From Juglans regia (lineage: Eukaryota > Streptophyta > Magnoliopsida > Fagales > Juglandaceae): a stretch of DNA of 64,000 nucleotides. Positions 1-64,000 of the stretch are shown one piece after another. The DNA lies in assembly GCF_001411555.2 (NCBI RefSeq), contig NC_049904.1:29029370-29093369 (forward strand). The letters run 5' to 3'. The notes beneath the pieces were generated by a model. That model did not search any database and was not told where the DNA came from. It worked only from the letters and a program-made list of their open reading frames with translations. Both the position numbers and the translations under genes were made by a program. Each line of letters opens with the position of its first letter. Position 1 is the first letter of the stretch.

Positions 1-1941
1 TAAATGTAATAAAACCACATATGTTTATAATATCTTTTCTCTTGATTCATAATCTTTTCTGTTCTAGTGTTTGTTCTTTCCCTTGCCTTCTTGTTTTCTT
101 CAATTTACCTGATGCTGTGCATTGTTACTAGTGTACGTTAACTTTACTCATCCTGTCTCTATGAAGTTACTTCTAATTTATCATGAACTTCTTCGTTTTC
201 TTCTACCCTATCATTAATAGGTTGGGTGGTTTGTAGCTATTTATGTTAGAGGCATTCACCCTTTGAATGCTTTTTGTGTGGGCATGGTCCTGATTTACCA
301 TCTATTAAAAAAAACCATGACTAGGCTTATATTTTCTTGATAATCTTCGTGTATACACACACACACATATATATTATCACCATTTATCAATGGCATGGTA
401 CTCTTGAAGCACTTATCTAGATCTTTTTGGCCTTATATTTTTGGTCCACTTGCTCTCTCTCTCTCTCTCTCTCTGGGTATGAACACGCATACATGCATGT
501 GTGTCCCCAGACTTTGGTTGATGATATTAATAGTCCAGTTTCCTCATGTCCATTGGTTTGGACCGATTCCTTCTATTGTACTTCAAAAATGTATGTTCTT
601 TGTGACATATGGTAACACTTTTGTTTCCAATACTCTCATCGCCTTTATATGCATCCATGTGTCATTGCCCTTGAATTTTGGGGTGCTGGAATCGGTTTTT
701 ATCTTTTTCCTCTCCAGTTGTTGGAAAGTTGAATCTCCCATGTATATTCCTTCTCCAAGTATTCGAAATGTACTTGATCAGGTTACTTGTATCCTTTTCA
801 AGTTCCTCTTTTTATCCCCATCTTTCCTGTAATGAGCTATTTGTGTGGCATTTCAGTTTAATTTTACTTTATTCCGAGGGTGCGGTGCACAGGACCAGGG
901 TTTACACTGTAGGGTTGGGTCCGAAGGGCTCTGCCTTGGAGGTTCCCCGACATTAAAAAAAAAAAAAAAAAATTACTTTACATGAACCTGGAATTTGGAA
1001 AGCAATTTCTTAGCTCTCTCTCTCTCATGCCCGGGCATATGTGTTAGTTCATTGTCATCGTGGTTTATCTGCATTCTTAATATAATATAGTTGGAGGGTA
1101 TTGGTGGTGTTGTTTTTCCTTTAATACACATTTGTTTTTAGTAACAGAGCTGTGATAATCAGATAATAGTAGGTTAACGGTTACTTCACCAGACACTTAT
1201 GGAATGGCGGTGATCGATGATTATAATGTATATTAGATTTTGTTAATTTTTCTAGCAAAAATCCATATGTTGGTTAAAATTATTAGATTTAGTTTGATAC
1301 CATCTAATTTTGGGTACAGGCACTATTGGAAAGAAAGTTTCACATAAGTTCAATGCTCCCTTTTTAGAAAAGTATATGTTCCTTATTTGTGCATATCCAT
1401 GCATCTTTTTCTCAATGTCTGTATCTTGAGCTTGAAGAGATGCACCAATTGCAGTTGTGCAAGACTATGCAAGTGTTCTATATGTTATTTCAACAAAATA
1501 CTATAGTTTCAGGTAAAAATTGTATTTTTTCCTTATGGCCTGAAATACCACTGGAGTGAGTCTAGTTCCCTTGTTTTATATTCAATAGAACCCATGATTT
1601 TGTAATGTACTTTTTATGGCTTAGTTGCTATTTTTGGAGCATGATATACGATATTTCAGTACTTGTACTATAGCTTCACAGTAAAAATGGTATTTTCGCC
1701 TTACATCCTGAAATGACACTGATGGAGTGCTCATTTTCTCTTTGCTTGAACCCATGATTTGAAATGTCCTTTGTATGTCTTATTTGATCTTTTAGGAGCA
1801 TGGTAATGATTTTTACCTATAAAAAAAAAATAAAATTGTGATCGAGTTTTAATATTCCCAGCTTTGAAGGTTTTTATTGCAGTTGCCTTTGTCTGCCCAA
1901 ATCCTTTTAATTGTCTGACCTTGTTTTGTATCGAGTTTTAG
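1..1941 (+). other. Intron of the RabA1-like gene (exon 1 lies upstream of the window)
   Basis: No reading frame here encodes the N-terminal half of a Rab protein (P-loop, switch I, DTAGQE). The acceptor AG sits at 1940-1941, directly before coding sequence that starts in the middle of an Arg codon. The stretch is T-rich, with a CT microsatellite near 451-475, an (AC)n(AT)n tract near 355-375 and a poly-A run near 955-972. It therefore reads as one long intron of at least 1.9 kb. I see no other gene in it. Confidence 0.75.
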
Positions 1942-2377
1942 GTACCGGGCCATAACCAGTGCTTACTACCGTGGAGCAGTTGGCGCGCTGCTTGTTTATG
2001 ATGTCACTAGGCATTCCACATTTGAAAATGTTGAGAGATGGTTGAGGGAGTTGAGAGATCACACAGATCCAAACATTGTGGTCATGCTCATTGGTAACAA
2101 ATCGGATCTTCGTCACCTCGTGGCAGTCTCAACTGAGGATGGGAAATCTTTTGCCGAAAAGGAGGCCCTCTTTTTTATGGAAACTTCTGCTTTGGAAGCA
2201 ACCAACGTGGACCAAGCATTTGCTGAAGTTCTAACCCAGATATACCATACCGTAAGCAAGAAGGCCATAGAGGCAGGAGATGATGCAACAAATTCAGCTG
2301 TTCCTTCCAAAGGAGAGAAAATTGATGTCAGTAGAGATGTTTCTGCTGTGAAGAAAGGTGGCTGCTGTTCCACCTAG
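1942..2377 (+). CDS. RabA1-type small GTPase, C-terminal exon (5' partial)
   Basis: This exon encodes the last ~144 residues of a Rab11/RabA1-class GTPase, a switch for traffic between trans-Golgi/recycling endosome and plasma membrane. It opens with [20 protein letters not shown] right after the missing switch II. It then carries the guanine-binding motif GNKSDLR and the ETSALE motif, and ends in GGCCST, whose paired cysteines fit double geranylgeranylation. Plant RabA proteins are about 217 residues, so roughly one third is missing: the first exon, upstream of the window. The single intron at this Arg codon is usual for RABA1 genes. The stop is TAG at 2375-2377. The frame is intact and the gene is probably functional. 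Assignment to RabA1 over other RabA subclasses rests on remembered similarity (for example the VSTED segment). Confidence 0.93.
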
Positions 2378-2928
2378 AGTTTTAATTTGTGTGGATGTGG
2401 CTGGTTTGTTTTGCTGCATCTTCTTCTACGTATACTTTGGTCGTGTAAAATTTTTTCAGAGATGCCTGCAGTAGGAGATAGGCCCGATATGTTCTCATTT
2501 GACTTTCAATTTTTTTTTCTTGGTGAAGACTGAAATTCTTTAGCTGAGAACTTGTGTAGGAACTGGGTATTATTACCTTTATTGCTTTCAACTGGGCACT
2601 GAACCGACCGATGCAAACCAAGAAAGAAAAACAAAAAAAAGCAAACAAACAAACAAAAAGACAAAGGGCTGAACTAGATGGGCTCAAATTCGCACCAAAT
2701 ATTTGTTGAGATTCAATCCATGCAGGTGACTCTTTGTACTTCACTTTGGTTAACTGTTAACCATTATGGTTAAGGTATCATGATCCCGAAGAATCTTGGA
2801 GCCTATGATGGAAGAGAGATAAATGATATAGAGCTTAGATAGTAATTCAAGGAAATCTCAGTCCATGATTAAGCCAGCATTTGTTATGCCATTTTAGGGC
2901 CAAAATGGATGAGGAAGAAAATCGTTAA
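2378..2928 (+). other. 3' UTR and short intergenic stretch after RabA1
   Basis: Non-coding sequence downstream of the Rab stop. The first few hundred bases are probably the 3' UTR; the rest is plain AT-rich spacer. No further gene is visible. Confidence 0.5.
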
Positions 2929-3136
2929 GGCTCATTTGGATTTAGAAAGTGTTTTATTTTATCTCGTCATTATAATTTTTTTAAATTCTCACATAAAATA
3001 TGATAAACAATTTAATTTTTTAAAATTTTAATTCAATTTTTTTTAAATTTTAAAATAATAATAATATTAAAAAAATAATATTTTTTTCAACTTTAATTTT
3101 TAATCTACAACTATCTCGGGAATCCAAACCAACCCC
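2929..3136. mobile_element. MITE copy (Tourist-like family, copy 1)
   Basis: A ~208-bp AT-rich element with imperfect inverted ends: GGCTCATTTGGATT on the left and AATCCAAACCAACCCC on the right. The interior has the same signature as many other copies in this window (CTCACATAAAATATGATAAA, TTTTAAAATTTT). TAA lies just left and CAA just right, which would fit a degenerate 3-bp TWA target site of PIF/Harbinger MITEs. It has no coding capacity. Confidence 0.7.
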
Positions 3137-4292
3137 AAACAAATCTAGGGTGACGTTGTCTTGACCATTACTTCATGTGTCAGTTTGCGTAAAATATGAG
3201 GATGCAAGTCAAGCAAAAGTCATTAAATACTCTCAAACTCAAATTATTGCATAAAATTAGTAGGGCTTATGAATTAATTAAAGCATGCTTTGTCTTACTA
3301 CTTGTCATTTACGAAACAAAACAAATAAGTTCATATAATTTTGGGGGTATTGAAATATAATATACCCACCAGGTGATGAATCCCTTATGCTCTCAACCAC
3401 TCCCCTCCTCCTATACATATAATTTAACTTCCAGATAAGCTAATTAAGCTATTTTAATTTTTGTTTTTTGAACAAAACATGTTTATGTATTATATGGGCG
3501 GCTACCACATGTTTTTTATATTGTTTTCGAGTAAGTAACTTAAGATAGACATGTGTGTGTGTGAGGTTCTCTGACTTGCCCAGTTTGTTGGTTCTGTACA
3601 CATGTTGGGCATGGATGCCAAATATCAAGCCACTTTCTTGGCATTCAACAGTCACTGCATCATAATCATTCCAGACAATGAGCTTTTGAGATTTCCATTT
3701 TTTTGCATTGTATTCACAACTAACAAAAAGAGATAAGCGAGTTTGCTCATTATATCGCATACCAATGTTGATATGTAAATATTTTATTAGTTTATTATAT
3801 ATATTGATTTGAGAATATAATTTTTAATGACAAAATGAATGCAAATATTTTGATCTAAATTGCAGGCGATTCGAACTCTCTGCAATTTAGATTGGAAATT
3901 AAAAAAACTGAATATGACAAAATTATGTTCAACCAGGTATTTGAAAACGAATTTTTAATATAGGGAATAATGATATAAATAGAAACTTTTATATAATTAA
4001 TCTATATGAGCCTGTCATATAATGATAAAATAAATGAGGTACAGATCTAAAACTATTATTTTAAAATTATATGACAGGATCATTTGACTAATTCCTTAAT
4101 TAATTACATAAAAGTGTGTCTCTATCAATTTCACTTATTTTATTATTCGTTCTTTTACGATACTGAAATCAATAATGCAAAACGAAAACTAAATAATAAT
4201 TGGTGTCTTATGCCGCACGATGCGCACGCAGTTGACAAACTGGCCTGGGTAGGGAGGGAGGGAGGGAGAGAGAGAGCTGGGCCACACACGTG
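3137..4292. other. Intergenic spacer downstream of both Rab and WRKY genes
   Basis: AT-rich spacer between two convergent genes. A near-palindromic stretch around 3860-3895 (GCAGGCGATTCGAA next to CTCTGCAATTTAGAT) is notable but short. The part next to 4293 probably includes the WRKY 3' UTR, with a GGGA/GAGA-rich tract at 4250-4276. No gene seen. Confidence 0.5.
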
Positions 4293-5450
4293 TCAGAAGA
4301 TCTCCACTCCTGGTCCCACTCCCCGGAACACGACGGAGCATTCTGGCAACTCCCCCAGGTCGGCGTAGAGAGACTCGTCCTCCTCCCTCATCGTGAATAG
4401 CATCGCCACGTCGGAGTCTCCACCACTACTCCTCTCCGCAAAAATGGGGCTCTCCAGCACCGTCGACGTCGTTGTCTCCATGTCACCAAACCACCTGAAC
4501 TCGTCGCTCGCCATCAGTGACTCGTCGCCTAGATCCGCGAACTTCTCCTCCGGCGCGGCTTCCTGTTCGGGCTTCAACTTGACGGTTTCGGGCTTCTCGG
4601 GTTTGGACGAAGCTGAGTGGTGGTTCCTCGAAGCCGGCCAGGGATGGTTGTGCTCACAGGAGTAGGTGACAACTAGCATCGTCGGGTCCAACCGGCTCCT
4701 CTCTACTTGTTTTCTCGCCGGGCAGCCCTTTGAGCTGCTGCACCTGTAGTAACCTCTGCCAAACCGAACCATACCATGTTCGATTAATCTCTGGTTCTTC
4801 CGCAGCAAACCATAATTGTGTCCATACATATATATGTGTATGTATATATATATATATTTATACACACACACGTACACACACGCACGAACGAAGAAGAAAA
4901 CATCAGATTCAGTACTGCGGTTACCTGGGATAGGGAGATCCTTTGATGGGTTTCTGACCATACTTCCTCCAAGCCCAAGAATCATAGGGCGGAGTACTAC
5001 TCTCGCCCTTGAGCCGGGACCCTTCTACCTCCTTGATCGGCACCGACACCACTCGTTTATGTATGTCTCGCCTGCTGCAACAAAATCCGGCCATTACGTT
5101 CTCTGTTAGGCTAAAAAATATAAACCTCCCCAAACAAAATATTAGACCCTTTTTTTCCGCCATTTGTTTTGTATGCTTGCGAATTATGCAGTGTGATCAG
5201 GAAGAAACGAAGATTTCATCTGGTGCATGTGATGATTCAGATCACGTGAATCACGAAACAGATGATTGGGAATGTCGAATAAGGCTGACCTTTTTCTTGG
5301 GGACGAGGCGGAAGTGTTCTTCATGTCGTTAAAGATGGTGGAAGGAGGGGACGCATCACCATTTTCTGGGATGGTGTCAGTATTCTCTTCTAGCTCCTCG
5401 GTGGAAGTACTGATCATAAACTGGTTAATGTTGACGAACCGGCCGTCCAT
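4293..5450 (-). CDS. WRKY transcription factor, group IIe, WRKY65-like (3 exons)
   Basis: Exons on the minus strand are 5450-5290, 5071 (or 5074)-4925 and 4755-4293, giving 256 or 257 residues. The DNA-binding domain has WRKYGQK in exon 2 and a zinc finger C-x5-C-x23-H-x-H in exon 3. The intron splits the Arg codon after SPYP, the conserved position for WRKY genes. The C terminus, with an [20 protein letters not shown] motif and a final VEIF, matches what I recall of Arabidopsis WRKY65. The acidic, Pro/Glu-rich stretch after the finger may be an activation region. WRKY proteins bind W-boxes (TTGAC) in the nucleus. The start ATG (5448-5450) lies next to an (AT)n tract. Intron 2 (4756-4924) contains AT/AC microsatellites. 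All three frames are intact. Exon 1 is poorly conserved, so the exact start is less sure than the rest. Confidence 0.9.
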
Positions 5451-5728
5451 ATATATATATATCCGAGTTTTAAGATATATAAATAAACTGGATTAATAGC
5501 TCTGGCAGCTCTATGTTAATTTTACCGTTTGAGTATTGCTGGTGATAGTTTCAGGACATACACAAAGTTGCTGACGGAGAGAGAGAGCGAGAGATGGCAA
5601 GGAAGAGAATAGGCTAGGGAAGGCTGTGAAAGAAAGGGTGCATCTTAAAATTGGGCCGGCATGTTGGCTTTGCATGGTATTAGTTTATTGCAGGTCTCGA
5701 CGTGCAAACAAATGTGATCTCATATATT
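5451..5728 (-). promoter_or_regulatory. Upstream region / 5' UTR of the WRKY gene
   Basis: Non-coding sequence directly 5' of the WRKY start on the minus strand. It has an (AT) tract at 5450-5463 and a GAGA-rich block near 5577-5595, which on the minus strand is a CT-rich tract of the kind common in plant 5' leaders. I could not pick a TATA box with certainty. Confidence 0.35.
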
Positions 5729-5929
5729 TAAGGCTGGTAGGGATTATGAGAAGTAGACGAGATTAGATGAGATGATATTTTTAGATGGATTGAATAAAAT
5801 AATATTTTTAATATTATTATTGTTTTATAATTTAAAAAATTAAATTATTTTTTATATTATACGTGAAAATTTAAAAAATTTATAATAATAAGATGAGATG
5901 ATATCGTTTCTCTATTCAAATAAGCCCTA
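5729..5929. mobile_element. MITE copy (same family, copy 2, degenerate left end)
   Basis: The interior matches the family (GAGATGATATTTTTAGAT, TAATATTATTATTGTTTTATA, AAGATGAGATGATATCG). The right end reads TTCAAATAAGCCCTAA. The left end is degraded, so that border is approximate. Confidence 0.6.
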
Positions 5930-7016
5930 AATCAACACATATGATATTCTTATCGCGATTTGAAAGCAACCAGCTTAATTTAATGGTTTTTGGATAAACC
6001 TGATCAGTTTTTAGTCTTCCAAAAACTGTATCAACTTTGATCATGATCTGTTCAAGGAAGTAAAGAATGAAATATATATTCAATAGAATTATGATCTCAA
6101 AACACTAACGCATTAATTTTAACTTTCACGTACGACGTCGTCTATATACACATGACACAGTACTACACCATTTGAGAGTACTGTAGTCTGCATGTATTAT
6201 ATATCCATGCATGTGTTAATGGCAGAAGAATAATATTAATAGGCATGGAAAACGCGTGCGTATTTTTTATCCTCGCAGTTTCATGCAAGCAATTATTAGC
6301 AACAAATTAATTAAATGGTTGTAATTGGGATGGAGGAAAGGATTCAGATCCAAGTACGTAATACATCTTTTATCTACATGCATTAATCTTTTTTTTGGGT
6401 TATGCTAAATTATATATAAAATTTTTAAACTGCAAAATACACGTACACACAAACACACATATATATCCACTTGATCTCCTCATCTCTAGCTACTAGCTAG
6501 CTTGTATCACCGACACATTTTTTAAAAAACATAAGCCAGATTTTTACCAAAAGTAATTATATATATATATATATATATAATATGTCGTCTCTAATAAATC
6601 GAATTACACTATCTATATATACACTCAGACAAATAGAAGTTAATTAGTATATATCCTTCCAAAACTAAACCTAAAATATAAAGCCCTAGCTAGCCTCCGA
6701 TATATATATATATATATATATATATAGAACAAATTATTAGATGTATGTAGGAAACAAAGGGAAAATACGTACGTACGCTCGCTAGCGCCCCTAATAAAAA
6801 AATAAAAAAATAAATAAAAAGAAAAAAAAAGAAACTTTTTCTTGTTAAATAAACAGATTATGAATTAATTCATGAGATTACTGCATAAAATTTGGTTAAA
6901 CAACGAGTAGCTAGCTAGTAGTACTTTTCTTTATTTATTTAGTTTTTCAGCCTATAGGGCCATATCATGCCTTAGATAAAATGGATTGAATAGCAAATTA
7001 AAATATGCTTCCACCT

Positions 7017-7066
<50 letters not shown>

Positions 7067-8086
7067 ATCCAAGTCTGCATGTTTGATGATAATTGGAAGC
7101 GACCCAAATAATCTGTTCCCAAACCAAAACCAAATTCAAAACCCCTTAATAATTATCTAATAAAATAAATGAATAAACTAATAATAATAATAAATTGAAG
7201 CTATTCTCTCTCACTTCAATAAGCTGCTGGGTGCATGAACAGCCACTTTGATCGCGGGTTCACATAATGGCGCTATTTTTTAATGGCATTTTTATATTAC
7301 CTGATGATATTGTCATCAACTTCGTACGTCTCTGTTGTTTACTTCGTCCAATTGCACTTAGCCTCCCAACTTACCCTAGCTATCTTTTCTTTATTATTAA
7401 GAAAAGTCAAACGAATCTTCTCTAATTAGTACTTATCGTGTAAGTTATTATTATTATTTCACGAATTGAAGATGTTTGAAAAATATTGTTGTCTAATGTA
7501 TAACCTAAGTTGAATGAGAGACGAAATATATTTATAATATTTTTAAAGATTTACGATTATCTGTTCAATTTATCTAATGACTATTTTTATAATATTTTTA
7601 AAGATCGAGTGTCTAGTACTCTAGCTAATGACTATACACATAATAATGGTGAAATGATCTAGACGTTAATCTTGATCAGAATGCATGGGCGCCGGCTTGG
7701 TCATGATGTGGTGTTCCATCCAGTACATTGACATGATTATATTATTTTTAATTTATTTATAATAGTCAGTACGTAAACATATATACTATTTTTTACGTGG
7801 GATTCATTATATTTATAAAAATATAAATAATATTTTATATTAACTTAAATATGCCATGCATGCTTATCAGCTATATATATGCAGCTAGCTGCATGCTTGC
7901 ATTGGTGTCTCAATAATTTGTTTTAATTGGAAATTAGATGATTATATAGTCCTCGAAATTGAATTAAATACTTTTTAATTTTCTATAATTCGGAGTTATC
8001 TTTTTATGAATAGCTTGATTTGCTGTTACTGTTAGATTATTTATTGTTAACCATCTCTGACTTCCTTAACCCGCAGCATCTTTTAG
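5930..8086. other. Gene-free AT-rich stretch with microsatellites
   Basis: No coding region found. It holds several (AT)n runs (about 6557-6582, 6702-6726 and the 44-bp run 7020-7063) and an AAATA/AAGAAA simple block near 6790-6835. The remainder is unremarkable spacer. Confidence 0.6.
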
Positions 8087-8282
8087 GACGTTTGGATTCA
8101 CAAGTCATCTCAGCTCATCTCAACTCATCTCAATTCATCTCAACTCATTTCACTACTATTCATTACTATTCAGCAACTTTAACTCACAAATCTTATTACT
8201 ATTTACAATTCATCTCATTACTATTCACAATCCATCTCAACTCATCTCAGCTCATCTCAAGTCATCTTCGAATCCAAACGTC
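8087..8282. mobile_element. MITE with 13-bp perfect terminal inverted repeat (copy 3)
   Basis: The left end GACGTTTGGATTC and the right end GAATCCAAACGTC are exact inverse complements. The inside is built from tandem CATCTCAACTCATCTC-type repeats on both flanks with CACTACTATTCATTACTATT in the middle. At about 196 bp it has no coding capacity. It is the best preserved copy of the family in the window. Confidence 0.85.
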
Positions 8283-8508
8283 TCCGAGTAAGTACCTAAT
8301 TAACGCTCCATTTGTCTTCCTCTTTTTCGGTTTTGTTAATAATGTACGTTTTTGTGTCGGCCTGTCTGTAATTGTTTTTCTTTTTTGTTTACTCTTTTCT
8401 CAAATCTCCTTCAAACTCTGTTAACTTTTCCAAGGAACAGAAACTTCCTCATGGCTTCCTCTTCACATTTCTATTAATATATATTATTTCACATACAGTA
8501 CTCCTATC

Positions 8509-9235
8509 CACTACAAGGTTCAATACTTTTGCCAGCGATTCAATATCGTTGGCTATACACCAAAATTCGCTGGCATACATATTCCCCAGCGATTTTTAAG
8601 TCGCTGGAAATTCGCCGGTATTAACGCCCCACTTTAGATCTAGTGCAACGGAAGCCAAAAATCGCCGCCATATATTTAATATCCCGGCGAATTTTTCTTC
8701 GCTGCTGATTACAAATTAATCGCTGCAAATACAATATAAGATTCTATTGATAAACGCTGGGATAGATTATTTGCAGCGATTAATTTTTGCCGCTAAATAT
8801 CAAAATATCGCTGCCAAATATATATACCAGCGACTCCACAAAATCGCCGTAATATCAAAATCGCCGTATAATTGCATATGGCAGCGATTAATTATCGCCG
8901 CAATACACCTGCCAGTATTTCCCAGCGAATAATAGATCGCTGCTAAATAATATAATGCGGCAGGTTTTACTCGCTGCTAATTGAGTTTTCAACTCGATAC
9001 GTATATAGCGGCGATTTAAATATCGCCGCTATATACTTATAGACAGCGAGTTTTAGTATCGCCGTAATTCACGTTCTGCTATTTAAATTTATTTGCGGCG
9101 AATTTTTAATCGCCGGTATTGATGTTGTAGTAGCGATTTGTACATCGCTGGTTTAGGAGAATTTAAGTTTTAGTTTTTTAGCGGCGAGTAAAAAATCGCC
9201 GGTAAAGGACATATTTCGCCGCTAAAATTGAATTC
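8509..9235. mobile_element. CACTA (En/Spm)-type left terminus with sub-terminal repeats
   Basis: Begins CACTACAAGG, the hallmark end of plant CACTA transposons. It is followed by ~700 bp packed with short mirror units of the type GCGATTTAAATATCGCCGC (for example 9010-9030), in both orientations. Such arrays are the sub-terminal transposase-binding repeats of CACTA elements. A matching region of opposite polarity ends at 16033. Confidence 0.8.
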
Positions 9236-9557
9236 ATGTTTAAATTTCCTGAGCCGAATTTTCTTTCTAGGCCTGATTTTTAGTTGTTCCTAAATGCACC
9301 ATTCATAATCCAAACTCATTCATTCAAGTTGCTGATCGATATAACATGCAAAATAAAATCATTCAATTGCATCCAAGCCCATCAACAAAATCCAAACTCA
9401 TATGTATTACAATGGGGTGGTGTATTAATGTATTCTCATATACAAACTGAGCTTTTATCCTTAATAATAAATAAGCATCACAATCATCCAAAGGTCACAG
9501 TACCAAATCATTGGTTGCAGGAAGAAAATTGCTCCTTAATCAAAAGGATTAGTTCCC

Positions 9558-9737
9558 TTAGTCTTCTTTTGAGTTGCTGGAGTATTCAGATGAAGTTACT
9601 TCAGATGAAGCACTGGATGACGTATCACCGCTGGAGCTAACTCCATTCCTAAAGCTCTTTGATGCTAGTGCAGGGTTTCTTTGTGGATCGTTAGCTGCAG
9701 GCACTTGTCCCTCCTCTGCTAATTTTGACAGAAGAAT
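9558..9737 (-). CDS. Possible last exon of a CACTA-borne ORF (fragment)
   Basis: On the minus strand a frame ends at TAA (9558-9560) and reads back about 59 codons to an acceptor-like AG near 9738. The encoded tail is Ser/Glu-rich, with a stretch like SSSASSEVTSSEYSSNSKED. It sits just inside the CACTA left end, where transposon genes or captured exons are expected. I do not recognise a domain. No upstream exon could be linked with confidence, so this may be a decayed remnant. Confidence 0.35.
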   Translation of the reverse strand: MLLSKLAEEGQVPAANDPQRNPALASKSFRNGVSSSGDTSSSASSEVTSSEYSSNSKED

Positions 9738-9837
9738 ACCTTATACAAATAGAGCAAATGAGTTACAAAAGAAATCCCAAAACCAAGCTCTTATGAAAAA
9801 TATTATTGGAAAACTCCAGCTAAAAAATACGACGTAG

Positions 9838-10545
9838 TACTGCATAAAGTTAAAAAAACATTATAAATTAATGATCAAAGTTAGGAATACTTGCACAATC
9901 CAAAACAAAAAGGCCAACCATATCTTTGGGGAGCTCAAAACTGGAGGAAAAACTTACCGTGCGGCCTTGAGCTCCATAGGTAGCAAGACTTAAAAGCACT
10001 TACTTCTTTCTATATATGATTAATACTAGAAGGGAAGACATTTTTAAAATGAAGGATATCATCCCAAATATCAGTATAAATCCAAGGGATTGAGAATTAT
10101 TATTAAACCAATTCACAATAAGAAAGAATATATCTCCACAATAAGATCCTCAATACCAAGCTGGTAGCAAGAGATCGTGAATATTTATCTCTTACAAAAT
10201 ATGACCAACTAAAGAAGTTGTGAATCATGTCACTTACAAGAAAAAAGAAAAGTAATACTTAATATTATAATTATAGTTTTTTTTTTTAATCCATAAAAAA
10301 CTAAAAAAATTCCTCCTTATATTCAACATCATGCAATCTCGATCGTTCACTAAACTGTCGTAAATGTATGATATTTGTTGTGGACGTGTTTCGCACTACT
10401 GCAAACATCTTAAGTAAACCTGCACCAATGAACTTAGAAAAGGCTTGAAAGGTATGAAACACCTCTGATACTTAGGTTAGATGGCTTATATAACGCCTTT
10501 ACGAATCCAATACTCGAATAAACTTATCTTGATTGAATTTCCTCT

Positions 10546-10586
<41 letters not shown>

Positions 10587-11486
10587 GAAGATGACTTGTT
10601 CTGGTTTGCACAACAGCCTAATTCTTTTATTCGAATTGGGTCTGGGTTTGTTATTATTTAAATTCTCCCTTTATCTGGCCCCAAGTTGTTGTCTGGGAGA
10701 GCATTTGGATTCCCATACTATTTGGAGAGTGGCAGGGGGGTCTCCTTATATACTAGTAGTGCTAAAAGATCTGAGGCCTACAGTGAACGTCTAGGGTTGG
10801 CTACCAGAGGCCGAGTGTCATAAGCTTCCTCCATTGGGCCCACAGGCCTTTCTAGCATGTTGGTAGGCCTGTAGGTGAGGAAGGAGTTTGGTCCCTTCAA
10901 TATTATTCCAGTTTCTTTTCTCGCAAAATAAGAAATAATCCATTATATGTACAAAACATATCAGCTTTATTATATCATGTTTGGTATGTGTGTGTATATA
11001 TATAGACATAGTACTGACTAGCATTAAAGAGTTGATCTCGTCTGATCTCAACCTCGATCCACCGGTAACCAATGAAGTGTGATTCACATGTGCTCCGGCC
11101 GGTTATCCGCTGGCACATAATCTTTGCACAGTACTTCATGTTTGATATTTTTTTTTCTTTAATATTTTGGAGTGCAAAAGAATTAAAGGCCTGCATATTT
11201 AGATCGAAGAATGAAGAATCAAATTATGAGCAAGTACTTCAGTCATGCATGGCGGCATGCATATTAAAACCCCGGCCTTGCCAAATTGTCTTCCCTAGAC
11301 CCATATTTTGTACGTGTTTGATGTCAATGTCTTAGGCCAAGCCCAATGACTGAATTGTACGTACTAGTTAATGCAACAAAGAATAATGGTGTGGAATAGA
11401 CAGAAATATGTAATTATGAATTGTCATGACTTGATGTTGAAAAGGATATTCAATTAAACAATTCTAATAATTCAAATGAACTAGTC
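9838..11486. other. Gene-free stretch inside the putative CACTA interval
   Basis: No convincing coding region. It contains an (AT)n(GA)n microsatellite at 10547-10587. A GC-richer patch at about 10590-10900 looks like a fragment of some other repeat but could not be named. The remainder is AT-rich. Confidence 0.45.
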
Positions 11487-11600
11487 TAAATCTAATGTGG
11501 AAGAGAAATAGACATATATATATATATATATATAAAGTGGATTTCAAACCATTAGTACAAGTACTATATTTTTTGTCAGATGAACAATTCATGCATGGGT
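11487..11600 (+). repeat. 110-bp direct repeat, copy 1
   Basis: This block runs from TGTGGAAGAGAAATAGACAT through an (AT)n tract to AAAGTGGATTTCAAACCATT and TCAGATGAACAATTCATGCA. It is repeated almost exactly at 12272-12384. The two copies bracket the MITE-like insertion at 11606-12265. Confidence 0.85.
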
Positions 11601-11605
11601 ATAGT

Positions 11606-12265
11606 GAGAATATCTAAAAAGTTTTTAGAATGTTTTTGAATAGTTATGAGTAGAGATTGAAGTAGATTTGTGGGTCCCATTGAAAGTATTTTGAGTTGTT
11701 TGGATGTATGAAATATGTTGAATTGTTGACTTTTGGATAGATAATTGAAAAATGTGTGGGTCCCATCAATGATTGATTTTTTTAATGATGATTTTATTTA
11801 TATATAATAATGATAAATATTATAGTGATTTTATTTTTTATTTATATATAATAGTGATAAATATTATAGTAATTTTATTTTTTATTTATATATAATAGTG
11901 ATAAATATTATAGTGATTTTATTTTTTATTTATATATAATAGTGATAAATATTATAGAATGTTTGTGAATAGTTATGAGTAGAGATTGAAGTGAGTTTGT
12001 GGGTCCTATTGAGAGTATTTTGAGTTGTTTGGATGTATGAAGTATGTTAAGTTATTGACTTTTAGATAGATAATTAAAAAATGTGTGAGTCTCATCAATG
12101 ATTGATTTTTTTAATGATGATTTTATTTATATATAATAGTGATAAATATTATAGTGGAGAGACTTTGGTACGAAGATAATTCATTGTATTTGGCATGTGA
12201 AGTATCTTCATAAGTACAAGAATACTTGAAAAGTGTTGAGAAGACTTTGCTATCCAAACGTAGCC
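11606..12265. mobile_element. MITE-like insertion with nested tandem repeats
   Basis: A ~660-bp block. A segment of about 230 bp (GAATAGTTATGAGTAGAGAT ... GATAAATATTATAG) starting near 11636 recurs near 11966. Between them a ~44-bp unit (TTTATTTATATATAATAGTG) is tandemly repeated 3-4 times (about 11790-11955). The right end, CTATCCAAACGTAGCCCTAA, is the family-type MITE terminus. The block probably grew by internal duplication within one MITE. Confidence 0.7.
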
Positions 12266-12271
12266 CTAAGA

Positions 12272-12294
12272 TCTAATTATGTGGAAGAGGAATA

Positions 12295-12330
<36 letters not shown>

Positions 12331-12384
12331 GGATTTCAAACCATTAGTACAAGTACTATATTTTTTGTCAGATGAACAATTCAT
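12272..12384 (+). repeat. 110-bp direct repeat, copy 2
   Basis: Second copy of the 11487-11600 block, with a longer (AT)n run and few substitutions. It is followed by unrelated sequence, so the pair is not one period of a longer tandem array. Confidence 0.85.
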
Positions 12385-13136
12385 GCATGCATGGTTGTTT
12401 AGTTAGTGCAGTTTCCATGTTAGCAGATCATCATGCAGTACCTCAGCTAGTTGCTAATTCGTCAATGTTAATTGGTACGTATGATCTGATGATGCATGCT
12501 ATGTTGACATACAACAATATATATTGTGGTGTGTGTGTGTGTGTGTATAAATATATAATTGATGAATTTGAGGGTGTCAAATTTAGAGGTGTCGTGTTCG
12601 AAGCAAAAACATAGAATAAGGAATATATATTATACATCGGATGGACGTATATTGGACCATTACGAAAATGCAGCCTCGAGTTCTGGCATGCATTATAAAC
12701 TTTTGAGCTAGCTGGTGCCGACTGCCATGAAAGTGAAAAAAAGAGGAAGACATTTTGGGAACATGCTCATGGATATTCCATGCATCTTTAACCCACCGGT
12801 CCCATCCAATAATATCATTTTTTTTTATTCATTTCCTTTATTCTCCCTTAAGGCTTTCTCAACTGATCTGTACTTTCCTCCAAGTGAAATTGAAAAAATG
12901 GAATTAAATCATGATATAATATGCCTCAACTGGATGAAAGAAGCATATTGGACCACTAGAAAAGACATTGCAGCCTCGAGTTTTTGCGTTCAAAACCTCT
13001 TAGGCCCATTTGGCTGGTCCTGACTGTCACAGAAACAAAGCTTACTATATATATATATAACTGCAGCAAGAACATGCTTTTGGATCTTCTATCTTCAATG
13101 AAGCTATATTATTTATTTTATTTTTTTTATGATCTG

Positions 13137-13167
<31 letters not shown>

Positions 13168-13700
13168 CTACACATTTTATTTTTACATTATTTTCTTTAT
13201 CTTTTTTTCTTTTATGGACGAATATGATTTTCTTAATTTGATCTTATAGTGAAACTAGCACAGCATTTAAAAAAATCATGTATATATCCTCATTATATTG
13301 ATGATGAAGTGGTAATTTCCATTAGAACATTTCTAACAAAAAACAGAAAATATTGATTTGCTAATTCATATAAACCCCAGTAATCTTCTTCTAAAATATT
13401 GTATGGATTTTTATGGGTAATTGTTGGATTCTCCATCCCTTCTTTTATAATTATACTAATTATAGGTAGCATATAATTCCCCTTGCAGAAAAGTTTTGAT
13501 TTTAGATCATTAATGGTGCTTACAAGAATCAAATTAATACCCTAACAGTAGCTCTTCACAATTGAATATCTATATATATATATACATATATATATATATT
13601 ATCCTTTTTTTGACTCTTCACATCTGATTGTGCACCTTAAAGTGGACATATGCTCCATAGAATAAAGTGATGGTCGGTCTTCCTTTGCACAACTCAGGCA
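12385..13700. other. Gene-free spacer upstream of MIR399 locus 1
   Basis: No protein gene. Two related blocks lie at about 12630-12790 and 12930-13100. They share ATTGGACCA...GCAGCCTCGAGTT, then GAACATGCT and GGATATTC/GGATCTTC. (AT)n runs occur at 13138-13167 and 13570-13600. The blocks may be upstream parts of duplicated MIR399 units (see findings). Confidence 0.5.
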
Positions 13701-13710
13701 TTGTGCCACA

Positions 13711-13740
13711 GGATATGCTTCTTCAAGATTGTTATAAATA
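13711..13740 (+). promoter_or_regulatory. P1BS motif and TATA box of MIR399 locus 1
   Basis: GGATATGC at 13711-13718 fits the PHR1-binding P1BS consensus GNATATNC. TATAAATA at 13733-13740 follows 14 bp later. The hairpin begins about 50 bp further on. The order P1BS, TATA, hairpin is what is known for phosphate-starvation-induced MIR399 genes. An 8-bp degenerate motif occurs by chance fairly often; its placement is the argument. Confidence 0.6.
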
Positions 13741-13789
13741 ATGGGTCTCTAGGACATTATAAGTCTCCAAGCATAACATGCTAGTACCA

Positions 13790-13925
13790 GTGCAATTGCA
13801 TTACAGGGCAGATTCACCATTGGCAGATAGCTACCAAGACATCATGTGGCTCAGCTAGCTAGCCCTTTTGCATTCTTGTTGTGCGCTCTCTGCCAAAGGA
13901 GAATTGCCCAGCAATTCTATTGCCT
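13790..13925 (+). ncRNA. MIR399: MIR399 precursor hairpin, locus 1
   Basis: The 3' arm at 13891-13911 carries TGCCAAAGGAGAATTGCCC followed by AG, the miR399 sequence apart from its last bases. The 5' arm near 13806-13827 (GGGCAGATTCACCATTGGCA) is its partial complement, with a bulge and two mismatches. Flanking bases also pair (GCAATTGCATTA against TTCTATTGCC), extending the stem as in plant precursors. miR399 moves in the phloem during phosphate starvation and represses PHO2/UBC24, a ubiquitin-conjugating enzyme that lowers phosphate uptake. Mature position on the 3' arm and hairpin size fit the family. Expression cannot be judged here. Confidence 0.85.
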
Positions 13926-14925
13926 TTTTTCAGCTCCATTGTTGTCTCTGGCCCCGAGATGTATGCATATATATATGGCAATTCATGTCAAGGCACACAC
14001 ATTCAAAAAGTTGAAATTTCATGCATTTTTTGTTTCAGATTATTGGAAGTACTGTAAGTTAAAGAGTGATGAGTTCCTCATGCAATATTAGGGTAAGCAC
14101 TTTCAAGCAATTTCCTGTGATCTCATCGTAAGGTATGCATCTGCTATTTTTAATTATATATTCACGAAGAAAGATTAATGTGTTTTCTGTATGTTTTAAG
14201 ATTGTGCATGCATGCATGGCTTTCGATTATAGTTCCATTTAAAGCACCAAAAATTGAAAAAGCATATGTTGCATGTCATGATTAATACCATGCATGATAT
14301 TCAATCTTCACGAGGAATTGAATATTTTGCTTAATTTGCTGCAGTTGCGAATAAAAAATGGACACTCATTACAGCTTGATCATCAAATTAACCAGAAAAT
14401 GCTACTCATGTGCCCGACCCATTTTATAGAGGCTATATATCGTACAAATTAATTGTTTGACACCAATATATTAAATTCTGTTTGTGAATAACGTAGATCC
14501 ATATTAAATAAAGTAAGATTTATGTTCTCTATTTCTCTCTTCGAATTTTAAAAAATATTTAAATTAAAAATTAAAAAAAATCTTAATCTCATAGGTGCAG
14601 AAGAAAGAAGCTGGGTGCATGGGTACCGCGAATACTGAATATACGATACTCCTAAACAATCTATCTGATAATTAGAACAATAATTCTAATTAATTTAAGT
14701 TAGTGTACAAAAGTAGCAACTTCCTCGGAAAGAAGGATGGGAGATCAGTCGAGGCAGAGCAGACATTCTCGGATGTAACTTGGAGGCTTTGGATCCGGTG
14801 GTGCAAAGCTCGGATGGAGGACAGGTATGAGACGACATAGGAGGTGTACTGGCGGAGTGTCAAATTCTGGATTATTAAGCTAAGTGAGAAAATCACTGCC
14901 AAGAAGACATTGGCCTGGCATGACG
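13926..14925. other. Gene-free spacer after MIR399 locus 1
   Basis: Nothing coding recognised. The first ~100 bp may belong to the primary miRNA transcript. The rest is AT-rich. Confidence 0.4.
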
Positions 14926-14929
14926 AACA

Positions 14930-15405
14930 AATTTTGGCTGCTTTAAATGTGACCACAGCAAGGTTAGAAGGTGCAGGCCGACACAGATTGTGACGTGTTG
15001 CGTTTTCAGCTAGTTCCATTGGCCACGGCTCAAGCAACTCTGCTGAGTTCATGGCACTTGTTCATGGTGTGAGACATCTATGTAATTTGGGATACTCAAA
15101 AGTGGAAATGGAAATGGCATGGATTCAAGCACCGTTGTTAATTGGATTAAAAGGTCCTCATGTCCTATATGGTATCTTGAAGACCACTGGGATGAACTTA
15201 TACATATGCTAAGGGATATGACTTTTACCATATATTCGGCATGTGTATAGACAAGGAAACTCTCCTGCAGATTATCTTGCGAGATTGGGATCAGAGGAGT
15301 GTGATCGATGCTTTGTGGTATTCAGTGGCTTCTGTCCCTCTCATTCTTCGGGGTTTGATTCGGACTGATAAGTTGGAACTACCTTATATAAGGAATGATC
15401 ATTAG
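14930..15405 (+). pseudogene. RNase H-like (RVT_3) remnant of a non-LTR retrotransposon
   Basis: Plus-strand frames read SSNSAEFMALVHGVRHLCNL, then a shifted frame with DSSTVVNWIK, then YRQGNSPADYLARLGSEE and RTDKLELPYIR. These are the typical pieces of the RNase H domain that closes plant LINE ORF2-type or RVT_3 proteins, in the right order. At least one frameshift lies near 15110-15125, and no upstream reverse transcriptase is present. It is a decayed 3' fragment lying against the inner edge of the CACTA right end. Confidence 0.75.
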
Positions 15406-15429
15406 TTTGTTGTTTATTGTTTATTTTAT

Positions 15430-16033
15430 TATCGCTGCAAAAAAAAAATCGCTGCAATTAACAATTATTTTGCGGCGATTTCTTATCGCCGTGGAAATCA
15501 AAGCAATGTATCCGAAAATCTGATGTTGAAATTACTGTTCATCCATTTGCGGCGACTATTTGACCTTTTATGGCGCTTTTGTATCGCCGCAAATAATATT
15601 AGTTTTGTAGCGGCATTTTAATTGAGCGAATGGGAAAATTGCCATAATAGCTAGTTTTGCGGCAAATAAAAAGTCTTTTAGAAAATTTAGGCCTTTCCCA
15701 ACGATTCTAATATCGTCGCAACAAAAAATATCACTAATAGACATTATATTCAACGATTTCTAGGTCCTCGTTTGCTTTCCATCTCAAATTTTTGAACTGA
15801 TGGAGAAGAAATTACATTTTACTTTTTGCAGCGATTTTGATATCATCGCAAAACATTTTGTCGATTTGAGTAAGCGGCAAACATTTTCATGGAGTAGAGA
15901 AACTTAAGCAACAGATACTATTTGGGGCGAAAATATTCTCCGTATTTTCACCGCAAGAGCATATCTAATAAATTAAATGTTGTTAGCGGCGAATTAAATT
16001 TAGACCACCCGAAAAGGTGATTCCCTTGTAGTG
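15430..16033. mobile_element. CACTA-type right terminus with sub-terminal repeats
   Basis: An array of GCGGCGATTTCTTATCGCCG-type mirror units (15432-15990) that ends in CCTTGTAGTG at 16024-16033, the inverse of CACTACAAGG. With the left end at 8509 it could delimit a 7.5-kb element. The 3-bp flanks (ATC left, TGG right) do not match, so the pairing is not proven. Confidence 0.75.
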
Positions 16034-16473
16034 TGGAGTCGATTTTTGTTTTCTTGATGTTGTTTGTTCTTTCCACGGAGTCCTTTGTTAACAACGTTTC
16101 GATCGTGTAATAAAAATAGGAGGTCCTGCCTCTTGGTTTCATTGAAAAAAAAAATGTGGGACAAATAGCCAATACTACTGAAAGGACCTTCTTTGAAGAG
16201 AGGACCGGCCTCTTTGAATAGAGAACTATTGCGTCTACATATTTTTTTTACAAAATGCAAGTTATTCTTTGACAGCTTGCATGTTTAGAAATAAAAATAA
16301 AAAAATAAAAAAATAAAAAAGACAGACATTCTCGAGTTCGAAGAGCAATCTTTAAAATTTACAAAATGAAATTAGATTACTAATTAAAAAAAATCAATCT
16401 GCTTAATTACAACACTTTCATCATGTCTTTCCTTTGGTTTTTTTTTTTTGTGTCTCAAAAGTAATATTCATAT

Positions 16474-16511
<38 letters not shown>

Positions 16512-16838
16512 CACACACCATGCAGCCACTCAAATTGGACATTTTTTCCTTTTTGAGAAAAAAAATTGGACATATTGAGCTATTATTAAAACTAGGAACT
16601 TGCCCCTCGAAGAGTTCCACTTGCTCGAATCACGTTCAGCTAGACTCATATATGCCTTTGAGCTAGTGCTTAATGCACTGGCAAGATTAGCTTAGGAAAC
16701 AAATTATACACCCAACAAACTGATGAAGAATAGATCAGATTTTTTTTTTTTTTTGATTATTCTAAGTGGAATTCGATATTATAATTTGGACAAAGGCCGT
16801 GACCATTAAGCAATGGACGAGAGCAATGATAGAAATTT

Positions 16839-16877
<39 letters not shown>

Positions 16878-16987
16878 TCTTCCTTTTTTTAAGAAAGGAA
16901 GGCAAGATTCATTTGAAAATTCTATATTTTTATAGTAGATTCTATTTTTTTCCCTAAAAGAACTACAAAAGATTTGCAAGCCTTAAA

Positions 16988-17032
<45 letters not shown>

Positions 17033-18545
17033 ATAAATATACACCACAAGAATAAAAAACAAGCATAGAACCCTGTACATAAATGCTGTCGTCTCGAGTT
17101 TCGATCTGCGTACAAAATATATTTTGGGCCCATTTAATGGTGCTTGACAGCAATCAAGAAAGGAAATTCACATGCATAAGATAAAGAAATCAAGAACATG
17201 CGCTTGGATCTTCCATGGAATTAAGCACCAGGCCATCGCGTCCTGTTGATCGTGAGACATGTTTATAATGTGAAACCATATTTCAACTCGATGCTGCTTC
17301 TGAAAATTACAGTACTTTTGTATGACCTTTGAAGCTGAGGTTGGGACACAATAGTTATATACAAGGAACCGAGAGTTTTCTAATCATGGATTGACTAAAG
17401 AAAGTCGATATGCTTAGAATACTTATCTGTCAGGATTTTGTTCGAAAAGATGTCCATATTGATGTAGTATATATGATGCTGCTATTCTAGCTAGCATATT
17501 GACAAGACAGCCCACATCACAAACCATCGTAAATTCGAACCACGACTAAGTACCCCGATACAGTCAATCAGTTGGGTTGGTTTACATTCATTTTCACTCA
17601 AGAGATCAAGTACTACAATCATAACAAAGTTTCACAAGGAAACCTATAAAATGATATGATTTTAATATAATATTAGATCTACTTTACACTCAAAATAGTT
17701 GTACAATCTAAATCATGTTAATTTATGAATTTACTTTTATAGAATCTCTAATTTGTGGTTAAAATATTTGTCTTCGCTGAATATTATAAGCTAAACTCAC
17801 AATCAAATATAATGAAGTGATACAAGCTCAATATATATAGAAAAAGAAAATGATTTATGTATAGATAATTTAAAGCATGTAAGTCTCGTGTAAATCCTCT
17901 GAAAAAAATACAATTCATCTAAAAAAATCAATTTAATTTGTTAAGAATATTGCAATTTTTTTTAAAAAAAAAAAAAAAAAAACTGGACAAACTTGCATAG
18001 AAAGCATCTGTCACTATTTATAAAACAAATGCATCGTTCCATGTCCGGATATGCTTCTTTGATGCATAGATCTTGTATGACAGGTTTGCACGCAGTCAAG
18101 TAAGGAAGTAAAGAAAAGTTATCTTCATCATTTTCACACCACACATGACTACGTATACAGTATTACATAACTTTTTTTTTTTTTTCCTCTTACCAAATGT
18201 ATAAATGAATAGATGATAAACAAAATATCTCAATTAGTTTAAGAATAATAAAATACAATAAAAAATTTTAAAAAATAAAAATAAATATGATGTATGATGT
18301 GTAGAGATGATGAATAGCAAAACTTAAAAGTTAAATATGTGCTCTCAAGACTCGAGCAGAGAAAAAAAACTCAGTAGAAATTCTAAATGCATAGATCTTG
18401 CAAACATTAACTCACGGCCTGTCGCTAAGTGCAACAACATTCTTTGTTTTTAGGACCTCTTTTGCACAAGTTTTCTTTGTTGTTCTTTTGCGCCATAAGC
18501 GATGGAGTATCCAAGCAACGACAAGTACTACAATTATAATATATA

Positions 18546-18576
<31 letters not shown>

Positions 18577-18622
18577 GAGAATGATTTTTTTTCTTTATAC
18601 AAGAGAAATTCGCACTCATATT
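16034..18622. other. Gene-free AT-rich stretch
   Basis: No gene. (AT)n runs occur near 16478-16506, 16845-16875, 16991-17036 and 18548-18576. A block at about 17085-17235 (GTCTCGAGTTTCGATCTGCG, then TCAAGAACATGCGCTTGGAT) resembles the repeated blocks upstream of MIR399 locus 1. Confidence 0.5.
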
Positions 18623-19260
18623 GTAAGGGGATTTTTCCCTCACTAATAAGCCTACTGGGCGCTCGGCAGAGAGTAATGGGCTTTGCCATGATATTCGGTC
18701 AGGGCCCAAACTTGCCCACGAAGCAACTCGTCTGCAAGGGAAAGTAAGCAATGATAACTGATGGGATAAACAGGCCTAACACAACTCGGCCACACTTTGC
18801 TTATGGGAACTCGTACCTGGTAGAATGGCAAAAATGGAGAACCTTTGATCTTCTGACAAGATGGTATCGACGGTCCACTAAAGACACTAGCAAAGTCAGG
18901 CAAATAGGAAAACCATGTCACATTAATGACACTACTATCCGAGCAACACGCCACATTAATGGCGCCGTCATAGAGACAAGCCACATTTAAATGACTCTGA
19001 CAAAATGAACAGTAAAAAAGACATGAATTCCACAGGGCAAGATCTGTCCCCCTAGACTCTCGGTATAAATAGCAAATTTCAGGTACAAAAAAGCTCTCTG
19101 GCCTCTAGACTCTCTCATTATTTACAAACTTTCAAAATACTTTACTGATTTTGGTATCGAAGACTCTCCGGCTCCGAGGGAGCCCTCTCCCAACTTATTT
19201 CTTCTTTGTTTTCGCATGCCCAATTTTGAAGACCTGAGTTGCTGTAACCTAACCCAAAAA
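18623..19260 (+). mobile_element. LTR-like repeat block A (solo-LTR candidate)
   Basis: Starts TGTAAGGGGA. It carries repeated ACATTAATG(G/A)C units, a TATA box in GGTATAAATAGC (about 19062-19073) and a CT-rich tract. It ends in a GACTCTCCGGCTCCGAGGGA region like the 3' part of plant Ty3-type LTRs. A diverged relative lies at 27826-28530. No internal retrotransposon genes adjoin it, so it is probably a solo LTR. The right border is approximate and no target duplication could be fixed. Confidence 0.55.
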
Positions 19261-19430
19261 AGTACGAAACATGACGTTAACACATATCATCCATCAGAAG
19301 CGCACGTTTCAGATAGAAAAGAAGCATATATAAACAACTCCTTGAAATATAGACCGATGGCCAATAGAACATGCTCAAGGATCTTCCGTGTCTAAATTGT
19401 TCTAGATTGTTTTTGTTTTTTGTTTACTGT

Positions 19431-19678
19431 TGTTAAGATATAAAATAAATAATAAAATTTATTTCTTTTCATCTACAGCTTAAGTATCAGAGTTGAGATC
19501 CTGAGTTCGAATCCTGACTTTACATTCTACTCCATTTGATTAAATGTTTCACGTATTGCACCCACTCATTAAATGAGAGTTTGGCCTACATGTGGAAGAT
19601 GTGTTAAGATATAAAATAAATAATAAAATTTATATTTTTTCATTAACTTAAACTTTTGAGAGAAGTGAATTTTATAAC
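19431..19678 (+). mobile_element. TRIM (miniature LTR retrotransposon), degraded
   Basis: TGTTAAGATATAAAATAAAT occurs at 19431 and again at 19602, marking two short terminal repeats. After the first comes TATCAGAGTTGAGATCCTGA, which fits a primer-binding site for initiator methionine tRNA. The internal part is ~100 bp and non-coding. The 5' repeat looks shortened. A better preserved relative sits at 41753-41998. Confidence 0.6.
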
Positions 19679-19693
19679 TATATTATCACCTTA

Positions 19694-19731
<38 letters not shown>

Positions 19732-19861
19732 AAAAAAATGAAGGACGGACCACTGTTTCAAAGCTGCTTTAGAATTATAGATCTAAACAAATTTTTGTCT
19801 CTCTCGCTCTCTCGATTGAACCACAAGCCATAAAACTAAAATTGCATTTGATGCGTTAATG

Positions 19862-20105
19862 TTGTGCTGTTTGAAAGATGAAATCACCTCAATTCATTTG
19901 AAATTGATTATTAATGAGATCTATTATCTTTTCAACTTCTCATAAAAAGCTAAAACACGTCTCAACCTATTTTATACTTTCAAATATATATTTCAATCTA
20001 TTTGCAATATTCAAACATATCTCAATATATAGAATTTACCAAATACTACTATTCATAAATCAATTCAAATAATCTAATATTACTTTAAAGATCCAAACAG
20101 AGCCT
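19862..20105. mobile_element. MITE copy (copy 4)
   Basis: The left end GTGCTGTTTGAAAGAT faces the right end ATCCAAACAGAGCCTTA. The interior has CTCAATTCATTTGAAATTGA and TACTACTATTCATAAATCAA, as in copies 3 and 7. No coding capacity. Confidence 0.65.
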
Positions 20106-20337
20106 TAATACTATTGATCTGGATCCTACAGATCAGCCGAGCTTCAGTACTGATGAAATTAGGTTTTGTACGAGGATGCGTTAAAAATAAGCTGAATAAA
20201 GTGAGTGACCCTTTCAATATTGTTCGACTAGCTAGGCCGTATATATACATCGACTACAGAGCAAAATGAGTCCTATCTTGTAGAATAAATATACATGGTT
20301 TGTGATGATCGATCATTACTCCATAGCATTAACGCAT

Positions 20338-20479
20338 GCAGTGTAGGTGAATTACCGAGCATCTCCTGTTGGCAAGCTGTACTCACACTACATCATTTAC
20401 AGAGAAAATTTAGGTTTTCCCCGATGAAGAGGAGTGCTGGTTGCCAAAGGAGATTTGCTCAGCAATTCTAATGCACTTC
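20338..20479 (+). ncRNA. MIR399: MIR399 precursor hairpin, locus 2
   Basis: The 3' arm at 20442-20462 reads TGCCAAAGGAGATTTGCTC then AG, close to miR399 with an altered 3' end. The 5' arm at about 20356-20376 (GAGCATCTCCTGTTGGCAA) complements it with a small bulge. The basal stem also pairs (AGTGTAGGTGAATTACC against AATTCTAATGCACT) and is homologous to locus 1, including the shared CAGCAATTCTA following the mature region. No perfect P1BS lies just upstream; a related GAGGATGCGTTAAAAATAAG occurs near 20173. The strand follows from the intact 5' half of the mature sequence. Confidence 0.82.
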
Positions 20480-21300
20480 TTCCCATCTTATAATTAAATG
20501 ATCAACGAACTCCTGTGCAATTGGCATCCATGCAAAAGATCGTTTTTTTCAATTAATGCATGTTTGGGTACTGCGAATTCACATGCTAACCACATACAGC
20601 GTTAATTAGTTGGGTTTTCTAATATATGCAGATGTACTCTGTGCTTTTCTATATTATTTGATGCATTCATGCATGAAGACTAATTAGAGAGTCAAGTAAT
20701 TAGTTCTCAAAGTCACTGCACACACAATTAAGAGACGCAATGCTCACTTATAATTCTTGCTTAATTGATATTCAACCCATTACGCACGATCTCTTTAAGA
20801 GTGTATACATTTTTGAATTCAGCATTTATGAGGTTAGAACCGTCTTCCTGTATAATTATTCTCTCGTTGCTTGTTTATGTTTTTCTATATGCTAACGTCT
20901 TTCGGAGCAGATATATGCACTTCGCCGCCGGCCAGCCAATTCGACAGGTCTCTAAATCTATCACCGCTATCGTGCTCCTCAGGCTTTGCCACCCATTTAA
21001 TCAGGAGGCATCTTCATAATTAGTTTGGGTGATCTAATTAAGTAGCTAGGAGTGTGCGGAGATCTGCTATCCAAAAATCTTACTCATGTCAAAACAAATC
21101 ATGCATGCCTAAGTACTTATTGGTAATTAAGTTATATTTACTGTTGGGTTCTTGAGCTGGACGTGTGCATATGACAAACCTAAGACAACAGCACCCCCGA
21201 AATGAATGATAATAGCTTTCAAGCGTGAAAGAATCGCCCATGCAGGGTCGACCTCCAAGTTCATATTCTCTAATTCTTTGAAAAAAAACCAGATAAGATA
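20480..21300. other. Gene-free spacer
   Basis: No coding region or named repeat recognised between MIR399 locus 2 and the LINE fragment. Confidence 0.45.
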
Positions 21301-21301
21301 A

Positions 21302-21505
21302 TTATATTATTAATGGGATTAGAAAATACGAGTAAAGATGTCCCACACATGCTTGAGCATGGCAGCCTTGGACCAGTTCTCCAGTCTTAATTGTCAACCC
21401 AAGGCCGCCCTCCTTCTTAGGCCAGCATACTTTTTCCCAAGTTACTTGAGCTCCTCGGGGATCACTAGTAGAGTCATCGTCACCCTTCCAGAATAAGGGA
21501 CTCAA
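21302..21505 (-). pseudogene. LINE reverse-transcriptase C-terminal fragment
   Basis: The minus-strand frame reads FWKGDDDSTSDPRGAQVTWE followed by KVCWPKKEGGLGL. The VxWxKVCxPKxEGGLG motif is typical of the segment after the RT domain in plant non-LTR retrotransposons. About 45 codons are recognisable; the rest of the element is absent. Confidence 0.7.
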
Positions 21506-22083
21506 GGTTTGCTGCCAGTCTATTATTGGAGGGAGAGGAACTAGCCGTACGCTCTATGGATCAGGTAAAGCAAGGAAACTGGTGGTTGTATTGATGAAAA
21601 CCATAGGAACCATTAGAACAAAGGTTAAGTTGTTCCAAAGGTATCCCAGATTCTATAGAAAACAGAATTTATTGGGGGTTTGTCGACAGTCGTTTTCTGG
21701 TACAAACGATGATTATTTTGCTCGCATGCATGGATATTTGGCTTGATACTGGAGTTTGGTTGCTTTGGTTTGCAAATGTGTACGTGCTGGCTGCTTTGCT
21801 TTGCAGGTACGTACCCGCATGTAGTTGCATTTAACTGTTCTAGCTGTTGCTTGGTTGGCTCTCTAGCTATTTAGGCTGGGCTAGCTACGCTTAATTTGTT
21901 GGTGCTGTGGTGTTTCTTTTATAAATTAGTCGGGCTGGTATATAAGGCTTGGCATATATAGGGTACTGTTGCATGTAGAGCTGATAAATATGTTCTTGTT
22001 TTCTGCCCCCTACATCACGTACCTTGAGTCGAGAACGTAGTGCATGTGTGCTTAATAATTAAGCGATGATCACAAAGAAGAAA

Positions 22084-22193
22084 GGTAGTAGTTGAATTGC
22101 AGGGCAATTCTCCTTTGGCAGAAATCAGCACTCATGCAAATGCATGCCCAACTTTTCGGCCAAGGGAGAATCGCACTGTTATTCTTTTCTACC
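22084..22193 (-). ncRNA. MIR399: MIR399 precursor hairpin, locus 3 (minus strand)
   Basis: Read on the minus strand, 22120-22100 is TGCCAAAGGAGAATTGCCC followed by TG, identical to the canonical miR399 I recall from rice and other plants. It is on the 3' arm. The 5' arm (22178-22158) reads CAGTGCGATTCTCCCTTGGC, pairing along its length with few mismatches. The stem extends to GGTAG/CTACC at the base (22084-22088 with 22189-22193). The plus-strand alternative would put a four-mismatch miR399 on the 3' arm and has no P1BS upstream, so minus is preferred. Two P1BS motifs lie 5' on this strand. Confidence 0.88.
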
Positions 22194-22247
22194 ATCAGGT
22201 TTTCCTTTCCCACCATTCAAATCTGCTTGTCTTTGTAAAACATCCCT

Positions 22248-22326
22248 GGCCTCTTTTTATTCTGCATGCACGATCCGCACATTACAAGTGCATATTCCAT
22301 GAAATTAAACGAATTGTGGCATATGC
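22248..22326 (-). promoter_or_regulatory. Two P1BS motifs and TATA-like box of MIR399 locus 3
   Basis: GCATATTC at 22290-22297 is the classical P1BS form, and GCATATGC at 22319-22326 also fits GNATATNC. Between them and the hairpin, the minus strand has AATAAAAAGA (about 22249-22258) as a TATA-like element. The spacing mirrors locus 1. Confidence 0.62.
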
Positions 22327-22899
22327 CCAGGATCATTCCCTTTATATCTTCTCTTCACTTCTTCTGTAGCCATCATATATGGTCCCCCTTCCATTAATAT
22401 AGCTTTGATCTTTCAATTATCTTTTTCTCTCTCTCTCTGCAATGCATACTTTAAGACCAGTTTATATAGAGCAAAGGAATATAGTTGTGGGTTTTCCAGG
22501 ACAGAGATGTTCACATGCAAAATCGTTCTTGTTTTTCCTTCAATCATATTTTGTTATATGTTTACAATTATTCTCAACACATTCTACTTAAGCTGTTATT
22601 TTGAAGAAATGTGTGCATGCTGGGGTTGGCAAAGTTACATTAATACACGCACACACATGTAGCAGATAAGGTACGTACACGAAGGCAAGAGCGTGCATGA
22701 GTTACTAATGGATAGAGCATGAGGAATAGGAAAGATGGAAAGAAAGCTGTGAAGAGAACTTGTGGATGGAACTAGTACCAAATAAAAACCTTATTTCGAG
22801 TGCATAATCGTTAAGTTCTCATTCAACCAAACATAATTACATTCTACAACTTGTCTGAATTATAAAATCATTCCTCTGAGTGCGGATGCACAGATGAGA

Positions 22900-24062
22900 C
22901 AGTAAAAAAAATGCGAGCAAAAGACGCATAAAAAACACAGAAAAAAAAAGGCACAGGAAAAAACGAACAGTAAAAGAAATGCAGAGGAAAAATGTACAGT
23001 AAAAAAAAAGCATAAAAAAGCACAGAAAAAAATGCGGAGAAGAAAAACGAACATAAAAAACGTATGTAAAAAAATGCACAAGAAAAAATGTATAGGACAA
23101 AACGCATAAAAAAAACGCACAGAAAATATGTACAGACAAAAACGTACATAAAAAAACGCACTTAAAAAAATACAGAAAAAAACACATAAAAAAAGGCATA
23201 TACAAAAACGTACTGAAAAAAACGCACAGCTAAAAAACGTACAGGAAAAACGCACAGCTAAAAAACGTACAGAAAAACGCATAAAAAACGCACGAAAAAA
23301 ACGCACAGAAAATATGTACAGACAAAAACGTACATAAAAAAACGCACTTAAAAAAATACAGAAAAAAACACATAACAAAACGCACATACAAAAACGTACT
23401 GAAAAAACGCACAAAAAAACGCACTGGTAAAAAACGTACCGAAAAACGCATAAAAACGCACAAAAAACGTACGTAAAAAACATACAATAAAAAAACGCTT
23501 TTAAAAACGCACAGGAAAAACGTGCAGTAAAAAACGCATAAAAAACGTACAGAAAAATGCACAGGTAAAAAACGTACAGAAAAAACGCACAGGTAAAAAA
23601 CGTACAGAAAAGGTAAAAAAACGTATAGAAAAAACGCATAAAAAACGCACCGGAAAAACTCAGAGATAAAAAACGTACAGAAAAACGCACAGGTAAAAAA
23701 CGTACAGAAAAACGCATAAAAACGCACAAAAAAACGTACGTAAAAAACGCACAATAAAAAAACGCTTATAAAAAACGCACAGGAAAACGTGCAGTAAAAA
23801 ACGTACAGAAAAAACGCAAGGTAAAAAACGTACAGAAAAGGTAAAAAAACGTATAGAAAAAACGCATAAAAAACGCACGGAAAAACTCAGAGATAAAAAA
23901 AAGTACAGAAAAACGCACAGGTAAAAAACGTACAGAAAAAACGAACAGGTAAAAAACGTACAGAAAAGGTACAAAACGTATGTAAAAAACGCACCGGAAA
24001 AAAACGCAGAGATAAAAAAAACGTACAGAAAAGCGCATAAAAAACGTACACAAAAAAAACGA
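22900..24062. repeat. A/C-rich minisatellite, ~1.15 kb
   Basis: A degenerate tandem array built from units such as AAAAAACGTACAGAAAAACG, AAACGCACAGGTAAAAAACG and AACGCATAAAAAACGCAC. The period is mostly 10-13 bp, with higher-order repeats: one segment near 23130-23225 recurs near 23300-23405, and another near 23600-23700 recurs near 23840-23930. The long open frames on the minus strand (Phe/Arg/Cys-rich) arise from the repeat and are not genes. Confidence 0.92.
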
Positions 24063-24374
24063 TTCCTGAATCAATACTGGCTGCTGCCCGCGTTAATTAT
24101 CTTCAGGCAAAGGTGGCCAGTTGTTTGATACTGATAGTATGGAGAAGGAATATGAAAATCAAATTAAATAAGACAAATTAAAGGAGGCGGCCAAGTGTTC
24201 CAAACAAAAATCCGTTTCCAGTCAATATAAAGATCAAAGAATAAAAGATGTGTGTCAAGCACTTCGATCGATCGTCTTCATTAGAGAGGACAGTGATGGC
24301 GAGAGGGAAGATCGAACTGGGACCACGAGAACATGGAGCAAAGAGAATGGAACCTCTTTAAAGGAATTGTGCTG

Positions 24375-24450
24375 GAATATCCTATATTTTTCTTTCCCGG
24401 CGCCCGGCATATCCAAAATGCTGGTGCGAACCATGCATGTAGGATAAAAT
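24375..24450 (+). promoter_or_regulatory. Two P1BS motifs and TATA-like box of MIR399 locus 4
   Basis: GAATATCC (24375-24382) and GCATATCC (24407-24414) both fit GNATATNC; the second is the inverse complement of the locus 1 motif. A TATA-like GGATAAAATTAA begins at 24442. The hairpin starts about 90 bp downstream. This favours plus-strand transcription. Confidence 0.58.
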
Positions 24451-24540
24451 TAAAGGCCATATTATTGGATTACTGTTGCCACTCGAGCATGAGAGTTCAC
24501 ATGATGACCGGAAGTGAAGCATGCAGATGGATCTGTTGGG

Positions 24541-24654
24541 TTGATGAATAACAGTGCAGTCCTCCTTTGGCAGAGCCGCATGACAGAGAGAACATGCGCA
24601 TATTGCATTCGTACTTTCTGCTTTGCCAAAGAATAATTGCCCTGCCATTCACCC
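24541..24654 (+). ncRNA. MIR399: MIR399-like precursor hairpin, locus 4 (variant)
   Basis: The 5' arm CAGTGCAGTCCTCCTTTGGC (24552-24571) pairs with the 3' arm GCCAAAGAATAATTGCCCTG (24625-24644). The basal stem GATGAATAACAG/CCATTCACCC also pairs. On the plus strand the 3' arm gives a miR399 variant changed at positions 9 and 11, next to the slicing site. On the minus strand the other arm gives TGCCAAAGGAGGACTGCAC, which keeps the miR399 5' half. P1BS placement supports plus; sequence conservation of the 5' half supports minus. Either a diverged functional copy or a decaying one. Confidence 0.65.
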
Positions 24655-24699
24655 GCGCATGTATATTGTAATTTCATGCCACCGGCTTCATGAGCATCA

Positions 24700-25019
24700 T
24701 TGTTGGTAAGCCAACAAATTATATTTGTCTTTCTAGTAAGGATTTTATTTCAAAGATGATTAAAATAATTAATGTCATTTGTCATTTTTTTTTCATTCCA
24801 TCTTAATATTTAAATATTTGTATTTTTTCTATAAAAAAATGTGTTTAAATTGAAAGATAACAATGAAAAATTACATGTTAGTTAGGTATAATATAAGTGT
24901 GTGCTGTAAGACTTCCATATAAAATTTCTCTTGTTTCAATTGCTACCATACATATGCGCATCCTTTTTTTTGCAGGTAATTGCTAATGATACTCTTCCGC
25001 GCGATATTTTGTATATCAT
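24700..25019. other. Gene-free spacer after MIR399 locus 4
   Basis: AT-rich, nothing recognised. Confidence 0.4.
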
Positions 25020-25780
25020 TATTAAAAGCAACCCAGGCTCCAATTAAACGACGTCGTTTGGCCTTTGGAAATGTTAGTCTATATGCATAATATATATAAT
25101 ATATATAGTATTGTATATATTATATATACCAACTATATATTATTCTATTATAGTGATACTATCATAATAATACTATATACTAATACTAATACTATAGTAT
25201 AATATTAGTTACAGTGGTTTAGTATAACTATATTAGTATAAGCATAACTATAGTCTATATTAGACTATTAGTGTTAGTATATATTAGTATTAGTTATAAC
25301 TATATAATATATTACACTATATAATAATATTAATATTAGACTATTATTATTGATATATATTAGCATTAGTTATAGTGATTTAGTATAACTATAGTCTATA
25401 TTAGACTATTAGTATTAGTATATATATTAGTATTAGTTATAGTTATATAATATATTAGACTATATAATAGTATTAATATTAGGCTATTAGTATAGCTATA
25501 TATTAGTATTAATTATAGTGTTTAGTATACCTATATTAGACTATTGGTATGAGTATAACTATAGTCTATATGAGACTATTTATATTAGTATATATATTAG
25601 TATTAGTTATAGTGAGTTTAATTTATTATAACTATATTATTGATAGACTATAGTGATAGTATATTAGTATTAGTATACTAATACTAAATTACTAATATTA
25701 TTAGTATTAGGCCATAAAATGTAAATTATAATTAATATACATTATATACTAATGTATATTAATATTACTAATTTATGAAT
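25020..25780. repeat. AT-rich degenerate tandem array (TATTAGTATTAGT type)
   Basis: ~750 bp dominated by TATATTAGTATTAGTTATAG and ACTATAGTCTATATTAGACT units in varying order. Longer near-repeats have a period of roughly 100-130 bp (for example near 25260, 25385 and 25560). Almost no C or G outside CTA. No coding signal. Confidence 0.85.
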
Positions 25781-25799
25781 GTATTATGTACTTTTTTTA

Positions 25800-27240
25800 T
25801 AAAAAAAAAAACCGGAGTAAGGACCTCCGTAATTTATTGCTAAACCCCCCCTTTATGTTAGAAGAAAACCATTACAAAACCCCCTTTAAGCCATCAACAC
25901 CAACCCAAAACAAAACAAAACAGAAAACTCAAAAAACATTACAGAACCAACGCAGACTATACCAGCCGTATAGTGGGAAGACCAATTTTTTCAAGACACA
26001 GAATGCATTTGAGGAGAGGCTCCCAAACAGACTACCATTGCTTACTAGTACCTTCCACCCCCAACCTTGCCAAATAATCCGCAGATTTATTCCCTTCCCA
26101 GAATATATGAGAGAAGTGAGTGTTAAGGCCCTGTAAAATTATCATTACCTCTTCTAAAAAATCCTCAAGATATCACGTTGCACATTTTTTTTCCCCTTCA
26201 GCCATTGGACTACCAGCAAGGAATCAAGCTCAACATCAATATCAATTATTCTCATCTCTTTTAACCAACCGAAAACCATGCAATAACCCCATCAACTCCG
26301 CATAGTTGTTAGTGCCGATGCCCAGAGCTACCGAGGAAGCCATTATGATGTTTCCGTCTGAGTCCTGCACTACGCCCCCTGCTCCTGCTAATCTCGAATT
26401 CCCTCTAGAAGCACCATCTACATTCAATTTTATCCTTCTTGCAATTGGACGTTGCCATTGAACCAACCGAGGTAACCTCCACTTCGGGACCTTAACAGGA
26501 ACCTGAAATTCCTGTAAAATGGCTATATCTCTCACCGATTGCATCTTAGTTGACTTTAACTTTTCTCCAATCTTTGCAATCCAATGCGTCAGTTGCAACC
26601 AGACCTGATGACTCGAATTCTTCCTCCCTTCCATTCGAGCTCGGCACCTCCTCAACCAGAGAAGCCAAGTAATAACTGCAGATAAAAGCCCAAGTATCTG
26701 CCCCATTTGCGAACTCTTTGTAGCCTTCATGAACCACATATCAATTAAATGCCTCCATGTTGAGGCCGATACACGGCCTAGCCCCACCTGGGCAACAACT
26801 CGCTGCCACACTTCCTTTGCAACCTTACCAGATGCAAGAACATGATCTAGGTCCTCGTACCCACCTGTCAAGCAACAATCACATTTTGACACAATTGGAA
26901 TCCTTACTGACCGCAATTTAACATCCACACTCAGTGAATTATTAAGAGCTTTTCACATAGTAACATATATATTCTTTGGGAGACAAGCATGCCACAACCA
27001 ATCTGCCCATCGAACATTGGAAGCACATACTCTAACACAGTTTCATGCACTCTTGGAAGAGAATTTCCTATTCATGTTATCCATCCATACTAACAGATCT
27101 TCCCCGGCCATCTCTGTTTTTGCTCAAAACTTCCAAAACCTCAGTAGCTTTCTCCTCACCAATTAACTGAGTAATCAAACCCACATCCTATTCATTTCCA
27201 ACTCGGCAATCTTTAATATTCAAATTAGGACTTTCCACAA
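25800..27240 (-). pseudogene. Non-LTR retrotransposon (LINE) 3' remnant: zf-RVT and RNase H
   Basis: On the minus strand the 3' part of a LINE coding region can be followed with frameshifts. It has a zf-RVT zinc-binding segment (WHACLPKNIYVTM-like, then CDCCLTGGYEDLDHVL), a variable linker, and an RNase H domain starting KLNVDGASRGNSRLAGAGGV with NYAELMGLLHG. After a frameshift near 26240 it continues as ELDSLLVVQWLK, and near 26085 as EGNKSADYLARLGVEG. The longest open piece is 228 codons (26242-26928). Several stops lie in 26950-27200. No complete reverse transcriptase is present. The 3' end near 25800 abuts an A-rich run. Confidence 0.85.
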
Positions 27241-27825
27241 TACATTATGTACTTATCAAAAATTATATATTGAGAATTTATTAGGCCATAAAAATTTGGT
27301 AATAATATTTGAGTGATTTTCTTTCTTTCTTGGTAAATAATATTTTAGTGATCTTATTTACAACTTTGGTATATAAATTCAAATCTTTTGATATTTAGGA
27401 TTTTATTTTTCAATTTTAAACTGATTTTAAGTGATAAAAAAAAAATTGATGTGATTTATCAATTTCAAAGTTTTATTGATGTGATTTATCGATCCGATCC
27501 AAAAAAACTTAAAACTGGAACCAGACCGGTTCCGACCAATTTGGCCATTATGGAAACCGTTTTTGGCCGGATCAATCCAAAACCGGACCAATAAGCACCA
27601 AATATTTGTATGGACAAGGTAAGCACCAAATATTTGTCAAGGGGTCCAATAAAATACCAGTAGTTAAGATTTTCTGGAAAGGTAAGCACCAAATATTCTC
27701 ACTTTGCTCTTTATAACGGTACTAAATTAAGATGCTAAGTTACCAATTCGAGAGAAAGGACTAGTACTACTGGAGAAGGATTGAAGATCCAATGGCATGT
27801 TCTCATGAGCAGCTAATTATACAAG
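27241..27825. other. Gene-free spacer
   Basis: AT-rich. A short direct repeat GTAAGCACCAAATATT occurs twice (about 27619 and 27682), with a third partial copy near 27593. No gene. Confidence 0.45.
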
Positions 27826-28530
27826 TGTAAAGGGGTTTCCCCCTTATCAGCCCTTAAAGTAAGCCCACAATGGGCTACTGGGTAAGTAAGTTAGAGAGTC
27901 CGGCCAAGTCCAGTCATGCCCAACGATCCCTCTTAAAAGAAGTCAGTGAGCCTTCATAGAATACTTGGCCCACGAGCAAAACCCACTGATCACGAAGCAA
28001 CCCCAGTGTAGGAAAAGTAAATGGTATGGGCGGATGAGATTCACCGCTCTAATACCACCCCGATGACAAACTATCCTCGAGAACCTGCCCAGGCAGGTGG
28101 ACAAGAAATACAAAGAACCCGTGACCTCTTAACAATCTTGACAATAGGCATGAAAAGGCTTAACAGGGAACGCCCGCAGGGTAAAGTGAGTCAAGAAGCC
28201 ACGCCTCATTAATGGCACTACTACTTGGACTCCACACCGCATTAATGACACCACCCCAAAAGCCACGCAGTATTAAATGATTCTAACAACTGAACATTGA
28301 AAATGACATAAGTCTCTCAAAGTTATGGACGTACTGTCCTCACCCAAAACCTAGTATAAAAGTCAATCATGAGATATGAAAAACTCTCTCTGATCTCTTT
28401 AAATTTATACACAAATTATTAAGAAGATATACTGACTTTAACATCAGAGACTCTCCTGCCACTACTAAGACTCCCCACTTTTTGTATTTATTTAAGTGTG
28501 TAGGTGAAGGCATTAATATCCGAGTTGTGG
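27826..28530 (+). mobile_element. LTR-like repeat block B (relative of block A)
   Basis: Starts TGTAAAGGGGTTTCCCCCTT and shares ordered motifs with block A: CACGAAGCAACCC, CATTAATG(G/A)CACTAC repeats, TATA in CTAGTATAAAAGTC (about 28351), then GACTCTCCTGCC near the end. No coding region adjoins it, so it is probably a solo LTR. Ends are approximate. Confidence 0.55.
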
Positions 28531-29342
28531 AATCCGACTAAAGATGTGCAAAATACGACTATTCATGTATGAATACCATGTGCTAGCTATAAATTTGACT
28601 TTCCGGTATTTAATTTCTGTCGGCTAAACAAGATATAAAGAATTGAAAGGCATGTTTGTGTGAAATACGACGTATAAAGACAAGTCAGAGATCAGACAAT
28701 TCCGTTCTCAAGATTGGCAAAAGAGAATATTCTACACGTGATATTTTTGTAGGTGTTGGGCATGGAAAGTATTCCCTTACGCGTCCCCCGTGGGCCTCAC
28801 GGCACACGTGGGAGGCCGGAGTAGTACTAGTACTTGACTCTTCCTTCCCAAGCAAAGCAACAACAGTTTGTTCCATTTGCATAGATAGAGTACGATAGCA
28901 ACCTTTTAGTCAGCACTGTCTCATTCTTCATATTTAAAAATTCTTTTTATCATTCATTATTTATTATTACATCTTTTATAATATCCTTAAAAAAAAAATA
29001 TAAGTATAGAATGAGAAAGTAGCTAATATATAGAATTCCTCTTCTCCAATTATATAAATTGACTTTAATATATTTATATAAAAAATAATATTTTTTGCAC
29101 TTTTAAAAATAGTAGAGCCACCATTAGTGTTTTTTTCATGAGTAAATGCTACAAGCCACAAATGCATAAGAAAATTTGGGTTTTTTACATTTTTTTTAAT
29201 AGTGGAATCTATTTTTTTATTATAAAGACTTTGTTAAAACTTGTGTATTTGGAGCTTGTATATATCATCATTTTTTTTTATATATGTCTTAGATTTATCA
29301 TTTTTTTAAAAAAATAGTACGCGAGACTTATAAATTTTAAAA
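28531..29342. other. Gene-free spacer
   Basis: No coding region or named repeat. A GC-richer patch at 28775-28830 contains CACGTG in GGCACACGTGGGAG, a G-box core, but no nearby gene start explains it. Confidence 0.4.
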
Positions 29343-29688
29343 AGATGTTTGGGGAATGAGATGAGATGATAATTCTCTAAATAGTAATGAAATGATTTGA
29401 GTTAAGATATTTCATTGGATTTTAGAAAAGTAAAGAAAAAAATTTAAATTTAAATATTATAAAATTAAAATATTTTTAGAATGTAAATTTTTAATATCAT
29501 TTTATTTTGTAATTTGAAAAAATTGTATTATTTTTTGTATTTTGTTTAAGAATTTGAAAAGTTGTAATGATTAGATAAAAAAATTAAAAATTTGAAATTG
29601 AAAACTATTTATATTTGAATAATATTTGAAAGAAAATTATGAAAAATCTTAAAATAAAATAATTTGTGTTATAAAAAAATCCCTAAGA
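29343..29688. mobile_element. MITE copy, longer subtype (copy 5)
   Basis: Opens GATGTTTGGGGAATGAGATG and closes AAAAAAATCCCTAAGAG. The interior AATAGTAATGAAATGATTTG and ATTGGATTTTAGAAAAGTAA closely matches the copy at 47820-48209. About 345 bp, non-coding. Confidence 0.6.
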
Positions 29689-30566
29689 GTAACTAATTTT
29701 GATTGTTTATCTTTATCCTTAATCCAAGAAATTAAAGATACAAAAGAATGTTATTTATTATCTTTTAATTATTATTTTTATTTTGTCATCAAATTATTAG
29801 AAATATAAGCGATGAATTTCCAAGAAAATTGAAGCAAACCAACGATGATAATGTTGCCTAGTTTGGGTGTTGGAGAATGTCTTATTATTTTTTAATATTT
29901 TATAATTATTATTTTAATATTATTATAAAATGAGTGAGGTTATTATGTCATCTCATTTTTTTGGTTAAGCGTATTATCAAGTATTTGTTTTTTATAATTT
30001 TTTAATACATTTAAATATTTTTAAAAAATAAAAAAAAAATATTAATATATTTAAAATTATTTTTTTAATCATAAAATAAAAAAAATTAAAAAAAAAATTT
30101 AACTTGTCATCAATTTAAACGGTCAAATGAGAGAGGCAAAATAGATTTTCTTAAAAAAGACCTCTCTGTCACAAAGTAATTTACTGGCATAGTCAGCGAG
30201 TGACAGGCACAGAGTCGTGTAATATGGTGCAGCCTTTAAAAGAAAATTACAGTACAAACGTGTTTGGAGTTGCTATTACTATTAGAAACTTTGGCGTCAT
30301 ATATTTTCCTATTCCTATTTCATCAGGTTTCATCTAGTAATCTCCGGACCATGTCATTATCACACGCAATTTCTATCTCTTCTTAGAAGCCAAGACACGT
30401 TCCCATCAAATCCATCACTTCTTTCTGGGAAAATGCAACGCCCTCTGTAAAAGTAGTAGAAATATAACCGATGGAAGTCTTGCAAAACATCCAAGTCTTA
30501 CAAGGGTTCTTAAATTGTACGGAAACTACAAAAGTCCTCGTCTTTTTTCCTTCATAGCCGCCATCG
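29689..30566 (+). promoter_or_regulatory. Upstream region of the DUF1685 gene
   Basis: AT-rich up to about 30110, then more mixed sequence towards the start codon. The last ~150 bp are likely 5' UTR. No TATA box was assigned with confidence. Confidence 0.3.
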
Positions 30567-31259
30567 ATGGACCCAGAGGAGTTCATAGATCTCTTTGATT
30601 TTTACTGGTTCGGCCTCAAAATCTTCAAGAAACAACTACCAAATCTACAGAATTCATCCGACTTCGAAGCAAACACAGATCATCAAATTCAAGAAAACCC
30701 GCGAAAATCACAGATTTCTCGCGTCCCAACCCTCCATAGAAGGGCCCTGAGTGACCAATTGAGCTCCAAAGCAAGCTTCAATTGCGGTTCTATGTCACTA
30801 GATACAGCCCTTCTCTCACCAAAGCTCCGTACCATCCATTCTGGAAAAGAAATCACGGAACCGGAGAAAATTAAATCTACAGGTCTTCAAGTATCGTCCA
30901 AGAAGAAGGTCACAGGTATTAGAAAGAAGAGAGGCGAAACAAAGAGCCTGTCTGCCCTTGAATTTGAAGAGCTAAAAGGGTTTATGGATCTGGGTTTTGT
31001 TTTCTCAGAAGAAGATAGGAATTCAAGCTTGGCTTCAGTCGTTCCTGGGTTGCAAAGATTTGGGAAGAAAGATGAGGAAGAAGATGCTGTTGATGAATCT
31101 GCAACTTCAAGGCCCTATCTTTCTGAAGCTTGGGAGGTTTTGGATAGAAGAAAGTCACAAAACTCATTGATGAATTGGAAAATCCCTACCTTGAGCGATG
31201 ACATTGACATGAAAAATAATCTGAAATGGTGGGCTCACACCGTTGCTTCCATTAGATGA
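30567..31259 (+). CDS. DUF1685 family protein (single exon, 230 aa)
   Basis: An uninterrupted frame from ATG 30567 to TGA 31257-31259. The conserved DUF1685 core is seen as LSALEFEELKGFMDLGFVFS (about residues 131-150), SLASVVPGLQRFG after it, and near the C terminus RPYLSEAWEVLDRR and MKNNLKWWAHTVASIR. The N-terminal half is Ser/Lys-rich and variable. The family is plant-specific and of unknown biochemical function; I make no claim beyond family. Length, single-exon structure and preserved motifs suggest a working gene. The MDPEEFIDLFDFYWFGL start, with aromatic-rich residues, is typical of some members. Confidence 0.9.
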   Translation: MDPEEFIDLFDFYWFGLKIFKKQLPNLQNSSDFEANTDHQIQENPRKSQISRVPTLHRRALSDQLSSKASFNCGSMSLDTALLSPKLRTIHSGKEITEPEKIKSTGLQVSSKKKVTGIRKKRGETKSLSALEFEELKGFMDLGFVFSEEDRNSSLASVVPGLQRFGKKDEEEDAVDESATSRPYLSEAWEVLDRRKSQNSLMNWKIPTLSDDIDMKNNLKWWAHTVASIR

Positions 31260-33587
31260 TGAAAATATGGTTCCAAGTTTTGGTCTCTTTTTGTTTTTTT
31301 TTGTTTTTCATTTTTTTTTCCAATTTTGGTTTATACTTTATACATTGCTGTAAATGTAAATAAAAGCTAGAAACAACTATATCAGACTTTTCTTCCCTCA
31401 TTGTATCAGATTTTGTTGTATTGGGGTTTCAAACGGACCCCATCAAATTATCAATCACTTGTCATCCTATATCCGAACTTTAAACCTAAAATACAAGAGA
31501 TCATATAAATACATAAAATAGATTTTATAACGTATAAAATGTTTTTTTTCTGTAAAACTTTGTACATCATTGTTATGTACATAGATTCTGAAATACTATA
31601 AATTGAAGATGCGCCACCCATGTAATTTCCGGTAGAGTTTGAACTTTGAAATGGTTCTTGTGCACATAACAGAAGAAAGCAAAGGAAAAAAATAAAAATG
31701 GAAATTATAAATAAATTAATAATTTCCTCCTCCTTCCAGTCTTCCACAGTCGGTTTTGACCGTTAGTTGGTGCGCTGCCTCCAATTCAAAGGAGTCACGA
31801 ATAGTCAAACTGTAGGAAAATTCGAAGTAAAGAGGATGGATGCTATTCTCATTTCGATTCAGGCCCGTGGAAAGTAGGAAACCACTTCCGCCCACTGTGC
31901 ACACCCCAGTGCGGCGAAATACTGTAGTGGTGCAGCAAAAAGCTTTTGTGTTTTGACTTTTGAGGCAGGCTCAAGGCTTCATCTTTCGCCTCTCATTGAC
32001 AGGTGGTTGTGTTTTTAGTAGGAGAAATGATATCTGCGCAAGCGCAATAGGGTGTAAGAAATTGTCTTGGTTCCGAATTCGTGATTTTTTTTTAGTGATA
32101 AAAAATATTCTTTAATAATATAGTGATTTTTTTTAAAATATTTATGGTAATTAAAAAATTACATAAAAAAATTGAAAAGAAAAATAAAAAAGTGAAGTGT
32201 GCTTTTCGAGACACACATTCAGGAGTCAGGACATATTTTTAATAAGTATAGTTTTGCTCTTATTAAAAAAAATGATAGATATGAAATTTATATTTAAAAA
32301 AAAATTAATTTTTTAATAATAAATCTAAAAAAAATATATTTTAAGAAATAGAACGTTGAAACGAGCCCACAGTAGTGTAGAGTAGAGGGCTGAAGTGAAG
32401 AGTAGTTCATCATGAACTCCCCATCCTACATTGTTGGAGTACCATGAAGCTCAGGCAAAACACAGAGCAAAAAAATAAAATAAAATGAAGTGGTATGTCC
32501 GATAACAGCACACGAGACCTATGTCGGATAATGGTGCTAAGTAATGGGGAGATTTGGTGACGCGAGGGGTGGGAGAGATGGCATAGGGATGCATGGCTGG
32601 AGCCATAACTCTTCCCTCCGCCTTAAGACAGAAGACACAAGTAATATATGCATATTTGGGTTTTGCTTTGCCGCTTGTTTGACTTCAATTGAGAAAAGCA
32701 AAACAGTATTTGAAGAGTATCAAGGCAACTTCAATCCCTGGAGAGTTTCTAACTTTCAACACATATACCCTGTTATTTGAGTAATAGTCCCAAGTACTTT
32801 ATGTACAAGATCAATAACTTTAGATTGAGGGTCATCCAACAAGTGCTTGTTGAGGAAAACAAGTTGGGACGGTACCAAAATATACCTACAGAGGAGTTTC
32901 CCAATTCAAGTATAGGGAACATCACACGCTTATTAGGCCCCCACACAATTTGGATGTGCTAATACCTCTCCTACAAACGATTGCTATACTTGTAACGATA
33001 ACAGTATTTTGAGTCCAGGGAAGTATAGAGAATCTCTACAACTACAAGGAAACAGACAATTATTTTTCAATGTACTCATGATCTATAAATAGTATTTCAT
33101 GTCTTTAATGGAGTATCCCCAGCAAATATAACTAGTACAACTGAAGTTCCAATGGGTGGACAGTGAAAACTCTCAACAACAAGGAAATATAAAATCAAAA
33201 AGACGGAAAGGAAAGAGAAACTCTACGTATCGTGGCTCAAACAATGTTGCAGCCTTGAAAATGAAATTTATAGACATAACCTAATACTTACATAAGGTAT
33301 AAAAAGGAGGAAGAATTTCTCGTTGCATTACCAGCCACATTAACAACAAAGCAGTAAAGAATAGCCCGATCAGGTGCTAAGTTGTCAGAGTGGCAACGTC
33401 TATAATCTGAAACCTCAAATCTTCAGGGCCTAAATGTGTGAAGACCTATCTAGGCAGTGTTTCTATGTGTACATCAATATAATGCCGGAAACCACATGAT
33501 GCACCAGCTACACCATGCAAGCGTGAAAAATGACGATGCTCAAGAAGAACATTTACGTTTTTTTTTTTTTTTTTTTTTACACCCATA
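31260..33587. other. Intergenic region between DUF1685 and RING-variant genes (convergent)
   Basis: The first ~150 bp probably form the DUF1685 3' UTR. No coding region or clear transposon recognised. A T/A-rich patch spans 32080-32345. A poly-T run at 33559-33578 lies just past the RING gene stop, in its 3' UTR. Confidence 0.45.
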
Positions 33588-36074
33588 TCAGAACATATTC
33601 ACACGAAAAAACCATGGGAGCACAAAACCTATTACCAGGCATGCCATCAGAAAGTTACAGAATGGCTGTCCACGCCAACATCCTCGACCCCTGTTTGAGG
33701 GGTTACTACTTCCACCTATGGATCTCCTTCCATTCCATTCCTCCATAAATCCGTTATCCCCAACACCAGTAATATTTTTTGCAGTCTTACCACATATTTC
33801 ACACAATCTGCATGCACAAATGAAAGAATGAATCGGTGTAAGTAGTGAATTCTAACACTAGCTTCTTGTTCAAAGCACTTTGCCATGAGTCCATCATAAG
33901 TGAGATAATTTCAGGATACATCAGTTAATCATAAAACTAGATTAAAACTCAGGAACTTGAGTCACGATCAAAAATTAGTTTTCCAGTCATTTCAGAAAAT
34001 TTTTAACTGCTCCCTTCATACACATTTGGGTGCACCAGTGTGTCAATCTGATTAACAGATCATTATTGTACTACATGACCAATGCATTACATAGAAGAGT
34101 ATCTTGATTTGTAGGTATACAAGTATATTAAATGCAAGAGAGGACAACACTTGTAGAAAGAGCATTGCATGATTTACAAGAATGGAACGAGAACAAATTG
34201 TCTTTATGTACAAATCCATTTTAACTGACTATAAATTACCAAAAGGTGGTTGAAGGGTTTCATGCATACATTTTATACAACATCATGCAACATGGAACTC
34301 TGCTTAGAAGAGACAATGGCAATAAAAATCCAAAAGTAAACAGTACCAATAATTTAAATATTAATAGAAGAGGCGAATCTATGATATTTAGAGGCTCCTT
34401 CCCAAGACCTCTTACACGAGTCATTGAGAGTTGAAGCCCCTCAAGTAGAAATAGGCCTCTTCTATAATTGATACTGTGAGAAAGCATATGCCCCTTTTAC
34501 CAATGATAAAGTAGCAAAGAAGCATTACACTAAGATCAGCATAGTCTATGCTGTCATGCTTGCATCTTTATAACTCAATGCTTCATAATTATTCCAAGAA
34601 ACTAAATCATACTATACAATTTAGAAGTTCATCCTAATTACAGTAAAGTATGAGTTGTTTTGATGTTACAAGCTAAGTATTTTGGATGACGACACTGCAA
34701 CAGATCTTATTCCCAATTACAGCAAAACCCCAACTAAACAGGTGATGAGCGAGAAAGGCCCCACTCAAAGAAAGGCGGAAATTTAGAGAAAAAAAAAGGC
34801 AGAAATTAAAGATCAATGTCTAAGATTAGAAATTAGTAAACACAAGAAAGACAGTAAGATTCTGAATCTTGGATGAAAGGGAGCACCAGTGAATAGATCG
34901 CAAAAACTCAGCCTTATGACATGCAAATATGCAATCTCAACACCCTCAAATGCCTTTCTTAAATTATTCACAGCTTAATCAACAAATTTTCACCTTTAAA
35001 TCTGACATTTTTAATGAAAAACAAAACACTAATTCTTAAGCCTAATGAATTAGGGCAAGATAAGTGGGGAGAATATCTTGTATTGTAATTACATGCCACA
35101 GGATCTTTTAAGGTCAACGTCTTAATCAAGTGGCAGCTTCTGGACCTTGTTCTCGAAGTCCAAACTTAAGAAAGCAAAAAAATGGAAAAAAAAAAAAAAA
35201 TCAACGGACAAATCAAGCATTAACCGTCAAAGGAAGTATTATCAAAATAAAGAACACATAAGAAGACGGTCAAGGTTGCTAATTTGAGGTCAAATTCAAA
35301 CACTAACATATTATATTTTCCCCACCAAATTTGAGCAAAACAAAAGGGGAGAAACGAATACCTGTTCCCTCTTATCTTAAACCATGCTTCGGCACAGTAA
35401 CCATGCGCAATGCCAAGTTCCTCTTTACACCCGCAACCGAGCTGAATTAAATCCATCATTGTCATCATATTAACATCACCAGTAATCCTTACAGTCACAT
35501 GAGATGATTGCTCAGATCCCAAATGGCAAATCCTACAAACCCATTCCACATCCAGATTCTCAACAAACCCTTTACCGCTGCTGCACTTCATATCAATCAC
35601 ACACGAAGTCTTCTCTGGTTCAGACACCGTTTTATTCACCTCTTTGGTAGATACCTTGCTCAACACCGGTTCGCTAATTCTTGCTTCCAATCCCCTATCA
35701 TCTCCACCAACACCCAGAGCCTCATTTGAATTAATGACAATTACAATTTCAGGCACAATCCCACCACCCAAAGTGCTCGAATCTTCATTTGCCCCTCTAC
35801 CAACTTCATGCGGTACATCACTGCCACCACACTGATCAATGTCCTCCTGATTGACTACTTGTTCGTGTCCGTTCATTATCACCTCACTTGACCCCAACTC
35901 AGTACCCAATGCCTCCAAAGCTCCATTTCCTCCAGTAACACATGCAGAATCCCTCTCCTCTGAATTCAAGGAAATCATAGACTCAGACGCCACCCCATTA
36001 ACCGAACTGCTAGAATTCTCACTCCTCCCTCGATCAAACTGACCCGCTAGTACCGTGTCCTCCTCCTGATCCAT
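33588..36074 (-). CDS. RING-variant (RINGv, C4HC3) membrane protein, 2 exons
   Basis: Exon 1 is 36074-35362 and exon 2 is 33807-33588 on the minus strand (310 residues, intron ~1.55 kb). The N-terminal ~180 residues are acidic and low complexity. The zinc domain starts WVCRICHLG, continues LGCGCKEELGIAHGYCAEAW and crosses the intron into KIRGNRLCEICG, giving the C4HC3 pattern of RINGv (MARCH-like) E3 ubiquitin ligases. Near the end FLMACLVIGFVLPWFF is a likely membrane segment, then VNMF and stop. The Arg codon is split AG|A across the intron. The start chosen is the first true ATG (MDQEEDT); the codon two places upstream is TTG. In plants this group is annotated as RING/FYVE/PHD zinc-finger proteins. 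The substrate is unknown. Confidence 0.88.
33808..35361 (-). other. Intron of the RING-variant gene
   Basis: GT at 35361-35360 and AG at 33809-33808 (minus strand). AT-rich, with no embedded gene or family repeat recognised. A poly-A run lies at 35189-35201. Confidence 0.7.
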
Positions 36075-36860
36075 CACCAAACAAAAATTTCTCCACCACT
36101 ACGTCGAATTTCCAAACTTTCTCACAAAAACCACCAGCAGTATTATTGTCTCTATATGCATCAAAATTGAATAAGCAACATTGATCTCTATGAATAAGAG
36201 CATGGACAATGTAACCAAACATAACGTGTCTAAACCTACTCTTGGTAATCACAACACAGTCAATTCAAGCTCATTAACAGTTAGCACATTGTAAGCTCCA
36301 AAAAGGTAAAGTACATACAGATCGGAATCCAAGAAACCAAACACCCCGAAAAAGAGCTCCAATCAACAGCTAAGATATGAAAATCTGAAAAATAAAATAA
36401 CATTAAAAGTGGGAGATCGAGATTTCTCTCCACTACCAACTGCAACAACCGTACTAAATGCTCTCTGCGTGTTTGTTAAAAAGAGATTTCAATTATTGTC
36501 ATTGAAAAAGAATAAAAAAGAAGAGGGTAGTGTGAGGTAAGGTGAAGAAAGGGCTTGAATTGGAATGGATGCGTTACTTCCGTTTCGTTCTCGAGAGAGA
36601 AGCAGGGGATTACTGTTACTGCAACCGTGCAACGCGTTTTTTCGCTTCCATTGCCTTTTGAGTCCTAACAAATTTCTGCTCTTTTGGGGTTTTCGGGCGA
36701 CGTTTTGATTCTTGAATGGACAAAGTACCAGAAAACCTGTGTGAGTGCATTTTTCAGATTCATTTTATAATTAATTAGTTATTTATTCTTGCCTTCTTTT
36801 CTAACCCAAAAAAAATTATTTTTTGAATCTGATTTGTATTTTATGTCCCAAATTATTAAC
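36075..36860 (-). promoter_or_regulatory. 5' UTR and promoter region of the RING-variant gene
   Basis: Non-coding sequence 5' of the start on the minus strand. A CT-rich tract lies near 36590-36600 when read on the minus strand. No specific element assigned. Confidence 0.35.
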
Positions 36861-37053
36861 GTTAGTTTTTACAAACTATTTCATCTCAACTAATCATTAT
36901 AATTTTTTTAAATTTTCACATAAAATATAATAAATAATTCAACTTTTTTAAATTTTAAAATAAAAATTATATTAAAAAATTATATTTTAATAATATTTTA
37001 TTCAACTTCATCTCATCTCATCTCATCTCGTTTGTATAACCAAATAAGACCTA
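36861..37053. mobile_element. MITE copy (copy 6)
   Basis: Opens TTACAAACTATTTCATCTCA. The interior has TTCACATAAAATATAATAAA. It closes with a run of TCATCTCATCTCATCTCATC and CCAAATAAGACCTAA. Non-coding. Confidence 0.65.
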
Positions 37054-37557
37054 AATCAAATAATGACATCTCTTTCGACCCTGATTGCAAGTATAAATGA
37101 AAATAAATGAGCTGATATAATATTTACAATAAAGTTGTATTGTAATGATAAGTGAGTTACAACTTTTTAATATATGTTGATTTTAATAATTTAGAGGAAA
37201 AAGATTTAATTTGAGGATATAAAATATATCTATTTATTTAACAAAGTTCGAAACTCATTTTCTTTCATTTGCAGTTGTGTAGTCGTCTCACAAATCTTGC
37301 AAAATATCTAGCATTACTTTTTATTTTATTTTATTACATGTAATCGCATAACAATACTAATAGCCAAGCAATTCAACTTCGTGATGTATATTTGAAAAAT
37401 ATGAGAGAAGTCTTTCTCGTTGCATGCAGTTGCACTCTAATTATGCAAGAAAGGGGTTCTTCCCAATTATTGCCGTGGATCAGAAAGAAAGCTCGATATC
37501 AAATAAAAGTAAAAATGGGTTGGAAAACCCATAATCACTGTCATTGTATTATGGAGT

Positions 37558-37808
37558 TAGGTTGTGTTTGGTTGTTCAGCTTCATTCCAACCAAATTCAA
37601 CTCATCTCAAATTAATTATTGATGAGATCCATTACTTTTTAAACTTTCTATAAAAAAAATTAAATTTATCTCAACCTACTTCATAACATTTTGATTTAAA
37701 AATTAAACTCATCTCAACTTCAAAAAGTTAAACCCAACTCAATGTAATCCACAAAATATTACTATTCACAATTCAACTCATTTCATCTCAACATCTATAC
37801 GTAGCCTC
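37558..37808. mobile_element. MITE copy (copy 7)
   Basis: The left end is TTAGGTTGTGTTTGGTTG and the right end is CATCTATACGTAGCCTCA. The interior shares ATTGATGAGATCCATTACTT with the 19862 copy (GAGATCTATTATCTTTTCAA), so these two form a subfamily. Confidence 0.65.
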
Positions 37809-38024
37809 AAAAATGTTCTTTGTGTTGATGGCGGCCCATCTTGAAACTAGATGGCAGTCTTGGCTCATTTTGCAAGCTTAGAACAAGAAGGATGAATCCA
37901 TTTGACCATTTCGGCCAGTTGAAGAGTATGGAATAGTCGAGTCGGTGTTTGTGTATAGCATCTATTCTAATGAAGTACAAAACTCATTTACAGTTGAACT
38001 TGGAAGGAAAAATTGAACTTGTTG

Positions 38025-41000
38025 TCACCGAGGTCCAGAAAGCTCCATTGCTTCGATTATAAATGAAGATTCTTGATGAGCATCACTGTTAATTCTGGAA
38101 AAACTAGAAGCCCTTGCCTCACAAAGGTTGGTTCCACTTTGTGAATCCTCTGTATATCCTGACTGCTCAACAAGACCTTCCAAGACCTTCAAAACTTCCG
38201 ACATCTTTGGCCGGAGGTTGGGATGCGACTGAGTACACTGCAGAGCCACCTCTACTACTTTCTCCAGCTGTAGTGCATTGAAGCATTCCCTTAGATCCCT
38301 ATCTACTAGCATTTCCAGCCTCTTCTCCTCATGCAATGTTCTAACCTGAATTGTTCAACTAATATTTAGATGCAAAAACTGATGCCCAAATGCAAGATAA
38401 AACATTATCTTATGCAGCTTCGACACTTACAGAAGGGATGAGAGACAATTTAATTTTTATGGAGTTGCTTTGGAGGAATCTATCTCATAAAGACAAAAAA
38501 ATATATACTAAACTACGTGAAGAAAGAATAAAATCTTATACAAATTGAAAATTGGAAGAAACTTATGTACCGGACCACTTGGAAAAAAATCCAAAATACG
38601 GGCAAAGAAAAGTGTAACTCATGCACCTCATTAATCAGTAAACTATGCAGTAAGACCAAAGACATTTCACATGATTCTGCCATGACTATAACAAATATAC
38701 TGAAAATAAAAAATCTACTCACCCAGTCAAGAATCATCCCTTTCTGAACTTGACCATTTCCACCATCTAATGTCTTTTGCCCTGTTATGAGTTCCAACAG
38801 TAGTATGCCAAATCCAAAAACGTCTGTTTTTTCAGAAGATTGTCCAGTCGAAAGATACTCTGGGGCAATGTGTCCTACTGTGCCACGAACTGCAGTAGTG
38901 ACGTGTGAATCCCTCTGGTCTAACAGCTTAGCAAGACCAAAATCCCCAACTACAGCTTCAAAACTTTCGTCAAGCAAAATGTTTGCAGCTTTGACATCCC
39001 TGTGAATTATTCTTGGATTACACTGTTCATGCAAGTATAGAAGCCCGCGGGCAGCTCCAACCGCTATCCTCATTCGTCTGTTCCAATCCAAAGTGGGCTT
39101 TTCTCGACGAGTGTCTACCAATAAGAGGCAAGCATTTAGGAATCAGCAAGAGGAATAAGAGAAAAGCTGCAGTTTGGTATAGCTTTGATTGAAACAAGAG
39201 CGCATAGATGATATAGATTCCAAGTCCAGGGAATTCAAGATTGAAACCATGAATGAGATATTGTTAACTGACCAATTGTTAAACCGCATGCATTTTGAAA
39301 ATGTGATGCAACAACAAAACTTAAAGGTTTCTACATTGATAACGACTTTTTCGTACCATAAAACTGATATTCAAAAAGGCTTTAAATGAAACCGCATGAG
39401 ATATCTATTACGTGTTTCCTCTAGAATAATTCAAATCGTTATCTTAGGGATGATCATTTTCTGAAATAATTTTCAAGGGGAAAAAAGATTCTCACTCACT
39501 GAAAAGATCAGTAACTAAAAGGTTGAGCTTTCCTCAAATATTACAAATTACAGTTGAGAAGCACCATTTTGAACAAGTTCTTTCACAGAGAGAGAGAGAG
39601 AGAGTGAGATAAGCACAGCAAGCCAATATGGAACACACCTCTCAAGCGGTCAGCAACACTCCCATTTGGCATATAAGGATAAACTAGCAACCTTTCATCA
39701 GAGGACATACAAAATCCATACAAGCGTAAGAGATTTCGATGCAGAGCCAAGCCAATCATTTCAACTTCAGTTTGAAACTGCACTTCTCCCGTGTAATTTG
39801 GATCTTTCAGCCTCTTGACAGCAACCACTGACCTATTCGGAAGATATCCAATATAAACCACTCCAAATCCACCTTGCCCTATGATGTTTTTGGGACTAAA
39901 ATTTCCGGTGGCATTTTGCAGTTCACGAAACGTAAACCTCTTGAGTTGACTAATATCAAATTCATAATCTTGCTGCACTGAAAATATCAATTTATGAGCA
40001 AATTTGAATCCTCATAGCTTCTTACAATCCCAGTCATCTACTTGCTTGATGGAAAATGCCTTAGTTTAGGAAGTACCATAAGATGTAAAGAGAAGCCGAG
40101 ATCTGTTCCAATGCACCCAACAGACAAGCAGCATCACAGAAACCACAAATGCACAACTGATGCTAACAGCAACAGAAAGCACCCACTGATGATGACTACC
40201 GACTTTCTTAAATAAACCTGTATCTGAAATTAAATTATCATGCATATGCATCCATATCGATTCAAGAAATCACTGGCAAAATGTGTTTGACAGTTTGCAT
40301 CAACAGACCATTTATCGGTTGTGAAACACCCATGCAAACTTGTGTTGATGAAGAAGTGCAAAGAAAGTTATTCCCTGCAATACTGCAATGAAAAACATGA
40401 AAACCGTCAAACAGCCAAAATATCATATCAGGAAGAATTTCAAAAAAAATTATTTTTTTGAACCGTCAACAAAAAATGAAGAAAGCATTCTTGCCAGTGT
40501 AAAAAAAATAAAAATTATCAACTGCTTAGCACAACATGCTACGCTAGATTTTTTTTCCCTCTTGGAGGAGGATTGGCCCTTTCTGCCATTAATAAGCCTT
40601 CCTACTGGGGAGCGCAAAGAGAAGGGCTTTGATGGATGAGCTCAACATTCTGGGATATATACATAGATTTTCTAGTAAGGAGATTGCATAAATATACATA
40701 CATAAATACATATATATATATATTGCTACTATATTGGTTTAGCACTAACATCATTTTTCTTGTTTAATTATTTCTGATAAAATAACACAGATGCGTTCAA
40801 AACAAACTCCCCAAATGATGGTTCAATGCATAGGATCACTTGCATATCAGAAACTAAGTAAAATCAGTAAAAACAAATTATGAAGCCAAAAGAGGACCTT
40901 ATATAAAGGCAATAGAATGGCATGATCTTAAAATATTGTGTTGGAGCAGGTGAAATAGCTCAACTAGTATGTAAGCCCGCACCTAAAATAAGTCCATTGT

Positions 41001-43290
41001 TAGGTGTTTGTTCTTGACAAATTGATCAGCCATTGATGTAGGACAGTGTCACTTGATAAAATAACTTGGCATAAAAGCAGTAACTATGGACTGGAAATAT
41101 AATAGTCTTTATTGTTAAAAAAAAATTCCTCTTTTCACGAAACACCTCACCTGTAGCCTTTCGCTAGTATTTTTGGAGTGGGACCGCTGAGATTATTAAA
41201 TGATAAATCCCTATGAATACAGTGAAAAATGATTAAAATCCTTTTAAGAAAGTTATGAGAGAAAGCGTAATTGAAATCTGATGGAACACATACAAGTATG
41301 AAAGACCTGTGAGATTAGAAACAGTTTTGGGAATCTGGCCCGATAACTTATTTCTACTGAGCTGCCTGGAATTTTTGCATGGGAGAGGTTTAGAGAACAT
41401 ATGTTTAGAGAGAACAAAATATTAAAATGAATAGGAATACAGGTGCCTACATTATGAGAATACTCACAAGTAACTTAGATGCGTTAGAGACCCCAAAGAG
41501 TCTGGAATTTCTCCATCAAACTGGTTACCCGAGAGGTCAAGAGTCTGAAGCTCTGAAAGCTTTCCTATGTCGGGTGGGATGGGACCAGATAACTGATTGT
41601 TCCGCAATAACCTGCAGCAAGAAATAGAAAAAATCAATTGGTGAATGCAACATTTATTCCATCCTTTTCGCAGCTACACAACAAAAGATTTGCACAATAA
41701 TTTCAGTTCATCAAGCAACTAATAGAAAAGAACACCTTTTATATCATAAGCTTGTGAAATCACCAATTGTCTCAAAAGCTTACGTTGATGGCCGGAAGAG
41801 ATAGATTTTGTTTTACATCTTAACACCCCCTCAATGAGTAAATCCAACATGTGAAATATTTAATTAAATGGAGTAAAGTGTAAAGTTAACGTTCGAACTT
41901 AAGACCTCTACTCTAATACCATGTGAAATCACCGTTTGCCCTAAACATAAAAATTGATGGGAAGATGTAGATTTTATTATTTATTTTATATCTTAACAAA
42001 GCCTCCAATGAACTGTGAACATGATCATCTGTACATAAGACCTACTACCATTATTTCTAGAAAAACCAGGTCTCCTAGCCTACATTAAACACCTCATAGC
42101 GCATTTACCGCGAGCATTGCATCAACATTTACAATCTAAAAGATGATCCAACATGGTCGGGAATATTACATTGTGAGAATTCATTCTTGCCTTGGTTACT
42201 GAAACCAATAATTGAAGGTCCCAAATCACTGAATCAGCCATATTGAAAAATATTAAGTTAAAATATATAAGTGAAAATTAATAGCTTATTGAACTATAAC
42301 CAAGTAGGCAATAGAAATAGACAATCTGTTGGTGCCATGAATCAGCAGAATGCCAAGAACTCTTACATTGCCCGAAGATGACTCAAGTTCCCAACACTTG
42401 GCGAAAACGTTCCCGATAAGCCCATATTGGCCATCTCACTACCATCATCAATAGAAAACAAGTAACATTAGAAACGCATTTAAGATTTTAAACAGACATC
42501 CTAACCAATAAAACCCTTCACACTGAAAAGTAACGGAACTCCCTCCCCAAAACAGAAGAAGACATACAGACCGAAAAAAAAGCAATGAGCAATTTTTTAC
42601 TTCCATACCCACTCTTAAGCTGCCAAGAAAGCCAAAGGGGGTAAAAACAAGAAGACATATAGCCGTTTTCAATTCTTCAGTTCAGTTCCCAAATGTCAAA
42701 ATCAGGGTATACTTTATATAACAAGCCTTCTTTTTAACTATGGTGGTAAGTATCCGCCTTTATGTAGCCAAGGTCAAAGGTTCAAATTATGGTAGAGAAA
42801 AGAAGGAAAGGCATGACGTATAAACACACCACATTTTCTTATTTGAAATTTTCTCGGTGACTAAACAGGAGCAATAATGTGATGGCAGAATGGGGAACAC
42901 TCACAGGGAAACAACGAAACCTTCGGCAGAGCAAGCGATCATGTTCCACGTGCAAGGATCAACAGAGTTAATATCCCACCCAGCCATCACATGCAACTCG
43001 TCCTTGATCTTACTCTTCACCGCCATCAGAGCAGCCACTGCTTCATCCAAAAATGACAGATTCAGCACAAACGACACAGATAAAAAGAAAAGATATCAAT
43101 GCACGAATATCAAGAGAAGAAAAAAGCAAGGCATCCCGCATGTATTTGTTTCTTGAAGACCCGCGTGGGACATACCCTCATAGCTAACACCCTTGGGTGA
43201 AAGAAGACTGTCGGTATCAGCGGCAATCATTGGCATCCAAAAGAAGTTAAGAAGGAAGAAATACCCAAAACCCAGCATTACACATTCCAT
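38025..43290 (-). CDS. LRR receptor-like kinase, At5g45780-like (11 exons)
   Basis: Exons (minus): 43290-43176, 43037-42905, 42438-42367, 41611-41468, 41365-41294, 41210-41151, 40382-40309, 40223-40077, 39977-39639, 39114-38723, 38345-38025, totalling 622 residues in one frame. The start ATG follows a TTG; a signal peptide ([17 protein letters not shown]) is encoded. Next come the LRR N-terminal domain ([13 protein letters not shown]), LRRs in 72/144/72-bp exons with matching phase, and a membrane span ([20 protein letters not shown]). The kinase has [38 protein letters not shown] and APEYLSTG; all catalytic residues are present. The tail EAMELSGPR matches my memory of Arabidopsis At5g45780 (614 residues). 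Likely a plasma-membrane Ser/Thr kinase; its ligand is not known to me. Confidence 0.93.
41753..41998 (-). mobile_element. TRIM element in intron 3 of the LRR kinase gene
   Basis: Two ~75-bp terminal repeats (41753 onwards and 41923-41998) share TGTGAAATCACC at one end and ATCTTAACA at the other. Next to the right repeat, CTCTACTCTAATACCA is the inverse of TGGTATTAGAGTAGAG, an initiator-Met tRNA primer-binding site, so the element lies on the minus strand. The flanks AAGCT (41748-41752) and AAGCC (41999-42003) are a near-perfect 5-bp target duplication. It has no coding capacity and does not touch splice sites. Confidence 0.82.
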
Positions 43291-44975
43291 GGAAAAAAAC
43301 TGCAAAAGTTAAAGAAACGCACAAACTTTCAGTTCCGAAAAACTTTCCTGGTATCTTAGTACTGGCGTTTCCAGAGTCTTTAGAGTTCAGACTGACAGTA
43401 TAATACTATGATCCAAAAGTTCATCCTCCATTCATTGAACTTCGAATGGGGGAACCCTTTCTGGAATCTCGCTTGCCTGGGGAAGCTAACAATTTTTTTA
43501 TTGTTTTCAATCGAAGGGATAGTAGTTGTCTAATTGTGAGGAGCTCGAGATTTGGGAAGTGGACGGGGGTTGTCGGCTGGTTTTTTCAGTTTAAAATGCG
43601 GTTGATTTTGTGTTGTTGGGTTGAACGGTTGGTTTCTGGTCTAGATGTGCGTGGGCATGTTTAAGCCGTTTGATTCTTTGACTTTGACTAGGAATGGGCC
43701 CAGCTGTAACGTGGCTCGAGTCTGGGATTGTTCAACGTTCGTCATGGCGCCAAGTTTGGTATACGTTGCCGTTGTTTTGGACTTTTAGGGTGAGGCACAG
43801 TTCTGCAACCACGACGTCGTTTTCGTTTGTTCTTTGCTATTTTATCTTTTCATGTCTTTTCCTCCACTGCAGTTCTTAAATAATGTAAGGTAATCGATTT
43901 CATATGATATCCTATTCCTCGAAGTTTAAAAAAGTCAATCTGCTTTTAACCTATTTAATTTTGTTTTTTTAAAAGTAATTTAAGTTTGGTTTCTCTCGAG
44001 ATTTTATATTATTTTACGTTTTAAAATTATAAAAAATATATAAAATAAATTATTATATTTTTAAGTCAATTTATACACTATTAATGTTAAAATTTAAAAT
44101 TTAAATTTATCTTCTAAATTAAATTATAACACGTACTCTACCACGAATACGTTGTCTGAGTTTGATTTACATTTGTTAAAATTTGGAAGGAGACATTTTA
44201 TTTAAAAAATGAAGAGACAAAATTGCTTGAACTGAAAAAATAAATTAATTTATCCATAAATCTTTCTAATTTTATACATTCACTTTGAAACATGATGATG
44301 ATGTCTCTTAGGATCCTTGATGGATGCCAATTTTCAACTGAGAACAATATGAAAAAATTTATGTTGTAATTCACTTCAACACGATAGTCCTTCAGCGATA
44401 TAGAACCCAGGAAAGGAATCAATGCATAGAACAAGCAAAAATAATACTGCACACAGAACAATAGCATTTTAATTCGTACAAACAGTAGGTAGCATCTTTA
44501 GCCTGCAAATATAATTCAACCAAAAAAACATCCACCAAAGAACTAAGGGAAGCAACATGCAAATAAAACCAATATCCAACAACCAACTGCAAGACCGCCC
44601 CCACCTTTTGTTCAGCCACTCTATTAGGGGCTTTCTTCCTAGCTATATAGATACACTTTCCCCTGGCATTTCCTCTGCTAGAAGCTTTCTGATCACCATC
44701 TCCAGCTATCTGAACTATCAAACATGTACAGAAACAAAATGGAAAGGAGGTTTGGAAGGAGTAGGTCGTGGGAGGGATAGCGACAAAATCGTAGAAACGA
44801 ACTCATCAAGTGCAGTTATCCAGACACTTGTGTATCTACGTGTCTTGGTAGGGCAAGAGCAAGATATGATATACTGGTTCAGGCCTCAATGCATGGTGAT
44901 ACCAACACAAAGATAGTACCTCCTTGCATCACACATTAAGTGGAAGATAAAACATTCCCATATAACTTTCCTCAC
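43291..44975. other. LRR kinase promoter region and spacer towards the shaggy kinase
   Basis: Between the 5' end of the LRR kinase and the 3' end of the BIN2-like kinase (both minus). The part next to 43290 is probably leader and promoter; the part next to 44976 probably holds the kinase 3' UTR. A SacI-like GAGCTC and short GC-rich patches occur at 43530-43760. No gene recognised. Confidence 0.4.
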
Positions 44976-47900
44976 TTATGTGCCGGCTGGATGCAAAAAA
45001 TCTAGACCCATTTGGCGTTTCACATGCTCTGGTATCAACCTATTCACAAGCTCTGGAGAAGCTCCTGACAACTGTAATCACCAATAGAGAAATCAGGAAA
45101 ACCATTTGTTGCAAATTAAACATTCAAACTGAATAGTTGCTGAACATCCCAATCATCCAATAAGTCAACGTTATCGCATGTTCCTACCACCTATAAATAA
45201 TGTCTACAACATTTAGGAAAAATGTCATAAAGAATGTGGGCATTTTGCAACATAACTTAAAGCCACATCCATACATACATACTAACAGGCACATAAAACA
45301 ATTAACTCTCTCTTAGATGTGACATGCAAGAATAAACATACATTAATGCTTTATACCTCAGTATTTGGCCATTAAAAATTCCATAATTAGGTATCAATTT
45401 GAATCCAACCACTACCACTAATGGACAAGCATATTCCACGAAAATAGGCAAAAAAGAATACTCATACTTCCTGTTTAAAGTTGAAAAGCGGTGGTAATGG
45501 GCGACCATTTGGTAGGCGAGCATTGGGTTCTCGGAGTTCATCGAAGAAAGGGTGTGCACATGCTTCTAGCTGTGATAACAAAGAAGCTCTAAGTCAAAAA
45601 GGAGATTGATCACACACACCCCCACACAAACACACATCTAAAGCCAAGTCCATACACTTGAACATAACACACATTTCCACAATACAATAAAATAACAGAA
45701 CTCAGACCCCAAATAATCTATTGGAATTTACCATGACTAACTTCTTATCACATTGGCTACACCAAAATTAAATGTAGTCATATTTCCACATAAAAGTAAT
45801 GGCAGAAATGAACTCACTGCTGTGCAGCGAAGACTGGGCGAGTATTGCAGCAGTCGTGAAGCCAGATCAATTGCTTCTGGAGGCATCCTTTTATGGAAAA
45901 CCTAAATCCAGAAGTTTAAAAGTTAGCTGTAATTTACTACAATGTGTTATATTGAAGAAGGAAAAACATAACTGGTAGTAGAGTAATTAAGTTAATTTTT
46001 GCATCATCTAAGAGCTTTAGGTAAACAAACCTCATAAGTATACCTAATTCAAACAAGAACGGCATATAATCACCAAAAAACTCAAATGAAAATGGCAGAT
46101 GATGCCTCTATATATCAACTTAATCTGATGAAAATTTATTAATTGGATGGAAATAAAGTGCAAACCTTGTGCCAAGGATGTGCTTTTATCTGTGGAAACC
46201 TAAAATCAGTATAATTTGGATTCATGCAACGAATTTCTTCACGAGTTGGTGTACCAAGAACCTGTATGATAAAACATAAGAAGTTGACACATGATCTCAA
46301 GAATCGCATGCATAAAAGCATAGATAATAAAACCGAACCTTGATAATTTCTACTAGCTGGTCAACTGCATTTTCTCCAGGGAAAAGTGGCTACAAAAATA
46401 ACAAAGTAGGTCAGGGAAGACCTACCCTCAATTGAAAGGGGAAAAAACCAACCTTGCAAAGACTGCTGGAAAGTTCAATTAAATTTTTTAGGAAGAAAAG
46501 GGGAAGAAGAAGAAGAAGCTAACCTGCCCCAGAAGAAGCTCTGCAAGGACACAACCAGCTGACCAAATATCAATTGAGGTCGTATATTCTGTGGCACCAA
46601 ATATAAGTTCGGGAGCTCGGTAGAATCGTGAACATATGTATGATATGTTAGCTTCGCCTTTCACCTAATCACAGGTAAATTTGGGGTGAATGGCAGAAAC
46701 ATTACATTCGAGAATAGACCAAATAAAAAACGGCATATTCTCTAGAAAAACTCTATTCGCAAGCTCATATTTTGACACAGTAAAACACACCAGTGATGTG
46801 GAGGATATAGAAACATGCTACGTCAATTAATAAATAGAGTTTTGACTTTTTTATAACTAGTTGAGGTACTACAACAAGTGGCGTGTTAACACACCAGGCT
46901 TGCAAGTCGCATGACTCTATTCTCTATCATAACATTATAAGCAATCACAAATCAATGTCTTCCGAGAACAAACAACCAAAAGTAAGCTAAGCATGAAGCT
47001 TAAAGACAAAACTCCACTTGCACCCTTAAACATAGGCACCCCCCTCCCTTCTCTCGACCAAGAAAAGAGACAACCTGAGGGGAAACAAAAATGAATCTTT
47101 TTCTAATTGTTGATAAATGTCATGGCTGATAAACCTCCCCTTCCAAAGATCAACCAAAAATAAATTAAAAGATAACATTGTTAATATAAAGCACTGTCAA
47201 CCTACTCTGGCTGCCATGTAAATGGTACATTGTAGTACAAAATAAATATATATATATATATATATTAGTAGAAAATTTTCCACAAATAAACCATGCAATC
47301 TGACATAAACTGAATTAGAGACAACAAAATATATCGCTTAGTAGTTACACTATTCTCAACAATATCTAAGCCATAACCTAAACTGCAGTCACTGCAAATA
47401 AAGTTGAAACGGACAAACACATTATAGCATAATAGGCCACAATTTTAAAAATCAATCAAAAAACAGACAAATGACATGAATGTTGTAGCTTTTTATGAGA
47501 ATAATAAGTTAGCATCCAGTTGAAATCCTAGACACCTGGATTCCTAGAGCATAAATCATTGGTCAGCAGGAAAATTAAAATGCATGGGAACCAGAGGAAA
47601 CATGTGAAACTTTGCGAATGAGAGGTCAACATACTAGCATTTTTGCACTTCCAAAATCGCAAAGCTTAACCTGGTGAGTGAGAGGATCAACCTGTAGCCA
47701 GTCATGAATAGTTAATTAAACCAGTCACATCATTCTATTTTTATTATTCTATTTTAAAAAGGCAACAGTTAAGAAATTTTGTTGTTCATTTTTTTTTTCT
47801 AGCAACAGTCTAATTATAGTTCGTTTAGACACTTGGAGTATCTCAAAATTTTGTGAATAGTAATGAAATAGTTTGAATTAAGATGTTTTATTGGGTTTTG

Positions 47901-49979
47901 GAAAATGAGCGAGAAAAAGATGAATATAAATATTATAAAGTAAAAAATTGTTTGAATATAATTTTTTAATATTACTTTGTTTTGAAATTTGAAAAAGTTG
48001 AATTGATTTTTGTGTTTTGTTTTGAAGTTTGTAAAAGTTATATTGGTTTTTGTGTTTAGATAATGATTAAGTAATGATTAGATGAAAAAAGTTGAAGATT
48101 TGAAATTGAAAAATATTTTTTGTTTGAATGATAGTTAGGAATGAAATTATGAGAAGTTCTGAGAATTTTGAGAATTTCACATCTCATCTCTGTGTTGAAA
48201 CGTCCCTAACTTTTGTTGCCATTTAAAATAAGAGAAGAGCATACCAAAAGATTTTGAGGCTTCAAATCCCTATGGCAAACTCCAGGAACCGTGTGTATAT
48301 AAGCCAGCCCCCTAAAAATCTGGAAGCAACCCAGTTAATACCAGGAAGAATGTGATTAAGACAACATCATAAAAAACCATTATATATACCTGGTACAAGT
48401 AAAGTTTCACAAAGATGAGTGGCATTCTCTGATTTGCGCTGCTGTAATGCTTCAATACCCGATACATGGTCTCCGGGACATATTCCATAACAAGGTTCAG
48501 AAAAAGTTCATTCTTACTAGTTGTGGAAAAAAAACAATGCTTCAGAGAAATCACATTTGGATGATCCATCACACGCATTAACTGCAGTTCACGATTCTTA
48601 TATCTTCTGTCCTGCAAAACCTTCTTTATAGCCACAGTCTCACCAGTTTCCAAGCATTTTGCCTAAGAAGACAGAAATATCAGGAAAATAACATGTTAGG
48701 GAGGGAGAGAGATAGAGAGAGAGCTGCAAAGGCTACATTAGTATACCTGGAAAACAATTCCAAATGAGCCAGTCCCCACAACACGCTCTGCCATGTAACT
48801 AATTGTCTGCAATGAGAATTCACCAAAGGCATTAACTTCATGAGTTTTAACAGTCTAAATCTCCAAAATTGTTCAATACTGTTGTAATAATTTATTTTTT
48901 ATAAATAACATCCATATTTGTAATAATTAAAGCAGTAACAGTAGATTTAGTAATGTATATGAAAAAGGAGAGCAACAAAATAGGTATTTGCGAAAATGCT
49001 TACTTGCTTAGGTTCTCCATTTTTTCCTCCAATCGTAGTGGAAATGATGTGCCCCGTCGGATCATTTCCGTCAACAACAGCACCAGATATTTCCTGCGAA
49101 ATACATCACGATGAGGCTTAAGTATTTTAAGGAAAATTTCAAATTAGCAGGTGTCATCGGCAACACGAGCACCGAAGGCTGGGAAAGAAAAGAAACGAAG
49201 TAACTCAATACTTCATGAGCATATTATCAGCTTAGACTACTAGAAATGGAGTCTGCAAAAATACAGGTAGGAAAAAATTACATAAAACAGATAAAGAAGC
49301 GGATCAAACCACTGAGCTCATTAAACAATCTTGCCAAAACAAAATGACTACCTTCCCAAAACAATAAGCAAAAGCACTCGAAACTCTACTAAAAACCGAG
49401 GCAGCTACCAATTAAGCTTGATCCAATGGAAAACCGTGTTCAAAAATACAAATTAAACCTCAACTGTTCGAGGAACCCAAAGTTTAACCCATCTAAACCA
49501 ATAGAAGAGCTGATTACGTTGATCTAAAGGGGAATTCAGCTAAATCGACAAAATCAAGCTCAGAAAAATGATAATAAAGTAAAACCAAAAAATATTCTAG
49601 ATGCTAGAGACAGATCGGAGAGGCGTACAAAATCCAAAAAATGGGTCCTTCTCAGAAATCAGAAGCAGAAAGAAAAAAGATCTGGCCATGCGAAGCACTC
49701 GCTTCGATGTCAGATCAAACCAACAAGATCCCTCTCTGAGTCTCCCTACAGATCAGCGACCGAGATCACCGCAAACCCTACCACGCCGTTCAGTTGTTGG
49801 GAAAACAAAGAAAAAAAAAGATTTCCAGAAACCCAGATCCCGCATTTCTCACTCAAAACTCTCCTACCAACAACAAACCAGCTTATCCTCCGGTTTTTCT
49901 CAAACCCAAACGATCAAAATAAAAGAATTTTTCTTTGTACCGGGGAATTCGAAACGACGAGTACCTTATCGTCGGCCAT
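44976..49979 (-). CDS. GSK3/shaggy-like kinase, BIN2 group (12 exons)
   Basis: Exons (minus): 49979-49965, 49093-49004, 48806-48747, 48662-48390, 48319-48245, 47691-47635, 46664-46524, 46389-46339, 46261-46166, 45901-45818, 45569-45468, 45071-44976, totalling 379 residues (BIN2 has 380). Each exon is a multiple of three with consensus borders. Features: [15 protein letters not shown]-loop [11 protein letters not shown], catalytic Lys in [38 protein letters not shown], activation-loop Tyr in [12 protein letters not shown], and the TREE motif in [13 protein letters not shown], which is the site of the known bin2-1 change and is unmodified here. The short N terminus and [12 protein letters not shown] tail place it in group II with BIN2. 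It phosphorylates BZR1/BES1-type factors in brassinosteroid signalling. Apparently intact. Confidence 0.96.
46665..47634 (-). other. Intron 6 of the BIN2-like gene
   Basis: 970-bp intron bounded by GT/AG. Contains an (AT)n run at 47247-47264 and no gene or named transposon. Confidence 0.7.
47820..48209. mobile_element. MITE copy, longer subtype, in an intron of the BIN2-like gene (copy 8)
   Basis: Opens TTCGTTTAGACACTTGGAG and closes GTTGAAACGTCCCTAA. The interior AATAGTAATGAAATAGTTTG and TTTTATTGGGTTTTGGAAAA parallels the 29343 copy. It lies wholly in intron 5 (47692-48244), whose 3' splice site follows ~130 bp downstream in the transcript. Confidence 0.65.
49094..49964 (-). other. Intron 1 of the BIN2-like gene
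   Basis: Follows a 15-bp coding part of exon 1 (ATGGCCGACGATAAG). 871 bp with GT/AG borders. Moderately GC-richer near the 5' end; no gene embedded. Large first introns often hold regulatory elements, but none was identified. Confidence 0.75.
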
Positions 49980-51085
49980 GTCCGGACGTAGAAGACGGAA
50001 TATTCTTGTAAGCTCTCAGTCGATGAAGATGATATGGAAGAAGATCATTGTGTGGAGGAGGAGGAGGCCCCGGCGAGAGACACCAACAAGCCCATGTGAT
50101 TCCCACCTTCTTTTTTTCCTCGTAACTCTTTTCTTCTTTGCTGTTGGGGGCAGAACAAAGCAAAGGGCCCTACTGTTTGACGAAATTACGAGATTGGACT
50201 TTGAATATTGGACTCATCGCCGACGTCAAGATGACTGGCCAACCATATCTTTCCATTTCTACTTTTCTTCTTTCCTCCGCAAAGAAATACAAAAACAAAA
50301 CATGTCATGTACGACTACAGTCCTAATAAGGTAATTTTTTATTTTTTGATAGAAGTCCTAATGAGGTAATTGAATTGACTAATGAAACAGAAATTTAAAT
50401 AAATAAATAAATATTTAAAATATTTATACGATTATTCTTTAAAGTAATGTCAGTAAAGTGTGTTAAATATTACGTAATTATTTTAAAAAATATATATTAT
50501 TAAAATATTAATTTTTTTATATAATTCTCATATTTATTTTTTTAAAAAAATTATATAATGTTTGTGTAATCCACAATTATAAATATTTTTTTTTTATCTT
50601 TATTATTTTATATTGAATTTGAGATGAATTATGAGTACCTCTTTCTAAATAAAATGAATTTCAGTTGTAGCGGGAATGGATTATTTGTTCTATTCATAAC
50701 ATGATATTCATTTAATATAAAATATAAGATACTTTAATAATTCTATTTATTATCATGTGTAGATACTATTCATGTCAATGATGGTACGTGGGTCTCATGC
50801 ACCAATAATGAGGCATGCCAAAAGACCCCATTTGATAAAGCAAAATGTTGATATCCTTGCCGAGGGACTGGTGAGAACAACACAATAATTAATGGAGGAA
50901 GGTAGATCAAACAATACAAATTTTGATGGGAAAAAAAAATAGCAAGAAGAGAGGAAGACTAGAAGAGCAAAGAGGCAAATGAAAGGAGCCTAGAATAAGG
51001 GAAATGAAGAAGAGATGAGGAGGTCCTTAGAGCTTGCCAACAGTCAAAAAGTTCGGGAGATAAAATTCTCAACGAATTGATTTGA
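49980..51085 (-). promoter_or_regulatory. 5' UTR and promoter region of the BIN2-like gene
   Basis: The ~200 bp above the start are GA/CT-rich as in a leader. Beyond 50340 the sequence becomes AT-rich spacer with no gene. Confidence 0.35.
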
Positions 51086-51290
51086 GGGTGAGTTTGGTTA
51101 TCAAATTCATCTCAACTCATCTCAAATCATCATTACAACTTTTTCAAATCTCAATATAAAATATAATAAATAATTCAACTTTTTCAAATCCCAAAATAAT
51201 AATAATATTAAAAAATAATATTCTAACAATATTTTATCATCTCAACTCAACTCAACTCAACTCATTTCAATATTCAACTTAGTTTTGTAG
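51086..51290. mobile_element. MITE copy (copy 9)
   Basis: Opens GGGTGAGTTTGGTTATCAAA with CATCTCAACTCATCTCAAAT. The interior CTCAATATAAAATATAATAA matches other copies. It closes in CTCAACTCAACTCAACTCAA and a faint terminus. Non-coding. Confidence 0.65.
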
Positions 51291-52022
51291 TTATTTTTCT
51301 CGTTAGGTTATTTTATTCTCAAGTTAGTATGTAGAATATATCATTCACGTTACTTAAATAATAAGATTTGATTTGTAAAATTAATTTTATATTTTATATT
51401 CTAAATCAAATTATCTCATATAAGCACTTTACTAGAAGTTATCCATACTGACTTATAAATATAATTTTTTTTCCTAAAAAAATAAGCAAGAACTATATCA
51501 TATTAACCCACTTAACAAAAGAAGAAGAAAGGACAAAACAAAAAATAGAATAGTAAAATAAATACGAAAAAAAATAGTCACAAAGGTGGAGTTTTTTTTT
51601 TTTTTTTTTGTAAGTAACATTGCCCTTTCTCGATCAAAAAGAGGACGTTGAAAATATGCAAGATTTTTGTATTTTCTTGTTCTCATGATCCCCTACCTTT
51701 AACATGACAAAAAGCTCCATTAGTCATCAATGGCACGAGAATTTCATGATCAAGTTATAGTGTAGACATCCTACCGCATGGTTTGCCTCTTCTCATATGT
51801 GTTTTGCTATGTTCCCAGTGTTCATGGGACAACTATTTGGAGGCTCTTTTGGCCATATATATTTGGAACTGAACAATTCAACATGCTCCTCCAGTCCTCC
51901 TGACTTCATTTCCCATATCTAAATCTCGAAAAGCCATTTTAGCATTCGTAATATTTTTATAGCTGGATAGAGTCAATTGTAGGCTGACGATTTTAATATC
52001 ATGTTAAATTATCAATTATATA
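51291..52022. other. Gene-free spacer left of the copia element
   Basis: AT-rich; poly-T at 51593-51610. Nothing recognised. Confidence 0.4.
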
Positions 52023-52027
52023 AATAG

Positions 52028-52441
52028 TGTTGTGAAAAACGATGACAATAAAGCAAATATAAGTAAGAAATAATCAATCAATCAATCACACAACACGAAT
52101 TTACGTAATTCGACGTGTCTACGTTCATGGAGCTGCATATGATTTTATTACATTGAGGAATCACAAGGAACATTGTTTAGGGCGTTTTTACTGTGCACAT
52201 CATATAACCATAATGTTCAAAAACCATATTTATAGGGTTATACGGCGGAAACTATAATTTTTAATTTTATGTAATATTTGCTCGAGCGGCATGTTGAGCG
52301 CGCATTGAACGAACTCTCTATCTGGCCTTCACTTGAGCCATCTGTCGAGCGAGTAACGAGCAAACTCTCTGTTTGGCCTTCGCTCGAGTCATTTGTCAAG
52401 CGAGGCTCGAGCAAATTGAGCCAGGCTCCACAAACCCAACA
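52028..52441 (-). repeat. 3' LTR of the copia element
   Basis: 414 bp. On the plus strand it runs TGTTGTGAAA ... CAAACCCAACA, so it has TG/CA ends. It contains repeated GCTCGAGC-type motifs (CGAGCGAGTAACGAGC). The minus-strand purine tract AAGTGGGAGAAT directly precedes it in element orientation. It differs from the right LTR at many positions, so the insertion is old. Confidence 0.92.
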
Positions 52442-52532
52442 ATTCTCCCACTTGGAGATTGGTACAGCCAATACATCACCATTTGTCTCAAAAACGGATA
52501 TCTTCCACCTCTGCAATTCATACCCCCTGTCT

Positions 52533-55500
52533 TCAAGTGAGAAAACCAACTGAATTTGCGCACAACTTCAATTTTTCAAGTGTAACACCCTTTGTCAACA
52601 TATCAGTAGAGTTCTTGCTTCCACAAATCTTCTCATGTGTCAACTGGTCATCATTAGGTAGGGATCGAATGAAATAATACATAATCTGAATATGCTTAGT
52701 CCTTGAATGAAATGCAGGATTCTTGGTAAGAAATATGGCACTTTGACTATTGTTGTAAAGAGTGTCATTCTGATTCTTTTTACCCAATTCTTCTAAGAAA
52801 TCTTGTAGCCAAATCATCACCTTTGAAGCTTTTTACATGACAATATACTCAATTTTTGTAGTAGACAAAAAGACTATCTTTAGTAAGTTAGAACTCCAAG
52901 ACATGCCAGTACCACCTAGAGTATATACAAAACATGTGGTACTCTTTCTACTATCAGTGTCTCTAGCCAAATCAGCATCAACATAACCCTGTACCTCCAG
53001 ACTCTCTCCAGTGAAATACAAGCACGCTTCTGAGGAGCCTTTTAGGTACCTCAGAATCCATTTCATAGCCTCTCAATGTTTTTTTCCTAGGTTGATTATG
53101 AATCTACTTGCAACTCCTACTGCATGGGCAATGTTTGGTCTTGTGCAAATCATAACATATATAAGTGAATCAATAGTTGAGGCATAAAGAACCGTACTCA
53201 TGTAGTCATGTTCCTTTTCTGACTTGGATGATTGATTCTTGCTAAGTCCAAAATGACTGCCCAAGGGTGTGCCAACTGGTTTGGCCTTGTCAACATTGAA
53301 TTTGTTGAGTACATTTTTTACATATTCTGCCTTTGAAAGTCTCAACGTGCCCTTGACTCTGTCTTTGATAATTCTCATGTCAAATATTTGTTTTGCGACT
53401 TTCAAATCCTTTATTGCAAACTGCTTTGACATCTGCTTCTTCAAATTATTAATCTCCTTAATGCTGGACCTTGCAATGAACATATCATCCACATACAATA
53501 GTAGAATAATATAGAAACTGTTAAAGTGTCTGACATAGCAACAATGGTCTGTCTGACATCTAAAATACTCTGAACTGCACATGAAACTGTCAAACTTCTT
53601 GTACCACTGTCTAGGAGCTTGTTTCAAGCCATACAAGCTCTTCTTCAATTTGCAAACTGAACTCTCATTCCCTTGTACTATGAACTCCTCAGGCTAATGC
53701 ATATATATGTCTTCTTCTAGACTCCATGAAGAAAAACTGTTTTCACATCTAACTGCTCAAGATGCAAATCTTCAGTAGCCACCATTGTCAGTACTAACCT
53801 GATTGTCATGATCTTCACTATAGGAGAGAAGATCTCAGGGTAGTCAATACCCATTTTCTACTAAAAGCCTTTCACAACAAGTCTTGCCTTGTATTATTGT
53901 CATCATGCTTGGTCTTTACCCGGTACACCCATTTGTTGTGCAACACCTTCTTCCCTGATGGAAGTTATGTTAACTCTCATGTCTGATTCCTTAACAAAGA
54001 ATTCATCTCATCATTCATAGCAAACTCCCAATTGCTTGAATTTTCATCTTACAATGGTTTCTCATAGCTCTGTGGTTTCTCACCACTTGTCAATAGAATA
54101 TAATTCAAGATGAGTGAAAATCACTATGAGGGTCAGATAGTCCTGGTAGACCTATGAACTGTAACTGCAGGTGTGGATGGCTCTAGATCTGATTAAGGAA
54201 TAATAGGACTGGGTGCACTGAGCCCACTCTCTCCGTCATTCACGTCACTGCACTGCACTGTAACCTCTGATAGGTCATTTTCTTCGTCACTCACGTCCCT
54301 GCATTGCACTGTAACCTCTGATAGGTCATCCAGACTCAGGAACTCAGATTCCTGAAGAGTTATATCAGTTACTGTATTGGATTTGTTATTGTACATAACT
54401 TTCTCATTAAATATCACGTTCCTACTCCTACTGATTTTCCGACTCTGCTCATCCCAGAAACGATAGCCAAATGCCTCATTTCCATAGCCAATAAAATAAC
54501 ATTTTTTTTTTATTTTGCCTCAAGCTTGCTACGAGCATCAGAGTCAACATGAACATAAGAAACACAACCAAAGGTTTTTAGATGATAAAGTTTAACATTT
54601 TTTCCGCTCCAAGCCTCCTTAGGCAATCCACACTCTAATGAGACTGATGGCCCTCGATTTATCAGGTAAACAGTAGTGCTAACTGCGTCTGCCCAACATG
54701 CAGTCTCATGCTTCTAGTACGCTCATTGATGGTTTTGTTCATGCATTCAACGACACCATTATGTTGTGGGGTCCCGGGAATAGCCTTCTCCATGCTGATA
54801 CAGTGAACTGCGCAGTACTCTTTAAACCCTCCATCAATGTATTCTTCATTATTTTCAGTCTTCAAACATTTTAACTTTAGGTCTGTCTCTATCTCAACTA
54901 GAGTTTTCCACTTTTTGAACACATCAAAAAATAAACCCATATCTTTCTGTTGTGGTTGTCAATGAATGTGACGTAGTACCGAAAGCCTCCAAGAGACGAC
55001 ACTAGAGAAGGCCCTCACAAGTCTGTATGTACAAGTTCCAGCTTTCTTGATCTCAGTGCTCTACCATTTTTCAAGAAACTAACATTTTTCTATTTTTCCA
55101 GTATACAGCTCTCACACATGCTCAGATCAACAGACTTTAGTTTTGGTAGCTTGCTTTTTGACAATAGTTCTTTCATGCATTTCTGACTCATATGGCCAAC
55201 CTTGCAGCGCCACAACTCTGCGATGCTCTCTACAGCGATGGTAGCAATAGTGTCACTTAAATTGGTTGTCATGTACAGAGTATCAGTCTTCTTACCCTGA
55301 GCCAGCACCATTTCTCCTCTGCTCCTTTAGTAACCTTCCAGGTGCTATCTGAGAGCACTATTGAATAGCCACAATCGTTGAGATGAGATTTTTCTTCAAC
55401 TCGGGAATGTGTCTAACATTTTTCAAGGTTCATGCATTTTTGTTAGAGTACAATGTCAACGTCTCTTATTTCCACCACGTTCAGTGCCTCTCTATTAGCC

Positions 55501-56410
55501 AAGTATACATTCTCGAAGTCATCAGTAACATAGTTCTATATGATCTCTTGATGCGAATACGTGTGAGCCCCTGAATCCAATATCCAGTCATTGACCGAAC
55601 TATAAACTGCAAGTAGCAGTGCATCATGTACTTATTTAGTTACTATGTTTGCACTATCATTTTCCATCGTTTTCAGATTTTTATAGTTCCTTTTATGTGA
55701 CCAGTCTTGCCACAGTTTCAGTAAGTTGCATGTTGTCCAATCCTTTACTTGCTTTTGCCCACATTCTTTGATTTTGATCTATCTCTATTTAAGTTCCTGT
55801 CATGTGGTCTCCCCCGAGCATCAACATTTAGTGTGGAACTCGACCCTAAGGTCTCGCCGGAATCCCTCATCCGCACCTCCTCAGCCAAAATCAAATCACA
55901 AATATCATCATATTTTAGTTTCATTTTTCCGGCATAATTACTAATAGTCATTCTCATGAATTTCCAACTGTTTGGCAGTGATGCCAGAAGTATCAATGCA
56001 CGAATGTCATTGTCAAACTCAATTTCAACAGAAGATAATTGGTTGGTGATAGTATTGAACTCATTTAGATGTGGGCAACAGACGTACTTTCTACCATATT
56101 CAGATTGAATAACTTCTTCATTAAGTGTGCATTGTTATTAGCAGACCGTTTTTCATATATACTTGAAAAGCCGTCATAAGATCTATTGTATGCAACAAAT
56201 CTCGACAGGGTTAGCCGAATAATGCCTAGAATCTGTCGATCTAACAGACTCCAATTAGCATCTTCCATGTTGTTCGACTTTTTCCCAATAATGGAAGATG
56301 AAGTTTCTTCCCATAGAGATAGTCATCTATCTGCATCCTCCAGTATCCAAATTATATGCCATCAAACTTCTCAATCTCAAATATCTTCACTTTTTTCCCA
56401 GCCATTGCTT
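52533..56410 (-). pseudogene. Copia gag-pol, broken into fragments
   Basis: Fragments in order on the minus strand: gag from 56405 (start-like MAGKKVKIFEIEKFDG, with a stop and a frameshift within ~45 codons) through 55745; GAG-pre-integrase (CKVGHMSQKCMKELL) at 55311-55090; integrase core with PQHNGVVECMNKTINERTRS at 54940-54662; reverse transcriptase 53648-53073 with SLYGLKQAPRQWYKKF and the catalytic LLYVDDMFIA; RNase H at 53066-52533 with WILRYLKGS, YVDADLARD and NSTDMLTKG. The gaps contain further shifted pieces. A 54417-54193 frame holds a duplicated Ser/Glu-rich unit (SEVTVQC repeated). No intact product is possible. Confidence 0.93.
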
Positions 56411-56445
56411 TCCCTTACATCTGAACCTTGGCTCTTTATACCAAT

Positions 56446-56861
56446 TGTTGTGAAAAACAATGATAATAAAGCAAATATAAGTGAGAAATAATCAAGCAAT
56501 CAATACGCAACACGAATTTACGTGGTTCGAAAACATACCTACGTCCATGGACCTGCAGATGATTTTATTATAATGAGGAATTACAATATACACTATATGG
56601 GGCATTTTTACTATGCACATCGTACGACTATAATGTTCAAAAATCATATTTATAGGGTTACACGGAGGAAACCTTAATTTTTAATTTCCTGCGATATTCA
56701 CTTGAGTATCGTGTCGAGCGCGCATTGAGCGAACTCTTTGCCTAACCTTTGTTCGAGCCATCTATCGAGTGAGTAACGAGCGAATTCTCTACCTGACTTT
56801 CGCTCGAGCTATCTGTCAAGCGAGGCTCGAGTGAACTGAGCTAGGTTCCACATACCCAACA
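56446..56861 (-). repeat. 5' LTR of the copia element
   Basis: 416 bp, homologous throughout to 52028-52441 with scattered substitutions. Contains the same CTCGAG-rich tract. Promoter and polyadenylation signals would lie here; TATTTATAGGGTTA (about 56648) is an AT-rich candidate on the plus strand. Confidence 0.92.
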
Positions 56862-57075
56862 AATAGGAATGAAGGTAGCTATTCCCATGAGATTCTGATC
56901 TTGATCATTTGCTCCACAGGGTGACCCGTGAGGAGTATAGTTTTGAGGGAGCCAGGGGCCCCGAAGGGAAAGCATGGTTGGCAGGCAAGCCACCACTTCG
57001 AGGAGGCTGATCACTAGTAGTCCTACTTTGTCATATATCAAGTAAATAAAATTATTTTACTAATATTTTGTTAAT

Positions 57076-57612
57076 CTATTCACTTAAAATCTTGACATCT
57101 AGATCCTTAAGGGCTTGCGTTATCTTAAATCTGCACAAATTATTTTCCTTCCTCAAATGTTCATTTCTTTCCTTTTCCCAGTGAAGTTGAAAGAAAATAA
57201 GGTAGTTTATATCTTCTTCTTCTTCTTCTTCTTTTTTTTTTTGAATAATAAGGTAGTTTATAAGAGCAAACTCAAGAGGATGTGTTCGTACTTCATACAC
57301 GGTACGAACTCAGAAGATTTGCAAGGCATATAAGGAACAGTCTTGGGCATGAAGAACTAGTTGTCCATGACAGTCTACACCCCAGCTTCTAAAAACTGAA
57401 TTTTGTTGTGGCTGTTCTATCCATATACTGGGTTGTTACTGCAGTTTGTTTAAGCTGGCAGGTGCCTCTCGTTGTCCATAGCTGGCCATCTCGACCTGAC
57501 CGTCGGTGAAGCCAAACTTGCATGCGGCCAGCCTCACTATCACAGAGTAGGATTGGATAAGATCATCTTCGAATGACTCCAAATTGTTGTTGAAGTCATG
57601 CAAATATGTTCT
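57076..57612 (-). pseudogene. Two unassigned coding-like fragments
   Basis: On the minus strand 57612-57436 stays open for ~59 codons with natural-looking composition (FEDDLIQSYSVIVRLAACKF, then GFTDGQVEMASYGQ) and ends in TAA. Further along, 57190-57077 reads LHWEKERNEHLRKENNL to a stop, after a CTT/CTTCTT-rich tract. I do not recognise either piece. They could be exons of a small gene, captured fragments, or chance. Confidence 0.25.
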
Positions 57613-58448
57613 TTATAAGAGATAAGAGCACTAAGACCTTTATCAGGCACATCCGACTGATTCTCGAATTAATATATAGTAATACCAAATAGTTTTGTCT
57701 TGTATGATATTGTAATGAGTGATAAATCAAAATGACAATGATTCTCCCGACAATGTCCGGCCAGAGTTTTGTCTGTCCTGTTAGTGCCAATATATAGACA
57801 CGATGCATTGCCAAGGGAAAAGAAAAAGAACGCTCGACATTCCAAATCAAAGTCGGGAGGACCATATCAAATTCTCTGCTTGGAAATTTCTTGAATTTTC
57901 TTCCTCTTTGCTCTCTCCTCGTACAATTTTAATTTGGAAATGGAGACCCAGAGGGCGCAAAACCGACGTTTGTTCTGGTTGGTGACCAGTAGCTGTTTCA
58001 AATATGATTCTTGTTTTAAAAGGTTAGTTCCAAAAGTTTTGTTTGGTTTTTCGTTAATCGCTTGCTTTTCACTCATCTATTTATGTATATTACTATCACC
58101 CACTTCTTAGCTTCGGTTTGAATGCATTCTTGGGTGTGCTTGATCTATCAAGTATCTTTTTTTTTTCTTGATTTCAATACATGCCACCATATCCTGAAAT
58201 TGAATCTGCCTCATATAACCTAATGGGTTGGTGGGTCGGTTTTAGAAAGAAAAAGAGAGAAAGCGCTCCTAGAAGTTGAGGTTGGTGCTGGTTTAAAAAT
58301 TTGCTTCTAATCCTTATTTTAAAGGTCATTATCTTTTATAGGCTTGATTAATGGCTATTTTTGTTGATTTTTTTCAAATGAGAGTGGCGGTTGTGGTGCC
58401 AGGTTACTATTCTGGGTATTTGAAGTTTTAGCCAGAGGAAATGGTCTA
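57613..58448 (+). other. Region upstream of the O-fucosyltransferase locus
   Basis: Probably the former promoter, leader and perhaps a 5' UTR intron. No distinct element assigned. Confidence 0.35.
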
Positions 58449-61400
58449 ATGGGGAAGCAAGGTTCCCCAAGAAGAGTCAGTGTCCTGAATTTCAAAATGC
58501 TGACTTATTTTTAGGAATGGAGGAATATAGCTTAAGAGGTCCAGAAACTTTACCAGGAAGTGATCCTTCTATTGGAAGGAGAATCTCATGGGGAGATAGC
58601 CATTGTAATTCCAAAACTGTATTACTTCATGGATTGAAGCATGATTCTGCAAAGTATACTGTTTGTAAGGGAGTCTATGTGCGGAGAAGGTATTCATGGC
58701 TGTGAAAGCACGTGAAGTCAATTGCTTTTATGGTTGGGTGATGAGTTTCATTCTCCTGCTTCATTCCCTCATGATGTCCATTTTCTAATTGGGAAACCTT
58801 CAGAATCACACAGCCCAAAGAAACTCTAGTGGGCTCAAGGTAAATATATCATGTTGCAATACTAGATGCCCTACCCTTGAACTAGGTAGTGATGTTATTT
58901 CTGGTCTAGACTCTACAACTAAGTTGAAACTCAAGAAATGGAATTGGAATAGACCAAAAATGTAGCTATTTGAATTTTGGTGAAAATCAGGTTTTACTCC
59001 ATTGCTTCTTATTGGAGAAGTTTATTATTTCATTCTTATATATATATATATATATATAATTCACTTTTTTATTCTTGGTTTCATTGTTAGTCTGCAGCCA
59101 TTGCTGGTGATTGAGTTGAGTGTCTTATTCTTTTGCTTTTATTTATATTTCTTCTTGTTGCTAAGTGCTCCAGTCATATGCTATTTAGCATAATTTTATA
59201 ACTCGTTTTCCTACTGAAATTCCATAGTAGGTGATATATGCACATTATTGATGGATATTTATTGCTTCTGTAATAAGTCCCCGAGTGTAACATTTACCCT
59301 TTAGTTTGTCGAGTAGGCTGTGGATGAAAGTCATTGATGTATATGTTTTTCTCTCTCTTTGCACCACTTGGAATTGATGTTTACATGGGCTGTGGATGCA
59401 TGTTTATCGATTTTAGCTGCTACCGGTCATAGGCATTATGCATTTGGGTGTGCTTTATGTGAATTTGTATCCTTAGTCATTTGCAAGAATTTCTCTTATA
59501 ATGTGCAAATCCTAATTAATTATCAATTTTGTAATTGGAATGATGTTCTGATATTTACTACATCTATTTTTCAAAGGAGGAAGATACGGGTGCCTACACC
59601 TATGAAGAAAAAATATTGATACAGATGTATGACCGACTTTTAAACTTGGCAACCATTGCTCTTACACAGGTTAGCTGCATAAACTCTATTTTTGGTACAT
59701 ATATTATTAGCTTGTCAAATTAGTTGAATTTCTTTTATCCCAATATCTAAGATCATAGCCATGTTTTAGAAAGAGTTTAAGCAACAAACGTCAAGGCTCT
59801 GGGAGGAACCATATTGGAAGGCATCTGCATGGAAACCGTGTGCGAATAAAAAGCTTCCGACCAATCTTGGTATTTAATTTTTATTCCACCTTGATTGATG
59901 CATGAGAAATATGCGGTGCTATACAAGTTTTAATATTATTGTCCATGAAAATTTCAATAATAGCTAGTTTCTTAACTTTTATATGTCAAATGATATCCGC
60001 TTCAATAATGAAATTATGTACTGTGTAAATTAATCTTAAATTAGTTGCTTTGCTGGACAGGGAAATTTAACAAAAATAATTGCTACATAGTAATCAGTGT
60101 AAATGGTGGTCTTAACCAACAACGAGTTACTGTAAGTACCTTAGGCTGCCTTGAGTTTTTATAATTATCCTTCTACGTCAATATTCTGAATGCTAATGAG
60201 TTGTTTTTAAGTTTTTTGTACAACCTTGTAATTCCACATAGTGAGAAAAATAAATACACAGGACAGCTTCAACCTTTTAAAACCCAATAGCTCTTTGTTT
60301 GAGACTCTTACTCTGTAAATGGTCATAAATCCTGCATTTTTATGAAAAATGTGGGTTTTGACCTGGTGGAAAAGCAATGTACATGATTCACCCACTCACC
60401 CATATCTGACACTTGTTAAAGGAGAGATGTGTGTATAGTCGAAAGATAGGGTCATTCATGAAGCAAGGAGTAGTTATTTTGAAAAGTTTTATTATCAGAT
60501 TATGCTATGTTAACTAGTATCAAGTATGTTAATTTTTTCTACAACTATTATGGGTTCTCTCTGAAGTCTCTCAGGTAATGGATTCATGATGTTGACACAT
60601 GAAAACTAGGTTTAATCCAGGGGAAGGGAGAATATCCCCAGATGCTGAGTTAAAATTCAGGATGCTTATGTAAGAACAACCTGTGTTATAAACTCAAGGC
60701 CAAGTGTTTAAGTTTATTTACTAAACAAAATATGAATTTCTATATAAATTGTTTCTTGCAAATGAGTAAACAATGTGAGATTTGCATTTATATACAGTTC
60801 ATTTTTTTCTTTTCTTTTCTTTAAAGAAGAAACCAGTTAATGTTAGTTTCTATGCAGCTACGTTTTGGGTGAGCTTATGTTGTACTCTTAATGCAATCTT
60901 TTGGTAATGCTTTCCTAAACTAGTAGTAGTGACTGAGCTTTTGGTAATGCTCACAAATTTGTAATGTTGTTGCTTTGGCATCTCTTCCCAATGCAACTTT
61001 GGTTCTTCCAAGATTTCTATATAGCAATTTTTGGAATGATCCCAGGTTTGAGATCATAACTCATGTATTTCCTATAAAAAATGAATGCAAATCTGTGAAG
61101 ATTATTTATGTGGTAATATTGACCTACAAAGCTACAACAATGCAATACTGATTGTGTAAGTCACTAACACCATCGGTTCATTAAAAAACGAATGCAAATA
61201 TGTGAAGATTATTTATGTGGTAATATGGACCTACAAAGCTACATCAATGCAATACTGATTATTCTGTGAACCGAGGATGGAGGTTGGTAATCATCACAGA
61301 TGACATGAAGATAAATCAATATATTTTTATCTTTTCATTGTTTACGGCTAATGCGTATCATATCATCATCATTTATATTCACTGATGAATCGTTTCTGAG

Positions 61401-63484
61401 CATCTGAATGACCTGAACCAATGAACAACATATTTTAAACTATGCTGGATTATACACTCGTTCCTAAATTTCCTGGTTGATCACTTGAGAGGTTTTCCAT
61501 GACACTGATGGTTTAACTAAAACTCTTAAATTCAATTAGTGTTTATTCAAAAATATTTAATTTTGGGGTGAATGGCAGAAACGTTATCCAAAATATTTAA
61601 TTTTGGGTCTCACGCTTTGATATTGATTCACCCATTTCATTTGACAAGAGTGTAGCCAATTTGGTGATATTTACCAGGAGGAATATTTTATAAATATTTT
61701 GAAGGATGAAATCAATATTGTGAAGGAACTCCCTCCTCATCTGAGATCACTTGACATTGAAGCACTAGGTAGCCTGGTATGCTGCCTTCTAAAATTGTAC
61801 AACATGAATAAATTGCACCCATTTTGAGAATGCCCTAAAGCTTTTATATTGCTTCTTGAGATTACTGATGCAGACCTTGCGAAGGAGGCAAAGCCTGCTG
61901 ATTACATCAAAAATATACTTCCTCTCCTATTACAAAATGGAATTGTTCACTTCCTTGGGTTTGGAAATCGACTAGGCTTTGATCCATTGCCTTCTAAACT
62001 CCAGGTTATATGAATTCTCCAAAATAATAATATTCTCTTGACCTATTGTGTGGGGTTAATTTATTACATAGTTTTTGCAATTATGACAAGTTATGCTCAT
62101 CGTTTTGGAGTTGATTTGAGACATCTGAAAATTCTGTTAAGCATTAACTACCGTTTGGATAATGAGTTGAGATGTAAATTGAATAAAATATTGTTAGAAT
62201 ATTAATTTTTAATATTATTATTATTTTGAGATTTGAAAAGGTTGAATTGTTTATTATATTTTATGTAAAAATTTGAGAAAGTTGTAATGATGAGATGAGA
62301 TGAGATGAAACATTTTTACCATCCAAACGGGGGGGCCCTTAGGCTATGTAGTATATATCATAAAACATGAGTGCACATATACATGAGTACATACATGTTA
62401 TACATACAAATAACTAGACTTACTCTAAATGCTCTCATCTGTAGGTCTTTTCTTGTCCTATTGCTTATCCCAGGCCAGCTCTTTTAGGCTCCTTAGGTAG
62501 ACTTATTTACCGAATTTGCAATATGCTTATGTTACAAATTTTGTCTATCTATACATTAATCGCACTATAGCTCATAAGCAGCTCTCCCTTTAATCCGCCT
62601 CATTGTGTCTAGTTCAACTTCTGACTATAATTCATCAAAAGAAGATTACTGAGTGGTTAGTGTAAAGTAATTATGGCCAGTGTTCTTCACCACTCTATTT
62701 ATTCAGATTATATTTAACATCCTAAACTTGTCCTGCATAGTTATCCAATATGCATGATCATGATGTCTTTAAAAATCTTTTAAATATACTTGGAACTTTT
62801 GACAGAGATTAAGATGCAAATGTAATTTCCATGCTTTGAAGTTTGTGCCAAAAATCCAACGAGTTGGTTCATTATTGGTCAGAAAAGATAAGAAAATATG
62901 ATGCTGCACGAAGTATGTTGGACAAAGAATTACTAGGAAACTTCATTCCTGAAAATCCCTCGAATGAGCTGGATGCTGTTAGTGGCCCATCCAAGTACCT
63001 TGCTTTACATTGGAGATTTGAAGTGGATATGGTGGCCTATTCCCTCTGTGAATTTGGAGGGGAAGAAAGTGAGAAAAATGAACTTCAAGCCTATAGAGAA
63101 ATCCATTTTCCTCTGTTTATTGAGCGCTTAAAGAACTCAAGGTATGGTTTCTTAAATTTTTCAAGTTATGCTTTTCTCTAATTTGTTTTTATGAATATCT
63201 TTGAGTTGAATGATCTATCTCCCACACTACTTCCTATTTACAGCCCTATTTCTCCAATAGAGTTATGAAAGTTGAGAAGATGTCCATTGACACCGGAAGA
63301 AGCAGCGCTTGTTCTAACTGGACTTGGTTTTAAGCGTGGAAGTTACATTTATTTGGCTGGTTCTCATATATATGAAGGAAAATCTGGGATGGATCCCTTC
63401 ACCAGACTGTATCCCAACTTGGTCACAAAGGAAAACCGTCTCACTCCCCAAGAACTGGCACCGTTTAGAAATTTTTCTTCTCAG
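58449..63484 (+). pseudogene. GDP-fucose O-fucosyltransferase family pseudogene (3' end beyond window)
   Basis: Recognisable exons: N-terminal/membrane-anchor exon ending 58839 (MAVKAREVNCFYGWVMSFIL from 58696); one near 59580-59670 (MYDRLLNLATIALTQ); 59770-59869 (LWEEPYWKASAWKPCA); 60061-60131 (VNGGLNQQRVT); 60957-61045 (NATLVLPRFLYSNFW); 61656-61776 (DIYQEEYFINILKDE); 61861-62004 (FLGFGNRLGFDPLPSKLQ); 62806-63141 (LRCKCNFHALKFVP, then YLALHWRFEVDMVAYSLCEF); 63244-63484 (CPLTPEEAALVLTGLGF). Phases agree with a working ancestor. Disablements: in-frame TAA at 58786-58788, three different frames upstream of it, CACAA instead of an AG acceptor before 60957, a 1-nt insertion at about 62887, and TGA at 63266-63268. 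In this family members are Golgi type II membrane proteins. Expression as a non-coding transcript remains possible. Confidence 0.88.
62144..62341. mobile_element. MITE copy in an O-fucosyltransferase intron (copy 10)
   Basis: The left end ACCGTTTGGATAATGAGTTG and the right end ATCCAAACGGGGGGGCCC are inverted. TTA lies on both flanks (62144-62146 and 62339-62341), as expected for Tourist/PIF-Harbinger MITEs. The interior GAGATGAGATGAGATGAAAC matches the family. It inserted within the intron between 62005 and 62805. Confidence 0.8.
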
Positions 63485-64000
63485 GTAAGTTTGTAGCTTT
63501 TTATTCTTTCTATTGTAACAATCACATTATCTTACAAATGTATCAAACTTGTTCAAAATTTCACTGGTATCAAATTGTTTTCTTCTCTTGCTAATATTAT
63601 CCGACATGATGTGGATTTTGTTTGATAAGGAAGTCATAATAAGGGTATTTAAACCAATTTCATAGTTTATCTAGCCTCCTCTTGCTCCCTTGTAGCAATT
63701 AGAGAATTAGTAAACAGAAACTGCAAAATTGAAGGAGGGTCTCTTTAGAATTTTATTGTATTTTCCATTGTTCACTCATTTTAAAGTCCACTAGAAAAGT
63801 GTAAACTGAATTTCAGAGTTCTAAAATCTCAATATGCCTATGTTGAGGCCTTAAAATGCTAACATTTCATCAGGATGCATGCATTGTAGTTCACAGGAAC
63901 AGTATTTTTATGTTCCAAATGCTATTTATAAGATGGCTCCCTAGTCCATATGGTAACATAGAATGGAAACGGTTTCAATAATTTTCCTCAATCTAGATTA
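63485..64000 (+). other. Intron sequence following the last visible O-fucosyltransferase exon
   Basis: Starts with GTAAGT. No further exon of the family (expected next: an ALDFIVCLASDVF-like segment) is seen before the window ends. Confidence 0.55.

Follow-up and report, generated by a model that had tools for sequence, protein, structure and literature searches.

In other plants miR399 is the signal of phosphate starvation, and the question raised by this part of the walnut (Juglans regia) genome is whether four inverted-arm sequences, lying close together in a 64-kb window (the whole stretch of DNA that was analysed), amount to a working cluster of MIR399 genes. Among the matches listed, little has been published on miR399 in the walnut family; walnut miR399b has been reported by sequencing, and in searches for walnut-family miR399 and for MIR399 clusters no title or abstract among the matches listed mentions such a cluster. 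The reading that we favour, with a probability of about 85%, is a four-gene MIR399-type cluster that would be switched by PHR1 through P1BS boxes and would yield 21-nt 3p RNAs, those of the first three loci slicing PHO2/UBC24 and the fourth, which an inverted duplication would link to the third, being impaired. For the nut-tree family, this provides four mapped MIR399-type genes, each with a strand and a predicted mature RNA, together with likely control boxes.

Each of the four loci was found where a first-pass annotation, made from the sequence, had placed it: L1 at 13794-13921, L2 at 20345-20472, L3 at 22090-22188 and L4, probably impaired, at 24542-24654. In a scan of the whole window all of them match the Rfam MIR399 family (RF00445), with scores of 69.8 bits (E 1.9e-14) for L1, 49.3 bits (E 2e-8) for L2, 66.8 bits (E 1.5e-13) for L3 and 56.7 bits (E 1.4e-10) for L4. 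Two of the four, L1 and L3, pass the gathering score of 57 bits; because L2 and L4 fall below this curated cutoff, they are referred to here as MIR399-type loci and not as Rfam members. The TGCCAAAGGAGANTTGCC pattern, searched with up to three mismatches, occurs five times in the 64 kb against 0.11 expected, a count that includes both arms of L4 and was reached in none of 100 dinucleotide shuffles. A second motif, GAACATGC-N4-GGATNTTCC, has six matches against 0.40 expected, an estimate of chance that is too favourable because the motif was defined after the copies were known. The motif count and the four Rfam matches bear out both the identity and the clustering that had been proposed, and judged by their sequence the four neighbours look like a genuine cluster in Juglandaceae, of a known kind. 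The accompanying description of the stretch as transposon-rich stands in so far as repeat and retroelement fragments were found, its richness being shown only partly.

The plus strand had been assigned to L1, L2 and L4 and the minus strand to L3, and at all four loci this is also the strand with the higher Rfam score. Stem-loops were recovered on the assigned strands from the stretches put forward for folding, each compared with 500 shuffles: 13780-13930 (L1) folds at −49.2 kcal/mol, 20330-20485 (L2) at −52.6 kcal/mol, 22080-22200 (L3) at −47.1 kcal/mol and 24535-24660 (L4) at −43.3 kcal/mol, equal stability being seen in 10 of the L1 shuffles and in none of those of the other three. The margin of the L1 fold over its shuffles is therefore moderate only. 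Within the same stretches the opposite strand is slightly more stable at every locus, so that fold energy was dropped as a guide to strand; with longer flanks, it is only at L3 and L4 that the assigned strand gives the more stable fold. Since energy does not settle the matter, the strand call rests on the Rfam scores. By the usual rule for plant microRNA genes, no more than five positions of the miRNA/star duplex should be mismatched; the predicted duplexes leave three 3p positions unpaired at each of L1, L2 and L3 and five at L4, all within this bound. The L4 duplex sits at its very limit.

The mature RNA predicted for L1 occupies positions 13891-13911 of the plus strand, opposite a 22-nt star at 13806-13827; that of L2 lies at 20442-20462 (plus), with a 20-nt star at 20357-20376, and that of L3 at 22100-22120 (minus), with a 21-nt star at 22156-22176. 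Three of 21 positions are unpaired in each fold. Against seven distinct grape miR399 sequences, the L3 arm is identical to miR399a/h, that of L1 has a single difference from miR399a, at position 20, and that of L2 differs from miR399d at two positions, 20 and 21. The claim that the mature-like arms diverge in their 3′ half thus holds for these three and fails for L4, whose changes are central (positions 9 and 11). With complements of four grape miR399 sequences as targets, the best scores are 1 for L1, 1.5 for L2, 0 for L3 and 4 for L4. Spelled with U, the predicted 21-mers of L1, L2 and L4 (both strands) are absent from the literature searched, and that of L3 is present in published papers among the matches listed; the first 19 bases of the L2 RNA, in either spelling, occur among the matches listed in published work, mostly on grape and also on cassava.

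Upstream of three of the hairpins lie matches to P1BS, the PHR1 box. One such box (GNATATNC) precedes L1 at 13711-13718. The promoter piece of L3 (22247-22326, minus) has boxes at 22319 and 22290 followed by a block at 22247-22280, and that of L4 (24375-24459, plus) has boxes at 24375 and 24407 followed by a block at 24424-24459. In total, five boxes fall within the four 200-bp segments upstream of the loci, at L1, L3 and L4, and none within the four 200-bp segments downstream; five upstream boxes were reached in 2 of 100,000 random placements. This count takes L4 as plus, and with L4 on the minus strand it becomes three upstream and two downstream. A motif scan found no P1BS box within 1500 bp of L2 on either side. 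The block common to the L3 and L4 promoters aligns with a score of 89, exceeded or equalled in none of 300 shuffles (maximum 85), and counts mainly because it occupies the same place after both pairs of boxes.

Because L3 and L4 are arranged head-to-head and have this promoter block in common, they look like the products of an inverted duplication extending over the promoter. In addition, the segment upstream of L1 (12868-13092) has a second copy at 16988-17216 on the plus strand, with a score of 140 against a shuffle maximum of 98 (0 of 300), the first part of this alignment consisting of masked letters; the whole-window Rfam scan, taken up to an E-value of 1, detected no fifth hairpin near this promoter copy at 17-18 kb. 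The origin by local duplication that had been suggested is accordingly backed by the sequence, best for L3/L4 and for the L1 upstream segment. These scores come from a comparison with strict gap costs of 36 pairs among nine segments, with 300 shuffles, in which the similarity of the upstream segments of L1 and L2 (matched by 19 of 300 shuffles) and of L2 and L3 (15 of 300) is not convincing. The L2 upstream segment also scores 260 with control D (0 of 300), a similarity attributed to a dispersed repeat, and 103 with control A (2 of 300). An earlier run with loose gap costs covered 19 pairs, including the downstream flanks, which were compared in that run only, with 60 shuffles; it was replaced because a control pair (upstream L1 with control 2) beat all 60 shuffles, as did L1 with the 17-kb copy and L3 with L4. 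Between the L3 and L4 promoters, Tandem Repeats Finder reports an A-rich tandem array (22900-24061) in which 689 of 1162 bases are A.

The main twist of the cluster is L4. Its predicted 3p RNA (24624-24644, plus; 21-nt star at 24554-24574) has five of 21 positions unpaired, namely 9-12 and 18, and is changed relative to grape miR399a at positions 9 and 11, so that an intact 9-11 centre is absent. As these changes flank the slicing bond, cutting of normal miR399 sites by L4 is doubtful, and its RNA is probably unable to slice them. L3 and L4 would thereby constitute a natural pair for studying the fate of a microRNA gene whose product has lost the centre needed for slicing and whose promoter still has its boxes.

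From the hairpins, their near-canonical 3p arms, the enrichment of boxes upstream and the sharing of promoter sequence, we infer how the cluster may be transcribed, processed, tied to phosphate and directed to targets. Each hairpin would be transcribed as a separate unit, with PHR1-type factors acting through the P1BS boxes to turn it on when phosphate is short, and its precursor would be processed to a 21-nt 3p RNA; those of L1, L2 and L3 would guide slicing of PHO2/UBC24 mRNA. An inverted duplication including the promoter would have given rise to L3 and L4, after which L4 would have changed at 3p positions 9 and 11 to become a predicted poor or inactive slicer.

Repeat fragments near the hairpins could suggest that these are repeat-derived inverted sequences resembling miR399 by chance; however, chance resemblance is ruled out by the motif counts and Rfam E-values, and the similarity detected between the loci lies for the most part in the arms of the hairpins and in pieces of promoter, so that this explanation has next to no probability. 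More weight is due to the idea that L1 and L3 are the sole working genes, with L2 and L4 as non-functional copies in decay, as the latter two score below the Rfam cutoff, L2 is without a nearby P1BS box and L4 is altered around the slicing bond. We nevertheless consider it rather unlikely, given that the L2 3p arm is close to grape miR399d, itself a listed member of the family, that the L2 fold beats 500 of 500 shuffles and that L4 keeps both its promoter boxes and its stem.

For L4, transcription from the minus strand would give a near-canonical miR399: the 3p arm of that strand keeps the canonical sequence up to and including position 11, has a score of 3.0 with the complement of grape miR399a as target where the plus arm does worse (4), and leaves three duplex positions unpaired instead of five, the minus fold of 24535-24660 is slightly more stable, and antisense reads have been reported at barley MIR399 loci. 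On the other hand, the Rfam score is higher for plus (56.7) than for minus (47.3), both arms of L4 plus align with L3 minus, it is only in the plus orientation that the pair of P1BS boxes and the block in common with L3 lie upstream, and with longer flanks the plus fold is the more stable; a minus-strand gene is thus improbable. It is conceivable, as a long shot, that L4 acts as a slicing-dead regulated miR399 which, co-induced with head-to-head L3 through the matched P1BS promoters, would occupy the PHO2 sites or the Argonaute used by L3, cut nothing, and in this way damp the miR399 response from inside the cluster. Such damping would mirror, from the side of the miRNA, the target mimicry of IPS1.

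The cluster is bordered on one side by a WRKY65-type gene (4299-5450, minus), aligned in three exon pieces to Carya P0121, with a Pfam WRKY domain on the last exon and many matches among those listed named WRKY65, and on the other by a DUF1685 gene (30567-31259, plus; 90% Carya, 87% Juglans; Pfam DUF1685). Comparison with published gene positions in Arabidopsis and grape suggests that the interval between them is an old MIR399 site, and not every copy need therefore be a recent local duplicate. In Arabidopsis, MIR399A (AT1G29265) likewise appears next to WRKY65 (AT1G29280), an adjacency deduced from locus numbers, and is the one MIR399 gene at that locus number, whereas four copies are present here. 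Grape resembles walnut in carrying several MIR399 genes (Vvi-MIR399a, d, e, f and h) on a single chromosome, 10, in having both a/h-type and d-type mature sequences, and in having a WRKY65-named gene on that chromosome, although two further genes of this name are on chromosomes 7 and 12. Local MIR399 clusters also exist in rice and barley. Those of barley are two, made of same-orientation pairs, in contrast to the four copies, one of them inverted, described here; their members are about 2000 nt apart, a distance close to that from L2 to L3 and from L3 to L4, and barley miR399k has a mismatch at position 11, as does L4.

Four MIR399-type hairpins are present in the window, as proposed by the first-pass annotation: L1 (13794–13921, +), L2 (20345–20472, +), L3 (22090–22188, −) and L4 (24542–24654, +). 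An 18-base miR399 pattern has five matches in the window at ≤3 mismatches, versus 0.11 expected and a count of five reached in 0/100 shuffles, and all four loci match the Rfam MIR399 model; on their assigned strands, L1 (69.8) and L3 (66.8) pass its gathering score of 57, with L4 (56.7) and L2 (49.3) below it. As expected of near-palindromic stems, every locus also matches on the opposite strand (L3 53.5, L1 50.5, L4 47.3 and L2 43 bits); a fifth MIR399 locus was not found in the window by an Rfam scan up to E 1. When the four stretches were folded, equally stable shuffles of the assigned strand numbered 0/500 each for L2, L3 and L4 and 10/500 for L1. In the same run, all four loci had a slight advantage in stability on the opposite strand; when longer flanks were included, only L3 and L4 favored the assigned one.

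The strands of L1, L2 (both plus) and L3 (minus) are settled, as annotated, by the canonical 3p arm, the predicted miRNA side of the hairpin. L4 might instead be read from the minus strand, where its 3p arm would be canonical through position 11, matches the grape miR399a complement better (3.0 vs 4 for plus) and belongs to a better paired duplex (3 unpaired positions vs 5 on plus); however, three results favor the annotated plus strand, in that both arms of L4 in this orientation align with both arms of L3, the Rfam score is higher on plus (56.7) than on minus (47.3), and the P1BS boxes, like the promoter block common to L3 and L4, are placed upstream.

P1BS is the motif linked to the factor PHR1, and the window contains 23 such sites (GNATATNC). 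Five of these lie ≤200 bp upstream of the hairpins (one for L1, two each for L3 and L4, none for L2) and none ≤200 bp downstream of L1–L4; random placement of four 200-bp windows captures 0.28 boxes on average, and at least five in 2/100,000 placements. Taking L4 as minus would split the boxes into three upstream and two downstream. A separate motif, GAACATGC-N4-GGATNTTCC, defined after the fact, is repeated at 12759, 13070, 17194, 19367 (+) and 27782 (−), these five places being confined to 12.7–27.8 kb of the window at ≤3 mismatches; its core is P1BS-like, with the box broken in 4/5 places.

Mature RNAs were predicted as the 21 bases counted from the conserved UGCC start of the 3p arm, which has three unpaired positions in L1, L2 and L3 and five in L4; the predicted star (duplex partner) lengths are 22, 20, 21 and 21 bases for L1 to L4. 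PMC2831844 gives seven distinct miR399 sequences for grape. Of these, miR399a/h is identical to the predicted L3 miRNA and differs from that of L1 only at position 20; the L2 miRNA has two differences each from miR399d (positions 20 and 21) and miR399e (positions 18 and 20), and the plus-strand L4 3p sequence has two from miR399a (positions 9 and 11). These last two positions lie on either side of the 10–11 bond, where PHO2 cuts were located in barley; the same barley study considered that miR399k, a weakly expressed member mismatched at position 11, might lack the ability to cleave (PMC3878733). Considered together, the changes around this bond, the barley cut positions and the miR399k case suggest that L4 on plus would be a poor slicer.

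L3 and L4 are arranged head-to-head with a spacing of about 2.35 kb, and an A-rich tandem array (22900–24061, about 1.16 kb; units like AAAAACGCAC and AAAAACGTAC) lies between their promoters. Their paired P1BS boxes are 29 and 32 bp apart, and each pair is followed at the same place by a 34–36-base block that scores 89 between the two promoters (0/300 shuffles as high, best shuffle 85). A segment upstream of L1 recurs near 17 kb (score 140, 0/300 shuffles, shuffle maximum 98), and a P1BS box at 18047 has 13 bases in common with the L1 box at 13711. An Rfam window scan up to E 1 found no hairpin after this copy, and repeats are located between it and L2; on one reading, it could be the L2 promoter, displaced by insertions. 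The remaining upstream pairs among L1–L4 gave no convincing alignment, and high similarity between miR399 gene upstream sequences was likewise not found by the authors in the accessible text of PMC3878733. Retroelement or dispersed-repeat fragments occupy 14994–15209 (+), 18910–19199, 19430–19570, 19889–20075, 26242–26952 (−), 53073–53693 (−) and 55745–56134 (−); the kinds over these seven stretches are an RVT_3 relic below cutoff, within-window repeat pairs, zf-RVT/RVT_3, copia-type RVT_2 and gag.

The cluster is flanked by a WRKY65-type gene (4299–5450, −), whose protein is 94% identical to Carya across its last segment, and by a DUF1685 gene (30567–31256), whose protein has its best named matches, among the best 120 of 849, in Carya illinoinensis (90% identity) and Juglans regia (87%). 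On the basis of these two proteins, the window is assigned to a tree of the Juglandaceae. Gene order was read from locus numbers, with DUF1685/WRKY pairs picked by eye, and with no tally, among the matches listed; within these, neighboring numbers occur in Carya illinoinensis (I3843_10G059400, I3843_10G059500), Vitis rotundifolia (PVL29_013075, PVL29_013077), Tetracentron sinense (HHK36_001706, HHK36_001705), Pistacia atlantica (Patl1_10470, Patl1_10468) and Hevea brasiliensis (P3X46_020175, P3X46_020172). Less clear among the same matches are Juglans regia, with best matches F2P56_006467 and F2P56_006449 and a second DUF1685 (69%) at F2P56_006447, and Liquidambar, with non-neighboring numbers. 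Arabidopsis MIR399A is AT1G29265 (PMC11754937) and WRKY65 is AT1G29280 (named WRKY20 in one row; PMC4792144), whereas MIR399D (AT2G34202; PMC11663554) and WRKY35 of the WRKY65 subgroup (AT2G34830; PMC4792144) are not close neighbors by locus number. In grape, five MIR399 genes are reported on chromosome 10 (PMC10931670), likewise the location of VIT_10s0003g01600, RefSeq-named WRKY65; two further genes with this RefSeq name are on chromosomes 7 and 12 (PMC11172563). Based on the neighboring DUF1685/WRKY locus numbers and on these Arabidopsis and grape positions, the WRKY65–DUF1685 interval is likely, though not proven, to be an old MIR399 site.

In the known miR399 pathway, phosphate starvation acts through PHR1-type factors and P1BS on hairpin expression, leading to PHO2 repression. 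By analogy, starvation would most likely activate PHR1-type factors at the P1BS boxes here, the hairpins would then be transcribed and diced, and the resulting miR399 would repress PHO2. Low phosphate strongly raises miR399 in the phloem sap of rapeseed and pumpkin, and Arabidopsis grafts show its shoot-to-root movement (PMC2268993); walnut jre-miR399b, reported from small-RNA sequencing (PMC6099546), indicates that the family is expressed in Juglandaceae.

Because MIR399 clusters have been described in barley (PMC3878733) and, as cited there, in rice, the present one adds to an already described type, its points of note being mainly L4 and the apparent age of the site. In maize, 13/13 miRNA paralog clusters are syntenic with sorghum positions (PMC2773440); the accessible text of a hickory miRNA paper reports tandem miR166 and mentions miR399 solely in a reference (PMC5708078). 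Other genes in the window, identified by Pfam, encode a Ras/Rab-type GTPase (1919–2377, +), a RINGv protein (35220–36098, −), receptor-type kinase exons (38513–40011, −) and a protein kinase exon (48312–48662, −).
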